Under the pieces are notes generated by a model. The model ran no database searches. It was not told the DNA's origin and worked only from the letters and a program-made list of their open reading frames with translations. From the IMG/VR virus record IMGVR_UViG_3300029265_000706, positions 1 to 38,266 of that record: DNA of 38,266 nt. One strand, given 5' to 3'. Origin of the DNA: a virus. A program made the position numbers and the translations under genes. Positions 1 through 38,266 of the stretch are shown here, in pieces. The number at the start of each line of letters is the position of its first letter. Within the stretch, counting starts at the first letter, position 1.

Positions 1-328
1 AAATGTTATCTAGGGGAGTACCCATTATCCAAGTTTCATTTCGAGCACTTAGTTCTTCTTTAGCTTGAGCTAAAGTAGTACCAATCCCACCCAAATGTCT
101 ATTAATTAAAATTAATTCTTCTGTGGTTTTTGCTGAAAAAGATATAATTTCACTATTTAACCCTATGATAGAAACAATATACCCATTGTCTGGTATATTA
201 AGGTTATTATAGTAATTTGTATTATCAGATGGTCCATAATCTTCATTACCAGTTCCTGCAATGATATCATTTCTTCTCAGCCCAGCTCTAGTTGGGCTAT
301 CTACTGATTTTTTTATAGGTAAAGACAT
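1..328 (-). CDS. Hypothetical protein, C-terminus cut by window edge
   Basis: An open frame starts with ATG at 328 and runs off the left end of the window, giving at least 109 residues. The N-terminus reads MSLPIKKSVDSPTRAGLRR and the visible part is hydrophilic with no membrane segment. It starts 3 bp after the stop of the next upstream gene (332-589), so the two are probably co-transcribed. I do not recognise the family. A virion or tail-associated role is possible but only a guess. Confidence 0.6.
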   Translation of the reverse strand, partial: MSLPIKKSVDSPTRAGLRRNDIIAGTGNEDYGPSDNTNYYNNLNIPDNGYIVSIIGLNSEIISFSAKTTEELILINRHLGGIGTTLAQAKEELSARNETWIMGTPLDNI

Positions 329-331
329 AAT

Positions 332-589
332 TTAATAAGGTAATCCGTCAGTCCAAGCTGAGGTGTTCAAAAGAACTTTAATCTCACTATGGGTATATTC
401 TTGAGATTTAGTGGTTAAATTTATAACTGAGGATGGAGGGGGTAATTCATATTTAACTATTGCTAACTCCCCATTAATGGACTTCCTAAGAGTTAAACGT
501 GATGTTTCCTCAACTTGTGTAAAATCAATCTCATCTGCTTCACTTACATTAAATGTAATATACCTTCGATTATTGTAAATCCCTGCCAT
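332..589 (-). CDS. Hypothetical 85-aa protein
   Basis: Small soluble protein of 85 residues beginning MAGIYNNRRYITFNVSEAD, with alternating hydrophobic residues that suggest a beta-rich fold. It has no cysteine cluster, membrane segment or signal peptide. It sits immediately before the truncated gene at the left edge. The ATG at 589 has only an A/T-rich leader. I do not recognise the family. Confidence 0.6.
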   Translation of the reverse strand: MAGIYNNRRYITFNVSEADEIDFTQVEETSRLTLRKSINGELAIVKYELPPPSSVINLTTKSQEYTHSEIKVLLNTSAWTDGLPY

Positions 590-626
590 ATTCGTTTATT
601 TTATTATACATATTATTAAAAGAAAT

Positions 627-713
627 AAAGTAGACAGGATTTGATACCTGCACCGCTTCCGCACTCCTGCGTTGAAATGTTTTATTATTTAAATGTGAAG
701 TTCCATCTACTCC
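627..713 (-). other. tRNA-like sequence, not a canonical tRNA
   Basis: The gap 590-744 holds a locally GC-rich stretch whose minus-strand 3' end resembles a tRNA T-arm and acceptor. A GCAGG/CCTGT stem encloses TATCAAAT and is followed by CTACTTT, which can pair with GGAGTAG at 713-707 using two G-U pairs. The T-loop is 8 nt instead of 7, and I could not form a D-arm or a proper anticodon arm. The same stretch is open in one minus-strand frame (about 53 codons, no ATG near its start) with GC-ending codons unlike the neighbours. It may be a decayed tRNA, another structured RNA, or a broken small gene. Confidence 0.25.
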
Positions 714-744
714 ATTGCAGTTTTTTTGTGTCTATCTTCCACCA

Positions 745-1011
745 CTACTTTAAAGGCTTAAACCAATCAAAAAACTCACCATCAGCAAAATCATCAGGAT
801 AAGTAGTTTGAATTCCATCACTATCTTTTAAAGTAATTGATTCTGTATTTGATGTAAACTCAGGAACAAACACATCTACTACTGTAAAAACTTCACCTTC
901 ATCATCTCTTTCTAAGAATTTATCTCCAATTTCAATATCTTCAAAGTTAGGTTTGTTTTCTTTTAATAGCTTACCTTCAGCTAGGTATTGATTTACTTTC
1001 AAATTTTTCAT
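745..1011 (-). CDS. Hypothetical acidic 88-aa protein
   Basis: Soluble acidic protein of 88 residues. The central part (GDKFLERDDEGEVFTVVDV) reads like a small beta-barrel such as those in phage accessory proteins, but I cannot assign a family. It starts 6 bp after the stop of the small membrane protein at 1018-1200 and shares its promoter at 1251-1282. Its stop is followed by the tRNA-like segment. Confidence 0.65.
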   Translation of the reverse strand: MKNLKVNQYLAEGKLLKENKPNFEDIEIGDKFLERDDEGEVFTVVDVFVPEFTSNTESITLKDSDGIQTTYPDDFADGEFFDWFKPLK

Positions 1012-1017
1012 TTTTTT

Positions 1018-1200
1018 TTATTTTTTAATACCAAATGTACAAATAATACTCATGAAAATTGCCATTAATGCAAATCCTATCTCACTGTCAACACTAGTAA
1101 AGTGGATTTGTTGTTGAACAACACCTGTTATTGTTAATAATCCTAAACTTAGAGCACCTACTGCTCCTATTAAATACTTGAAATTTATTTTTTTTAACAT
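1018..1200 (-). CDS. Small membrane protein, two TM segments
   Basis: 60 residues almost entirely made of two hydrophobic helices (about residues 9-28 and 40-57) joined by a short polar loop. It should sit in the host inner membrane with both ends on the same side. It is the first gene after a strong promoter at 1251-1282 and its A/T-rich leader ends in AAAAGTTATG, a start context repeated across this window. No catalytic motif is visible. A host-takeover or superinfection role is possible but not shown. Confidence 0.6.
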   Translation of the reverse strand: MLKKINFKYLIGAVGALSLGLLTITGVVQQQIHFTSVDSEIGFALMAIFMSIICTFGIKK

Positions 1201-1250
1201 AACTTTTATTTTTTTAATTTATTAACTGCGTTCCCGCCTCATTTACCCTG

Positions 1251-1282
1251 TAAATATACGAACAATATGTGGCTAAACCAAA
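1251..1282 (-). promoter_or_regulatory. Bacteroidetes-type promoter
   Basis: Read leftward: TTTGG at 1282-1278, a 19-bp spacer ending TTCG, then TATATTTA at 1258-1251. The leader that follows carries GGGTAAATGAGG and a small hairpin shared with the promoters at 2037 and 35159. It drives the gene starting at 1200. Confidence 0.8.
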
Positions 1283-1302
1283 TTATTATGCATGTATTTT
1301 TA

Positions 1303-1332
1303 ATAAAAGGGAGAGATGTTTTCACATCTCTC
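1303..1332 (-). terminator. Rho-independent terminator
   Basis: Minus-strand hairpin with the 8-bp stem GAGAGATG/CATCTCTC (1332-1325 and 1318-1311), a 6-nt loop, then CCTTTTATT. It follows the stop of the 64-aa gene at 1356 and separates that transcript from the promoter at 1251-1282. Confidence 0.8.
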
Positions 1333-1355
1333 TCAAAATAATATTTAAAAAGATA

Positions 1356-1550
1356 TTACATACCCATTTTATCAGCTATATAATTATCAAAATCTTCTTT
1401 GAAGTCATCTTCACTAAAATCTAAATAATCATCAACACCATTTAATTTAATAGTATTAACTAGGGATTTTACGTATAATGTCCATTCATTATCTGTTCCT
1501 TGGTTTTCAGTAATAAAGTTATTCCATTTCATTTGGTATTCTTCTTTCAT
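1356..1550 (-). CDS. Hypothetical acidic 64-aa protein
   Basis: 64 residues, rich in Asp, Glu, Asn and aromatic residues, with a strongly acidic C-terminal half (DYLDFSEDDFKEDFDNY). Small acidic phage proteins often act as inhibitors of host DNA-binding proteins, but nothing here proves that. It is the last gene of the transcript begun at 2037-2068 and is followed by a clear terminator at 1303-1332. Confidence 0.6.
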   Translation of the reverse strand: MKEEYQMKWNNFITENQGTDNEWTLYVKSLVNTIKLNGVDDYLDFSEDDFKEDFDNYIADKMGM

Positions 1551-1579
1551 TGTTCTTGTTTTAATTATATTAATAAATA

Positions 1580-1996
1580 TTATAAGCTATATTTTAGTTG
1601 CCATTTTTCAATAAAACTTTTACCTACCCCCAATTCTAATATAATTGCTCCTTCAGGTACACCAACTAATTTGCTTGCTGATAGGATATAATCTATATTT
1701 TCATTAGCCCAAATCTTCATTTTAGTCTTGGCATTTGAACGGTTAGATGTTTTAAATACCATAATTACAGGCATTTTATTATATGCTTTACCTTTTTCAG
1801 GTTTAAATTTTTCTTCTTTAAAACCTTTAGGATATGTGATTTCAGTTTGAAATGGACCATTGGTAGTTTTACTATTATCATAATACCAAATACTCTTCCA
1901 CCCTAATTCAGGTTTAGTTGGTACTTCATAAGTAACTACATCCCATTTTTCTTTTACTTCGTAAATTTCTTCTTTTGGTCTTCCTCTATGTTCCAT
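1580..1996 (-). CDS. Hypothetical protein with N-terminal RGRP motif
   Basis: 138 residues. Residues 4-7 are RGRP, the core of an AT-hook minor-groove binding motif, but no second hook is present. The remainder is mixed alpha/beta and rich in Lys and aromatics, without a recognisable catalytic signature. It is the first gene after the promoter at 2037-2068, and its leader contains the shared GTAAATGAGG hairpin. The family is unknown. The AT-hook reading is weak because a single RGRP can occur by chance. Confidence 0.6.
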   Translation of the reverse strand: MEHRGRPKEEIYEVKEKWDVVTYEVPTKPELGWKSIWYYDNSKTTNGPFQTEITYPKGFKEEKFKPEKGKAYNKMPVIMVFKTSNRSNAKTKMKIWANENIDYILSASKLVGVPEGAIILELGVGKSFIEKWQLKYSL

Positions 1997-2036
1997 AACT
2001 TTTATTTTTTATTAGGCTCGCACCTCATTTACTCCG

Positions 2037-2068
2037 TAAATATACGAACACTTCCTCGCTTCTCCAAA
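2037..2068 (-). promoter_or_regulatory. Bacteroidetes-type promoter
   Basis: Read leftward: TTTGG (2068-2064), a 19-bp spacer ending TTCG, TATATTTA (2044-2037). The leader continues CGGAGTAAATGAGGTGCGAG, matching those at 1251 and 35159. It drives the gene starting at 1996. Confidence 0.8.
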
Positions 2069-2083
2069 TCTATCGTCGCCTCC

Positions 2084-2530
2084 CTATAAAACTATCCCTA
2101 ATTGTTTTTTAACATCTTTCATGTGGCGACATTGTCTATCCTTTGCTCTCCACTTTCCAGAACACGTACAATCCACTTTATTATCCTTTACAGTAACTTT
2201 GTAGAAGTGTCCTGGATCTGATTTTGATTCGAATTGGAATTCTTGTTTTTCAACAATTACCTTTTTAGGTTTTGGTTTAACCCAATCAATATCTTCTAAC
2301 CTTGTTTTAGGGTGGACTTTTTCCCAAGTAGGAACTATAAACGTTTTACCCCCAAGCTTAACTAAAGATGGAGGTAAGATTTGGTGCGTATACTCATACT
2401 TAAATGCTTGCACATTAACGAATTTACCAAGTCCTCTGGGATTAACACGAAATGGTTTATCTCCATGTTGGAATATAATACGAGTTCTTAAATTACTGTG
2501 TTTATTGAAATTTTGAAATTTATATAACAT
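2084..2530 (-). CDS. SWIM zinc-finger domain protein
   Basis: 148 residues. The C-terminus carries C121-x-C123-x10-C134-x-H136, the CxCxnCxH signature of SWIM zinc fingers, which bind DNA or proteins. The preceding 20 residues (HFYKVTVKDNKVDCTC) form the usual strand pair leading into the finger. The N-terminal 85 residues are basic and unassigned. A weak promoter-like site lies just upstream (2552-2583). A DNA-binding or regulatory role is an inference from the domain. I see no nuclease or helicase motif attached to it. Confidence 0.65.
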   Translation of the reverse strand: MLYKFQNFNKHSNLRTRIIFQHGDKPFRVNPRGLGKFVNVQAFKYEYTHQILPPSLVKLGGKTFIVPTWEKVHPKTRLEDIDWVKPKPKKVIVEKQEFQFESKSDPGHFYKVTVKDNKVDCTCSGKWRAKDRQCRHMKDVKKQLGIVL

Positions 2531-2551
2531 AACCTTTATTTATTTATACTA

Positions 2552-2583
2552 TAAATGTACGAACTTTTTATGGAGTAATCACG
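2552..2583 (-). promoter_or_regulatory. Weak promoter-like site
   Basis: TTCGTACATTTA is present as the spacer end and -7 box (2563-2552), but the -33 position reads CGTGA instead of TTTGG. The gene at 2530 starts about 20 bp downstream. The promoter-like site at 21109 has the same TACATT box and a CGTG at -33. Confidence 0.4.
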
Positions 2584-2615
2584 CCTCTCTATGAAACTGT
2601 TTTAGAAGTTTTTTG

Positions 2616-2765
2616 TTAATTTAATTTTTTAACTCTTTCAATTTCAAGTTGAATATCTAAACTAATTAAAATACACATTTTTTTAAATTCTGAGGGTTGA
2701 TTTAAAACCATTTCAAATAATGAATCTTCATCAAACATACTAAAATAATCTTCTTCCTTATCCAT
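2616..2765 (-). CDS. Hypothetical 49-aa protein
   Basis: Short acidic protein beginning MDKEEDYFSMFDEDSLFEM. Its ATG overlaps the stop of the transglycosylase-like gene (ATGGATAA), a pattern typical of translational coupling. It is predicted to be mostly helical and soluble, with no known motif. The overlap and in-frame length support it, but the function is unknown. Confidence 0.5.
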   Translation of the reverse strand: MDKEEDYFSMFDEDSLFEMVLNQPSEFKKMCILISLDIQLEIERVKKLN

Positions 2766-3246
2766 TTACTAATTGTTTTTGAACTTTAACCCAATACTTT
2801 TCTGTTCTTTTATTTTTTAAACCTCTTGGCCCACCATTCCAACAACGAGCTATTTCTTCAAACCCACCTTTGGGGTGGTGATAGTTTTTCCAAACTAAAA
2901 ACATTTTAATTGAACTTTGTCTATTAAATCTATCTTTTAATTTGTATCGTTGGGTTGAACCTATTATTTTTAAAATACGATTAACTTCTCTAACCATAAC
3001 TGGTCTTATTTGTAATACTCCTATTGATGGTAATTTTAGGTGAGTATCACCAACAGCGCTGTCTATACCGCGTGATTCAACGTATATTAATGCATTAATT
3101 AACTCATCCACGGGTTGTGGTGGTACAATAATTGTTGGTGTTAAAGTTGAATCTTTGACACAGATATCTACTTTTTTGAGATTTACAATAGTACTCTCAC
3201 CATTAAACCCAAATGGTAAAAACAATAATAATATAATTTTTTTCAT
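2758..3246 (-). CDS. Secreted lytic transglycosylase-like protein
   Basis: With the ATG at 3246 the protein has 162 residues and opens with a signal peptide (MKKIILLLFLPFGF). The rest follows the SLT/goose-lysozyme pattern: IYVESRG around a likely catalytic Glu57, then SIGVLQIRP (74-82), a helical stretch, and ARCWNGGPRG plus a YW near the C-terminus. It would cleave peptidoglycan between MurNAc and GlcNAc in the periplasm. The in-frame ATG at 3267 is rejected because it lies inside the -7 box of the promoter at 3267-3298. It sits far from the lysis cassette, so it might act at infection entry or cell-wall remodelling rather than final lysis. Confidence 0.7.
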   Translation of the reverse strand: MKKIILLLFLPFGFNGESTIVNLKKVDICVKDSTLTPTIIVPPQPVDELINALIYVESRGIDSAVGDTHLKLPSIGVLQIRPVMVREVNRILKIIGSTQRYKLKDRFNRQSSIKMFLVWKNYHHPKGGFEEIARCWNGGPRGLKNKRTEKYWVKVQKQLVNG

Positions 3247-3266
3247 ATAGTTTATGTTTATACCCA

Positions 3267-3298
3267 TTAATATACGAAATGGAATTTAAATTTCCAAA
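3267..3298 (-). promoter_or_regulatory. Bacteroidetes-type promoter
   Basis: Read leftward: TTTGG (3298-3294), a 19-bp spacer ending TTCG, TATATTAA (3274-3267). The predicted transcription start near 3262 fixes the downstream gene start at 3246. Confidence 0.75.
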
Positions 3299-3304
3299 TT
3301 AACC

Positions 3305-3478
3305 TTAAAAGAAATCTAAAAACTTTTTATTAATAGTTTTTAACTTTAGACGTTGATTTTTTTCATCATCTTTAAGTATTTTATTTGTGAGTTTTTCTAA
3401 ATGGTTTGATTTAATTTTATCATAATCATTTATTATTTCGCTATGCTTAGAGCGTTTGATATTTCTAGTTTTTTTCAT
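3305..3478 (-). CDS. Hypothetical basic 57-aa protein
   Basis: Small, very Lys/Arg-rich, helical protein beginning MKKTRNIKRSKHSEII. Its ATG overlaps the TGA of the HNH-like gene upstream (ATGA). It ends just before the promoter at 3267-3298. The charge would suit nucleic-acid binding, but no motif is present. Confidence 0.5.
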   Translation of the reverse strand: MKKTRNIKRSKHSEIINDYDKIKSNHLEKLTNKILKDDEKNQRLKLKTINKKFLDFF

Positions 3479-4101
3479 AACCTTGATATTATATTATATT
3501 CTTCAGGATCATCATCACCTAAACCTAATTCTTTTAAACGTTCTAGATGGTAATTATCCACTTCCCATTCTACTTTACCTTGACTTACAGGTTTGTGATC
3601 CTCAATTCCTTGAACTTGCTTATCAGTAAATATATCACCTACAACTAGAAAATAATGATTATAACATAACATCTCAATATTAGTTAAATGATAATTTTTT
3701 TTATTATTATCTTTAAAATGGAGGAGAAGAGGCATTTTATAATCTAAAACTCTACGTTCTTTAAAATCACATTGAGAACATTTTTCTTCTAAATACCCCT
3801 CAGTTATAAGTCTATATTTAATCTTTTCGGGTGTGAAAGATGAAGCATTTGCTCTACCTTCTATTAAATCCAATAACGCAGGTTCTTTTCCTCCAACTCT
3901 TAAAAATTTAGGAATACCCTTACCACATTGGTTTTTATGTTCCTCAAATAAACTTTCATGGGTAGTGCTGTTATATATTTTAGCCCATTTTTTATAATGT
4001 TGGTATGAAACATTTAAAAACCTAGCAGCTGCCAAATTTGACTTTGTTTTAGCCATAGCAGCTGTTATCATTTCCTTTCCGAGTGGTTTAGCTTTTGGCA
4101 A
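3475..4101 (-). CDS. HNH-like protein with N-terminal helix-turn-helix
   Basis: 208 residues. Residues 18-42 (KSNLAAARFLNVSYQHYKKW) look like a helix-turn-helix as found at the start of phage HNH proteins. The centre (about 95-155) follows the pattern of treble-clef HNH nucleases: RLITEGYLEEKCSQC, a hydrophobic run ending in His (LLLHF), a TNIEML turn and a C..H pair. The usual second CxxC/CxxCH is degenerate (CYNH), so activity is uncertain. It could be a homing-type nuclease, a DNA-binding regulator derived from one, or a decayed selfish gene. Confidence 0.6.
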   Translation of the reverse strand: MPKAKPLGKEMITAAMAKTKSNLAAARFLNVSYQHYKKWAKIYNSTTHESLFEEHKNQCGKGIPKFLRVGGKEPALLDLIEGRANASSFTPEKIKYRLITEGYLEEKCSQCDFKERRVLDYKMPLLLHFKDNNKKNYHLTNIEMLCYNHYFLVVGDIFTDKQVQGIEDHKPVSQGKVEWEVDNYHLERLKELGLGDDDPEEYNIISRL

Positions 4102-4106
4102 AATTC

Positions 4107-4352
4107 TTAATTGTTATATGAATCAAATTTTGAAGAACGATTTTGTTCTTTCTTTATTAATTTAGACTGCTCTGGGGTTAATATTTGAATATCGTTCCAA
4201 GTATTATCACCTGAGCCATTTAATGTATTTATAGCTTCATATGCTCCTACATTTGAACAATCTATACATCTGTTATAGTTAAACTTAATTAATCTAAGTT
4301 CAGGCATTGGGTTTTTACACACAACGCATGGTATCATTTCTAAATCTATCAT
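4107..4352 (-). CDS. Small zinc-ribbon-like protein
   Basis: 81 residues with CVVC at 9-12 and CIDC at 29-32, two CxxC pairs spaced for a zinc ribbon. The C-terminal half is polar and unassigned. It lies 5 bp upstream of the HNH-like gene and directly abuts the 131-aa gene (4353). It probably binds zinc and may be a small regulator, but the function is unknown. Confidence 0.6.
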   Translation of the reverse strand: MIDLEMIPCVVCKNPMPELRLIKFNYNRCIDCSNVGAYEAINTLNGSGDNTWNDIQILTPEQSKLIKKEQNRSSKFDSYNN

Positions 4353-4748
4353 TTATTTTATTTTATTTTTAATGTAATCCCATAAGTCATTTACATCTTT
4401 TATTAAAAATTCTTTTCCGTCCTCATTTACTAATGGAATTATTTCACCACTTGGGTTATGTCTTTCATTAATATACCACATAATAGTTTCTAATTCATTT
4501 TCACCATATATGAGAGTAAAATTATCTTCAATAATTTCCCATAAAGGGTCTATTATTTGACCAATACTTATTCCGTAATCTTCTATTAATGCATTTTCAA
4601 GAATATGTGAATCTTCTAGCTTTTTAATGTTCTTTTTAAATATTAACTCTTCAACAACATCCATGTTATCTTTAATTTTAACTTCTGCTCCTAAAATAGA
4701 TTCAAATAAGTCTTTCAACCCTTCTGTCCCCTCAATTTCATCTTCCAT
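4353..4748 (-). CDS. Hypothetical acidic 131-aa protein
   Basis: Acidic, mostly helical protein without cysteine clusters or membrane segments. It contains DNMDVVEEL near residue 28, and the same DNMDVVE string occurs near the start of the DUF1599-like protein at 16185-16556, perhaps a shared short motif. Its ATG overlaps the stop of the gene upstream (TAATG). The function is not recognisable. Confidence 0.6.
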   Translation of the reverse strand: MEDEIEGTEGLKDLFESILGAEVKIKDNMDVVEELIFKKNIKKLEDSHILENALIEDYGISIGQIIDPLWEIIEDNFTLIYGENELETIMWYINERHNPSGEIIPLVNEDGKEFLIKDVNDLWDYIKNKIK

Positions 4749-4909
4749 TATTTAATTTTTTTTATTTTAAATAATTTTTTAAAATTAACCATAGATAATT
4801 TTTTATTGTGACAAGCTAATATATAAGCTGTATTTTCATACATAGCCTCAACTATTCCTATAGTTTCTTGATTTTCATCTAATTTTGAATAATATTTCCA
4901 CTTTTTCAT
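4748..4909 (-). CDS. Hypothetical 53-aa protein
   Basis: Basic small protein beginning MKKWKYYSKLDENQETIG, with a central strand-rich part and a Lys-rich end. The start overlaps the TGA of the 119-aa gene (ATGA) and the stop overlaps the next ATG (TAATG), so it is locked into a translationally coupled chain. This supports it as a real gene. The function is unknown. Confidence 0.55.
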   Translation of the reverse strand: MKKWKYYSKLDENQETIGIVEAMYENTAYILACHNKKLSMVNFKKLFKIKKIK

Positions 4910-5265
4910 GTTTTGCATATTTTACTTATTAGCTTTTTAATTTTATTACATTCTTCATAATCCTCTATTGAGATAAAATAATTAACTATGTTGTCAAGAA
5001 CTGGAATGTAATTACATTTATCTAGTTCTACAATAACAGACATATTAAATATGTTAAATAATTCGACTTTATCTAAGTTATTTTCAACAGCCTTAGTAAT
5101 AGAATTATAGGATTTTTTTAAAATAAAATTCACAAATTGAGGACTACTATGTAAATCCTCAAATTCCTCTACACTATCCCATATTAACTCTATATAGGTT
5201 ACTTCTTGATCATTTTTACCTTTGTTTTCTGTATTTTCCATTATTAGAGTTGAATTGTGTTCCAT
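4906..5265 (-). CDS. Hypothetical acidic 119-aa protein
   Basis: Helical acidic protein with a cysteine-containing C-terminus and no catalytic signature. An internal ATG at residue 9 is an alternative start. It is 9 bp downstream of a family-2 glycosyltransferase gene, so it probably shares the long transcript that starts in the sugar module. I do not recognise the family. Confidence 0.6.
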   Translation of the reverse strand: MEHNSTLIMENTENKGKNDQEVTYIELIWDSVEEFEDLHSSPQFVNFILKKSYNSITKAVENNLDKVELFNIFNMSVIVELDKCNYIPVLDNIVNYFISIEDYEECNKIKKLISKICKT

Positions 5266-5274
5266 TATAAATAT

Positions 5275-6072
5275 TTAAAAATTAATTCCTCTAATATTAT
5301 TTCCTTTAGGTCTATGGGAATTATTTTCAAATAAGCTAGGACTCATACCCCACTTATACATAAACACACCAGCTGCTGGGTCTTCAGTTGCTTTAAACCT
5401 AGTACCTTCCTTTCCGTTTTTAGTAGCAGAACTACCAAAGTGGTATAAGTGTGCTTTATGAGTTCTACAAAACTTTAAACCTATTAAATCTAATTTTAAG
5501 AAAAAATCCCAATCACAAATAAAGGGGGAATTGTACATCGTATCAAATCCACCTACAGCCATATAATATTTTTTATACATAGCAAATGGAAAAATACCTC
5601 CATCTGTTGTAACTTTGTCTTCTTTAATCAAGAACTCATAATCAATAAATTCTTCATATTTAAAATCTTTAGGTAATTTACCTAAGTCTTTAACTGGGAA
5701 GTTAAATATACCAGGACCTGTAGGTTCGATTTGATTAACAGTCAATACTGTTTTTTCTCTATCTTTAAGAATATCTAGTATAGCTAAATCATAATCTTTA
5801 CAAAACACATTATCATCATTGACAACAAAAATCATTTCATTAGTAGCATTCATTACAGCTAAATTAAGAGCCTGTTGCATTCCTTGATTTTCACCTAAAT
5901 CTAAAACTTGGATATTATCTTTATATTTATCTAATACTTCTTGACTTTCTTCAATAAAACCATCTACGGCAACTATAATTTCATTTCCATTAGATTGTTG
6001 TTCGATTGCTGATTTTAGACATAAATCTAGATATTTAGGATTTCTGTATGTTGGTATTATTATCGATATCAT
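5275..6072 (-). CDS. Family 2 (GT-A) glycosyltransferase
   Basis: 265 residues. It opens with ISIIIPTYRNPKYLDLCLKS, the N-terminal strand and first helix of GT2 enzymes, and continues with VVNDDNVF near residue 90, the DxD-type metal/nucleotide-sugar binding turn. A GGFD motif (about 175) and a DWDFFLKL acceptor-side segment follow. It should transfer a sugar from a nucleotide donor in the cytoplasm. It begins 4 bp after a second GT-like gene, inside a run of sugar genes. The acceptor is not readable from sequence. Confidence 0.8.
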   Translation of the reverse strand: MISIIIPTYRNPKYLDLCLKSAIEQQSNGNEIIVAVDGFIEESQEVLDKYKDNIQVLDLGENQGMQQALNLAVMNATNEMIFVVNDDNVFCKDYDLAILDILKDREKTVLTVNQIEPTGPGIFNFPVKDLGKLPKDFKYEEFIDYEFLIKEDKVTTDGGIFPFAMYKKYYMAVGGFDTMYNSPFICDWDFFLKLDLIGLKFCRTHKAHLYHFGSSATKNGKEGTRFKATEDPAAGVFMYKWGMSPSLFENNSHRPKGNNIRGINF

Positions 6073-6076
6073 ATTT

Positions 6077-6799
6077 TTATATTTTTTCCCAATCTGTTAA
6101 AGGGGATGTCCATAAAGCTTCACAATGGGTACTATATCCTGGGACTGAGCTTAAAACTGGTATTTCTTTGGTTTGTGATAATTCTGTAAAAAATCCAAAT
6201 GAATCTGTAATGGTGCCATTAGAATATTTCATAATCAAATCATAGTCTTTTTTTAATCTTGATACTCTACATGCAAAACTCATAACTGTGCTATTTGTTA
6301 TTTTCCAATGTACTGAGTTTGATTTTATAAGCCTAGTTATTTCACCTTCACCTTCAATAAAATAATTACCACCATCCTCTTTATTTATGTATTTGTCAGG
6401 ATGGTCATATAACGTCACATAAGCATCGTAACTAGTTATCCCCTCCATTAATATATCCTTTGATTTAGGTTTATGTAAGAAATCATCTTCAAGAAGATAA
6501 ACAAAATCCCCATCATTGTTTTCATCTCTAGCTAAATTTAAGGCATCCCTAAATGTTCCAGAACCTGTCCCATTATCTACTTCTACTAACTTTAGATTTA
6601 AGGAAATTACAAAATCTTTTGTTTCTTTGTTTAATCTATCCCCTAAAATGGTGATATTTTCTCTCCCAAATTCTTTTATGCAATTTTCTAGACAGTGTTT
6701 TTTAGTTGCATTTGGGATTTTTTTCTTTGAAATACCAGCTTCTAAATTAGATAATCTATAATATACTTGAATTGTTAATTTTTCTTTTAAATCTCTCAT
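6077..6799 (-). CDS. Glycosyltransferase-like protein
   Basis: 240 residues. The best clue is FVYLLEDDFLHKP near residue 100, a DxD-like turn in a GT-A context, preceded by a strand/helix pattern (ENITILGDRLN, GTGSGTFRDALNLA) like that of small GT2 relatives. The N-terminal IPTYN-type opening is replaced by LTIQVYYRLSNL, so it is a divergent member. Position between a GT2 and a methyltransferase-like gene supports a sugar-transfer role. Donor and acceptor are unknown. Confidence 0.6.
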   Translation of the reverse strand: MRDLKEKLTIQVYYRLSNLEAGISKKKIPNATKKHCLENCIKEFGRENITILGDRLNKETKDFVISLNLKLVEVDNGTGSGTFRDALNLARDENNDGDFVYLLEDDFLHKPKSKDILMEGITSYDAYVTLYDHPDKYINKEDGGNYFIEGEGEITRLIKSNSVHWKITNSTVMSFACRVSRLKKDYDLIMKYSNGTITDSFGFFTELSQTKEIPVLSSVPGYSTHCEALWTSPLTDWEKI

Positions 6800-6811
6800 T
6801 AAAGTTATAAT

Positions 6812-7330
6812 TTATGCTGTTAAAAATTCAGTTTTGGGCTTTAGTGCTACAATTGTTTGAAGTCCTTCTCCCTTTACGGAAGCAACTTCAGTATACCAAT
6901 CAAATACAACGTGATATTGTGGTCTATTCCAAAAATCGTGGATAAATATGATTGAATCTTTATGTAGATAGTTTAATGCATATTCTGCACACCATCCTCT
7001 TGCTCTACCATCAATTAATATCTTATCAAATTTATCCACCCCTAATTTATCTATGTGAGAAATATAGGTTTCAAATTGGGAACGTTGAGTTGGTATTGTA
7101 CGTGGTGAATCCCAAGAAATTTTATGATACTCTACATTAGAAGGGAGGTTAGTCATTTTACTAGCCCACTCATCATCATGTTCAATTGAGTAGTATTTAT
7201 TAACAAAGTGTGGGAAATAATTTGTACTTCCTCCACTACCCCATTCTAACATTGTATCTGTGTAATAAAGGTGTTTTAATATAAGTAGGATTTCACTATC
7301 ATCCATCCAAGGTTTCATTCCGTTTGACAT
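6812..7330 (-). CDS. Class I SAM methyltransferase-like protein
   Basis: 172 residues. MLEWGSGGST (about 28-37) resembles the SAM-binding motif I (E/DxGxGxG), and YYSIEHDDEW fits the acidic end of the second strand. FDKILIDGRARG and IIFIHDFWNRPQY match the later strands of FkbM/class I methyltransferases. It could O- or N-methylate a sugar made by its neighbours (epimerase 10 bp upstream, GT genes downstream). DNA or protein as substrate is not excluded. Confidence 0.6.
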   Translation of the reverse strand: MSNGMKPWMDDSEILLILKHLYYTDTMLEWGSGGSTNYFPHFVNKYYSIEHDDEWASKMTNLPSNVEYHKISWDSPRTIPTQRSQFETYISHIDKLGVDKFDKILIDGRARGWCAEYALNYLHKDSIIFIHDFWNRPQYHVVFDWYTEVASVKGEGLQTIVALKPKTEFLTA

Positions 7331-7339
7331 ATTTTTATT

Positions 7340-8359
7340 TTATTTTTTAGTGTAATCTTCTTTCCAAAAACTATATAATCCCTTTTCAATTTCATATTCA
7401 TCCCAAATAAATCTTTCCCTCATAGGTTGTGATTGAGCCCACTCCCACATCTTAATTAAACCTTCTTTTAAGGATGTTTGATGCTTAAATCCTAAAATAT
7501 CAACTGATTTTTCAAATGTTGGGACTGCTGTGTGAACTTCATGTCTTCCTTCTAAATGGACGATTTCCCCTTTACCTACTATCTCCTGTAAAGCTTCAGC
7601 ACATTCTAATATTGAATAATCTTCAATACCACCTAAATTAATTATTTGTTTAGATGCTTTAGGTTCAAGGTGAGCATTAAATAGAGGTTCAATTGAATCA
7701 TCAATATAACTAAATGCTCTACGTTGAGTACCATCACCAAAAATTGTGATTGGTTGATCATTTAATAAGTAATACATCCATATACCTAATACATTTCTAT
7801 ACTTATCCCAAATATTTTGTTTAGCACCATAAACATTGTGGGGTCTGATAATAGTATAATCTAATCCATGTTGATGGTTAGCTACTTCTATATCCATCTC
7901 ACATGCTGTTTTAGCAATACCATAAGGATCGATTGGATTTCTTCCCATATCTTCATGAAATACCCCACCTTCACCATGACCATAAACAGCCATAGTGGAT
8001 GTAAATATTAACCTTTTAATGTCGTGTTTTATACACTCATTAACTATACGTGCTGTTGATTTTAAATTGTTATCATAATTATATGCGCGTATAAACGGTG
8101 ATAACCCTTCTGCAGCATAGGCTGCGAAGTGGTAAACATAATCGATTTTACACGTGTTAAATACGGTATTAAGCGCACCATCTACTAAGCTTAATTGGTG
8201 GAATTCAACCTTAGGGTGGATGTTTTCTTTAAAACCACCACTTAAATCATCAATCCCTATTACTTTATAATTTGGTTTATTTTCAATAATCCAATCAGCT
8301 AATCTGCTTCCTAGTAAACCTGCAACACCTGTTATTAATATTGTTGTTTTTTTATTCAT
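7340..8359 (-). CDS. NAD-dependent sugar epimerase/dehydratase (extended SDR)
   Basis: 339 residues, the usual length for extended SDR sugar enzymes. It has the Rossmann glycine motif TGVAGLLG (10-17), the acidic GIDDLSGG loop that binds the NAD ribose, the catalytic Ser/Thr stretch FTSTMAVYG (119-127), and YGIAK with Tyr146 and Lys150. Substrate-side IRPHNVYG and FSYIDD are also present. It would act on a nucleotide sugar, for example as a UDP-hexose 4-epimerase. The exact substrate cannot be set from sequence. It feeds the surrounding glycosyltransferases. Confidence 0.85.
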   Translation of the reverse strand: MNKKTTILITGVAGLLGSRLADWIIENKPNYKVIGIDDLSGGFKENIHPKVEFHQLSLVDGALNTVFNTCKIDYVYHFAAYAAEGLSPFIRAYNYDNNLKSTARIVNECIKHDIKRLIFTSTMAVYGHGEGGVFHEDMGRNPIDPYGIAKTACEMDIEVANHQHGLDYTIIRPHNVYGAKQNIWDKYRNVLGIWMYYLLNDQPITIFGDGTQRRAFSYIDDSIEPLFNAHLEPKASKQIINLGGIEDYSILECAEALQEIVGKGEIVHLEGRHEVHTAVPTFEKSVDILGFKHQTSLKEGLIKMWEWAQSQPMRERFIWDEYEIEKGLYSFWKEDYTKK

Positions 8360-8361
8360 TC

Positions 8362-8994
8362 TTATAATGTGTTATAGTAGTTATTTTGTTTTTCCTGTTT
8401 TTTAATATCCTTGGGATGATATAATGCTAATTCCTCCATAGCTGGTAAACATAAAAAGTTCATATGTCCTTCAAGGGTTTCATGGACTTTATTTCTCCAC
8501 CTAATATCTGATTTATTCTTCCATATTCTCATCTGGTAATCAGGCCAATTAACCAATCCTTTTTCATCTACATTCCAATTCCATTTTTTAATATGTTCTG
8601 GGGTAAGTCCAGATACGGTATTTACCCTAGACACATAATAAACTTCATTGTCTGGATTTTCGGATAGAATTGCTGGTAGATTTCCTATTAATAGTTCATT
8701 AGGAATCTCATCAGCATCTATTTGAAATATATAATCTCCTTTACACCCTCTAGTTAATCTATTTTTCCAATCTGCAAAATGATTCTGAAATTTATCTTCA
8801 ATTAATGTTATAGAATTGTTAGAACTTAACTTATGAAGATATCCTAATAATTCTGATGTTGGTGTGTTTTTAGTTAAATCAACTAACACAACAACTTCAT
8901 CCTCAATTCTTTTTTGTTTTAACAATATAGAGATGAGTCTCTGTATTTCAAGAAACTCATCACATACTGTAATTGCATACGAAATTTTTATCAT
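8362..8994 (-). CDS. Family 2 glycosyltransferase
   Basis: 210 residues. It starts KISYAITVCDEFLEIQRL, matching the GT2 opening strand, and has IFQIDADEIPN (about 100) with a DxD-type DAD. WRNKVHETLEG near 165 is common in GT2 enzymes related to lipopolysaccharide glycosyltransferases. The start at 8994 lies within a few bases of the predicted transcription start of the promoter at 8999-9030, so translation may begin on a nearly leaderless mRNA. The epimerase gene follows after 2 bp. Confidence 0.8.
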   Translation of the reverse strand: MIKISYAITVCDEFLEIQRLISILLKQKRIEDEVVVLVDLTKNTPTSELLGYLHKLSSNNSITLIEDKFQNHFADWKNRLTRGCKGDYIFQIDADEIPNELLIGNLPAILSENPDNEVYYVSRVNTVSGLTPEHIKKWNWNVDEKGLVNWPDYQMRIWKNKSDIRWRNKVHETLEGHMNFLCLPAMEELALYHPKDIKKQEKQNNYYNTL

Positions 8995-8998
8995 AATA

Positions 8999-9030
8999 TC
9001 AATATACGAAATTTATTCGGGGAAACCAAC
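8999..9030 (-). promoter_or_regulatory. Bacteroidetes-type promoter inside upstream gene
   Basis: Read leftward: GTTGG (9030-9026), a 19-bp spacer ending TTCG, TATATTGA (9006-8999). It lies in the 3' end of the zinc-ribbon gene 9013-9492 and would start a transcript covering the epimerase, methyltransferase and GT genes. Confidence 0.7.
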
Positions 9031-9492
9031 TTCTGCTTCATCAAATACTCCAATGTACTCTAAAGCATCTAAAAAATTACCTTCATCAAACTCTATTATG
9101 GTTTCCATATCCATTCTTAATGTATAAAATTCACCTTCTTTATTTGGGATTGGATATTTTTCTTTTTCTTCATCCTTAACTGGAACAGCTAACACACCAG
9201 CCCATTTCCAATTTTCTCCACTCTTACCATTAGCAAAAACCATTCCTTTTTCAGGAAGGTTAATTGTTGAAGGCATCCAAACTTTCCCAAATTCATCTTC
9301 ACCCATTAGTTCTTTATATAGGTTAGGAAGTAGTTCCATCTGTTCTTCAAAAAAATCAGAACCTTTAACTAATAGTGAATTTGTAATAAAACCACAACCA
9401 TAACATTGGTAGTTTTTTATTTTATCATTTACCTCTTGAACGTAGGCAGCGTCTGAACCACATCTATCGCAGTTTACTAAATTATCATTCAT
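9013..9492 (-). CDS. Zinc-ribbon protein of unknown function
   Basis: 159 residues. The N-terminus has two CxxC pairs (CDRCG at 8-12 and CYGCG at about 30-34), a zinc-ribbon arrangement. The remaining part is acidic with a repeated WKWAGVLAVP-type strand pattern. It lies 2 bp downstream of a large glycosyltransferase gene and contains a promoter in its last codons. The family is not identified. Metal binding is the only supported feature. Confidence 0.65.
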   Translation of the reverse strand: MNDNLVNCDRCGSDAAYVQEVNDKIKNYQCYGCGFITNSLLVKGSDFFEEQMELLPNLYKELMGEDEFGKVWMPSTINLPEKGMVFANGKSGENWKWAGVLAVPVKDEEKEKYPIPNKEGEFYTLRMDMETIIEFDEGNFLDALEYIGVFDEAEVGFPE

Positions 9493-9494
9493 AT

Positions 9495-10790
9495 TTATAC
9501 TTTTTTCATTGTTGGTAATTTTATTCCTTCTAATTTAGGAAGCTTTAATTCTTGTTGGGTTGGGACTTTTACATTTTTATCTAAAATATCCATCAATTGA
9601 GTTTTCATATTATCAAAACTAAAAGACTTTTTTAATCTATTACCTTGAGTTTTACTTTTTATAAACCATTTTTTATAATCTTTCTTTACATCAACCAAAA
9701 ATCCACCTAAATGTCCGTGGTCAACTGAAAACCATTTTGAACCTTCAACTAACATATCTTTTTGTTGTGCTGATGGATGAATGTTTGTTAATTGTCCTCC
9801 CATCATAGCTGTTAATTTTGGGTTTAAAAAATCTACATGACCTGACCAACCTGATGCTATAATAGGTTTTCCGATTAAGGCAAACTCTAATAATGGGCGA
9901 CCAAATCCTTCTCCCTTTGTTGGAGAAACCATTGCTTTTATTTTAGTATGATTATAAAGTTCATTCATATCAGAATCTGATAAGTCCCCATGAATTAGAT
10001 ATACATTTGGGATAATTTTAGCTCCTATAGATTTTCTAATAGAATATATCCTCCTCATTACTTCTCTTCTATCCATATGTGAACCTTTCCCACAACTTAC
10101 TTTAAGAACTAAAGCAGGAGCATTTGATTTATTTTTAAATGTCTCATAAAAAGCTTTAATTAATAAACCAACATTCTTTCTATCCTCACCCATGTCTCCT
10201 TGCAACCAATGGCCTACAAATAAATAAGCAAATTTCTCAGGAATGGAATCTAATGATTTACATAATTTATCATTTTTTAAAGGTTCGGTTAAAGTTTTAT
10301 AAACATCTAAATTAGCACCTTCAATTAGTACTTCTATAGGTGTAGTCAATTTTAAGTCTTTAACTTCTTGAGTCTGTGGATCTTTAAATTGATAAGATGT
10401 AGTATTAAAAACATTTTTTGAATGTTCAGATGAAGTTAAAATTAAATCCATTCTATTACAACCTTCAATCCATTGGTGAGAGCAAACTGTAGTTTCAATT
10501 CCGGCTGTAAGTCCAATATTATACTTTCCCACTTTTTGAAATTCATTAGGTACTGTAATCTGACACCAAATATCAGGTTGTGATAAAGGTTGAAGGACAA
10601 TATAATCTCTTAGAAAATTCCACTCTTCAAAATCATCACAAAATCCATTTCTAGTATTACCCCATCTTTGTGATAGGATTTTTACATCATATTTATCTGA
10701 TTCTATAAGGGCTTTAACATAATCTCTAGAGCGCGAGCCATATCCTGAATAAGTATCAATAGGGCAACTTATATAAAATGTTTTTTTCAT
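9495..10790 (-). CDS. GT-B glycosyltransferase (group 1/GT4 type)
   Basis: 431 residues. It opens with FYISCPIDTYSGYGSRSRDY, the glycine-rich start typical of retaining GT4 enzymes. The C-terminal Rossmann half contains MVSPTKGEGFGRPLLE (about 290-305), the E-x7-E-like donor-binding motif (EGFGRPLLE), then GKPIIASGWSGHVDFL. Its ATG overlaps the TAA of the upstream GT gene by one base (TAATG), so the two are coupled. The nucleotide sugar and acceptor are unknown. Confidence 0.8.
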   Translation of the reverse strand: MKKTFYISCPIDTYSGYGSRSRDYVKALIESDKYDVKILSQRWGNTRNGFCDDFEEWNFLRDYIVLQPLSQPDIWCQITVPNEFQKVGKYNIGLTAGIETTVCSHQWIEGCNRMDLILTSSEHSKNVFNTTSYQFKDPQTQEVKDLKLTTPIEVLIEGANLDVYKTLTEPLKNDKLCKSLDSIPEKFAYLFVGHWLQGDMGEDRKNVGLLIKAFYETFKNKSNAPALVLKVSCGKGSHMDRREVMRRIYSIRKSIGAKIIPNVYLIHGDLSDSDMNELYNHTKIKAMVSPTKGEGFGRPLLEFALIGKPIIASGWSGHVDFLNPKLTAMMGGQLTNIHPSAQQKDMLVEGSKWFSVDHGHLGGFLVDVKKDYKKWFIKSKTQGNRLKKSFSFDNMKTQLMDILDKNVKVPTQQELKLPKLEGIKLPTMKKV

Positions 10791-12220
10791 TAGTATTGTA
10801 ATTTATGTTTAATTGTTCTTGTTTGATAATCTGTATCTTTTAAGAATACGAAATTTTCTCTAGGTGTCCACGTTGAAAATAATTCTTCCATTCCTTCTGT
10901 AAAGGTTTGACTCATCTTTTCGGCTGTAAAACCAGCTTCATCTCCGGTTGCCCATTTTCTACCACTCTCACCTATTTTCTTCCTCCACTCAGGTCTCATG
11001 TTATAAAGTTGAGCTATACGTTTAGTTGCATCTTCGGCACTACATCTACTATCCCAAATATAAGGGGTTGTTGGTGAACCTACTAATGAAAGTGCTTTTG
11101 GGTATACTGGTAATGCCCATTCACCATGTTTGCTGTAAGTTTTATTATGATTGGATGGTACATCTTTATCATTAGTATACCATTCCCCTTCATCATCTAC
11201 AAATCTCATTTGATCTTGCATACCACCTGTTACATTAGCAATAATTGGTGTACCTGTAAGTAATGCTTCTGTTAAAGCTAATCCCCACCCTTCAGCTGAA
11301 GATAATAATATTACTCCATCAGCTAAATTATATAACCAATTCATTTGTTCATGTGGGAGTTTTTGATTTGAAATTACAACAGTTCTTTCATCCTCACCAA
11401 ATATATATTCTATAACTGATTGGAGATCAGTACCATGATCACTTGAAGGTTCTGTATGAAGAACAAATAAACATTTTTCTCTTTCTTCAGTTGTTAAAGT
11501 ATCTATAAATAATTTCCAAGCTACTAAGGCATCTGGGATTGATTTTCTTCTAATATTTCTAGAATTGAAAAACAAAATAAAATCTCGCTCAGTATTATGA
11601 GTTATAGAATCTTTAAACTTGGTATACTGTTCAGATACTTCTTCTATGGGAAAGAATTTTTTATCATCTAAACCATGAGGGACGTATTTAATAATTTTAT
11701 CATTAGCTTTATCCCCTAAAACAATTTTATTAATTGCAACTGTTTGTTTTGAAATACCAAATAAAGCATCGCATGAGTCATAAAACTCTTCATTGTATTG
11801 TGGAGCTGGCATGTCATCCCAAATATTAAGATATGCAATTGGAATTTTACTTCTAATTTCTTCTTCCATCTGGAATAACCACATAAAATATCTAGGATCA
11901 GTTATAAGAAGAATTGCGTCTGGTTTTTCAATTTTAATTATTTCTCTTAAAATTGATTCATCTCCATACCCATCTACAGGATATAATTTAACATATGAGT
12001 CTTCTAACCCTTGTTGTTCATTAATATCTTTGGAATAATCAATAATTTCTCCCTTTTCAGGATGTTTAACACTTCCTGCTAATTGAACCCAATTATAATG
12101 TCCTGAAGTATTGTTGATAAGTTCCCTACCAATTTGAGCAACCCCAGAATGAACACGAATATCATCTGTAAGTAATAGTATTTTTTTTCTATCACTTTGT
12201 TTAATATAACCTTCTTTCAT
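10790..12220 (-). CDS. GT-B glycosyltransferase (group 1/GT4 type)
   Basis: 476 residues. The N-terminal half begins with KILLLTDDIRVHSGVAQIGR, and the C-terminal half carries ILLSSAEGWGLALTEALLTG, the EGWGLALTE form of the E-x7-E motif, followed by TPIIANVTGG. Both point to a retaining GT4-like transferase. It is the larger of two adjacent GT-B enzymes, which may add successive sugars. The ribbon-helix-helix gene is 13 bp upstream. Confidence 0.8.
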   Translation of the reverse strand: MKEGYIKQSDRKKILLLTDDIRVHSGVAQIGRELINNTSGHYNWVQLAGSVKHPEKGEIIDYSKDINEQQGLEDSYVKLYPVDGYGDESILREIIKIEKPDAILLITDPRYFMWLFQMEEEIRSKIPIAYLNIWDDMPAPQYNEEFYDSCDALFGISKQTVAINKIVLGDKANDKIIKYVPHGLDDKKFFPIEEVSEQYTKFKDSITHNTERDFILFFNSRNIRRKSIPDALVAWKLFIDTLTTEEREKCLFVLHTEPSSDHGTDLQSVIEYIFGEDERTVVISNQKLPHEQMNWLYNLADGVILLSSAEGWGLALTEALLTGTPIIANVTGGMQDQMRFVDDEGEWYTNDKDVPSNHNKTYSKHGEWALPVYPKALSLVGSPTTPYIWDSRCSAEDATKRIAQLYNMRPEWRKKIGESGRKWATGDEAGFTAEKMSQTFTEGMEELFSTWTPRENFVFLKDTDYQTRTIKHKLQY

Positions 12221-12233
12221 TTTTAACTTTTAT

Positions 12234-12428
12234 TTATTTATTTATATCTAAATTTGTTTGACTATTAATTTTTTTTCTAAAATCTTCATTTGTTAAATAG
12301 AGAAAAATAGCTCTATCAGATAATTTTTGAAAACTAAATTTTCTTTTTACACATTCTATTTTAAAATCCTCAAATAGATTACTCTTAACTTTTACACTTG
12401 TCAGTGTCATTCCTTCACTTTTACTCAT
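12234..12428 (-). CDS. Ribbon-helix-helix-like small DNA-binding protein
   Basis: 64 residues. The pattern MTLTSVKVKSNLFEDFKIEC followed by KRKFSFQKLSDRAIFLYL fits the Arc/MetJ type beta-strand then two helices. Such proteins bind DNA as dimers and repress nearby genes. It precedes the glycosyltransferase pair, so it might regulate it, although no palindromic operator is obvious. The assignment is moderate because the domain is short. Confidence 0.5.
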   Translation of the reverse strand: MSKSEGMTLTSVKVKSNLFEDFKIECVKRKFSFQKLSDRAIFLYLTNEDFRKKINSQTNLDINK

Positions 12429-12470
12429 AATTATTTATTTTAATTGTTCGTCTATACATATATACAAATA

Positions 12471-13412
12471 TTAAAAAGTCGCAGAACATAGGTGAGTTTT
12501 ATGGAAAGCACACCACTTACAATTATCATTTATTGTAGCAGGCATTTCTTTATCATTAAACCCATCTCTAGTGAAGCAATTATCTAAGAATATTTTAAGT
12601 GAAGTTGTTGCTCTATTAACTGATGTTTTTCCTGAAGGTGGTCTAAATTGTTGAACTCGTTTAATTACAAAATCCTCTGATTTCCATAATTTACGTTTAA
12701 CAATGAAGAATTCAATTTCAATATTATCTAAAGGGATATTATACTGCTCAGCAAAGAATTTTTTATACAAAACTAACTGATGTTGTTTTGATTTATCTTT
12801 CTTAGCATTAGCATTCCACCCACTGGTTGATGTTTTTATATCGATTATAATGAATTTATTTGTGTCTTCATGGTATAGCACGACATCAAGGAAGCCCATG
12901 TATTTAACGCGAGGTAAACGTGGATTAGGCGCTAATACAATTGGTACCTCGCAACCTACTAATGACCATCCACGTTTTGAAAAATATTTGTTTCTATTTT
13001 TCTTTACATAAGAAATAATTTCAATCCCATCATTGTAAAACTCTCGAATTTGTTTAGGTGAACTAAAGTGAATGTTCTTATTTGCTTTATAAGCAATAGC
13101 ATAACACACTCTTAATCGTTCTTCAAAATCTTCCTCTAAATTGATACGATCAGCAGCTGCACCACTTTCATTATACATCACATCAAGGTACATTTGGAGA
13201 GTTTCATGTACTGCCGTGCCAAAAGTCATATGAATGCTTTGTTCTCTTACCTTATGTCCATCTCTATAATTCAACGCCCACTTTTTAGGGCATTGTGTAT
13301 ACATTGATAGTTGGGAATAAGAAATATTTTTTTCAAATGAAAAATTAACAGGTACTGGAGGGTTATCTTGTATTTCCCTTACTATTTGAGGTAATTTATT
13401 TTTCTTTCCCAC
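12471..13412 (-). CDS. PD-(D/E)XK nuclease, Cas4/RecB-like, probable Fe-S protein
   Basis: 313 residues. The nuclease core is visible as GTAVHE (65-70), GFLD ending in Asp176, and IIDIKTSTSG with Asp191 and Lys193, followed by QHQLVLYKKFF, the Q-x-x-x-Y motif of RecB/Cas4-type enzymes. Cys41 near the N-terminus and Cys298, Cys301 and Cys309 at the C-terminus match the four-cysteine arrangement of Cas4/AddB [4Fe-4S] clusters. It probably degrades or processes DNA ends in phage recombination or host DNA breakdown. It has its own promoter at 13437-13468. No cas1 or cas2 is nearby. Confidence 0.8.
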   Translation of the reverse strand: MGKKNKLPQIVREIQDNPPVPVNFSFEKNISYSQLSMYTQCPKKWALNYRDGHKVREQSIHMTFGTAVHETLQMYLDVMYNESGAAADRINLEEDFEERLRVCYAIAYKANKNIHFSSPKQIREFYNDGIEIISYVKKNRNKYFSKRGWSLVGCEVPIVLAPNPRLPRVKYMGFLDVVLYHEDTNKFIIIDIKTSTSGWNANAKKDKSKQHQLVLYKKFFAEQYNIPLDNIEIEFFIVKRKLWKSEDFVIKRVQQFRPPSGKTSVNRATTSLKIFLDNCFTRDGFNDKEMPATINDNCKWCAFHKTHLCSATF

Positions 13413-13436
13413 AATTTTTTTATTTTACTTATTCCG

Positions 13437-13468
13437 TAAATATACGAATAATGTTTGGGGGAACCAAA
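13437..13468 (-). promoter_or_regulatory. Bacteroidetes-type promoter
   Basis: Read leftward: TTTGG (13468-13464), a 19-bp spacer ending TTCG, TATATTTA (13444-13437). It drives the PD-(D/E)XK nuclease gene starting at 13412. Confidence 0.8.
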
Positions 13469-13485
13469 TTAGGTTATTTTTTCCA

Positions 13486-14466
13486 TTATAACTTTTCAAC
13501 CTCAGAATATTCATATATCCATTTTTTATCTAATGGGTTATTCATATCAAAATGCTTAATTAATTTGTTATCTTTAAATATTTTAATAATATTTGGTTTT
13601 GTATCTGATATTTTTACCCAATTCCACCCATTAGGTGGGATTTGAATATTAGTAGTTTTATCATCTATTATTAAGTCATAATGTACTAAATCTTTTTGGT
13701 TATTCCAAGCAAAGAATTTAAATTCTTCATTATGGAGATGAATAGTTGAATATTCAACTTCTCCGGCATGGTCTAGGTTTAAAGTAAATGATGTAGCCAA
13801 ATCAGTATCATATTGTAAAGGTATAATATAACAATTTAAGTTTTTCCAAATATTGTCATATAATATACATTCTGTAACTGGAAGTTTTCCTTGATTAAAA
13901 TAAGTTCTATATTGATTTATTAAGTTTTGTTCTTGATAGTTGAGATAATCATTTGAAATTTTAGTTAAATTTAAACTTTGAAATGTCCATGTACAATTAA
14001 TATCTCCATTTTGGTTTAAGAATCTAGGTAATGTATAACATACAGCATCATGGTTTTTTAAATTTGAAAATGCATTATCCCAAACTTCTCTATTTTTAAT
14101 AATAGTATCATGTTCACACATATGGATAACTTCTTCTCCTAGAGATTTTAAATAAGATAAAGCACCTAAATGCATTCTTAAAACAGGAAGAACATGACTA
14201 GCTAAAGAAGTATAATCTCTAAAAATAAAATTATAATTTTCAGTTTGATAATGATGCCAATATTTTATATCAGGGTCAAATAATATTGGGTTTTCCTTGT
14301 CATATAAAAAATAATCACATCTATCAATAACATCCTGTGGAGTTGAAGAGTGGGTTATTAAACAAATCCTATAATTAAACTTTTTAAGAGAAATTATTAA
14401 ATCCCTTAATCGGTCAATTTGATTTAATTCAGGAGTGTAAGCTGATATTAGAACTATTTCTTTCAT
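13486..14466 (-). CDS. Putative glycosyltransferase-like protein
   Basis: 326 residues. The N-terminus (EIVLISAYTPELNQIDRL, then FNYRICLITHSSTP) forms a Rossmann-like start, and EEVIHMCEHDTII near residue 115 resembles the DxD turn of GT-A enzymes. The C-terminal 90 residues are beta-rich and may be a separate domain. Its ATG overlaps the stop of the GNAT gene by 4 bp, placing it in the amino-sugar operon. No family-defining motif is strong, so the role is inferred mainly from context. Confidence 0.5.
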   Translation of the reverse strand: MKEIVLISAYTPELNQIDRLRDLIISLKKFNYRICLITHSSTPQDVIDRCDYFLYDKENPILFDPDIKYWHHYQTENYNFIFRDYTSLASHVLPVLRMHLGALSYLKSLGEEVIHMCEHDTIIKNREVWDNAFSNLKNHDAVCYTLPRFLNQNGDINCTWTFQSLNLTKISNDYLNYQEQNLINQYRTYFNQGKLPVTECILYDNIWKNLNCYIIPLQYDTDLATSFTLNLDHAGEVEYSTIHLHNEEFKFFAWNNQKDLVHYDLIIDDKTTNIQIPPNGWNWVKISDTKPNIIKIFKDNKLIKHFDMNNPLDKKWIYEYSEVEKL

Positions 14467-15038
14467 TTAGAGTTTTTAGGTTGATAAGAAACATTGCATA
14501 TTCCTTTATAATTTTTTATTCTTCCCAGTTCTAACCATTCTTCTTTTAAGATACCTAAAACAATACTATTTAAATATTCCCCACATTTGTGGATACATTT
14601 CCGTTTTAACCCTTCTTTAATATAACCAACCCATAAAGCTGATTTTAAGCTGGCTAAATTATTTTCTAATACCTCAGTATCTATACGATTCATGTTAAGT
14701 ACTTCAAACCCAAAATCAACCCCTGCTTCTAATACAGGTTTTGAATAACCATAACCTCTATGTTGTTCAAATATATCATGAGACGAGTCATATTTTCTAT
14801 TTACCCAATCTATATTTTGAATTTTATATAAACCTACAATTTCTTTATTAGATTTAATAGCTTTTAAAATTAGGGTTTTTTGAGGGTTTAAAGTTTCAAA
14901 CCATTTTTCCTGATCTGTTAGGTTAACAAATGAGATATTATGGGTGCCAAACCAACTTTCATTCTTTAAATCTCGAAGTAAAGAAAGATCTTCTTTTGAA
15001 ATTTTAACTAAACGGATACCATTTTTATGAATATACAT
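14463..15038 (-). CDS. GNAT N-acetyltransferase
   Basis: 191 residues with the RimJ/RimL-like GNAT layout: an N-terminal VKISKEDLSLLRDLKNE segment, IVGLYKIQNIDW, then the acetyl-CoA binding stretch QHRGYGYSKPVLEAGVDFGF (about 115-134) and a late VLENNLASLKSALWVGY helix. It sits 1 bp from a sugar aminotransferase, the common pairing in making N-acetylated 4-amino-4-deoxy sugars. Acetylation of such a nucleotide sugar is the most likely role. Protein acetylation is an alternative. Confidence 0.75.
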   Translation of the reverse strand: MYIHKNGIRLVKISKEDLSLLRDLKNESWFGTHNISFVNLTDQEKWFETLNPQKTLILKAIKSNKEIVGLYKIQNIDWVNRKYDSSHDIFEQHRGYGYSKPVLEAGVDFGFEVLNMNRIDTEVLENNLASLKSALWVGYIKEGLKRKCIHKCGEYLNSIVLGILKEEWLELGRIKNYKGICNVSYQPKNSK

Positions 15039-15039
15039 C

Positions 15040-16194
15040 TTACCAACCTTTTTTAATACAATCTACAATGTATTCTCTTTGTTCAGGAGTAACCCACCAA
15101 CCAACAGGAATTGAAACTATTTTATCTATAGTTTTATCTAAAGTAGGTAAAGGTGCTCTAAATTCTCTTACGGTTGAATGTTTATCATTTCTTTCATGTA
15201 CTTGAGAAACTACAATATTACACTTTTCCATATGTTTATAAAAACCATCTCTATCATCTACTAACATAGAATAAATCCAAAATGATGAATCAAATCCCTT
15301 TTCACGTTTTAATAATGTTATTCCGGTGGTGTTTTGGAGATGTTTATCATAGTAAGCTGCATTTTCTTTATGTTTAGATATTAACCTTTCAGCGTGTTTT
15401 AAATTTTCAATTCCTACAGTTGCACTTACATCATTCATGTGGAATTTGTAACCCCATTCTGAAATGTCAGCTTCACATCTAAAATCTTTCTTATTTCCAT
15501 CTCTATCAATCCCATACCATCTTGCTAATTTACCTCTTCTATATAATTCTTGATGTGGGGCAATTAATAAACCTCCATCAATAGCTGTAATATGCTTAAT
15601 TGCTTGGAATGAATACATAGTTAAATTACCATGATTCCCAATTTTTTTACCTTTATATTCAGAACCAAAAGAATGAGCTCCATCTTCAATAACTGCAGGT
15701 TTAAAACCATAAAGTTCTTCTGCTTGTTTTTGGATATCTTTGATTTTATCTAAATCATTTGGATAACCCCCCCAATGGACTAACATAATTGCTTTTGTTT
15801 TTGGAGTTATTTTACGAGCTAAATCATCTAAATCCATGTTTAGAGTTTCTGGGTCGATATCCACCCATTTAATTTTTAAACCATTAGCTAGAATAGGCCA
15901 ATTTGAGGCTGTGCAAGTCATAGCTGTAGCTAATACTTCATCACCATCTTCAATTCCAGGCCAATTATTGTGTGGTCTTTTTAATAAATGAAGGGCTAAA
16001 TGTAAAGATGAAGTTCCAGCATTAGTGGTAAAAGCATAATCATGATTAAAATACTTTTTAATGTTATTTTCAAATTCTTCTACTTTAGGGCCTTGTCCTA
16101 TATAACCACTATTAAGAACATTTGAAACTTCATTAGCGGCTGTATCAGCCATAAAAACTTTGAATAGTTGAATCTTTTCCATATTTATTTCCAT
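15040..16194 (-). CDS. DegT/DnrJ/EryC1/StrS sugar aminotransferase
   Basis: 384 residues, full length for this PLP-dependent family. NAGTSSLHLAL (58-68) binds the phosphate of PLP, IEDGAHSFGS holds the ring Asp171, and MYSFQAIKHITAIDGG places the Schiff-base Lys200. It converts a keto nucleotide sugar to an amino sugar using glutamate. The acetyltransferase follows at once, and an SDR epimerase lies in the same module. The first ATG (16194) overlaps the upstream stop by 10 bp. A second ATG at 16182 gives MEKIQLFKVF and is also plausible. Confidence 0.85.
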   Translation of the reverse strand: MEINMEKIQLFKVFMADTAANEVSNVLNSGYIGQGPKVEEFENNIKKYFNHDYAFTTNAGTSSLHLALHLLKRPHNNWPGIEDGDEVLATAMTCTASNWPILANGLKIKWVDIDPETLNMDLDDLARKITPKTKAIMLVHWGGYPNDLDKIKDIQKQAEELYGFKPAVIEDGAHSFGSEYKGKKIGNHGNLTMYSFQAIKHITAIDGGLLIAPHQELYRRGKLARWYGIDRDGNKKDFRCEADISEWGYKFHMNDVSATVGIENLKHAERLISKHKENAAYYDKHLQNTTGITLLKREKGFDSSFWIYSMLVDDRDGFYKHMEKCNIVVSQVHERNDKHSTVREFRAPLPTLDKTIDKIVSIPVGWWVTPEQREYIVDCIKKGW

Positions 16195-16556
16195 TTATTT
16201 TTCATTACTAACTGAGCTATAATACCATAATTAGATATATCAATAAAACTATCAATCATAGGTTCATCATTAACATAACTTTTACCTTTACGTTTAAGCA
16301 TGTTTTTTAGGCGGTTTATCTTGTCATTACAGCGCAACCAAATACCAGTCAACGAGAGTTGTATATCTTCATCTTCTACGAGTGTAGACCCTAAAGAAAT
16401 ATTTCCTAAACCATAATCCATCATCTTTCCAGCAAATAACTCATATTGTTCTTTTTGAATTTGTCTAAATTCCTCTGCTAACGATGGGTATGTTTTTTCA
16501 AACATGGTAATTACTTCAACAACATCCATATTATCTGAAATTTCATTTATATTCAT
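16185..16556 (-). CDS. DUF1599 / nucleotide-modification-associated domain protein
   Basis: 123 residues. KMMDYG (44-49), LRCNDKINRL (75-84) and EPMIDSFIDISNYGII (99-114) match my recollection of DUF1599, also called nucleotide modification associated domain 1 (Nmad1), whose members occur in phage loci for modified nucleotides. Acidic and Lys residues in an all-helical layout recall MazG-type NTP pyrophosphatases, but the activity is not established. It lies between replication and sugar genes. If the assignment holds, it hints at a further base or nucleotide modification. Confidence 0.55.
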   Translation of the reverse strand: MNINEISDNMDVVEVITMFEKTYPSLAEEFRQIQKEQYELFAGKMMDYGLGNISLGSTLVEDEDIQLSLTGIWLRCNDKINRLKNMLKRKGKSYVNDEPMIDSFIDISNYGIIAQLVMKNKWK

Positions 16557-16557
16557 A

Positions 16558-16797
16558 TTATATAACTTGTCTTAGTAATGATGTAGATGACGTTTTATCT
16601 AAATATTTTTCTATTGTTTCTAACCTCTCATCAGCATCAGCTAACATAGCAAGTGCTTCTTCGGCGTTTTTATAAAAATCATCTGTGGAATGATCACCTA
16701 TACCTGCTGGGGTTACTTCTAGTAATTCTAAGGTTAATAATGCTTTTGCTTTATCAGCTATTGCTGATGTGCGGAGCATGTTTTTTAATTTACTCAT
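16558..16797 (-). CDS. Hypothetical helical 79-aa protein
   Basis: 79 residues, Ala/Leu/Glu-rich and predicted fully helical, with a possible short coiled coil in NAEEALAMLADADERLETIE. Its start overlaps the stop of the gp62-like gene by 4 bp, and it ends 1 bp before the DUF1599 gene. It may be a small replication accessory protein by position only. The family is unknown. Confidence 0.6.
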   Translation of the reverse strand: MSKLKNMLRTSAIADKAKALLTLELLEVTPAGIGDHSTDDFYKNAEEALAMLADADERLETIEKYLDKTSSTSLLRQVI

Positions 16798-17222
16798 GGT
16801 TTTAACAATTTAGTTATTTCTTTTTTTTCATTACCCATTAAAGATAATATGTTTTTTATCTCTAATTTTCCTAACATATCGATGTATGTATCTGCTTCTT
16901 TAGAACTACACTCAAAATACTTAGATATTAATAATAATAAATCTTTATTCTTAGGTTTTGTTTTGGATTTAACATATTGATTCCAAACTTTCTTTCGTGG
17001 TAAAATATTACGATAGAAGTTATAAATTCCTAATTTATCAGTAGGTAATATTCTTTGAGCTAAATTAGAGATTTCTATGTGGTTCTGTCCCATACTTATT
17101 ATGCGATGAACCACATAGGCGTTAAATACGCTCCAATCCTTATTTGAAAATTTAGATGGTGGTGTTTTAAGTACATAAATGTGCTCCATCCAGTCAAATA
17201 CTGATTTTATCTCCTTAGTCAT
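16794..17222 (-). CDS. 62: Clamp loader small subunit, gp62-like
   Basis: 142 residues. The helical protein has the order seen in T4-like gp62: a VFNAYVVHRIISMG helix pair, then IYNFYRNILPRKKVWNQYVK (68-87), whose LPRKK-W segment is the best conserved part of gp62. It would form the gp44-gp62 clamp loader that opens gp45 at primer ends. It is shorter than T4 gp62 (187 aa). The gp44 gene lies one small gene upstream, as expected for a clamp-loader operon. Similarity is recognised by eye and is moderate. Confidence 0.65.
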   Translation of the reverse strand: MTKEIKSVFDWMEHIYVLKTPPSKFSNKDWSVFNAYVVHRIISMGQNHIEISNLAQRILPTDKLGIYNFYRNILPRKKVWNQYVKSKTKPKNKDLLLLISKYFECSSKEADTYIDMLGKLEIKNILSLMGNEKKEITKLLKP

Positions 17223-17228
17223 ATTGTT

Positions 17229-17483
17229 TTAATCGTTAATTACGTGATTTTCATAATCTTTTCTTAACTCTGCGGGTATTGTATCTTTTAGAATTTTACC
17301 AGAGATTGGATCATAAAAGATTGGAATAGGCATAACTGCATCTTCTTCAGCACCAACTACGAATTTAGAAACTTTACGTAAAATAACTCCTTGTTGGAAT
17401 ACTACATTACCTTCCTCAGTTTCTACTATTTGTGTGTTTTTTAAATCTACATTTAGATTCATGTTTTCTTTTTGTTCTGACAT
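17229..17483 (-). CDS. Hypothetical 84-aa protein between clamp-loader genes
   Basis: 84 residues, soluble, with a beta-rich centre (GNVVFQQGVILRKVSKF) and a proline-rich VMPIPIFYDPISGKI turn. It lies 6 bp upstream of gp62 and 14 bp downstream of gp44, so it is made together with the clamp loader. No motif allows a function. It might be a small replisome partner. Confidence 0.6.
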   Translation of the reverse strand: MSEQKENMNLNVDLKNTQIVETEEGNVVFQQGVILRKVSKFVVGAEEDAVMPIPIFYDPISGKILKDTIPAELRKDYENHVIND

Positions 17484-17497
17484 TTTTTATTTTTTAT

Positions 17498-18412
17498 TTA
17501 TTTAATTAATTTTATTAATTGGTGGATTAAACTCATAGTACAAATCTCTTTATCTATTCTAAAATTTGATTGGTACGAACATTCATTTATATAATAAGCA
17601 ACCATTCCTTCCTTACCAGGAGCAAAATTATCAGCATTATTATAAAGGTATTTATAAAGTTCTTCAAAATCATTAGAACCTGAATCTGCTATTATTTGTC
17701 TAATTGTCTTCCATGATTTATTACCTAATAATTCCTTCATTACTTGAGACATATAATTAGATGATACAAGTACCGATTTATCAATTATTAGATTATTGTC
17801 TTGAGTTGATAGTTGTATGGTATTAAGACATTTACGCAAATCTGGATAGAATTGATTTACAATTATTGCTATATCTTCTAACTCAAATGATGTTTTTTCC
17901 TTATCTAATATCCAAGCTATGTGTTTAGCTACATCTGATTTAGAGGGAGGGATGATTTTAAGTACTTGACATCTTGATTGAAGAGGATCAATAATACGCT
18001 CTACATAATTACAAGTCATTATAAATCTAGTATTGCGTGAGAATGTCTCAATAACATTTCGAAGTGATGCTTGTGCCTGTATTGTAAGAAAATCTGCTTC
18101 ATCTAATATTACCACTTTAAGAGGTTTAAAAGATGCTGTACTAGCAAATCCTGATACTTTATCTCTAATAGTTTCAATACCTCTTTCATCTGAAGCATTA
18201 ATGTAGAGGTAATCACAATCAAGATTTTTAACTATTAATTTAGCTAAGGTTGTTTTTCCACAACCTGCCGAACCGTAAAAAATGAGGTTTTGAATATCAT
18301 TTTGACCTAAGTATTGTGCTATTGTTGCTTTAATATGAGCATTACCTACAAAAGTTTCTAATACTTGTGGGCGATATTTCTCAACTAAGAGTGAATGTTC
18401 TTTATTTTCCAT
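17498..18412 (-). CDS. 44: Clamp loader large subunit, gp44-like AAA+ ATPase
   Basis: 304 residues, close to T4 gp44 (319 aa). It begins with LVEKYRPQVLETFVGN, the N-terminal signature of clamp-loader ATPases. It has Walker A GSAGCGKTT (47-55), Walker B VVILDEAD (100-107) and SRC with the arginine finger (146-148). As a homotetramer with gp62 it would load the gp45 clamp using ATP. It has its own promoter at 18429-18460 and heads an operon with gp62. Confidence 0.92.
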   Translation of the reverse strand: MENKEHSLLVEKYRPQVLETFVGNAHIKATIAQYLGQNDIQNLIFYGSAGCGKTTLAKLIVKNLDCDYLYINASDERGIETIRDKVSGFASTASFKPLKVVILDEADFLTIQAQASLRNVIETFSRNTRFIMTCNYVERIIDPLQSRCQVLKIIPPSKSDVAKHIAWILDKEKTSFELEDIAIIVNQFYPDLRKCLNTIQLSTQDNNLIIDKSVLVSSNYMSQVMKELLGNKSWKTIRQIIADSGSNDFEELYKYLYNNADNFAPGKEGMVAYYINECSYQSNFRIDKEICTMSLIHQLIKLIK

Positions 18413-18428
18413 AACTTTTTATTATACT

Positions 18429-18460
18429 TAAATATACGAATAGTATTTGGCTTATCCAAA
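18429..18460 (-). promoter_or_regulatory. Bacteroidetes-type promoter
   Basis: Read leftward: TTTGG (18460-18456), a 19-bp spacer ending TTCG, TATATTTA (18436-18429). It drives the gp44 gene starting at 18412 with a leader of about 12 nt. Confidence 0.8.
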
Positions 18461-18739
18461 TTAAACCCCTTGCTTAAAATGATTTTCACCATATAAACTA
18501 TAAGTTTTAGGTTCTTCTTCTGGTATTTCACATTCATGTGATGAGATAGCATAAAGTTTACTATCAAGTGGATCTAATCTATATGCTCCTCTAAATTCAG
18601 TTAGCTTGAGGAAAGCTTCTAAAGCATCTGTAAGTGATTTAAAAACTTCTTTTTTAGGATCACTAACTAAAATCCAATTATCACCTGGAGCACGCCTGTT
18701 AGCAATTAATTCATTATGTTCTACTCTTTCTACACTCAT
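18461..18739 (-). CDS. Hypothetical 92-aa protein downstream of groEL
   Basis: 92 residues. The centre KSLTDALEAFLKLTEFRGAY suggests one amphipathic helix after two strands, and the C-terminus is acidic and Pro-rich. It follows groEL across a strong hairpin (18754-18789) and ends against the -33 box of the gp44 promoter. The 106-aa protein upstream of groES (20764-21084) has a loosely similar strand-helix layout, but homology is not established. The function is unknown. Confidence 0.6.
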   Translation of the reverse strand: MSVERVEHNELIANRRAPGDNWILVSDPKKEVFKSLTDALEAFLKLTEFRGAYRLDPLDSKLYAISSHECEIPEEEPKTYSLYGENHFKQGV

Positions 18740-18753
18740 AATTAATACATTTT

Positions 18754-18789
18754 TTTATCGGGGGACTTAAAACTACATCCCCCGATAAA
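18754..18789. other. Strong intergenic stem-loop, not a terminator
   Basis: Twelve perfect base pairs (TTTATCGGGGGA with TCCCCCGATAAA) around a 12-nt loop between groEL and the next gene. The minus strand shows A residues, not a U-tract, after the stem. A role in RNA stability, processing or translation of the next gene is more likely than termination. Confidence 0.65.
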
Positions 18790-18807
18790 TGGTTTTATAT
18801 TACATAA

Positions 18808-20427
18808 TTAATACATTGGATCTGATGGTGAAGTTTCTGATTTTGGATAATCAACTACAACACATTCCGTAAGTAAAATTGTTCCTGCTACTGAAGCTGC
18901 ATTTTCTAATGCTGTTTTTGTTACTTTAGTTGGATCTAAAATACCTGCTTTTTTCATATTAACAACTTTTTCGGTTTTTAGATTATAACCAGCCCAAACA
19001 CCTTCATCATTACCTAACAATTGATACTTACCAATCATTTGTGCATCTGTAGATGTATAACCAGCGTTTGTTAGAATTTGTTCAAATGGTTTACCACAAG
19101 CTTCATATACAATTTGAGAACCTATACTAGCCTTAGTAATAGCTTCACGTGCATATAATAATGCAGCACCTCCACCAGGAACAATACCACCTTCTAATGC
19201 AGCTTTAGTAGCATGTAAAGCATCATCAACTCTATCTTTCTTCTCACCCATTTCTACTTCAGTGTGACCACCTACATGGATAATAGAAACACCACCTACC
19301 ATTTTAGCTAAACGATTTTGCAGTTGTTCTGTAATGAATGGAGTTTCGGATTGGTTTAATTGAGTTTGTAATTCACTAACTCTTTGGTTAATAGCTACTT
19401 CATCACCTTTCCCATCAACAATAGTTGTTTCTTCTTTAGAAATCGTAACTGTTCTAGCTTCTCCAAACCAATCATAAGAGAATTTATCAAGCTTCATTCC
19501 TTTATCTTTATCAAATACAGTTCCACCTGTTAAAGTTGCAATGTCTTCAAGAATTAATTTTCTTCTATCTCCAAAATCTGGTGCTTTAACTGCTGCTACC
19601 TTTAGAATACCTCTTGCTTTATTAACAATTAAAGTTGCAAGTGCTTCACTATCAATATCTTCAGCAATAATTAGTAAAGATTTATTCTTATTAGAAACAT
19701 TTTCTAAAATTGGGAGTAATTCTTTAACAGTTGTAAATTTATGATCTGCTATTAAAATGTATGGATCTTCCAAAGTACAAGTCATACTATTATTATCAGT
19801 TACAAAAAAGTGGGATTTATAACCTCTACCAAATTGCATACCTTCTACAGTTTCAAGATAAGTTTCACCTGATTTACTTTCTTCAATGTGTACTACACCA
19901 TCACGTCCTACTTTTTCAATTGCTGTTGAAATCAATTTACCTACCTCAACATCATTGTTAGCTGAGATTGTGGCAATTTGTTCTAATTGGTCTTCATTAG
20001 AAATTTCCTGTGAAATGTTTTCTCTAAGGAAAGTTATTACTTCATTTACAGCTAAATCAATATCACGTTTAATTTCTACAGCATTTTCACCATTATTGAG
20101 GTGTTTTAAACCAGCTTTAACTAATTCTCGAGCTAATAGAGTGGAAGTAGTTGTTCCATCACCAGCCTTTTCAGCTGTCTGTAATGCTGCTTCTTTCACC
20201 ATTTGAACCCCTAAATTTTGAGTTAAATCTTCTACCTCAATGTGTTTAGCTACAGTAACACCATCTTTTGTGTGGATAGGTTTACCTGGTCTATCTGTAC
20301 TTGTTGTATCAATTAATACATTTCTACCATTAGGTCCTAAGGTACATACAACGGCATCTGCTAACACATTGATACCCTCCATTAACTCTGCACGGGATTG
20401 AGTCCCAAATCTTACTTGTTTTTTCAT
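18808..20427 (-). CDS. groL: Chaperonin GroEL (complete)
   Basis: 539 residues, essentially full length for a bacterial GroEL (548 in E. coli). TLGPNGRNVLID and the ATP-site GDGTTTSTLLA (89-99) are intact, as are the catalytic Asp in RVDDALHATKAAL and IVPGGGAALL. The apical and intermediate domains are complete. The C-terminus ends SPSDPMY and lacks the usual Gly-Gly-Met tail that sits in the ring cavity. It is encoded right after groES, so the phage carries a complete pair. It probably folds phage proteins such as the capsid protein late in infection. Confidence 0.95.
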   Translation of the reverse strand: MKKQVRFGTQSRAELMEGINVLADAVVCTLGPNGRNVLIDTTSTDRPGKPIHTKDGVTVAKHIEVEDLTQNLGVQMVKEAALQTAEKAGDGTTTSTLLARELVKAGLKHLNNGENAVEIKRDIDLAVNEVITFLRENISQEISNEDQLEQIATISANNDVEVGKLISTAIEKVGRDGVVHIEESKSGETYLETVEGMQFGRGYKSHFFVTDNNSMTCTLEDPYILIADHKFTTVKELLPILENVSNKNKSLLIIAEDIDSEALATLIVNKARGILKVAAVKAPDFGDRRKLILEDIATLTGGTVFDKDKGMKLDKFSYDWFGEARTVTISKEETTIVDGKGDEVAINQRVSELQTQLNQSETPFITEQLQNRLAKMVGGVSIIHVGGHTEVEMGEKKDRVDDALHATKAALEGGIVPGGGAALLYAREAITKASIGSQIVYEACGKPFEQILTNAGYTSTDAQMIGKYQLLGNDEGVWAGYNLKTEKVVNMKKAGILDPTKVTKTALENAASVAGTILLTECVVVDYPKSETSPSDPMY

Positions 20428-20435
20428 ATTTTTAT

Positions 20436-20735
20436 TTAAATTGTATTAATTTTTGCTAGGATTTGATTTTCTGGACCTACCCAATATTCTTCACTATCAT
20501 ATGGGAGTTTTGTAAATCCTTGAGTAGGTAAAACAACTACATCCCCTACTTTACTTATAGTTTTAATAAAATCACCTGTTATAGTGTGTTGACCAGGACC
20601 TACTGAAATAACTTCTCCTATTTGGTTTTTTTCATTTCCCATATCTGGAACAATAATTGAACCATATTGGGTTTCTTCTGTTTCTACAGATTTTACGATA
20701 ACAGCATTAAATAATGCTTCTAATTCTTTACTCAT
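20436..20735 (-). CDS. groS: Co-chaperonin GroES
   Basis: 99 residues, the normal GroES size. Residues 10-35 match the GroES opening (FNAVIVKSVETEETQYGSI), IVPDMGNEKNQIGEVISVG covers the mobile loop with its hydrophobic IVP-type edge, and the GDVVVLP strand follows. It would form the heptameric lid on the phage or host GroEL. It lies 8 bp upstream of groEL. T4 uses gp31 instead, so this is a bacterial-type GroES rather than a gp31 relative. Confidence 0.9.
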   Translation of the reverse strand: MSKELEALFNAVIVKSVETEETQYGSIIVPDMGNEKNQIGEVISVGPGQHTITGDFIKTISKVGDVVVLPTQGFTKLPYDSEEYWVGPENQILAKINTI

Positions 20736-20763
20736 AATTGGTTTTTGTTTTTGATGTTAATTT

Positions 20764-21084
20764 TTATAATCCTTCCGGATATTTTTGTAATTTTTGTAAT
20801 TCTGCTAATAATATCTTCCATTCATCAACATATTCTCTAATACTAGAATAATTTCTACCTTTAAAATTTAATTTTAACTTAGCGATACATTGTAAAGCTG
20901 CTCCAAAAGATTGGTAATGTCCTTGAGGTTTTTCATAAACTACCCCTTTTGTCCCTTTTTTGAGAACATCTCCTGCTCTTGTTTTTTTAGGAGCAACTGA
21001 CTCATATACTGTGTAACAATATGCGTCTTTACCTACATAGTAGGGTTCTAAAAGAGGATCTCTAATTGTGCTGTTGTTTGACAT
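20764..21084 (-). CDS. Hypothetical 106-aa protein
   Basis: 106 residues, basic, with a C-terminal helical part (YVDEWKILLAELQKLQKYPE) and several strands before it. It lies between hsp20 and groES with a weak promoter upstream (21109-21140). No motif is recognised. Position alone suggests co-expression with the chaperones. Confidence 0.6.
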   Translation of the reverse strand: MSNNSTIRDPLLEPYYVGKDAYCYTVYESVAPKKTRAGDVLKKGTKGVVYEKPQGHYQSFGAALQCIAKLKLNFKGRNYSSIREYVDEWKILLAELQKLQKYPEGL

Positions 21085-21108
21085 ATAACTTTATTTATTT
21101 ATTTGACG

Positions 21109-21140
21109 TGAATGTACGAAAAATATTGCGTTAGGACACG
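21109..21140 (-). promoter_or_regulatory. Promoter-like site with atypical -33
   Basis: TTCGTACATTCA gives the spacer end and -7 box (21120-21109), while the -33 position reads CGTGT inside the inverted repeat 21131-21142. It could drive the 106-aa gene and the groES-groEL operon. The site at 2552 shows the same CGTG/TACATT combination. Confidence 0.4.
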
Positions 21141-21142
21141 CT
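21131..21142. repeat. Inverted repeat, left copy, flanking hsp20
   Basis: TTAGGACACGCT on the plus strand. It is the exact reverse complement of 21628-21639 on the other side of hsp20 and overlaps the -33 region of the next promoter-like site. It could be an operator shared by both chaperone transcripts. Confidence 0.6.
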
Positions 21143-21157
21143 ATTTTAATGAAACCT

Positions 21158-21577
21158 TTATTTTATTTTAATTGATTTTGGTTTTTTAGATTCCGCAATT
21201 GGAATAAATAAATGAAGTAAACCATCCTTCATTTCTGCTTCTAATTGTTCAAGTTCGAACTTAGCTGCTACTTTATAACCTAAGTTAAAAGATCTTTTAG
21301 CTAATCCTTTATAGATATAGTTACTGTAATCTTCTATTTCTTCGGTTGATTTATCATAGATAATTTTTAAAAGATCACCATCAATTTCTAATTTGATGTC
21401 CTTTTTAGTTAACCCAGTACAAGCTATGTCAAAGTGAAGCCCGTCTTTGTCGTAATAAATGTCTAGTGGGTGGGGTTGTTTGTTTTCAAACGTGGTTGGT
21501 TGAAAAGCTCCGTCTGCCTTGAATAGGTTACGGAATAAAATGTCGAATTTCGACTGTTCATTAATTAATGTACTCAT
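21158..21577 (-). CDS. Small heat-shock protein, Hsp20/alpha-crystallin
   Basis: 139 residues, the usual size for bacterial Hsp20. The alpha-crystallin domain spans about residues 30-125, with LDIYYDKDGLHFDIACTGL at its start, DLLKIIYDKS, and the closing AEMKDGLLHLFIPI, which replaces the usual A-x-x-x-n-G-v-L. A short C-terminal IPI-type tail follows. It holds unfolded proteins for refolding and lies next to groES-groEL. Hsp20 genes are known in marine T4-like phages. The leader carries a small hairpin and one copy of a 12-bp inverted repeat. Confidence 0.85.
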   Translation of the reverse strand: MSTLINEQSKFDILFRNLFKADGAFQPTTFENKQPHPLDIYYDKDGLHFDIACTGLTKKDIKLEIDGDLLKIIYDKSTEEIEDYSNYIYKGLAKRSFNLGYKVAAKFELEQLEAEMKDGLLHLFIPIAESKKPKSIKIK

Positions 21578-21627
21578 ATCATTTGTTTTTTGTGGGACCT
21601 AAGTTCCCGATTAATTTAAAAAATAAC

Positions 21628-21639
21628 AGCGTGTCCTAA
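21628..21639. repeat. Inverted repeat, right copy, upstream of hsp20
   Basis: AGCGTGTCCTAA on the plus strand, the exact reverse complement of 21131-21142. It lies about 50 bp upstream of the hsp20 start, in a region without a TTTGG/TATATTTA promoter, so it may belong to a different control element. Confidence 0.6.
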
Positions 21640-21694
21640 ACTACAATATTATTTCGGTATACATATATAAAATTTTATTTTCTTTATTTTTTTC

Positions 21695-22429
21695 CTAAAA
21701 ATCTGTATCAGATCTTCTTACCATAAAGTATTCACTATAATTTCCTTCACTCTTAAATTCAAATTTTAACAACCCCATTGAACTAAGAAATAATTTACCT
21801 TCTTCCATACCTTTGTTAGCTTGAAGAATAGTTTTAAATACATCACTATTGTAAGGTGTTTGTAAATTCAACTCATCAACTCTTCCTTTTACCTGATATG
21901 TTATTTTATTATTATGTCCGGCTTCATCACCAAATACAAACTCAACAACATTTACATCATCTAAATTTTTAGTTGTAGTTATTAACATATTATCTACTTG
22001 AGAAAGTGCACTTTTAGCTTTAATCAAGTTTGTAACATCATCAGCTTCTAAATCTAATTCTACAACCCAATCTTGAGTATTTACAGTACCAACTTTACCA
22101 ATAAGTAGAGGATCTGATAGTGCATACGTTAAATTAAAATTAAGATCTGATATTTTAAGTTTAGTATAAATAGCATTATTTTTTTCTAATTCTAAGAGTA
22201 GATCACCATTACAGATAGATACTAAACTCTGTAATTTTTTAGTATCATATATAGAAATGCTACCATCCTCCATATCAAAATTATTACAAGTTACCTTACC
22301 TATAACATCCTTAGTGGGTGTCATAAAATCAATACTTAGATTATTATCTTTAATAACCCATTTCACAGATTCATTTAATCCTAAATAATACTTATCAATT
22401 ATACTTTGTAGTTGTATTTTACTTATCAT
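21695..22429 (-). CDS. 45: Sliding clamp, gp45-like DNA polymerase processivity factor
   Basis: 244 residues, near T4 gp45 (228 aa). Two repeated domains of alternating strands and helices are visible, with MISKIQLQSIIDKYYLGLNE at the start and a YDTKKLQSLVSICNG segment in the first domain. It should form the trimeric ring that tethers the polymerase. It has its own promoter at 22449-22480 and lies directly downstream of the polymerase gene. The assignment rests on weak sequence similarity plus exact T4-like context. Confidence 0.8.
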   Translation of the reverse strand: MISKIQLQSIIDKYYLGLNESVKWVIKDNNLSIDFMTPTKDVIGKVTCNNFDMEDGSISIYDTKKLQSLVSICNGDLLLELEKNNAIYTKLKISDLNFNLTYALSDPLLIGKVGTVNTQDWVVELDLEADDVTNLIKAKSALSQVDNMLITTTKNLDDVNVVEFVFGDEAGHNNKITYQVKGRVDELNLQTPYNSDVFKTILQANKGMEEGKLFLSSMGLLKFEFKSEGNYSEYFMVRRSDTDF

Positions 22430-22448
22430 TTTTATAACTTTTATATAT

Positions 22449-22480
22449 ATAATATACGAATTTATTTTAAATATTCCAAC
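22449..22480 (-). promoter_or_regulatory. Bacteroidetes-type promoter
   Basis: Read leftward: GTTGG (22480-22476), a 19-bp spacer ending TTCG, TATATTAT (22456-22449). It drives the sliding-clamp gene starting at 22429. Confidence 0.75.
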
Positions 22481-22482
22481 TT

Positions 22483-23418
22483 TTAATCTAAATTAAAGAA
22501 CATATCTTTGTAAGGGTTGAGGGATAATGACCAATCCAGATCAGAGTAAAAACCCTCTAATTTATTTAATAAGATAGATTCAAATATTTTCTTTCTATCA
22601 GCATATTGCTCTATAAACTTTTCTATCTTAGGAGGAAAATCAAAATCAAGAAAAGCAATCGCATCTATTTGGTAGGGGTTTGATTTTAAATAAATCCATT
22701 TTACTTTATCACCTTGTGTAATTGCATTATGATCCTTACTTAACCCCCAAAATTTAAGTAAATCATTATATCTAATAACTGCTCTAACTGCTGCTGGCGC
22801 ACCTTTTGCTACTATGGTAAACATCTCTCCAGCTCTAGCTTTACGTTCAGTATACTTATTAAGAGTTTTCACTGAAGTTGGATTACCTAATTGAGTTAAT
22901 GGGATACTACCATCTAATATTTGAATTTTAAATTCTTTAACACGAGCATCAATGTTTGATTGTTTTTCTCCTTTTAACACATCAACTAGTACTTTATGAA
23001 AAAATTTACCTAGTACAGGTGGAAAATTTGCTTTCTTAAACTCAAGTCCCTTTACATCAAGTGTCTCTTTTTTAATACCTTCTTGCTTAGTAATCCACTG
23101 AGCATATCTTCTAGTAGCTCTAAAATAAGCAGCACGGATAACTGCTTCAGTCTTCATTTCTAACCTATGTGCACCTTTTGCATTAAAGCAATTTGTAGCT
23201 AAATCACTATAAGAATCAGTAATAATATCTTGATATTTTAAAGCGATATCTTCTAACTTATCATCTTTTTCTTCACTAGGCATTTCCTCAAAATTAGGAT
23301 ATAAATGTCTTAATAGTGGTTCTGCGTGTACATAGATGGAATCTGTGTCTGAATATGCTACATAATTTATGTCGGTTGCATCGCATATCCACCATGGTAC
23401 ATCTTGTAAATGTTTCAT
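22483..23418 (-). CDS. 43B: DNA polymerase, C-terminal part (gp43B-like)
   Basis: 311 residues carrying polymerase motif C, YSDTDSIYV (22-30), with the two catalytic aspartates, followed by the palm end and the thumb (KGLEFKKANFPPVLGKF, then KTLNKYTERKARAGEMF). The C-terminus ends KDMFFNLD, which resembles the clamp-binding tail of T4 gp43. It lacks the exonuclease and motifs A and B, which are on the gene just upstream. The two products must associate to make an active enzyme. A real split gene is more likely than an error because 43 bp with an A/T-rich leader separate the two. Confidence 0.85.
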   Translation of the reverse strand: MKHLQDVPWWICDATDINYVAYSDTDSIYVHAEPLLRHLYPNFEEMPSEEKDDKLEDIALKYQDIITDSYSDLATNCFNAKGAHRLEMKTEAVIRAAYFRATRRYAQWITKQEGIKKETLDVKGLEFKKANFPPVLGKFFHKVLVDVLKGEKQSNIDARVKEFKIQILDGSIPLTQLGNPTSVKTLNKYTERKARAGEMFTIVAKGAPAAVRAVIRYNDLLKFWGLSKDHNAITQGDKVKWIYLKSNPYQIDAIAFLDFDFPPKIEKFIEQYADRKKIFESILLNKLEGFYSDLDWSLSLNPYKDMFFNLD

Positions 23419-23461
23419 AATTCTATATTTTCTTTATTTATTTTACCCAGTCCTGTTTATA

Positions 23462-25150
23462 CTATAGTTCATCTTCACCTCTAAAAACCTTATTTAAATG
23501 GCGATTAGTAGTTAAAGCACTCTCTTGAATAATTCTTTGTCCACTAAGCGTTGTAGCTTCACTTAGAATTACAGAACCATACCTAAAGCTTGGTAAAGCT
23601 GTTGCGCCATAGAGTGAATTTAATAGAATCTTCATTGTGTATTGTTTCATATGAAATGCATCTCCCGATTCTTTGTCTCCAGATTTATATGCTGTTTTCA
23701 TTTTATTTTTATACATTACACGCTCATCAAACCATTTTTTTAGTATGGTAGATAATACTGATTCTCTATTAGTATCAAACATAACCCCATTTGCTGATAT
23801 GGACATTTTCATATCTTGGATTAAATTAATTAATTCTCCAATTTTAATTTTAGTACGTTTTCGTTTTACATTCTCAATGATGAGTTCTTCTTCAGGATCC
23901 TTACGTTTTAAATCATTTAACCCTAAACGATTATTCCTATCATCAGCATCTATAATCCTACCAATCATAGTTTCTTTACCAATATTAATAGTCATAATAA
24001 TTGATGGGTATAGAGAAGTTAAATCTTCATCAAATACATAATTATAAATACCTGCTTTTGGGCAAAATAAATAACCACCAGCATAATTCTCTTTAGTGAA
24101 AGGGTTACGTTCCTTAGCAGGTGGTACAATACCTTTACTTAATAGATAAGCTGAAATTGCTCCATCTTGGGTTTTAGTATTAGCATATACTTCACTATAG
24201 TTATGTTTTCCTTTATGGGCTAGATTTTTAACAAGTGCTAAATAATCTAACTTTTCATCTAGTTTTTTTAAGATTTCTACATCTACAAAGTTATATTGGA
24301 TAAATTTGTGAATATCATCTTCAAATAATTTATCAAGACTACCTTCATACTCAATTTTATTCATCCCTACATACTTTTCCCCAATTGCATCTAATTTAAA
24401 TGATGGTTCATCAGCCCAACTAAACTTTTTATGTAAACGCATATAATCTAAAGACTCAACCCCTGCTATTTGGATAAATTGATCTTTATACCAAGGGGTT
24501 TCACGAACATAACCTATAGGGGATAAATAACGAGCTACATCTTCACCTAAAACATTACACATTCTATAGTAAAGATAAGGAATATCAAAATAATCACTAT
24601 TCCACCCTACTATAATATCAGGATCAATTTCTCTAAACTTTTCAATAAATTTAAGTAATAATTCATCTTCAGTTTTACAAGGAATAATTTCTTTATTTCT
24701 TGCTTTAGTATGTTTTAATTGACCTTTAGGATCTAAAATAACAATACCCCATAAATCAACTTGTTTATCATACCAAGCTATTGATGTAACTTTTTTAGGA
24801 GCTGATTTGATATATTCTTCGGTAAGGGCTTCACCCATTTCAATCTCAATATCAAAAAATACTTCTCTGTGTGTTTTAGAGGGTTCATCATTGATTCCAT
24901 ACTTATCCACTAAGAACTTTTGGTGGATTGGCATATCATGAAAATGGACTTTATTGTTATCTGGAGTCCAGTTTGGGGTTTTATATAATGATTCACCATT
25001 TAATCCTTTGTGGGTGGATTTAGAATCATCACACTCTATGTAGGCTTGATTTGTCCATTCAATTTTTTCATAACCTTCATCTGACCAAAGGTGGATTAAA
25101 TGATTGTTTCCTCTTAACCTTCTTGAAAATACTTTTTTATACATTTGCAA
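23462..25150 (-). CDS. 43A: DNA polymerase, N-terminal part (gp43A-like)
   Basis: 562 residues of a family-B polymerase. The 3'-5' exonuclease has Exo I FFDIEIE (98-104), Exo II VGWNSDYFDIP (181-191) and Exo III YNFVDVEIL (286-294). Motif A is DLTSLYPSII (376-385) and motif B KILLNSLYGA (507-516). The frame ends after LNKVFRGEDEL, where T4 gp43 would run into motif C. Motif C begins the next ORF. This half alone should keep proofreading but not polymerise. The start at 25150 follows an intergenic stem-loop. Confidence 0.9.
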   Translation of the reverse strand: MQMYKKVFSRRLRGNNHLIHLWSDEGYEKIEWTNQAYIECDDSKSTHKGLNGESLYKTPNWTPDNNKVHFHDMPIHQKFLVDKYGINDEPSKTHREVFFDIEIEMGEALTEEYIKSAPKKVTSIAWYDKQVDLWGIVILDPKGQLKHTKARNKEIIPCKTEDELLLKFIEKFREIDPDIIVGWNSDYFDIPYLYYRMCNVLGEDVARYLSPIGYVRETPWYKDQFIQIAGVESLDYMRLHKKFSWADEPSFKLDAIGEKYVGMNKIEYEGSLDKLFEDDIHKFIQYNFVDVEILKKLDEKLDYLALVKNLAHKGKHNYSEVYANTKTQDGAISAYLLSKGIVPPAKERNPFTKENYAGGYLFCPKAGIYNYVFDEDLTSLYPSIIMTINIGKETMIGRIIDADDRNNRLGLNDLKRKDPEEELIIENVKRKRTKIKIGELINLIQDMKMSISANGVMFDTNRESVLSTILKKWFDERVMYKNKMKTAYKSGDKESGDAFHMKQYTMKILLNSLYGATALPSFRYGSVILSEATTLSGQRIIQESALTTNRHLNKVFRGEDEL

Positions 25151-25174
25151 CCTGTTTTGACCCGAATATAATGA

Positions 25175-25202
25175 AGGCTTAACCCGTTTCCAAGTTAAGC
25201 CT
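25175..25202. other. Stem-loop, possible terminator
   Basis: Nine perfect base pairs (AGGCTTAAC with GTTAAGCCT) around a 10-nt loop, between the last paralog gene and the polymerase. On the minus strand the tail is TCATTATATT, a weak U-tract, so termination would be partial. Confidence 0.5.
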
Positions 25203-25226
25203 CACTATTTTTAAAAAAAAAATCTG

Positions 25227-25793
25227 TTATTGTATAATAGCGAACTTTGCTACTAATACACAATCAACACTTGATACTAAATCATTCACGGTGATGTTAG
25301 GTTCAACAAAAACATTAGTTTCCGTTGGATAGAAATATTCCTGATTAATCCGTTGACTAACTGCAAATTCAAAAGCTGCTCCACCGGATACACTAGGGAT
25401 ACTATAGAAACCTTGAACTGCTCCTGCAAGTACAGTACCACCATCATCTGCTACACTCCGAGGGTTACATATATAAGACCTAAAATTCTCATTTTTAATT
25501 CCTATTGACATACGACCTCCTACACCTAAATCTACTTCTTCTTTAAATACTATATATAACTCTTGGATTAATGAATTTGCAGGTATTGCCCTTGGAAGTT
25601 CAAGTTCATACCTTCCCGTGGGTGTAGGAATTGTAAATGGTGATGTAGTTGTAACGCTATTGAACTCACTGGTTAGAGTTGTTAAATAATTACTAGTAGC
25701 ATTACTTCTTGTAGTAATATCCCTATTTGTATTGTCACCATTGTTAAACCCAAATTTGGCTGTTGCATCCGTTAGATTGAATGTTGCTCGCAT
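25227..25793 (-). CDS. Tandem paralog D, probable beta-rich virion protein
   Basis: 188 residues and the most diverged of four adjacent paralogs. It starts MRATFNLTDATAKFGFNNGD, with the shared F(N/S)L-DATA-FGFN-GDN-NRDI block over residues 4-27. The rest is predicted beta-sandwich with alternating Thr/Ser/Val strands. There is no signal peptide, membrane segment or catalytic motif. By composition and tandem duplication it is likely a virion surface or fibre-associated protein, but this is an inference. Ala/Gly-rich paralogs B and C resemble each other more than this one. Confidence 0.6.
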   Translation of the reverse strand: MRATFNLTDATAKFGFNNGDNTNRDITTRSNATSNYLTTLTSEFNSVTTTSPFTIPTPTGRYELELPRAIPANSLIQELYIVFKEEVDLGVGGRMSIGIKNENFRSYICNPRSVADDGGTVLAGAVQGFYSIPSVSGGAAFEFAVSQRINQEYFYPTETNVFVEPNITVNDLVSSVDCVLVAKFAIIQ

Positions 25794-25820
25794 AGTTTTG
25801 TTTTTTTAATTAAGAGATTT

Positions 25821-26366
25821 TTATATTGTGGAGTAATTTACTACGAATATAGCATCAACACTTGCTGCTAATGCATTCACCCCAACTATGGTTTGTATGA
25901 AAAGTGTTTGATCAGCTGTGAAGTATCTAACTCCACCAGGAGTAAATGTAAATGCTGCTCCATTTTGACTAGGAGCTTGGTTGATACCTTGGACGGATCC
26001 TTCATCTACTCCACCACCTGCATTATCTACTAGTGCTAATGGACATATTTCAGCTCCACCACTAGTTGAACCAACAGTTAATGATAAAGTACCTCCTGCT
26101 CCTAAATCTATGTCTTCTTTGAATAGTACTGATATATTAGTTATTACTCCATTTGCAGGTGAAGCTGCTGGAAATGTAAAATTTGTTGTAGCTACTCCTA
26201 CAGGAATCGTAAATGCTGTTGATGTTACCTTTGAAGCAGCAGAATTTAGAGTTGCTAAATAAGCTGCAGTAGCATCTGCTCTTGTAATAATATCCCTATT
26301 TGGATTGTCACCACTGTTAAACCCAAATGAGGCTGTTGCATTTGTTAGATTGAATGTTTGTTGCAT
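25821..26366 (-). CDS. Tandem paralog C, probable beta-rich virion protein
   Basis: 181 residues. It begins MQQTFNLTNATASFGFNSGD and keeps the block GDNPNRDIITR. It continues with FTIPVGVATTNFTF, SVLFKEDIDLGAGGTLSLTV and a C-terminal ADQTLFIQTIVGVNALAASV strand pair shared with paralog B. Thr/Ala/Gly-rich beta composition is typical of virion decoration or fibre proteins. It follows a terminator at 26396-26434, so it may have its own promoter close to 26390, but no TTTGG/TATATTTA box is visible there. Confidence 0.6.
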   Translation of the reverse strand: MQQTFNLTNATASFGFNSGDNPNRDIITRADATAAYLATLNSAASKVTSTAFTIPVGVATTNFTFPAASPANGVITNISVLFKEDIDLGAGGTLSLTVGSTSGGAEICPLALVDNAGGGVDEGSVQGINQAPSQNGAAFTFTPGGVRYFTADQTLFIQTIVGVNALAASVDAIFVVNYSTI

Positions 26367-26395
26367 GTTTTTGTTTATTGTTGTTTAATGATTAA

Positions 26396-26434
26396 TTATA
26401 AAAAGGGGTAAATCAGTATATCCAACTTACCCCT
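26396..26434 (-). terminator. Rho-independent terminator
   Basis: The stem AGGGGTAA/TTACCCCT (26434-26427 and 26411-26404) with a 15-nt loop is followed on the minus strand by TTTTTAT. It lies after the stop of paralog B (26458). Confidence 0.75.
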
Positions 26435-26457
26435 CTTTGTAGTTCTATTAATGTGTT

Positions 26458-26991
26458 TTATAAAGTAGTGTAACTTACTACTAAAGAACAAGTTGCTGCT
26501 CCAGCCATTGCATTTACTCCTACTACTGATCTTATAAATAGAGAAGTCCCATTAACGAAATAAACTGGTGTTCCTGTTTCAAATACAAATACTGCTCCAC
26601 CTGTTGCGGCTATTGAAGAAATACCTGTAGCTGCTCCTGTAGATATTGAACCTCCTGCTGCTCCTGTTAAAACTGATGCACAAAGTTCTGCACCACCTGA
26701 AGCTGTACCAACTGCAAGATTTAAAGTACCTCCGGCACCAAAATCGACTGCTGATCTAAATATTACTTTAAGATCGGTTACTACTGAATTTGCAGGAACT
26801 ATATTTAAAAATTGAGTATCTACTGTTGCAACTCCTGCAGGGATTGTAAATGCTATTTTTGATGCTTTTGCTGTTTGTCCTAAAAAGGTTGCTGTAGCAT
26901 CTTGTCTTGTAATGATATCCCTATTTGGGTTATCACCGCTGTTAAACCCAAAGGAGGCTGTTGCGTTTGTTAAATTGAATGATGGTTGCAT
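26458..26991 (-). CDS. Tandem paralog B, probable beta-rich virion protein
   Basis: 177 residues. It starts MQPSFNLTNATASFGFNSGD and is nearly identical to paralog C over the first 30 residues, then diverges: FTIPAGVATVDTQF, a GAGGTLNLAVGTASGGAELC segment and a C-terminal GTSLFIRSVVGVNAMAG. The GC-rich Ala/Gly codons (mostly GCT and GGT) differ from the AT-rich neighbours and suit high expression. It is followed by a clear terminator. A virion role is inferred, not shown. Confidence 0.6.
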   Translation of the reverse strand: MQPSFNLTNATASFGFNSGDNPNRDIITRQDATATFLGQTAKASKIAFTIPAGVATVDTQFLNIVPANSVVTDLKVIFRSAVDFGAGGTLNLAVGTASGGAELCASVLTGAAGGSISTGAATGISSIAATGGAVFVFETGTPVYFVNGTSLFIRSVVGVNAMAGAATCSLVVSYTTL

Positions 26992-27028
26992 AATTTTGTT
27001 TTTAATTAATTAAATTATTTATTTGTGT

Positions 27029-27068
27029 ACATTGATACATATTATAAAAGGGTTAAAATTATATATTA
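27029..27068. repeat. Duplicated intergenic segment, copy 1
   Basis: About 40 bp around ATTATAAAAGGGTTAAAATT upstream of paralog B, overlapping the stop of paralog A. It matches 27704-27742 with a few substitutions and contains an ACCCTTTTATAATATG core on the minus strand. It was probably copied with the gene and may hold the late-type promoter. Confidence 0.6.
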
Positions 27069-27665
27069 TATAGTAATGTAATCTACTATAAATGTAACAT
27101 TTACGGGATCTTTTAGGGTTTGGTTATCAAATACTGTTCTTGCAAATAATAATTGATCTGTTTCAAAATATCTAACTGCACCATTTACAAATGTAAAAGA
27201 TTCTGCAGGGTACAAACTACCCTCAAAAGGAAAAGGTGTAACAGCAATACTATCCAAGGATTGCACTGCTCCTGCTACAATATCCCGACCTGCAACGTTG
27301 GATTTTGCGGGTGCACAAATTTCTGCTCCACCTGTAGTTGTACCAATTGAAAAGTTTATATTAGAAGTTATATCAAAACGATTAGGTGGGACTGGGAAGT
27401 TGATTTGTGTTACTTCAGTCCACACTAACGACACACCAGTTATTAATGAACCTGCAGGTATTGGGGTTGACATTGGTGTATCTATGGTTGATTCATCAAA
27501 TGATGGTATGGAGATGACAGTTATTATGGAAGATGGTACGATAGAGTCAAGTGTTGTTACATACTCTGCAGTAGCATTTTTTCTTATAATAATATCCCTA
27601 TTTGGGTTATCACCCCTATTAAAACCAAATGTAGCCGTTGCATCCTCCAAACTAAATCTCCCCAT
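27066..27665 (-). CDS. Tandem paralog A, probable beta-rich virion protein
   Basis: 199 residues, the longest paralog. It starts MGRFSLEDATATFGFNRGD and keeps GDNPNRDIIIRKNATAEY. The body has extra insertions (IPSFDESTIDTPMSTPIP and NRFDITSNINF) before TGGAEICAP and the C-terminal ETDQLLFARTVFDNQ. It is the first of the four in transcription order, and the 27704-27742 repeat lies just upstream. Likely virion-associated by analogy with the other three. No known family was recognised. Confidence 0.6.
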   Translation of the reverse strand: MGRFSLEDATATFGFNRGDNPNRDIIIRKNATAEYVTTLDSIVPSSIITVISIPSFDESTIDTPMSTPIPAGSLITGVSLVWTEVTQINFPVPPNRFDITSNINFSIGTTTGGAEICAPAKSNVAGRDIVAGAVQSLDSIAVTPFPFEGSLYPAESFTFVNGAVRYFETDQLLFARTVFDNQTLKDPVNVTFIVDYITI

Positions 27666-27703
27666 AATTTTAAACCTTTAAATGTAAGTTATACCATTCA
27701 CAT

Positions 27704-27742
27704 ACGTTAATACATACTATAAAAGGGTTGAAATTATATATT
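27704..27742. repeat. Duplicated intergenic segment, copy 2
   Basis: ACTATAAAAGGGTTGAAATT and flanks, upstream of paralog A and overlapping the 3' end of the MazG-like gene. It is the partner of 27029-27068. The shared minus-strand core TTTTATA(A/G)TATGTAT has some likeness to T4-type late promoters (TATAAATA), which is speculative. Confidence 0.6.
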
Positions 27743-28372
27743 TTTTAATTCTTCTTCTCTAAAGAATTTGGTTAAATCAGGGCGGAAGTAATTAATATTT
27801 TTCATAACCTTCATATCACGCGTTCTATAGACAATATAATATCCCCCAACCTTCGAATAGTGACATGGTTCCTTTTGCTCTGCAGAGCGCCTCTCAACGG
27901 TTTTTTGTGCTTCTTCTTCGTTAACACAAGCCTTAGACATATTTGACGCTTGTACTTCTTGATATGCGGGCCATACTTTTTCTTTAAGACCATGTAACAT
28001 AGCTCCGTTACCAAGTGAAACGTAGGTAATGTCACATAGAGCATCAAGAACTTCAATAATGTCTCCGGCTTCACATGCAGCCTTATATTCTTCAAGTTCT
28101 TCAAGGATGAAATTATAAACAAACATCCATTCTTTTTTTTCTGGAATCGTAGATTCATAGTTATTTGGTTTACCCATAGTAGAATTAAATTCCTCTACTT
28201 CACTTACAAAAGGAACATATTTGCTTAAAATCATACTCTCAATACGATTAGATATAACATCTGCCCATTCCATTTGGGGAATTATATTTTCTCTATCTCT
28301 ATATTGTACCTCATTTAACAATTCAATACTATTTATCAATTCCTGTTGAATTAACTCTTTTACTTTCTTCAT
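27734..28372 (-). CDS. MazG-like nucleotide pyrophosphatase
   Basis: 212 residues. The helical core has EELEEYKAA (91-99) and IIEVLDALCDITYV (105-118), the EExxE...ExxD metal-binding pattern of the MazG/PRA-PH fold, which hydrolyses NTPs or related nucleotides to monophosphates. Extra N-terminal helices and a C-terminal part (YYIVYRTRDMKV) surround it. It lies 13 bp downstream of folE. It may shape the nucleotide pool or alter host ppGpp signalling, as proposed for phage MazG. Confidence 0.75.
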   Translation of the reverse strand: MKKVKELIQQELINSIELLNEVQYRDRENIIPQMEWADVISNRIESMILSKYVPFVSEVEEFNSTMGKPNNYESTIPEKKEWMFVYNFILEELEEYKAACEAGDIIEVLDALCDITYVSLGNGAMLHGLKEKVWPAYQEVQASNMSKACVNEEEAQKTVERRSAEQKEPCHYSKVGGYYIVYRTRDMKVMKNINYFRPDLTKFFREEELKNI

Positions 28373-28385
28373 AGTTATTATTTAT

Positions 28386-29081
28386 TTATATTTGGTGTCC
28401 CCCATTATTGATTTTTATGCTATCAAAGAATTCTTTTCTTGATTGATTTGTATTATCTCTAAATGCTTTACATGCTTTAGTAGTAACCATGGAAGCACCA
28501 TGATGTTTAACACCTCTACAACTTACACATGAATGTGTTGCAACTATTGTAACAATTACACCTAAATTACCTTCAGTGATTTTATCTACTGCATTGTGGA
28601 TAGCTGATGTTAGTTGTTCTTGAATAGCACCTCTACGACCAAATAATTCTACGATTCTATTAAGTTTAGATAACCCAATTACTTGACCTGATTCTCCTGC
28701 AATATAACCAATATGAACTACACCCATAATAGTTTGGTGATGGTGTGAACACATAGATGTAAGTGGGATATTTCTTTCAATTACGATTCCATCATAACCA
28801 TCACTTGGGAATGAAGTAATAGGAGACATTGCTGTATAACGTCCTGCCCATAAATCATTTACATAAGCTTTAGCTACACGTCTTGGTGTCTCCATAGAAT
28901 TTGGATCATTTCTCCAATCACATTTTAAAGCATCTAAAAAATCACCATATGCTTTTTCAGCATCGTTAATCATTTTATCTTTATTAGATTGTTCTAATGG
29001 GAAGCCTTCAGCAACTCCATTCGCAAAACCTGTCTGTACCACTTCTAATTCTTCGTGGATTTTTCTACGTTTATTTTCCAT
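28386..29081 (-). CDS. folE: GTP cyclohydrolase I (FolE)
   Basis: 231 residues, full length. The core shows NIPLTSMCSHHHQTIMG with zinc ligands Cys111 and His114, VIGLSKLNRIVELFGRR (134-150), QEQLT, and THSCVSCRGV with His183 and the third zinc ligand Cys185. It converts GTP to 7,8-dihydroneopterin triphosphate, the first step to preQ0. QueD, QueE and QueC genes lie upstream on the same strand, so deazaguanine synthesis rather than folate is the likely purpose. It has its own promoter at 29101-29132. Confidence 0.92.
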   Translation of the reverse strand: MENKRRKIHEELEVVQTGFANGVAEGFPLEQSNKDKMINDAEKAYGDFLDALKCDWRNDPNSMETPRRVAKAYVNDLWAGRYTAMSPITSFPSDGYDGIVIERNIPLTSMCSHHHQTIMGVVHIGYIAGESGQVIGLSKLNRIVELFGRRGAIQEQLTSAIHNAVDKITEGNLGVIVTIVATHSCVSCRGVKHHGASMVTTKACKAFRDNTNQSRKEFFDSIKINNGGHQI

Positions 29082-29100
29082 TTATAACTTTTTATATAAT

Positions 29101-29132
29101 ATAATATACGAACTCTATTTATAGAGCCCAAA
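29101..29132 (-). promoter_or_regulatory. Bacteroidetes-type promoter
   Basis: Read leftward: TTTGG (29132-29128), a 19-bp spacer ending TTCG, TATATTAT (29108-29101). Its -33 side overlaps the last codons of hpt. It drives folE. Confidence 0.75.
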
Positions 29133-29622
29133 TTGAAGGTAAATTTCTATTATGTCCATTTTCATCATCCATTCCAGCTCCGATCACCCACTCATCTTTA
29201 ATAGTAAAAGCATGATATGATTGTTGTTTTGGTGTTGGGGAGGTAGATCTTGTAATTAAAGATGCTATTGAAATCGAAGCTGGGTGTTTTACTTCTAAAT
29301 ATTCTATAACAGCAGAAATCGTATTTCCAGTATCGTAAATATCATCTACAATGTAAACATGCTTACCCTTTATGGGTGTTTCCAAATCCTTAGTGATTTG
29401 TATATCGCCTTGTTTGCGCTTTGTATACGATTTAACGCGCATAAAATCACACTCCACCACAATCGGCATAGCACGAACTAAATCGCTGTAAAACGCAAAG
29501 CAACCGTTAAGTAAACCAACCATTATTACAGGTGTTTTATCACCTCTATGAGCATCTGCTATTTGTTTACCAATTATTTTAGTTTGGAAATTAATAGCCT
29601 TAGCCGAAATTAATTCTCTCAT
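29119..29622 (-). CDS. hpt: Hypoxanthine-guanine phosphoribosyltransferase
   Basis: 167 residues, typical for bacterial Hpt. The PRPP-binding motif is VYIVDDIYDTGNT (89-101), and the N-terminal GLLNGCFAFYSDLVRAM and the flexible-loop segment MRVKSYTKRKQGD are in place. WVIGAGMDDE near the end matches the purine-binding loop. It salvages guanine or hypoxanthine to GMP or IMP with PRPP. DpdA-type exchange releases free guanine, so recycling it to GMP would fit this cluster. Confidence 0.88.
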   Translation of the reverse strand: MRELISAKAINFQTKIIGKQIADAHRGDKTPVIMVGLLNGCFAFYSDLVRAMPIVVECDFMRVKSYTKRKQGDIQITKDLETPIKGKHVYIVDDIYDTGNTISAVIEYLEVKHPASISIASLITRSTSPTPKQQSYHAFTIKDEWVIGAGMDDENGHNRNLPSIWAL

Positions 29623-29762
29623 TTTTCCTCTTTAATTAAATATTTATCTAGGACTTCAATTACTTGTTCCATAGCATCATAGTCGTTGGTTGTATCATTG
29701 ACAACTTTAACTATTTGCTCTGATATTTCCTCTAATATGCCAAAATTTTCTATCTTATCCAC
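29619..29762 (-). CDS. Small acidic protein with GTG start
   Basis: 47 residues if started at the GTG at 29762 (VDKIENFGILEEISEQIVK). The helical, acidic sequence ends in a TGA that overlaps the hpt start (ATGA), so translation is probably coupled. There is no nearby ATG, which makes a non-ATG start necessary. The function is unknown, and it could be a chance open frame. Confidence 0.45.
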   Translation of the reverse strand: MDKIENFGILEEISEQIVKVVNDTTNDYDAMEQVIEVLDKYLIKEEK

Positions 29763-29792
29763 TATACTTATTTTATTTTTTACTATTATTTC

Positions 29793-30569
29793 TTACACAA
29801 ATCTCTTTTTATCATAAGCAATGATGTGATCTCGCCCTGTCATACAATAACCCCTCTCAGCACACATTTCAAATACAAGGGGGTACATTTTGATTAATTC
29901 ATCTCTAGAATCCCCACCAGGCATTATAAATGTTTTATCTTTAGGAATATCCATTTTAACTCTAAATTCTTCAATTTCAGCTAAACCACTTTCAGTTCCA
30001 TCCCATACTGGTTTGTAATGATAATCAGAATGGTAATCTAATGTTTGACGGATAGCCTGAAAATTAAGTCTAAGTTTATTATGTTGTTTAATAATCTTCT
30101 CATCTGTAATCTTACCTCCAGGAGTTGGTACACCTAATACTGGAACTGAATTGCTAAATTTAGGGCTAAGTGAGATAAGACCTATTGGAAAATCAGTTTC
30201 AATGAAATGAGATCCTTCAGTTTCAATTGTAATTAATATACCTCTCTCATTTGCAAAGTTGGTTAATTCATTTACAACTGTAGGGTGGAGTGTAGGACTT
30301 CCTCCAGTTAACATCATCTCTTTAATATGAGGGTTTTCATCATACATTTTAATAATATCGTTAAATGTAAAACCCCCTCTTTCGGGATGTATTGATGTTT
30401 GCCAAGAATCACACCATCCACCTTCACCGAAATAACATCTATGGGTACACCCTGTAGTTCTTACTGCTATAGTTGGACGTCCAAAACGGCTACCCTCTGA
30501 TTGTACACACCTGTATAATTCAAGTATGGGGAGTACCTTGTTGTAATCTTCTATTCTTTTTATTGCCAT
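29793..30569 (-). CDS. queE: QueE-like 7-carboxy-7-deazaguanine synthase (radical SAM)
   Basis: 258 residues. LYRCVQSEGSRFGRPTIAVR matches the QueE N-terminus (SxQGEG-type, then GxPxxFVR). The cluster site is CTHRCYFGEGGWCDS with Cys41, Cys45 and Cys53 (C-x3-C-x7-C), wider than the usual CX3CX2C but with the conserved Asp after the last Cys. MLTGGSPTLHP is the GGEP-like SAM motif. It rearranges CPH4 to CDG, the third preQ0 step. The queD gene lies 13 bp upstream. Confidence 0.85.
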   Translation of the reverse strand: MAIKRIEDYNKVLPILELYRCVQSEGSRFGRPTIAVRTTGCTHRCYFGEGGWCDSWQTSIHPERGGFTFNDIIKMYDENPHIKEMMLTGGSPTLHPTVVNELTNFANERGILITIETEGSHFIETDFPIGLISLSPKFSNSVPVLGVPTPGGKITDEKIIKQHNKLRLNFQAIRQTLDYHSDYHYKPVWDGTESGLAEIEEFRVKMDIPKDKTFIMPGGDSRDELIKMYPLVFEMCAERGYCMTGRDHIIAYDKKRFV

Positions 30570-30582
30570 AACTATTTTTTAT

Positions 30583-31050
30583 TTAATCTTCTACATAATA
30601 TGCAGCATTTTTACCATGTTCCATAAACTTTACCTTAGTAACCCTAACCCTACCACCAGTCTCTTCTAATACGAATGGGTTAAGCTTATTAAAAATGAAT
30701 TCTGAGAATTTTTCGGCACCTGTAGCTTCAATAACTCTTAACTGGATTACACCTAAATCATTCATTGTTTTCCAACCTCCCATTCCAGGATCATCTTCAG
30801 CAACAATAACTGTGTGGTCAAACATATAGTCCATCCATTCTTTAGGTGATTTACCATCGATTAAAGTTTTAGCACGTTTCATACCTCCAAAATCCCAAAC
30901 CCAATTTCGATCATCTAATTCACCTTCAAAATATACCTTAAATGAAATACCATAACCATGTAGAAATCTACAGTGTGTATCTTCTGCTTTCCATTGACGA
31001 AACACTGTACTAAACCCGTCAAATATTTTACTTGATTGAAATTTACCCAT
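30583..31050 (-). CDS. queD: QueD-like 6-carboxytetrahydropterin synthase
   Basis: 155 residues. The segment FRQWKAEDTHCRFLHGYGIS contains the catalytic-type Cys and the HG(Y/H) motif, and WVWDFGGMKRAK and DHTVIVAEDDPG complete the family layout. Compared with E. coli QueD the first zinc histidine and the second His of HGH are not in the usual places. An FRQWRA/SHCxFLHGY form of the family exists, so it is likely active. It makes CPH4 from dihydroneopterin triphosphate. It overlaps the thioredoxin gene by 8 bp. Confidence 0.82.
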   Translation of the reverse strand: MGKFQSSKIFDGFSTVFRQWKAEDTHCRFLHGYGISFKVYFEGELDDRNWVWDFGGMKRAKTLIDGKSPKEWMDYMFDHTVIVAEDDPGMGGWKTMNDLGVIQLRVIEATGAEKFSEFIFNKLNPFVLEETGGRVRVTKVKFMEHGKNAAYYVED

Positions 31051-31300
31051 TATACCAGTCTAAAATTTGTTGTTGTGATTGAACTCCAATTTTACGGCTA
31101 AGTTCTTTTCCATCTAAATCAGTTAAAATTAAAGTTGGGATGCTTTTAATATCATATTGTTGGGTTATTGATGCATCATAGTCACAATTAACCTTTTTAA
31201 CTTTTACCCCATATTTTTCTAACCCATCCATAATAGGTCCTAATTGTTTACAAGGTCCACACCACGGTGCGGAGAAGTAGATAATTCCTTTCTTATTCAT
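31043..31300 (-). CDS. Thioredoxin-like protein
   Basis: 85 residues, about the size of T4 thioredoxin NrdC (87 aa). WCGPCK at 13-18 is the classical thioredoxin active site and differs from the CVYC of T4. The cis-proline segment SIPTLIL (53-59) is present. It could reduce ribonucleotide reductase or, given its place between queC and queD, keep the deazaguanine enzymes reduced. Cytoplasmic, no signal peptide. Confidence 0.88.
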   Translation of the reverse strand: MNKKGIIYFSAPWCGPCKQLGPIMDGLEKYGVKVKKVNCDYDASITQQYDIKSIPTLILTDLDGKELSRKIGVQSQQQILDWYNG

Positions 31301-31319
31301 AATTTATTTATTTTATTGT

Positions 31320-31481
31320 TTATACTAATTCTTCTATTATTCCTACAATTTCACTCAATATAAGAATAGTTATTGCCAACTCCAAATTAAAGAGAATGTA
31401 ACAATAACCTAATGCTCTAACTGATGATTTTATAAATGAGATTTTTTTATTCCATTTTTGGTTATTTCCTTTACGTTTCAT
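31320..31481 (-). CDS. Small single-TM protein
   Basis: 53 residues beginning MKRKGNNQKWNKKISFIKSS, a basic N-terminus followed by a hydrophobic helix (about 27-45: YILFNLELAITILILSEIV) and a short acidic tail. It would be an inner-membrane protein with the N-terminus inside. It lies 1 bp downstream of the queC stop. The function is unknown. Confidence 0.5.
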   Translation of the reverse strand: MKRKGNNQKWNKKISFIKSSVRALGYCYILFNLELAITILILSEIVGIIEELV

Positions 31482-31482
31482 A

Positions 31483-32328
31483 TTATTTTACATTTAATAG
31501 TTCTTTTTCGTATTCCGATAGTAATTGTTCAACATAAACTTTTGCTACGTCATAACATACAACACCTGATTCATCATAATATTGTACTGGATCTAGACGA
31601 CCTAATGCTATAAATGCTTCAATACGTTCTACAGAAGATGCTGATTTATAATCACTAAACCCTTCAGGTGATGGTTTATATGATGTGAGTGTTCTAGCAT
31701 ACACTTCATCAAAATCAATATCTAATTTATCACATAAAATTTCACCATCTTGTAGTATCGTAAACTTATTACCTTCTAAATATGGTGTAAAATAACTTAC
31801 CCTCTCAGCATCCCAATTGCCTTCTCTAAATGCTTTATCATCTGCATCTCTAAATTCTTGTCTACAATCAGGATAAATACTATGATCACCGCTATGAATT
31901 CCAAGAGCAATTACTGTATTATCTCCTGTGCGATTAGCAACTGATAATGCTACGGCTTGCGATATAGAAGCAAATATTTTATTACGATTAGGAACTACTG
32001 TTGCTTTCATATTATCTTCAGCATAGTGTCCTTCAGGCACTTCATCTCCCCCTTCTACAAGAGCAGAATCAAGTAAATTTACTAAACCATCTAATTTAAT
32101 AACTTGGTAATTGATATTATATTTATGTCTTTTTAGATAGTCTACTAAAGCTTTTGCTCTTCTTAATTCAACTTTATGCTTTTGACCATAGTCAAATGAT
32201 AAAGCTGTTACTGTTTCAAATTTTTCAAGACATTTAAGTAATAACGTTGAGCTATCTAGTCCTCCTGAAAGTGAAACTACTGCGTGTTTAGGACTTTTAA
32301 AGTCCTGCTGATTAAATTCTAGTTGCAT
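31483..32328 (-). CDS. queC: QueC-like 7-cyano-7-deazaguanine synthase without zinc cysteines
   Basis: 281 residues. The PP-loop VSLSGGLDSST (18-28), FDYGQKH (45-51), VPNRN (112-116) and GIHSGDHSIYPDCRQEF (143-159) are all QueC signatures. In place of the four zinc cysteines seen in known QueC proteins it has Ser216 (LTSYK) and Asp226, Ser229 and Ser232 just before VERIEAF. The fold must be stabilised another way, or activity is altered. It should convert CDG plus ammonia and ATP to preQ0, the last step before DNA insertion. Confidence 0.85.
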   Translation of the reverse strand: MQLEFNQQDFKSPKHAVVSLSGGLDSSTLLLKCLEKFETVTALSFDYGQKHKVELRRAKALVDYLKRHKYNINYQVIKLDGLVNLLDSALVEGGDEVPEGHYAEDNMKATVVPNRNKIFASISQAVALSVANRTGDNTVIALGIHSGDHSIYPDCRQEFRDADDKAFREGNWDAERVSYFTPYLEGNKFTILQDGEILCDKLDIDFDEVYARTLTSYKPSPEGFSDYKSASSVERIEAFIALGRLDPVQYYDESGVVCYDVAKVYVEQLLSEYEKELLNVK

Positions 32329-32346
32329 ATTTTTTTATATATTAAA

Positions 32347-32568
32347 TTATCTACGAGCTAAACTATAATCTTCACCTATAGGGCGTATTACAGATATAAT
32401 GTTACCTTGTATCTTACATTTACCACCTTGTTGTAGTATTTTCCTAACAACAATTTCTTCATTTTCACTCCAATCTTCACTTAATGTGATGAGTTCTTCT
32501 TTAGTAGTTGAATCTCCATTTAGTGTTATTTTTTCTAAACCTCTTATGGTTTGTTTTTTTAATGCCAT
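32347..32568 (-). CDS. Hypothetical 73-aa protein
   Basis: 73 residues, soluble and charged, with a central EDWSENEEIVVRKILQQGGK helix and a C-terminal strand pair (KIQGNIISVIRPI). It lies 18 bp upstream of queC and 1 bp downstream of the 63-aa gene, so all are co-transcribed. No motif is recognised. Confidence 0.55.
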   Translation of the reverse strand: MALKKQTIRGLEKITLNGDSTTKEELITLSEDWSENEEIVVRKILQQGGKCKIQGNIISVIRPIGEDYSLARR

Positions 32569-32569
32569 T

Positions 32570-32761
32570 TTAATTATAGTTAAAATATAAATCTAAAAAT
32601 TCTTTAGGATATGTCATTACTTTCCCTTCATACTTAAGATTACTTATATCTCTTGTTGAGGGTTTAATATTCATAGCTTTAGCAGCTGTGAATACATTTT
32701 TTCCTGTTTCTTTACCTGCGGCTTTTCCTAGGTATTCGTATAAACTTTGCTTTACACCCAT
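32570..32761 (-). CDS. Hypothetical 63-aa protein
   Basis: 63 residues beginning MGVKQSLYEYLGKAAGKETG, with one helix followed by a polar stretch (MNIKPSTRDISNL). It ends 1 bp before the next ORF and starts 1 bp after the dpdA stop. No motif is visible. Confidence 0.55.
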   Translation of the reverse strand: MGVKQSLYEYLGKAAGKETGKNVFTAAKAMNIKPSTRDISNLKYEGKVMTYPKEFLDLYFNYN

Positions 32762-32762
32762 A

Positions 32763-33548
32763 TTATATATTATTTATTTGTTTAAATTTTGTTAAATTAT
32801 AATCTAATAAATTATAATCAATTTTATTACTTTCCATGTAGAAAAAATCATTCATATTTGCTTTTGGTTTTTGTGTTAAACCCGTATTTGAATAAGTAGT
32901 ATTTTCTAATGTAGCCATTATTGGGTTTGAGGTATCTATTGATTCAATACACTTAATTCCGCGGTACCAACCAAATTCTTGTGGTACTGAACACCCCAAT
33001 AAATGTATTCTGTCATTTTCATTCAATGCTCCTTGATTATATAAAGTAGAAATAACAGATATACGCCCTAACGCTTTACCTAAATCTTTATTAGGGTGAG
33101 GACATATATCATTATAATATGAAGCACCATAAGAATATGCTATTTTATTATAACCTAATCTTTTATAAATTTTAGTACATTCGAAGGCTTCATGGAGAGT
33201 TTTTGCTTGAACTACTGCTACTTTTTCAACTCCTTTAGGAAATTTATAATTAATCCAAATCTCAGCATTACAAACTGATTCTACTAAGTCTTCCCAAACA
33301 TCAGGGACAATAAATTCATTAGGTTTAATTTCTTCTATCCAATGTAATAAGCGTTCATGGTTATAGGCTTCACCCAATTCATGTAAAGAATTATCCATTA
33401 TGATATAACGCCCTTCAGCTTTAGCTTTAAGAAAATAATCTAAATAAGCAGGTTCCTCATCTAATAGGTGAGGAAGGATGAATTCATAATCGTTAAATTT
33501 TCTACTATCTTCTAGTAGGCATAGAGGTACTTCGTGATTTACTTTCAT
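32763..33548 (-). CDS. dpdA: DpdA-like DNA guanine transglycosylase (TGT fold)
   Basis: 261 residues. YIIMDNSLHELGE (48-60) places Asp52 where TGT enzymes carry the general-base Asp, and FIVPDVWED resembles the barrel strand that follows. RIHLLGCSVPQEFGWY (180-195) and CIESIDTSNPI (200-210) match the TGT LGx and nucleophile segments, with Asp205 as the likely nucleophile. It would replace guanine in DNA by preQ0. A tRNA TGT is less likely because it is much shorter (TGT is about 370 aa) and lacks the C-terminal zinc cysteines. It shares its transcript with queC and thyX. Confidence 0.72.
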   Translation of the reverse strand: MKVNHEVPLCLLEDSRKFNDYEFILPHLLDEEPAYLDYFLKAKAEGRYIIMDNSLHELGEAYNHERLLHWIEEIKPNEFIVPDVWEDLVESVCNAEIWINYKFPKGVEKVAVVQAKTLHEAFECTKIYKRLGYNKIAYSYGASYYNDICPHPNKDLGKALGRISVISTLYNQGALNENDRIHLLGCSVPQEFGWYRGIKCIESIDTSNPIMATLENTTYSNTGLTQKPKANMNDFFYMESNKIDYNLLDYNLTKFKQINNI

Positions 33549-33684
33549 TTCTATAACTTTTTAATTTGCTAATAATATAATAAAGTGGAGTGGATAATCC
33601 AAGCCCACTTATGAGAATAGTAAAAATATTTGGATGCCAATGTTCCCCACAAATTCCTAGACTATGTCTTAATAATTCTACCAT
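33505..33684 (-). CDS. Small single-TM protein overlapping thyX and dpdA
   Basis: 59 residues. It begins MVELLRHSLGICGEHWHPNI, has a hydrophobic helix at about 20-38 (IFTILISGLGLSTPLYYII) and a basic tail. Its ATG overlaps the thyX stop and its last 43 bp overlap the start of dpdA in another frame, so its end may be shorter in practice. It fills the thyX-dpdA gap, which otherwise shows nothing. Confidence 0.45.
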   Translation of the reverse strand: MVELLRHSLGICGEHWHPNIFTILISGLGLSTPLYYIISKLKSYRNESKSRSTSMPTRR

Positions 33685-34319
33685 AAATCAAAAGCATTAA
33701 TAGTAAGTTCAAAAGGATTACCTTCAATATCCTTAACTATATTAAGCATCTCCTCAGCTAATTCTCTTACTTCTTTTTGAGCATCTGGGCTATTACGTAG
33801 TTTTTGGAAATGGTAAAAACTTCTCCAATTAAACATAATATCCATAGAAATTTGAGAATTGAATGTTTTAAAGAAACGAGCTGATTCTTTAGCACGCTTA
33901 CGACCTAGAATAGGTGAAAAATGTTCAAGTGCTTCATGATATAACTTATTTCCTTCTTCAGTATAACTAATCAGCTTATGTTTCCAAACCTCACTCCAAT
34001 CTGAAGGAACCATCATTTTATCTTCTTTAAGTTCCTTATAACGAGCAGATTCTCCATTAATTGAAACTCCTACTCTATGCTTTAAGAGATGAATATGTGT
34101 TGCCTGATCTACATTTACCAAAAAATGTAATCCTGATTTTTCAAATGGGGTGTGGTGTCCTTCTGAAGCTAACATTTTTAGTAGTTTACCTACTCTTGAT
34201 AGTTTATCTTCGGTTAAATCACGTGAGGTTGACGTCCAAGCTGATTGAGCATGTATCGTGTCACTTCCATAATGTCCTAGTAACTCTACGGAGTTACTCA
34301 TTCCTTCATTAATTTCCAT
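33678..34319 (-). CDS. thyX: Flavin-dependent thymidylate synthase ThyX
   Basis: 213 residues, the normal ThyX size. HLLKHRVGVSINGESARYKE contains the ThyX signature, but as K80-H-R with eight residues before Ser91 instead of R-H-R-x7-S. The N-terminal HHTPFEKSGLHFLV and the C-terminal NWRSFYHFQKLRNSPDAQKE match ThyX FAD- and substrate-binding segments. It makes dTMP from dUMP using FADH2 and methylene-tetrahydrofolate. The ATG at 34319 overlaps the previous stop by 11 bp. A second ATG at 34301 is possible. Confidence 0.9.
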   Translation of the reverse strand: MEINEGMSNSVELLGHYGSDTIHAQSAWTSTSRDLTEDKLSRVGKLLKMLASEGHHTPFEKSGLHFLVNVDQATHIHLLKHRVGVSINGESARYKELKEDKMMVPSDWSEVWKHKLISYTEEGNKLYHEALEHFSPILGRKRAKESARFFKTFNSQISMDIMFNWRSFYHFQKLRNSPDAQKEVRELAEEMLNIVKDIEGNPFELTINAFDLW

Positions 34320-34821
34320 ATTTTCTAGGTCTCCCTCTTTTTGATGTTATTTTTAATTTTTTTCTATATCTTATCTCACAATGGTTGTATAGTTGTAATA
34401 TTGTACCATCAAATTCAAGTATTTCTCTATCATAATCTTCTTTAGTCATACGAAATTCTCTAGAAAATTCTCTACGTAAAATCTTTAATTTTTCCTTTTC
34501 ATCTTTTTCAAAATCACCATGTAAACGTCTACGACGTTCTCTATCAACTCTACACTGTTCTATAAAATGTTGCTCATCAACACATTCTTTATACTTTTCA
34601 TTCATTTCAATTTCAGTGTATAAAACCTGCCAGTAGTAATGGGAAAAATCTAAGTCGCCATTTTTTATTTTATCTAAAAGGGGGGATTTATCATCTAGTG
34701 GTATTTTCTTTTGACTAAAACGACGCCACCACATAAATCTATTATAATTTAAAGGGCGAAGTTTAGAGATTTCTTTAAGGACAAGATCTTCATTTTCTAC
34801 ATTAAAAATATTTTCCTTCAT
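34309..34821 (-). CDS. Hypothetical basic protein with C-terminal AT-hook-like motif
   Basis: 170 residues, highly charged and mostly helical (Lys/Arg/Glu-rich stretches such as RRRRLHGDFEKDEKEKLK). The C-terminus reads KRGRPRKYGN, a good AT-hook core (RGRP flanked by basic residues). It overlaps thyX by 11 bp and its ATG overlaps the previous stop by 1 bp. It probably binds DNA; which process it serves is unknown. Confidence 0.6.
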   Translation of the reverse strand: MKENIFNVENEDLVLKEISKLRPLNYNRFMWWRRFSQKKIPLDDKSPLLDKIKNGDLDFSHYYWQVLYTEIEMNEKYKECVDEQHFIEQCRVDRERRRRLHGDFEKDEKEKLKILRREFSREFRMTKEDYDREILEFDGTILQLYNHCEIRYRKKLKITSKRGRPRKYGN

Positions 34822-35108
34822 TATTTTAAAATTGTAATATCTGAATATTTTATTTTACCTATTGATTTTTTATCTAACATATCAAATGTATACAATGTGA
34901 TACAGGTAGGACCCCATTTAGTAACATTCATCCCAGTGAGAGAAAAATTGGAAGAGGTGTAAATTGAACTACAATCATCAGACACCTTAAATACTTTTGG
35001 AAAATCACCATATTCATTATCTTCACCACCTCTAGCATATGAAGTAATACCTTTAATTGTAAATTGAACATCACCTTTTTGTAATTGATCTTTAATTTCT
35101 TTACTCAT
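34821..35108 (-). CDS. Hypothetical 95-aa protein
   Basis: 95 residues, soluble and beta-rich (QFTIKGITSYARGGE, then CITLYTFDML). It is the first gene of the transcript from the promoter at 35159-35190, whose leader carries the GTAAATGAGG hairpin shared with promoters 1251 and 2037. This gives the gene an expression pattern in common with two unrelated small genes at the left. The function is unknown. Confidence 0.6.
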   Translation of the reverse strand: MSKEIKDQLQKGDVQFTIKGITSYARGGEDNEYGDFPKVFKVSDDCSSIYTSSNFSLTGMNVTKWGPTCITLYTFDMLDKKSIGKIKYSDITILK

Positions 35109-35158
35109 AACCTTTATTTTTTAAATTGTTCTATTGGCTTCTTGCCTCATTTACCCCT

Positions 35159-35190
35159 TAAATATACGAACAATATGTGGCTAAACCAAG
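35159..35190 (-). promoter_or_regulatory. Bacteroidetes-type promoter
   Basis: Read leftward: CTTGG (35190-35186), a 19-bp spacer ending TTCG, TATATTTA (35166-35159). The spacer is identical to that at 1251-1282, and the leader carries GTAAATGAGGC plus a hairpin. Confidence 0.8.
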
Positions 35191-35218
35191 TCTTTTAGTG
35201 GAAGTGGAGTAGGAAATT

Positions 35219-36388
35219 TTAATTATATTTTATAGTAAGATCACTACCACCATTTTCCTCACCATTTTGAATCTCTTTTAACTTATCAATTCTTTTTTGT
35301 ATAGTTTTCCAACCTTTAGGACCATGCATGTTAGGTTTTGAAATTTTTGATTTTAAAATTTCTAATTCTTGGATTGTTAAATTATCTAACCCACCATTTA
35401 TTCCAAGTTCAATAGTTTTATCATGCTGTACTTCATCATCTTTAATTCCCATATAAATTTCCTCTTTCAAAGAGGATTCAAAACAATCCTTAACCCAATG
35501 TTCTTCATCAGGATTGTATTTATCTTCCTCATCATCTTCTTCTATAAGAACTTCTTCACCATAAATATTTTCTTTGGTTTTAGGTTTTATCTGTTCAAAT
35601 GCAAAGTTAGCTGCTATTACTAGGGCAATTGCTAGAGGATCAAATACAAATATAATAGTTAATAGAAGATAATTAATAATTTTATCCATTGGTGTACCTG
35701 TTAGACCTGATAGATATTTTAATGGGCCTAATTCCCCAGCTACATCATTGTTAGTTGATACTTCTACTATTTCTGTTTCATATTCAAATAGTTTAGTATT
35801 TAAACCATCTACTCTATCATTAATTATAGTTTGCCTATCTATAGCTTGATCTAATTGTTTTTCTAATGCTCTCCTTGTAGAGGTTGAAGTAGTTGTTATT
35901 AATACACCTTCTGCGTTAGTATATTGTATAACGTTGTTAGCTAAGCCTGAACGTAAGTCAGCCACGGCTTTGTTAATGCTTTCCTTCTCGCCAGTGTATA
36001 CGTTGAGTTGTTCTTTAGTATTATCTCTTCTAGTTTCAATTAAGGTTATTTGGGAATCAATGCTTCCAGCTTTAGATGCTGTTTCTTGGTAAGCTGCAGA
36101 AAGAAAACCATATATCCCCATACTTGTAATTAATATTAATACAAAGCAGGATATTGAAAGGTAGGTTTTTAGGAATAATGGGAGAGATTTTCTATATTGG
36201 TATAAAAGAGATGCTATTACTAATTTAGCTATCTCTAAGGAAGATGCCATTAATCCTACTGCAAAAGTTGCTCCTGCAAATAATTTCATCAAACCACTAA
36301 CTGAGTAGAATGCTGCTGCCGCCGATACTGATAGAGCTGAAAAAGCTATAATAAAGGGGAATATTCTTTTTTGTATTTTTTCAATCAT
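35219..36388 (-). CDS. Membrane protein with periplasmic-type coiled coil
   Basis: 389 residues. Four hydrophobic segments are visible: about 11-30, 35-60, 73-95 and 243-265. Between the third and fourth lies a long heptad-rich stretch (about 105-210, SQITLIETRRDNTKEQLNVY then LEKQLDQAIDRQTIINDRVD). The C-terminal 120 residues are acidic and soluble, with EEDDEEDKYNPDEE. It is transcribed away from the lysis cassette. Roles in superinfection exclusion, host-membrane takeover or lysis control are conceivable. None can be chosen from sequence. Confidence 0.65.
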   Translation of the reverse strand: MIEKIQKRIFPFIIAFSALSVSAAAAFYSVSGLMKLFAGATFAVGLMASSLEIAKLVIASLLYQYRKSLPLFLKTYLSISCFVLILITSMGIYGFLSAAYQETASKAGSIDSQITLIETRRDNTKEQLNVYTGEKESINKAVADLRSGLANNVIQYTNAEGVLITTTSTSTRRALEKQLDQAIDRQTIINDRVDGLNTKLFEYETEIVEVSTNNDVAGELGPLKYLSGLTGTPMDKIINYLLLTIIFVFDPLAIALVIAANFAFEQIKPKTKENIYGEEVLIEEDDEEDKYNPDEEHWVKDCFESSLKEEIYMGIKDDEVQHDKTIELGINGGLDNLTIQELEILKSKISKPNMHGPKGWKTIQKRIDKLKEIQNGEENGGSDLTIKYN

Positions 36389-36433
36389 ATCTTATTATTT
36401 TAAATGGGTTTTTGTAGTCCCACAATAATACAT

Positions 36434-36465
36434 ATAAGATACGAATAAAGGAGTGGGAACCCACG
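36434..36465 (-). promoter_or_regulatory. Promoter-like site
   Basis: Read leftward: CGTGG (36465-36461), a 19-bp spacer ending TTCG, TATCTTAT (36441-36434). The -33 box is weaker than TTTGG, but spacing and TTCG fit. It drives the 389-aa membrane protein gene. Confidence 0.5.
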
Positions 36466-36472
36466 GGATATT

Positions 36473-36898
36473 TTATTTTCTCCTTAACCCTTTATGTTTA
36501 TCAATTCTATCTAAGATGATGTTTAATAGTTCGTTTTTTATGAAACCTGCCATAGATGCATTTTTAAGTGCTGATATTAATTGGAATATAATAAAGGGTG
36601 GAATAATTGTTTCACTTAACCACCCAGTACCCCTAAATCCCTTCTCTACCATTAAAATGGCTGTAAGTATTATTTCCCAAGTTACAATAGATTTTAAGAG
36701 TTTTAGAGCTTTATAGGTTTTAAAACCTTCTCTTTTTGTTCCTGCTATTACCCCAAAAAACCCATCTAATAACAATACAGCCATTATTGCTAAGTATTGT
36801 TCGGCATTTGCCATTGTTAATTGCAAGAAATAAGAGCAAAGGAAACCTACCCCTGCTGTACTTGCTAATATTACCTTCATATAGTTTACTTTAATCAT
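36473..36898 (-). CDS. Phage holin (Holin_4 / phi29-type family)
   Basis: 141 residues when started at the ATG at 36898, which overlaps the upstream stop (ATGATTAA). An ATG at 36919 would add seven residues. Segments of hydrophobic residues at about 8-27, 33-52 and 65-85, with LLLDGFFGVIAGTKREGFKT between the second and third, match the Holin_4_1 layout (DxxxGxxxA then a basic loop). The C-terminal ISALKNASMAGF helps. It would make membrane holes that release the endolysin. Confidence 0.72.
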   Translation of the reverse strand: MIKVNYMKVILASTAGVGFLCSYFLQLTMANAEQYLAIMAVLLLDGFFGVIAGTKREGFKTYKALKLLKSIVTWEIILTAILMVEKGFRGTGWLSETIIPPFIIFQLISALKNASMAGFIKNELLNIILDRIDKHKGLRRK

Positions 36899-37154
36899 CT
36901 TTGATTCTATTCTTGGCAATATGCAAAATGCGTTCTTCCAATTTAGATACTCTAATAGTAAGTGATAGAATAGTAGATTGTGATATTTTTAATTCATCTT
37001 CTAACTCTTCTATACGTTTTTCTTTGTATGATGATGATTTTTTAGATATTGAATGTGATTGATCCATTCGCTTTTTAATAATACCCCATATTTCTTTAAC
37101 CCCAAAAGCTCCAGTTAGCCCAGTTACTAAAAATATGAGAGTTTCATTATCCAC
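36891..37154 (-). CDS. TM plus coiled-coil protein, possible spanin or holin partner
   Basis: 87 residues. One hydrophobic helix (about 4-22, ETLIFLVTGLTGAFGVKEI) is followed by a long charged coiled coil (YKEKRIEELEDELKISQSTI). It sits between the endolysin and the holin and overlaps the latter. An N-terminal anchor with a coiled coil is typical of inner-membrane spanins of the Rz type, although no overlapping Rz1 lipoprotein is visible. It could also be an antiholin. Confidence 0.5.
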   Translation of the reverse strand: MDNETLIFLVTGLTGAFGVKEIWGIIKKRMDQSHSISKKSSSYKEKRIEELEDELKISQSTILSLTIRVSKLEERILHIAKNRIKDD

Positions 37155-37157
37155 TAT

Positions 37158-37763
37158 TTATATGTCTTTGGATTCAATTAAAGTATAAGTAAATGAGTTG
37201 CCCCAAATTTTTCTTGAGGTTTGACATATACCTAAAAATTCATGCCAATCATCGTTAGATGCTATTACTTGACAACCTGCTGACCATTTATCTATTTGAG
37301 TTGATTTACCACCCACTCTTGAAGTTGCTCTATGGATGTTGATTCCATATATTCCTTCTTTAATATTCTCTTCTAAAAAGTCATAAACACCATCTTTATT
37401 TTTATCTCTGTAAACTTTAAGAGGACTTTTCTGTCTAAGTGCCTCATATTTACCTTGATGTAATCCTATTGTATGAGAACCTCTATATTGTCCTGGGACT
37501 AGGATTGCTACACCATCTTTGTTTAGTAAATTCTTCTCCCAATGTGAGCCAGGGTCTGTAGTACATTTATAGCAATGGAATTTCCATTCCCCTTCTACCT
37601 TATATGATAGTGTTATATAATCATCAAAAGCATTTGTTACTTTGCCTTCTGTTGATGAATTTCTTATTCCTATTATATTAATATCATACTCACTCCCAGT
37701 AAAATATTTATATTTTTTGCTGTGCATTACAGCCTCAATTTCTTCTCTTGTATAACAATTCAT
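37158..37763 (-). CDS. Putative endolysin with L,D-transpeptidase-like core
   Basis: 201 residues, no signal peptide, so it needs holins for export. GINIHRATSR (140-149) and, 16 residues on, WSAGCQVIAS (160-169) give the H-x(n)-S-x-G-C pattern of YkuD-type L,D-transpeptidases, with Cys164 the likely nucleophile. DKNKDGVYD (120-128) resembles a calcium-binding EF-hand or dockerin loop. It lies between the small holin-like gene and the coiled-coil protein. Peptide-bond cleavage in peptidoglycan is the likely activity. The family assignment is by motif only. Confidence 0.65.
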   Translation of the reverse strand: MNCYTREEIEAVMHSKKYKYFTGSEYDINIIGIRNSSTEGKVTNAFDDYITLSYKVEGEWKFHCYKCTTDPGSHWEKNLLNKDGVAILVPGQYRGSHTIGLHQGKYEALRQKSPLKVYRDKNKDGVYDFLEENIKEGIYGINIHRATSRVGGKSTQIDKWSAGCQVIASNDDWHEFLGICQTSRKIWGNSFTYTLIESKDI

Positions 37764-37767
37764 CTAT

Positions 37768-38001
37768 TTATTTTTTTTCTTTTGGGGTAAATACTTTTGT
37801 AATACCATCAATTCCAAATGATCCTAGGGTAATAATCACAAATGAATTAAATATTGTATCAGTGATTAATAATTCTTTCCCAAATACTCCAGTAATAATG
37901 TCAGCAACTGCAAATATAGCTATAATAGCAAAAGATGCAAACCCTACAATATTCTTTTCATTAAGATCATTACTATCTTTAAAAATGTTTGAAAATGCCA
38001 T
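37768..38001 (-). CDS. Small holin-like membrane protein, two TM segments
   Basis: 77 residues when started at the ATG at 38001, which has the leader AAAATAAAATTATG shared by other genes here. The ATG at 38028 would add nine. Two hydrophobic helices (about 20-39 and 47-66) are joined by a polar turn, and the C-terminus is KVFTPKEKK. The size and position 4 bp upstream of the endolysin gene point to a holin or antiholin. A terminator at 38067-38094 isolates it from upstream transcription. Confidence 0.6.
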   Translation of the reverse strand: MAFSNIFKDSNDLNEKNIVGFASFAIIAIFAVADIITGVFGKELLITDTIFNSFVIITLGSFGIDGITKVFTPKEKK

Positions 38002-38066
38002 AATTTTATTTTTTATATAATTTATCATAATATAACAGGTTTTATTGAAACGTTTTGTTGATAAAT

Positions 38067-38094
38067 ATAAAAAAGAGGGGTGCTATCGCACCCC
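38067..38094 (-). terminator. Strong rho-independent terminator
   Basis: Minus-strand hairpin GGGGTGC-GATA-GCACCCC (38094-38077) with a GNRA-like GATA loop, followed by TCTTTTTTAT. It stops transcription coming from the right of 38094 before the lysis cassette. Confidence 0.9.
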
Positions 38095-38153
38095 CCCTTT
38101 AAGGAATTTAAAATATTTTTTAAATATTTAAACTATCTATAATCAATTGGTTT

Positions 38154-38235
38154 TATACATACGAATGGGGGAGTAGCGAATCTCCCCCACTCAACCCGAG
38201 AACTATCTCGGTCCTAAGAGTGGTCTTCAAACCAC
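38154..38235. other. Three tandem hairpins plus a promoter-like box
   Basis: Hairpins at 38167-38188 (GGGGGAG/CTCCCCC, 8-nt loop), 38196-38211 (CCGAG/CTCGG) and 38220-38235 (GTGGT/ACCAC), with TTCGTATGTATA on the minus strand at 38165-38154. The remainder of 38029-38266 shows no gene I can support. The set may be a structured leader, an RNA of about 60-80 nt ending at the terminator, or a degenerate tRNA-like cluster. I could not fold a canonical tRNA on either strand. Confidence 0.5.
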
Positions 38236-38266
38236 AATTTCTTAAATATGTAAAACAGCGCCATTA

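Follow-up and report, generated by a model that had tools for sequence, protein, structure and literature searches.

The analysis of a 38,266-nucleotide stretch of viral DNA (IMG/VR record IMGVR_UViG_3300029265_000706, positions 1 to 38,266, hereafter the window) makes it likely that this phage encodes a complete DNA-modification module, probably acting after replication, in which a QueC that lacks its zinc site is paired with a DpdA-like transglycosylase. FolE, HGPRT, QueE, QueD, a thioredoxin-like protein, QueC and a 261-aa protein with the TGT fold lie together on the minus strand, where an ORF check of the window placed all the core genes. A preliminary description, made from the letters alone, had located FolE, QueE, QueD and QueC correctly, as Pfam and phrog profile matches bear out, and had called the module near-complete. 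It is better described as complete, and since the five core genes share one strand in 41/41 window-type IMG/VR loci (those long enough to show FolE), their association is not a matter of chance. Our data support the view that the preQ0 synthesis genes and the TGT-fold, DpdA-like protein form a unit conserved across a large phage family: IMG/VR holds 180 relatives of the 261-aa protein, and homologues also occur in preQ0 clusters of the unrelated phages Bacillus BSP7, Weizmannia Youna2 and Flavobacterium immuto. All the window-type relatives that we found are uncultivated, and the source is an uncultivated marine phage, probably a flavobacterial one.

FolE (GTP cyclohydrolase I, 28386..29081, minus strand like every gene discussed here) matches PF01227 (E 3.6e-42) and retains the Cys and His of its metal site in the alignment. 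The adjoining MazG-like nucleotide pyrophosphohydrolase (27734..28372; PF01503, phrog_671) is conserved near FolE in 34/41 window-type loci and in 70 of the 72 FolE-bearing loci of the sister clade, formed by the immuto phages; the module can reasonably be extended to this gene. On the other side, the HGPRT (hypoxanthine-guanine phosphoribosyltransferase, 29119..29622) scores 142.4 bits against TIGR01203, for which the cut-off is 150, and its best PDB relatives are HGPRTs (3acb, E 2e-30). A phosphoribosyltransferase, in the window this HGPRT, is found near FolE in 40/41 window-type and 70/72 sister-clade loci, which fits the earlier suggestion that an Hpt beside the module serves guanine recycling; judged from this context, HGPRT likely recycles the guanine that is released. 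The QueE-like radical SAM 7-carboxy-7-deazaguanine synthase (29793..30569) carries a C-x3-C-x7-C motif and matches phrog_2076 (E 2.7e-41), with a TIGR03365 score (50 bits) below the family cut-off. The 6-carboxytetrahydropterin synthase (30583..31050) is recognised by phrog_2389 (E 8e-39) and by PF01242 (50 bits, cut-off 22.4), and its zinc ligands are altered. Two of the three canonical His, which we take to be His16, His31 and His33 of E. coli QueD, are absent; the middle one alone is kept (HGY), with F at the first position, and the alignment shows the same alteration in the window, immuto and phiSM. Because the canonical ligands are not all there, we name this protein QueD-like on the strength of its profile matches and context. 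Should QueD or QueC lack activity, the phage would have to rely on preQ0 from its host.

Two smaller genes complete the locus. The thioredoxin-like protein (85 aa, 31043..31300; PF00085, E 1e-16) shares 8 bases with QueD, and its gene sits between QueC and QueD in 26/26 long relatives. The 73-aa ORF between QueC and DpdA (32347..32568) has a match in 22/26 long relatives and matches no family at E < 0.01 in the phrog and PADLOC-stage profile searches. An Rfam scan of the window gave no match. PADLOC returned weak QueC and viperin-like matches only, which homology is expected to give.

QueC (7-cyano-7-deazaguanine synthase, 281 aa, 31483..32328) is identified by PF06508 (E 9e-38) and by a model (pLDDT 94.2) that matches the QueC structures 2pg3 and 3bl5, and yet all four of its zinc Cys are missing. 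The corresponding region (31594..31692) reads TLTSYKP...SDYKSASSVERIEAF where a canonical QueC would have C(x)8CxxCxxC, and contains a motif rich in Ser and Asp, SDYKSASSVER, that is near-invariant in 89 full-length relatives on phage contigs; the alignment shows the canonical Cys in other bacterial QueC. As the C(x)8CxxCxxC tetrad is replaced, we call this protein a zinc-less variant and not a canonical QueC. The catalytic motifs that it shares with canonical QueC (PF06508 cluster 1, PMC13329287) are all invariant, namely SGGxDS, YxQxHxxE, VPxRN, YPDC, a conserved Lys and the essential Tyr equivalent to Tyr189, and every residue shown to be essential in E. coli QueC is kept (motif definitions and essential residues from PMC13329287). 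In the tree the zinc-less proteins form a single clade of single origin (support 100/100), which also occurs on the cellular contigs L185 and L186. This distribution, with the near-invariance of the 89 sequences, rules out a decay product confined to phages. In two cellular draft genomes that encode QueF and QueA, the zinc-less protein is the only QueC above cut-off and, judging from this, the zinc-less form should still make preQ0. More speculatively, and at present we would hold this to be doubtful, a zinc-free QueC subfamily defined by its Ser/Asp/Lys motif could be a true preQ0 synthase of a widespread marine phage lineage and some bacteria which, together with a DpdA that the TGT profile does not see, would support near-complete replacement of genomic G by preQ0. 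Neither the loss of the QueC zinc site nor the altered QueD ligands figured in the preliminary description.

The 261-aa protein (32763..33548) had been proposed to have a TGT fold, and comparison of a predicted structure with TGT and DpdA had been suggested as a check. Its AlphaFold2 model (pLDDT 94.8) is a TGT-type (beta/alpha)8 barrel, which Foldseek matches to TGT (E 6e-8) and DpdA 7ui4 (E 1e-6), and VIA to ArcTGT (Z 17.4) and DpdA 7ui4 (Z 17.0) over about 230 residues. The PDB structures listed as matching are all TGT, ArcTGT or DpdA, with no unrelated barrel among them, and viral structural neighbours include TGT/DpdA proteins of phages, among them the 'queuine tRNA-ribosyltransferase' of Arthrobacter phage Mufasa8 and R9TGF0 of Vibrio phage nt-1. 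Identity to bacterial DpdA (PDB 7UI4) and TGT/ArcTGT, which are larger proteins, is only about 12%. Detection from sequence failed by every route: the ORF gave nothing above cut-off in Pfam (DUF6610 alone appeared, below threshold) and nothing in NCBIfam, PF01702 matched nothing at E<=1 in any of 12 phage records that carry the protein (14/14 control genomes were positive), a PDB profile search returned chance matches only, and comparison by hhalign with two DpdA1 proteins of phages gave 8% probability. As similarity to TGT or DpdA1 profiles is not significant, membership in the TGT/DpdA group is argued from predicted fold and context, and it is the fold alone that resolves it. The two Asp singled out in the preliminary description are indeed in well-conserved motifs. 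Asp52, the candidate general acid/base (DNSxxEL, codon 33393..33395), lies just after predicted strand 49-51, and Asp205, the candidate nucleophile (SxDTxxP, codon 32934..32936), lies inside predicted strand 201-206; both are invariant in 40 homologues and likewise in the two Bacillus and Weizmannia phage homologues. The invariant motifs of the 40 homologues are D52-N-S, P-D83, Q114, HLLG185 and D205-T, and each of D52, D83, Q114, G185 and D205 falls where a predicted barrel strand ends. The expected counterparts of D52, D83, Q114 and D205 in TGT would be D102, D156, Q203 and D280. The protein thus has candidates for the two catalytic Asp and for the base-pocket residues of a DpdA, in addition to the genomic link to preQ0 genes (41/41). 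By tblastn it aligns over its full length with proteins of phages CP220 (E 6e-37) and immuto (E 7e-49), at 36-37% identity, and the tree agrees with this homology. Reportedly, the DpdA3 subfamily described by Cui et al. in 2023 includes the CP220/immuto enzymes and is associated with complete replacement of dG. From its homology and modelled fold, we consider the 261-aa protein a candidate DpdA-like DNA guanine transglycosylase of the DpdA3 type.

Based on these results, we propose that, starting from GTP, FolE, QueD, QueE and the zinc-less QueC would make preQ0 (or ADG, its amide form), and that the DpdA-like protein would exchange guanine in phage DNA for one of these bases, Asp205 serving as the nucleophile and Asp52 as the acid/base. 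In turn, HGPRT would convert the released guanine into GMP and so return it to the GTP pool, and the modified phage DNA would resist host restriction. There are precedents in the DpdA1/DpdA2 phages (Escherichia CAjan-like KurtStettler, Mycobacterium Rosebush-like Ares, Vibrio nt-1), which like the window combine a minimal preQ0 gene set with a TGT-type DNA transglycosylase (PMC6884629). In Rosebush and CAjan the set FolE/QueD/QueE/QueC/DpdA yields dPreQ0, about 30% of G is replaced, and loss of dpdA in CAjan abolishes both the modification and restriction resistance (PMC6884629). Importantly, the QueC of these phages has its zinc site, and no sequence similarity is detectable between DpdA1 proteins and the window enzyme.

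The nearest characterised relative, as sequence comparison places it, is gp56 of Campylobacter phages CP220/CPt10 (Firehammervirus), which is 36% identical over its full length. These phages also carry QueD and QueC, but their genes are scattered and form no single operon, and their QueC has the zinc Cys; a PF01702 search of CP220 finds no protein, hence no other TGT-like protein by that profile. A passage of PMC8306585, which cites Crippen 2019, reports 100% of dG in CP220 as dADG and not dPreQ0. On this evidence, the proposal that the window phage replaces "some guanines" with "preQ0" is too narrow on both counts, although its core, conserved preQ0 genes with a DpdA-like protein, stands. Complete replacement and dADG therefore stay live options, and we lean, with modest confidence, towards near-complete replacement of dG. 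As for the base, we see dPreQ0 as having an even chance, dADG as a lesser but real possibility, and any other base as unlikely.

The alternative that accordingly deserves most weight, while falling well short of probable, is that ADG is the inserted base: QueC would let the amide go, or DpdA would pick it out, and near-complete dADG would result, as it does in CP220. QueC makes preQ0 by way of an ADG intermediate, and the window QueC is without its zinc site. ADG is also listed among the QueC abbreviations of PMC13329287. Against this, CP220 QueC retains its zinc Cys, so a lost zinc site and ADG do not go hand in hand, and two bacteria whose QueF and QueA need preQ0 have no QueC other than the zinc-less form; the idea that zinc loss halts QueC at ADG is not supported. 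Phages of the DpdA1 type that share this gene set have, moreover, dPreQ0 (PMC6884629).

The reading with dPreQ0 also leans on missing downstream enzymes, and it had been argued that the lack of QueF or an amidotransferase-type gene favours the nitrile. Absence from the window says little, since it is a 38-kb fragment and larger window-type relatives measure 158-170 kb. The argument is strengthened by these relatives: QueF, GATase_6, ArcS-type and formyltransferase domains were found in none of the window-type records, whether of 158-170 kb or shorter, by the same searches that detected QueF and a formyltransferase in immuto. We thus consider it improbable that an unrecognised enzyme outside the window decorates preQ0 before or after insertion, even though the window is short and the sister clade carries QueF (54/54 long loci) and a formyltransferase. 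Immuto (Immutovirus), whose annotated DpdA belongs to the same family (37% identity) and whose QueC (64% identity) has lost its zinc site in the same way, also keeps QueD, QueE, a phosphoribosyltransferase, FolE and MazG in one neighbourhood; unlike in the window, a formyltransferase, a TMK-like kinase and QueF adjoin its DpdA, QueC is apart, and the nearby DNA polymerase is of type A rather than the type B of window-type phages.

It is very unlikely that the base enters as a dNTP at replication, with HGPRT and the MazG-like protein handling the nucleotide and the TGT-like protein as an accessory: the genes of HGPRT, the MazG-like protein and a DNA polymerase lie next to one another, and PMC6884629 put forward a nucleotide-level route for phages of Campylobacter, but CP220 does encode a TGT-fold homologue, so the reason for that proposal falls away, and the 261-aa family keeps the residues that base exchange is expected to need. 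Equally remote is a boost to host queuosine by phage preQ0, as proposed for phages with preQ0 genes and no recognised DpdA (PMC6884629), for although tRNA enzymes have the TGT fold, the 261-aa protein is compact, has no RNA-binding extension and no CxCxxC...H zinc site of tRNA TGT (no Cys follows D205), belongs to the family of the protein of CP220, a phage with fully modified DNA, and in the sister clade adjoins a formyltransferase that serves no known tRNA-Q step.

In conclusion, our results point to a full 7-deazaguanine DNA-modification system that is common in uncultivated marine phages, as the 180 DpdA relatives in IMG/VR indicate. Because the standard TGT profile cannot see the window-type enzyme, phages may carry DpdA annotated as "hypothetical". 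Two different modified bases are predicted for the QueF-bearing sister clade and the QueF-less window-type clade, with a preQ1-derived base expected in immuto. Finally, the zinc-less QueC forms one clade and yet is the sole QueC of two cellular genomes that also encode QueF and QueA; the need for the zinc site in preQ0 synthesis thereby becomes directly testable.

Our analysis establishes the gene content, operon organization, conservation and predicted fold of a module that belongs to a known class, DpdA3-like 7-deazaguanine modification of phage DNA, and that has two variant features: a zinc-less QueC and a phosphoribosyltransferase (PRTase) fixed beside FolE. On the minus strand of this 38,266-base virus record, which has no further sequence beyond its ends, the transcription order is the DpdA-like protein (32763-33548), two short ORFs of 63 and 73 aa, QueC (31483-32328; PF06508, E 9e-38), a thioredoxin-like protein (31043-31300), QueD (30583-31050; phrog_2389, E 8e-39), QueE (29793-30569; phrog_2076, E 2.7e-41), the PRTase (29119-29622), FolE (28386-29081; PF01227, E 3.6e-42) and a MazG-like protein (27734-28372). 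The sequence-based family assignments of FolE, QueC, QueE and QueD are strong. The PRTase is most like HGPRT (TIGR01203, 142 bits, slightly below cut-off; PDB 3acb, E 2e-30). Most relatives retain the 73-aa ORF (32347-32568, minus strand), which has no assigned function, at this position between the DpdA and QueC genes; some loci also have a similar sequence between the two halves of the DNA polymerase (38% in the relative locus L037, at 17593).

No Pfam or NCBIfam profile gives the 261-aa DpdA-like protein a name; PF01702 has zero matches in 12 phage records carrying it and matches 14 of 14 control genomes. Its closest annotated relative, in Flavobacterium phage immuto (37%), is annotated as a DNA guanine transglycosylase, and that in Campylobacter phage CP220 (36%) as a hypothetical protein; Bacillus phage BSP7 and Weizmannia phage Youna2 encode more distantly related proteins, directly behind QueC-QueD-QueE-FolE. 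An IMG/VR search with the protein as query returned 180 relatives. The AlphaFold2 model, built from 40 homologues, has a mean pLDDT of 94.8, and the PDB matches listed are all TGT or ArcTGT, including the bacterial DNA preQ0 insertase DpdA (7UI4). VIA-align matches, spanning ~230 residues at ~3.2 Å, reach Z 17.4 for ArcTGT 1iq8 and 17.0 for both TGT with preQ0 (2pwv) and 7UI4; besides phage TGT/DpdA proteins, one of them from Vibrio phage nt-1, a viral structure library gave an uncharacterised Cellulophaga phage phiST protein. The homologue alignment shows conservation of Asp52 (DNS), Asp83 (PD), Gln114, Gly185 (HLLG) and Asp205 (DT), which follow one another as the motifs of TGT do, and in the model each sits at the C-terminal end of one of the predicted barrel strands; we take their counterparts to be D102, D156, Q203, G261 and D280 of Zymomonas TGT. 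The tRNA-TGT zinc motif is absent from the 261-aa sequence. Such enzymes are reportedly the DpdA3 of Cui et al. 2023, linked to complete replacement.

The reported catalytic signature of QueC (PMC13329287) is intact in the window protein: SGGLDS, YGQKHKVE, VPNRN and YPDC are all present, as are the conserved Lys and the counterpart of E. coli Tyr Y189. In place of the zinc motif C(x)8CxxCxxC, however, it has TSYKP...SDYKSASSVER. This replacement is near-invariant across 89 full-length relatives from phage contigs, and immuto shares it; the zinc cysteines are present in other phage QueC (CP220, KurtStettler, nt-1, phiSM and Ares), and likewise in the other bacterial QueC proteins compared. Zinc-less QueC forms a single clade (support 100/100, long stem) with two cellular sequences at its base. 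One, from the Facilibium subflavum isolate (contig L185, 3989-4810), shares its contig with QueE, QueD and typical chromosomal genes; the other, from a Neomarinimicrobiota MAG (L186, 3995-4789), lies in a QueD-QueC operon. Neither of these apparently cellular genomes has a second QueC that passes the family cut-off, and both also carry QueF and QueA. The most economical interpretation is that QueC without the zinc site still produces preQ0. For the window QueC, AlphaFold models the altered region with confidence (block means 95-98), and the model matches QueC structures. Only one of the three canonical zinc-ligand histidines is kept in the window QueD (F and HGY); the QueD proteins of immuto, of Cellulophaga phage phiSM and of the Facilibium chromosome (L185, 2899-3369) share this change. 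Within its text, the 2026 QueC family survey describes no such variant of canonical QueC (PMC13329287).

In the uncultivated clade to which the window belongs (window-type), DpdA, QueC, QueD, QueE and FolE lie on one strand in all 41 loci reaching FolE, with a PRTase (40/41) and MazG (34/41) near FolE. In the sister clade around immuto, separate in the tree, the genes after DpdA encode a formyltransferase, a thymidylate-kinase-like protein and QueF; all 54 of its long loci carry QueF, against none of 26 long window-type loci. The preliminary description had favoured the nitrile form from the absence of QueF or an amidotransferase gene in the window. This argument is now firmer than the fragment alone allows, since the larger window-type records (158-170 kb; others 54-82 kb) also have no QueF, GATase_6, ArcS-type domain or formyltransferase by domain searches that do find QueF and formyltransferase in immuto. 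Four module-bearing phage contigs (L177, L180, L182 and L184) have been placed in MAGs labelled as bacteria or archaea (Flavobacteriales, Pelagibacter, Woesearchaeota), and host labels there are therefore unreliable.

In CAjan and Rosebush a minimal gene set yields dPreQ0 at ~30% of G, and loss of CAjan dpdA restores restriction sensitivity (PMC6884629); for CP220, 100% dADG has been reported (PMC8306585). CP220 carries the closest characterised relative of the window transglycosylase, but its dADG differs from the dPreQ0 of CAjan and Rosebush. On these contrasting reports, and on what Cui et al. are said to have found, we give dPreQ0 about an even chance of being the product in the window phage; by the analogy with CP220, dADG is a tentative second candidate, and another base is unlikely. 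Near-complete replacement of dG is somewhat more likely than not.

Other genes of the window, all on the minus strand, include a sugar-gene block (5275-16194; several glycosyltransferases, a nucleotide-sugar epimerase, an aminotransferase and an acyltransferase) that could decorate the virion or host surface, or DNA, and a phage-encoded GroEL (539 aa) with an Hsp20-like small heat-shock protein (18808-21577). The family B DNA polymerase (22483-25150) occupies two ORFs; this looks like a natural split rather than a frameshift, because the relatives inspected share the identical break and several have additional sequence between the halves. Between the polymerase and the MazG-like gene lie four tandem paralogues of 177-199 aa (25227-27665) with a common N-terminal motif like NATAsFGFNxGDNPNRDIITR; one was queried and had no match among GenBank phages, and they are possibly decoration or structural proteins.

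FolE, QueD, QueE and QueC would most likely convert GTP to preQ0. The DpdA-like enzyme, with DNA as its putative substrate and residue roles assigned provisionally, would form a covalent intermediate at Asp205 as it takes guanine out of phage DNA, and would put the 7-deaza base in. HGPRT may recycle the released guanine to GMP, and the modification would protect phage DNA from restriction.

Follow-up and report, generated by a model that had tools for sequence, protein, structure and literature searches.

The queC locus and its altered zinc positions

The window, the whole 38,266 nt stretch of marine phage DNA analysed here, contains a deazaguanine gene cluster in which a queC-like gene lies among genes for QueD, QueE, FolE and several other enzymes (Table 1). 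The product of the queC-like gene matches PF06508, the Pfam QueC family, with 130.3 bits against a gathering cut-off of 22, which places it in the superfamily. With the NCBI QueC equivalog model TIGR00364 it scores 129.5 bits, below the cut-off of 150.3, and this alignment ends at residue 218, where the zinc region starts.

In canonical QueC, four cysteines around a C-terminal loop bind zinc, and the loop bears an essential tyrosine. The original prediction was that Ser216, Asp226, Ser229 and Ser232 (SDSS) take the place of these cysteines, and this is borne out. The four residues are exactly as described, and in a family profile alignment the zinc cysteines of the QueC structures 2PG3 (E 2.7e-52) and 3BL5 fall on them. 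All 34 zinc-type sisters have cysteine at the positions equivalent to S216, S229 and S232, and every canonical bacterial QueC with a complete zinc region among the genome scan matches has all four (CCCC). As the canonical zinc motif C(x)8CxxCxxC is missing, the window protein is filed outside canonical QueC, though it descends from it. The SGGLDS, LTSYK and VERIEAF stretches are intact, as first claimed, and the PP-loop, the YxQxHxxE, VPxRN and YPDC motifs and the essential tyrosine beside the first zinc position are present. In a 2026 survey of PF06508, replacement of Y35, R99, Y131 or Y189 of E. coli QueC by alanine is reported to abolish function (PMC13329287).

Table 1. Features of the queC region, in window coordinates
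Feature	Position	Strand	Basis
MazG-like nucleotide pyrophosphohydrolase	27734..28372	-	PF01503, phrog_671; recurrent neighbour
FolE, GTP cyclohydrolase I	28386..29081	-	PF01227; Cys/His/Cys zinc ligands kept in alignment
Phosphoribosyltransferase-like gene	29119..29622	-	PF00156
QueE, radical SAM CDG synthase	29793..30569	-	phrog_2076
QueD, altered zinc site (FRQW..THC...HGY)	30583..31050	-	PF01242
Thioredoxin-like gene (CGPC), between queC and queD	31043..31300	-	PF00085; 118/172 clade A loci
queC-like gene, clade A (SDSS) QueC, 281 aa	31483..32328	-	PF06508
C-terminal extension, approximately residues 245-281, predicted hairpin and helix	31486..31596	-	Tail lengths, AF2 model
Ser232, replaces zinc Cys 4	31633..31635	-	Ser 142/144 clade A
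Ser229, replaces zinc Cys 3	31642..31644	-	Ser 143/144 clade A
Asp226, replaces zinc Cys 2	31651..31653	-	Asp 142/144 clade A; aligned with 2PG3 Cys
Tyr217, counterpart of essential E. coli Tyr189	31678..31680	-	144/144 conserved
Ser216 (TCA), replaces zinc Cys 1	31681..31683	-	Ser 144/144 clade A
PP-loop SGGLDS, residues 21-26	32251..32268	-	SGGxDS 144/144 clade A
DpdA-like DNA guanine transglycosylase (putative)	32763..33548	-	Identity to immuto DpdA and CP220 protein

The altered site is followed by an unusually long tail. The median length after the site is 18 aa in zinc-type QueC (n=98), 40 in the window protein's own clade (clade A), 43 in its bacterial members and 51 in a second cysteine-less group, clade B; some zinc-type tails are also long, reaching 45 residues. 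An AF2 model of the window QueC (mean pLDDT 89.4) has strands at 249-251 and 254-256 and a helix at 258-279 in the tail, and matches B. subtilis QueC (3bl5_A) with a VIA Z of 19.9 over 186 residues.

The neighbouring QueD is also remodelled. Two of its three zinc histidines are replaced, the first within the FRQW stretch and another by the change of HGH to HGY, and an extra histidine directly precedes the catalytic cysteine. The catalytic cysteine, the Asp-His pair and the glutamate are invariant in the alignment, and the AF2 model (pLDDT 95.6) has the QueD fold and matches E. coli QueD. HGY QueD is a widespread type in phages and bacteria.

Elsewhere in the window, a T4-like family B DNA polymerase (phrog_262) is split over two ORFs at 22483-25150, with the N-terminal part at 23462-25150 and the C-terminal part at 22483-23418. 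Four tandem paralogous ORFs at 25227-27665 share the N-terminal motif (S/N)LxDATAxFGFNxGDNxNRDI, and the one that was scanned had no PHROG match. Phage genes for GroEL (18808-20427) and Hsp20 (21158-21577) and a block of glycosyltransferase, nucleotide-sugar epimerase and aminotransferase genes (5275-16194) were also found.

SDSS QueC in phages and bacteria

The SDSS pattern is not peculiar to the window phage but characterises a large clade of phages and one group of bacteria. The nearest 80 viral contigs show it, as do Flavobacterium phage immuto and additional contigs of bacterial assemblies, and when more distant clade A members served as seeds for another scan, 79/79 had it. Combined, the two scans gave 158 viral sequences with SDSS and one incomplete sequence with SD. 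Other metagenomic phage QueCs with the same substitutions, which it had been suggested to look for, are thus abundant, and what was first reported as a property of one protein is a QueC lineage in phages and bacteria that lacks the zinc site.

Among the 144 distinct clade A sequences, the four substituted residues are near-invariant (Table 1), the exceptions to SDSS being the two most divergent members, L092 (S,S,S,D) and L177 (S,S,T,D). YxQxHxxE and VPxRN are conserved in 144/144 and YPDC in 143/144. Ser216 is encoded by TCN in 112 of these sequences and by AGY in 32, so that both serine codon families are used. This conservation across 144 distinct relatives excludes decay, a frameshift or a sequencing or assembly error, and indicates that the altered site is under purifying selection. 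The original view of a zinc-free variant rather than a decaying gene is upheld by the strict conservation, the use of both codon families and the retained catalytic motifs, and it also fits the parallel loss, the intact surrounding pathway and the bacterial genomes described below. The zinc-free status itself we infer from the missing ligands.

A four-cysteine site elsewhere in the protein, raised originally as the result that would tell against the prediction, was not found. The only invariant cysteine of clade A is C155, which belongs to YPDC and which normal QueC has too; C199 is conserved in 93%. No cysteine or histidine is conserved in clade A yet absent from the 34 zinc-type sisters compared. 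Conservation within clade A and the comparison with these sisters together exclude a relocated zinc site.

Across 172 clade A loci, the neighbours include QueD (136), DpdA-like proteins (128), QueE (125), thioredoxin (118) and FolE (88), with QueF (20) and a formyltransferase (16) rarer; the linkage to queD and queE expected of a canonical queC is therefore common. The window DpdA-like protein is 37.5% identical to a gene product of immuto annotated as DpdA and 35.8% identical to a protein of Campylobacter phage CP220. It does not reach the Pfam TGT threshold, and a sequence search of the PDB gave no significant match. Complete replacement of guanine was reportedly assigned to a DpdA subfamily in NAR in 2023. 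Judged from gene content, phage FolE, QueD, QueE and QueC together with the DpdA-like enzyme form a predicted DNA-modification pathway.

The QueC of immuto (YP_010114440) belongs to the same clade as that of the window, is 64% identical to it and has an identical SDSS. Its genome likewise carries FolE, QueE and a DpdA-like gene, but differs in that dpdA is accompanied by QueF and a formyltransferase; the 38-kb window yielded neither. In immuto (L233:2995-5921), dpdA, the formyltransferase gene, a thymidylate kinase gene and the QueF gene lie in a row, which suggests that its DNA may contain a formylated preQ1-type base. Cellulophaga phage phiST (L314:5504-9744) encodes an HGY-type QueD together with QueE, FolE and MazG, as well as a DpdA-like protein that is only distantly related (20.8% identity), and no QueC is annotated near its QueD, QueE and FolE genes in this region. 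The arrangement suggests that the phiST base may be made directly from CDG.

The bacterial group is represented by the isolate Facilibium subflavum (L091) of the Fastidiosibacteraceae. Its SDSS queC adjoins queD and queE on a contig that looks chromosomal, with genes named from sequence as ispE, lolB, glucokinase and rlmE-like nearby. Of 51 genomes related to F. subflavum, 13, with F. subflavum itself counted among them, have an SDSS QueC (52-100% identity, all SDSS) and 15 others have CCCC. None of the 13 genomes, some of which are drafts, has a strong PF06508 match other than the SDSS protein; lower-scoring hits fall mostly on short segments within larger PP-loop proteins. All 13 carry TGT and QueF, and 12/13 carry QueA. 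As the sole strong QueC beside these queuosine genes, the SDSS protein should make preQ0 for tRNA queuosine, which is the simplest reading, although in drafts an overlooked second QueC or preQ0 salvage may exist. The original prediction had counted a Ser/Asp pattern in many bacterial QueCs as evidence against it. One bacterial group does share SDSS, but its occurrence there strengthens the functional reading.

A second cysteine-less clade

Clade B consists of Rhizobium phage RHEph06, Pseudomonas phage Iggy, Sphingomonas phage MMDA13 and 35 viral contigs, with A/S, T, D/N and S/T/N at the four zinc positions. The MMDA13 QueC, though cysteine-less, is termed canonical in the paper describing it (PMC7472734). 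In a QueC tree built solely from the columns preceding the zinc region, clade B groups with CAjan and phi47:1 relatives, and clade A lies among bacterial-type zinc QueCs. A single origin of cysteine-less QueC was rejected (AU test, p = 1.6e-72). Given this and the separate position of clade B, we conclude that the zinc site was lost at least twice. The two groups are alike in the loss of four cysteines, the retained catalytic motifs and long tail, and the deazaguanine gene cluster, but they are separate lineages with different replacement residues.

Two CCCC proteins, L222 and L231, nest inside clade B, and a single clade B that leaves them out was rejected (p = 0.00085). Either regain of the zinc site or further losses are possible within the clade. 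In L222 the tail is short, at 23 residues. In Vibrio phage GR7B (L231:3001-4591), two adjoining genes are annotated as QueC, and the zinc region is shortened in the second.

In counts that ignore shared ancestry, an HGY QueD accompanies the majority of cysteine-less QueCs but few of the zinc type. In 11/13 of the bacterial genomes with SDSS QueC, no QueD other than HGY was found; one has HGH and one was unreadable. The coupling is not strict: phi47:1, L179 and L222 combine a CCCC QueC with an HGY QueD, and three clade A loci and the genome G010 combine an SDSS QueC with an HGH QueD. One scenario is that QueC and QueD lost their zinc sites jointly, as a zinc-sparing 7-deazaguanine module that spread among phages whose DNA requires the base in very large quantities, and that one lineage of bacteria, having traded this module with phages, now depends on it for queuosine in tRNA. 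We regard this as tentative and would not favour it at present. As FolE keeps its zinc ligands, the pathway is not wholly zinc-free.

Proposed function and known QueC-family systems

The window protein is likely to be a working descendant of QueC that has lost the zinc site, kept the catalytic core and converts CDG via ADG to preQ0; it is very probably still a preQ0 synthase. In this ATP-dependent reaction, CDG would be converted to the amide ADG and then to the nitrile preQ0. A hydrogen-bond network of the Ser, Asp, Ser and Ser residues, with the longer C-terminal hairpin and helix, may stand in for zinc in holding the loop that bears Tyr217. If the loop is held in this way, zinc in QueC would be structural and not catalytic. 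In phages the product would feed the DpdA-like transglycosylase, which would place a 7-deazaguanine in phage DNA, and in Facilibium-type bacteria it would feed QueF, TGT and QueA for tRNA queuosine. The TIGR00364 score below the equivalog cut-off and the draft state of some bacterial genomes count against this reading.

An enzyme that halts at the amide, acting as an ADG synthase that supplies dADG to phage DNA, is an unlikely alternative that has two points in its favour. ADG is QueC's own intermediate according to the 2026 survey (PMC13329287), and some of the closest transglycosylases come from Campylobacter CP220-type phages, in which dG is reported to be wholly replaced by dADG (PMC8306585). 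However, the QueC of Campylobacter phage CP20, a CP220 relative, is CCCC, so dADG needs no loss of cysteines, and we rejected that loss as its cause. Because preQ0 is the substrate of QueF, the nitrile has to be produced in the 20 clade A loci that carry QueF, and QueF is likewise present in all 13 bacteria relying on SDSS QueC. It is a little less probable again that the site still binds zinc or another metal through other residues. D226 could act as a ligand, and clade A conserves C155, C199 and several histidines, but none of these cysteines or histidines distinguishes clade A from its zinc-type sisters, and the different residues of clade B are unlike a shared metal site.

We consider it improbable that the protein has been repurposed for protein deazaguanylation, like Cap9 or QatC, or for decarboxylation of CDG. 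PF06508 has been repurposed repeatedly, as the survey relates (PMC13329287), and the window model aligns with QatC over residues 12-280 (VIA Z 17.7). Against this, all canonical QueC motifs are kept here, while QatC has lost them according to the same survey (PMC13329287), and the SDSS gene travels with FolE, QueD, QueE and DpdA-like genes, and no second strong QueC accompanies it in the bacteria that have queuosine genes. Least credible of all is an inactive or decaying copy with preQ0 supplied by a host QueC. In its favour, the family-defining site lacks each of its four ligands, and some phages do depend on the host pathway (PMC8306585), but near-invariance of both the substituted residues and the catalytic motifs across 144 distinct sequences, and the lack of any other strong QueC in the 13 bacterial genomes, speak strongly against it. 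The reading of SDSS QueC as a probable preQ0 synthase is thus the one we retain.

The zinc site of QueC, long taken as a hallmark, appears dispensable. In the part of the 2026 survey that could be consulted, the four-cysteine motif is one of two QueC hallmarks, and its loss is described only in functionally different branches of PF06508 (PMC13329287). We found no published report of zinc-site loss in QueC in a literature search of partial coverage. Natural QueCs without the motif, arising from at least two losses and relied on by living bacteria, make the question of structural versus catalytic zinc testable, and isolates with a cysteine-less QueC are at hand in immuto, F. subflavum, RHEph06 and Iggy. 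Functional QueCs will be overlooked where annotation relies on the zinc motif or on the TIGR00364 cut-off.

The other branches of PF06508 differ from the window protein in several respects. The LarE and GMP synthase branches share a related ATP-pyrophosphatase fold without the four-cysteine motif, but have lost the QueC catalytic motifs that it keeps (PMC13329287). LarE has a three-cysteine motif and LarB and LarC neighbours, whereas in clade A only C155 and C199 are conserved and the neighbours are FolE, QueD, QueE and DpdA-like genes. QatC lacks YxQxHxxE, VPxRN and YPDC and carries C(x)19CGxCxxRR; the window protein has these motifs and no cysteine at the site. Cap9 is approximately 185 aa long with a CE(x)6CxxCxxCxD motif and a CD-NTase neighbour, and here the protein is 281 aa, the cysteine motif is missing and no CD-NTase was found among the genes identified around queC. 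With canonical QueC (E. coli, B. subtilis 3BL5 and Erwinia 2PG3) the window protein shares the fold, PP-loop, YxQxHxxE, VPxRN and YPDC motifs, essential loop tyrosine and queD and queE neighbours, and it differs from canonical QueC in the replacement of four zinc cysteines, the longer C-terminal tail and short clade-specific insertions before the site.
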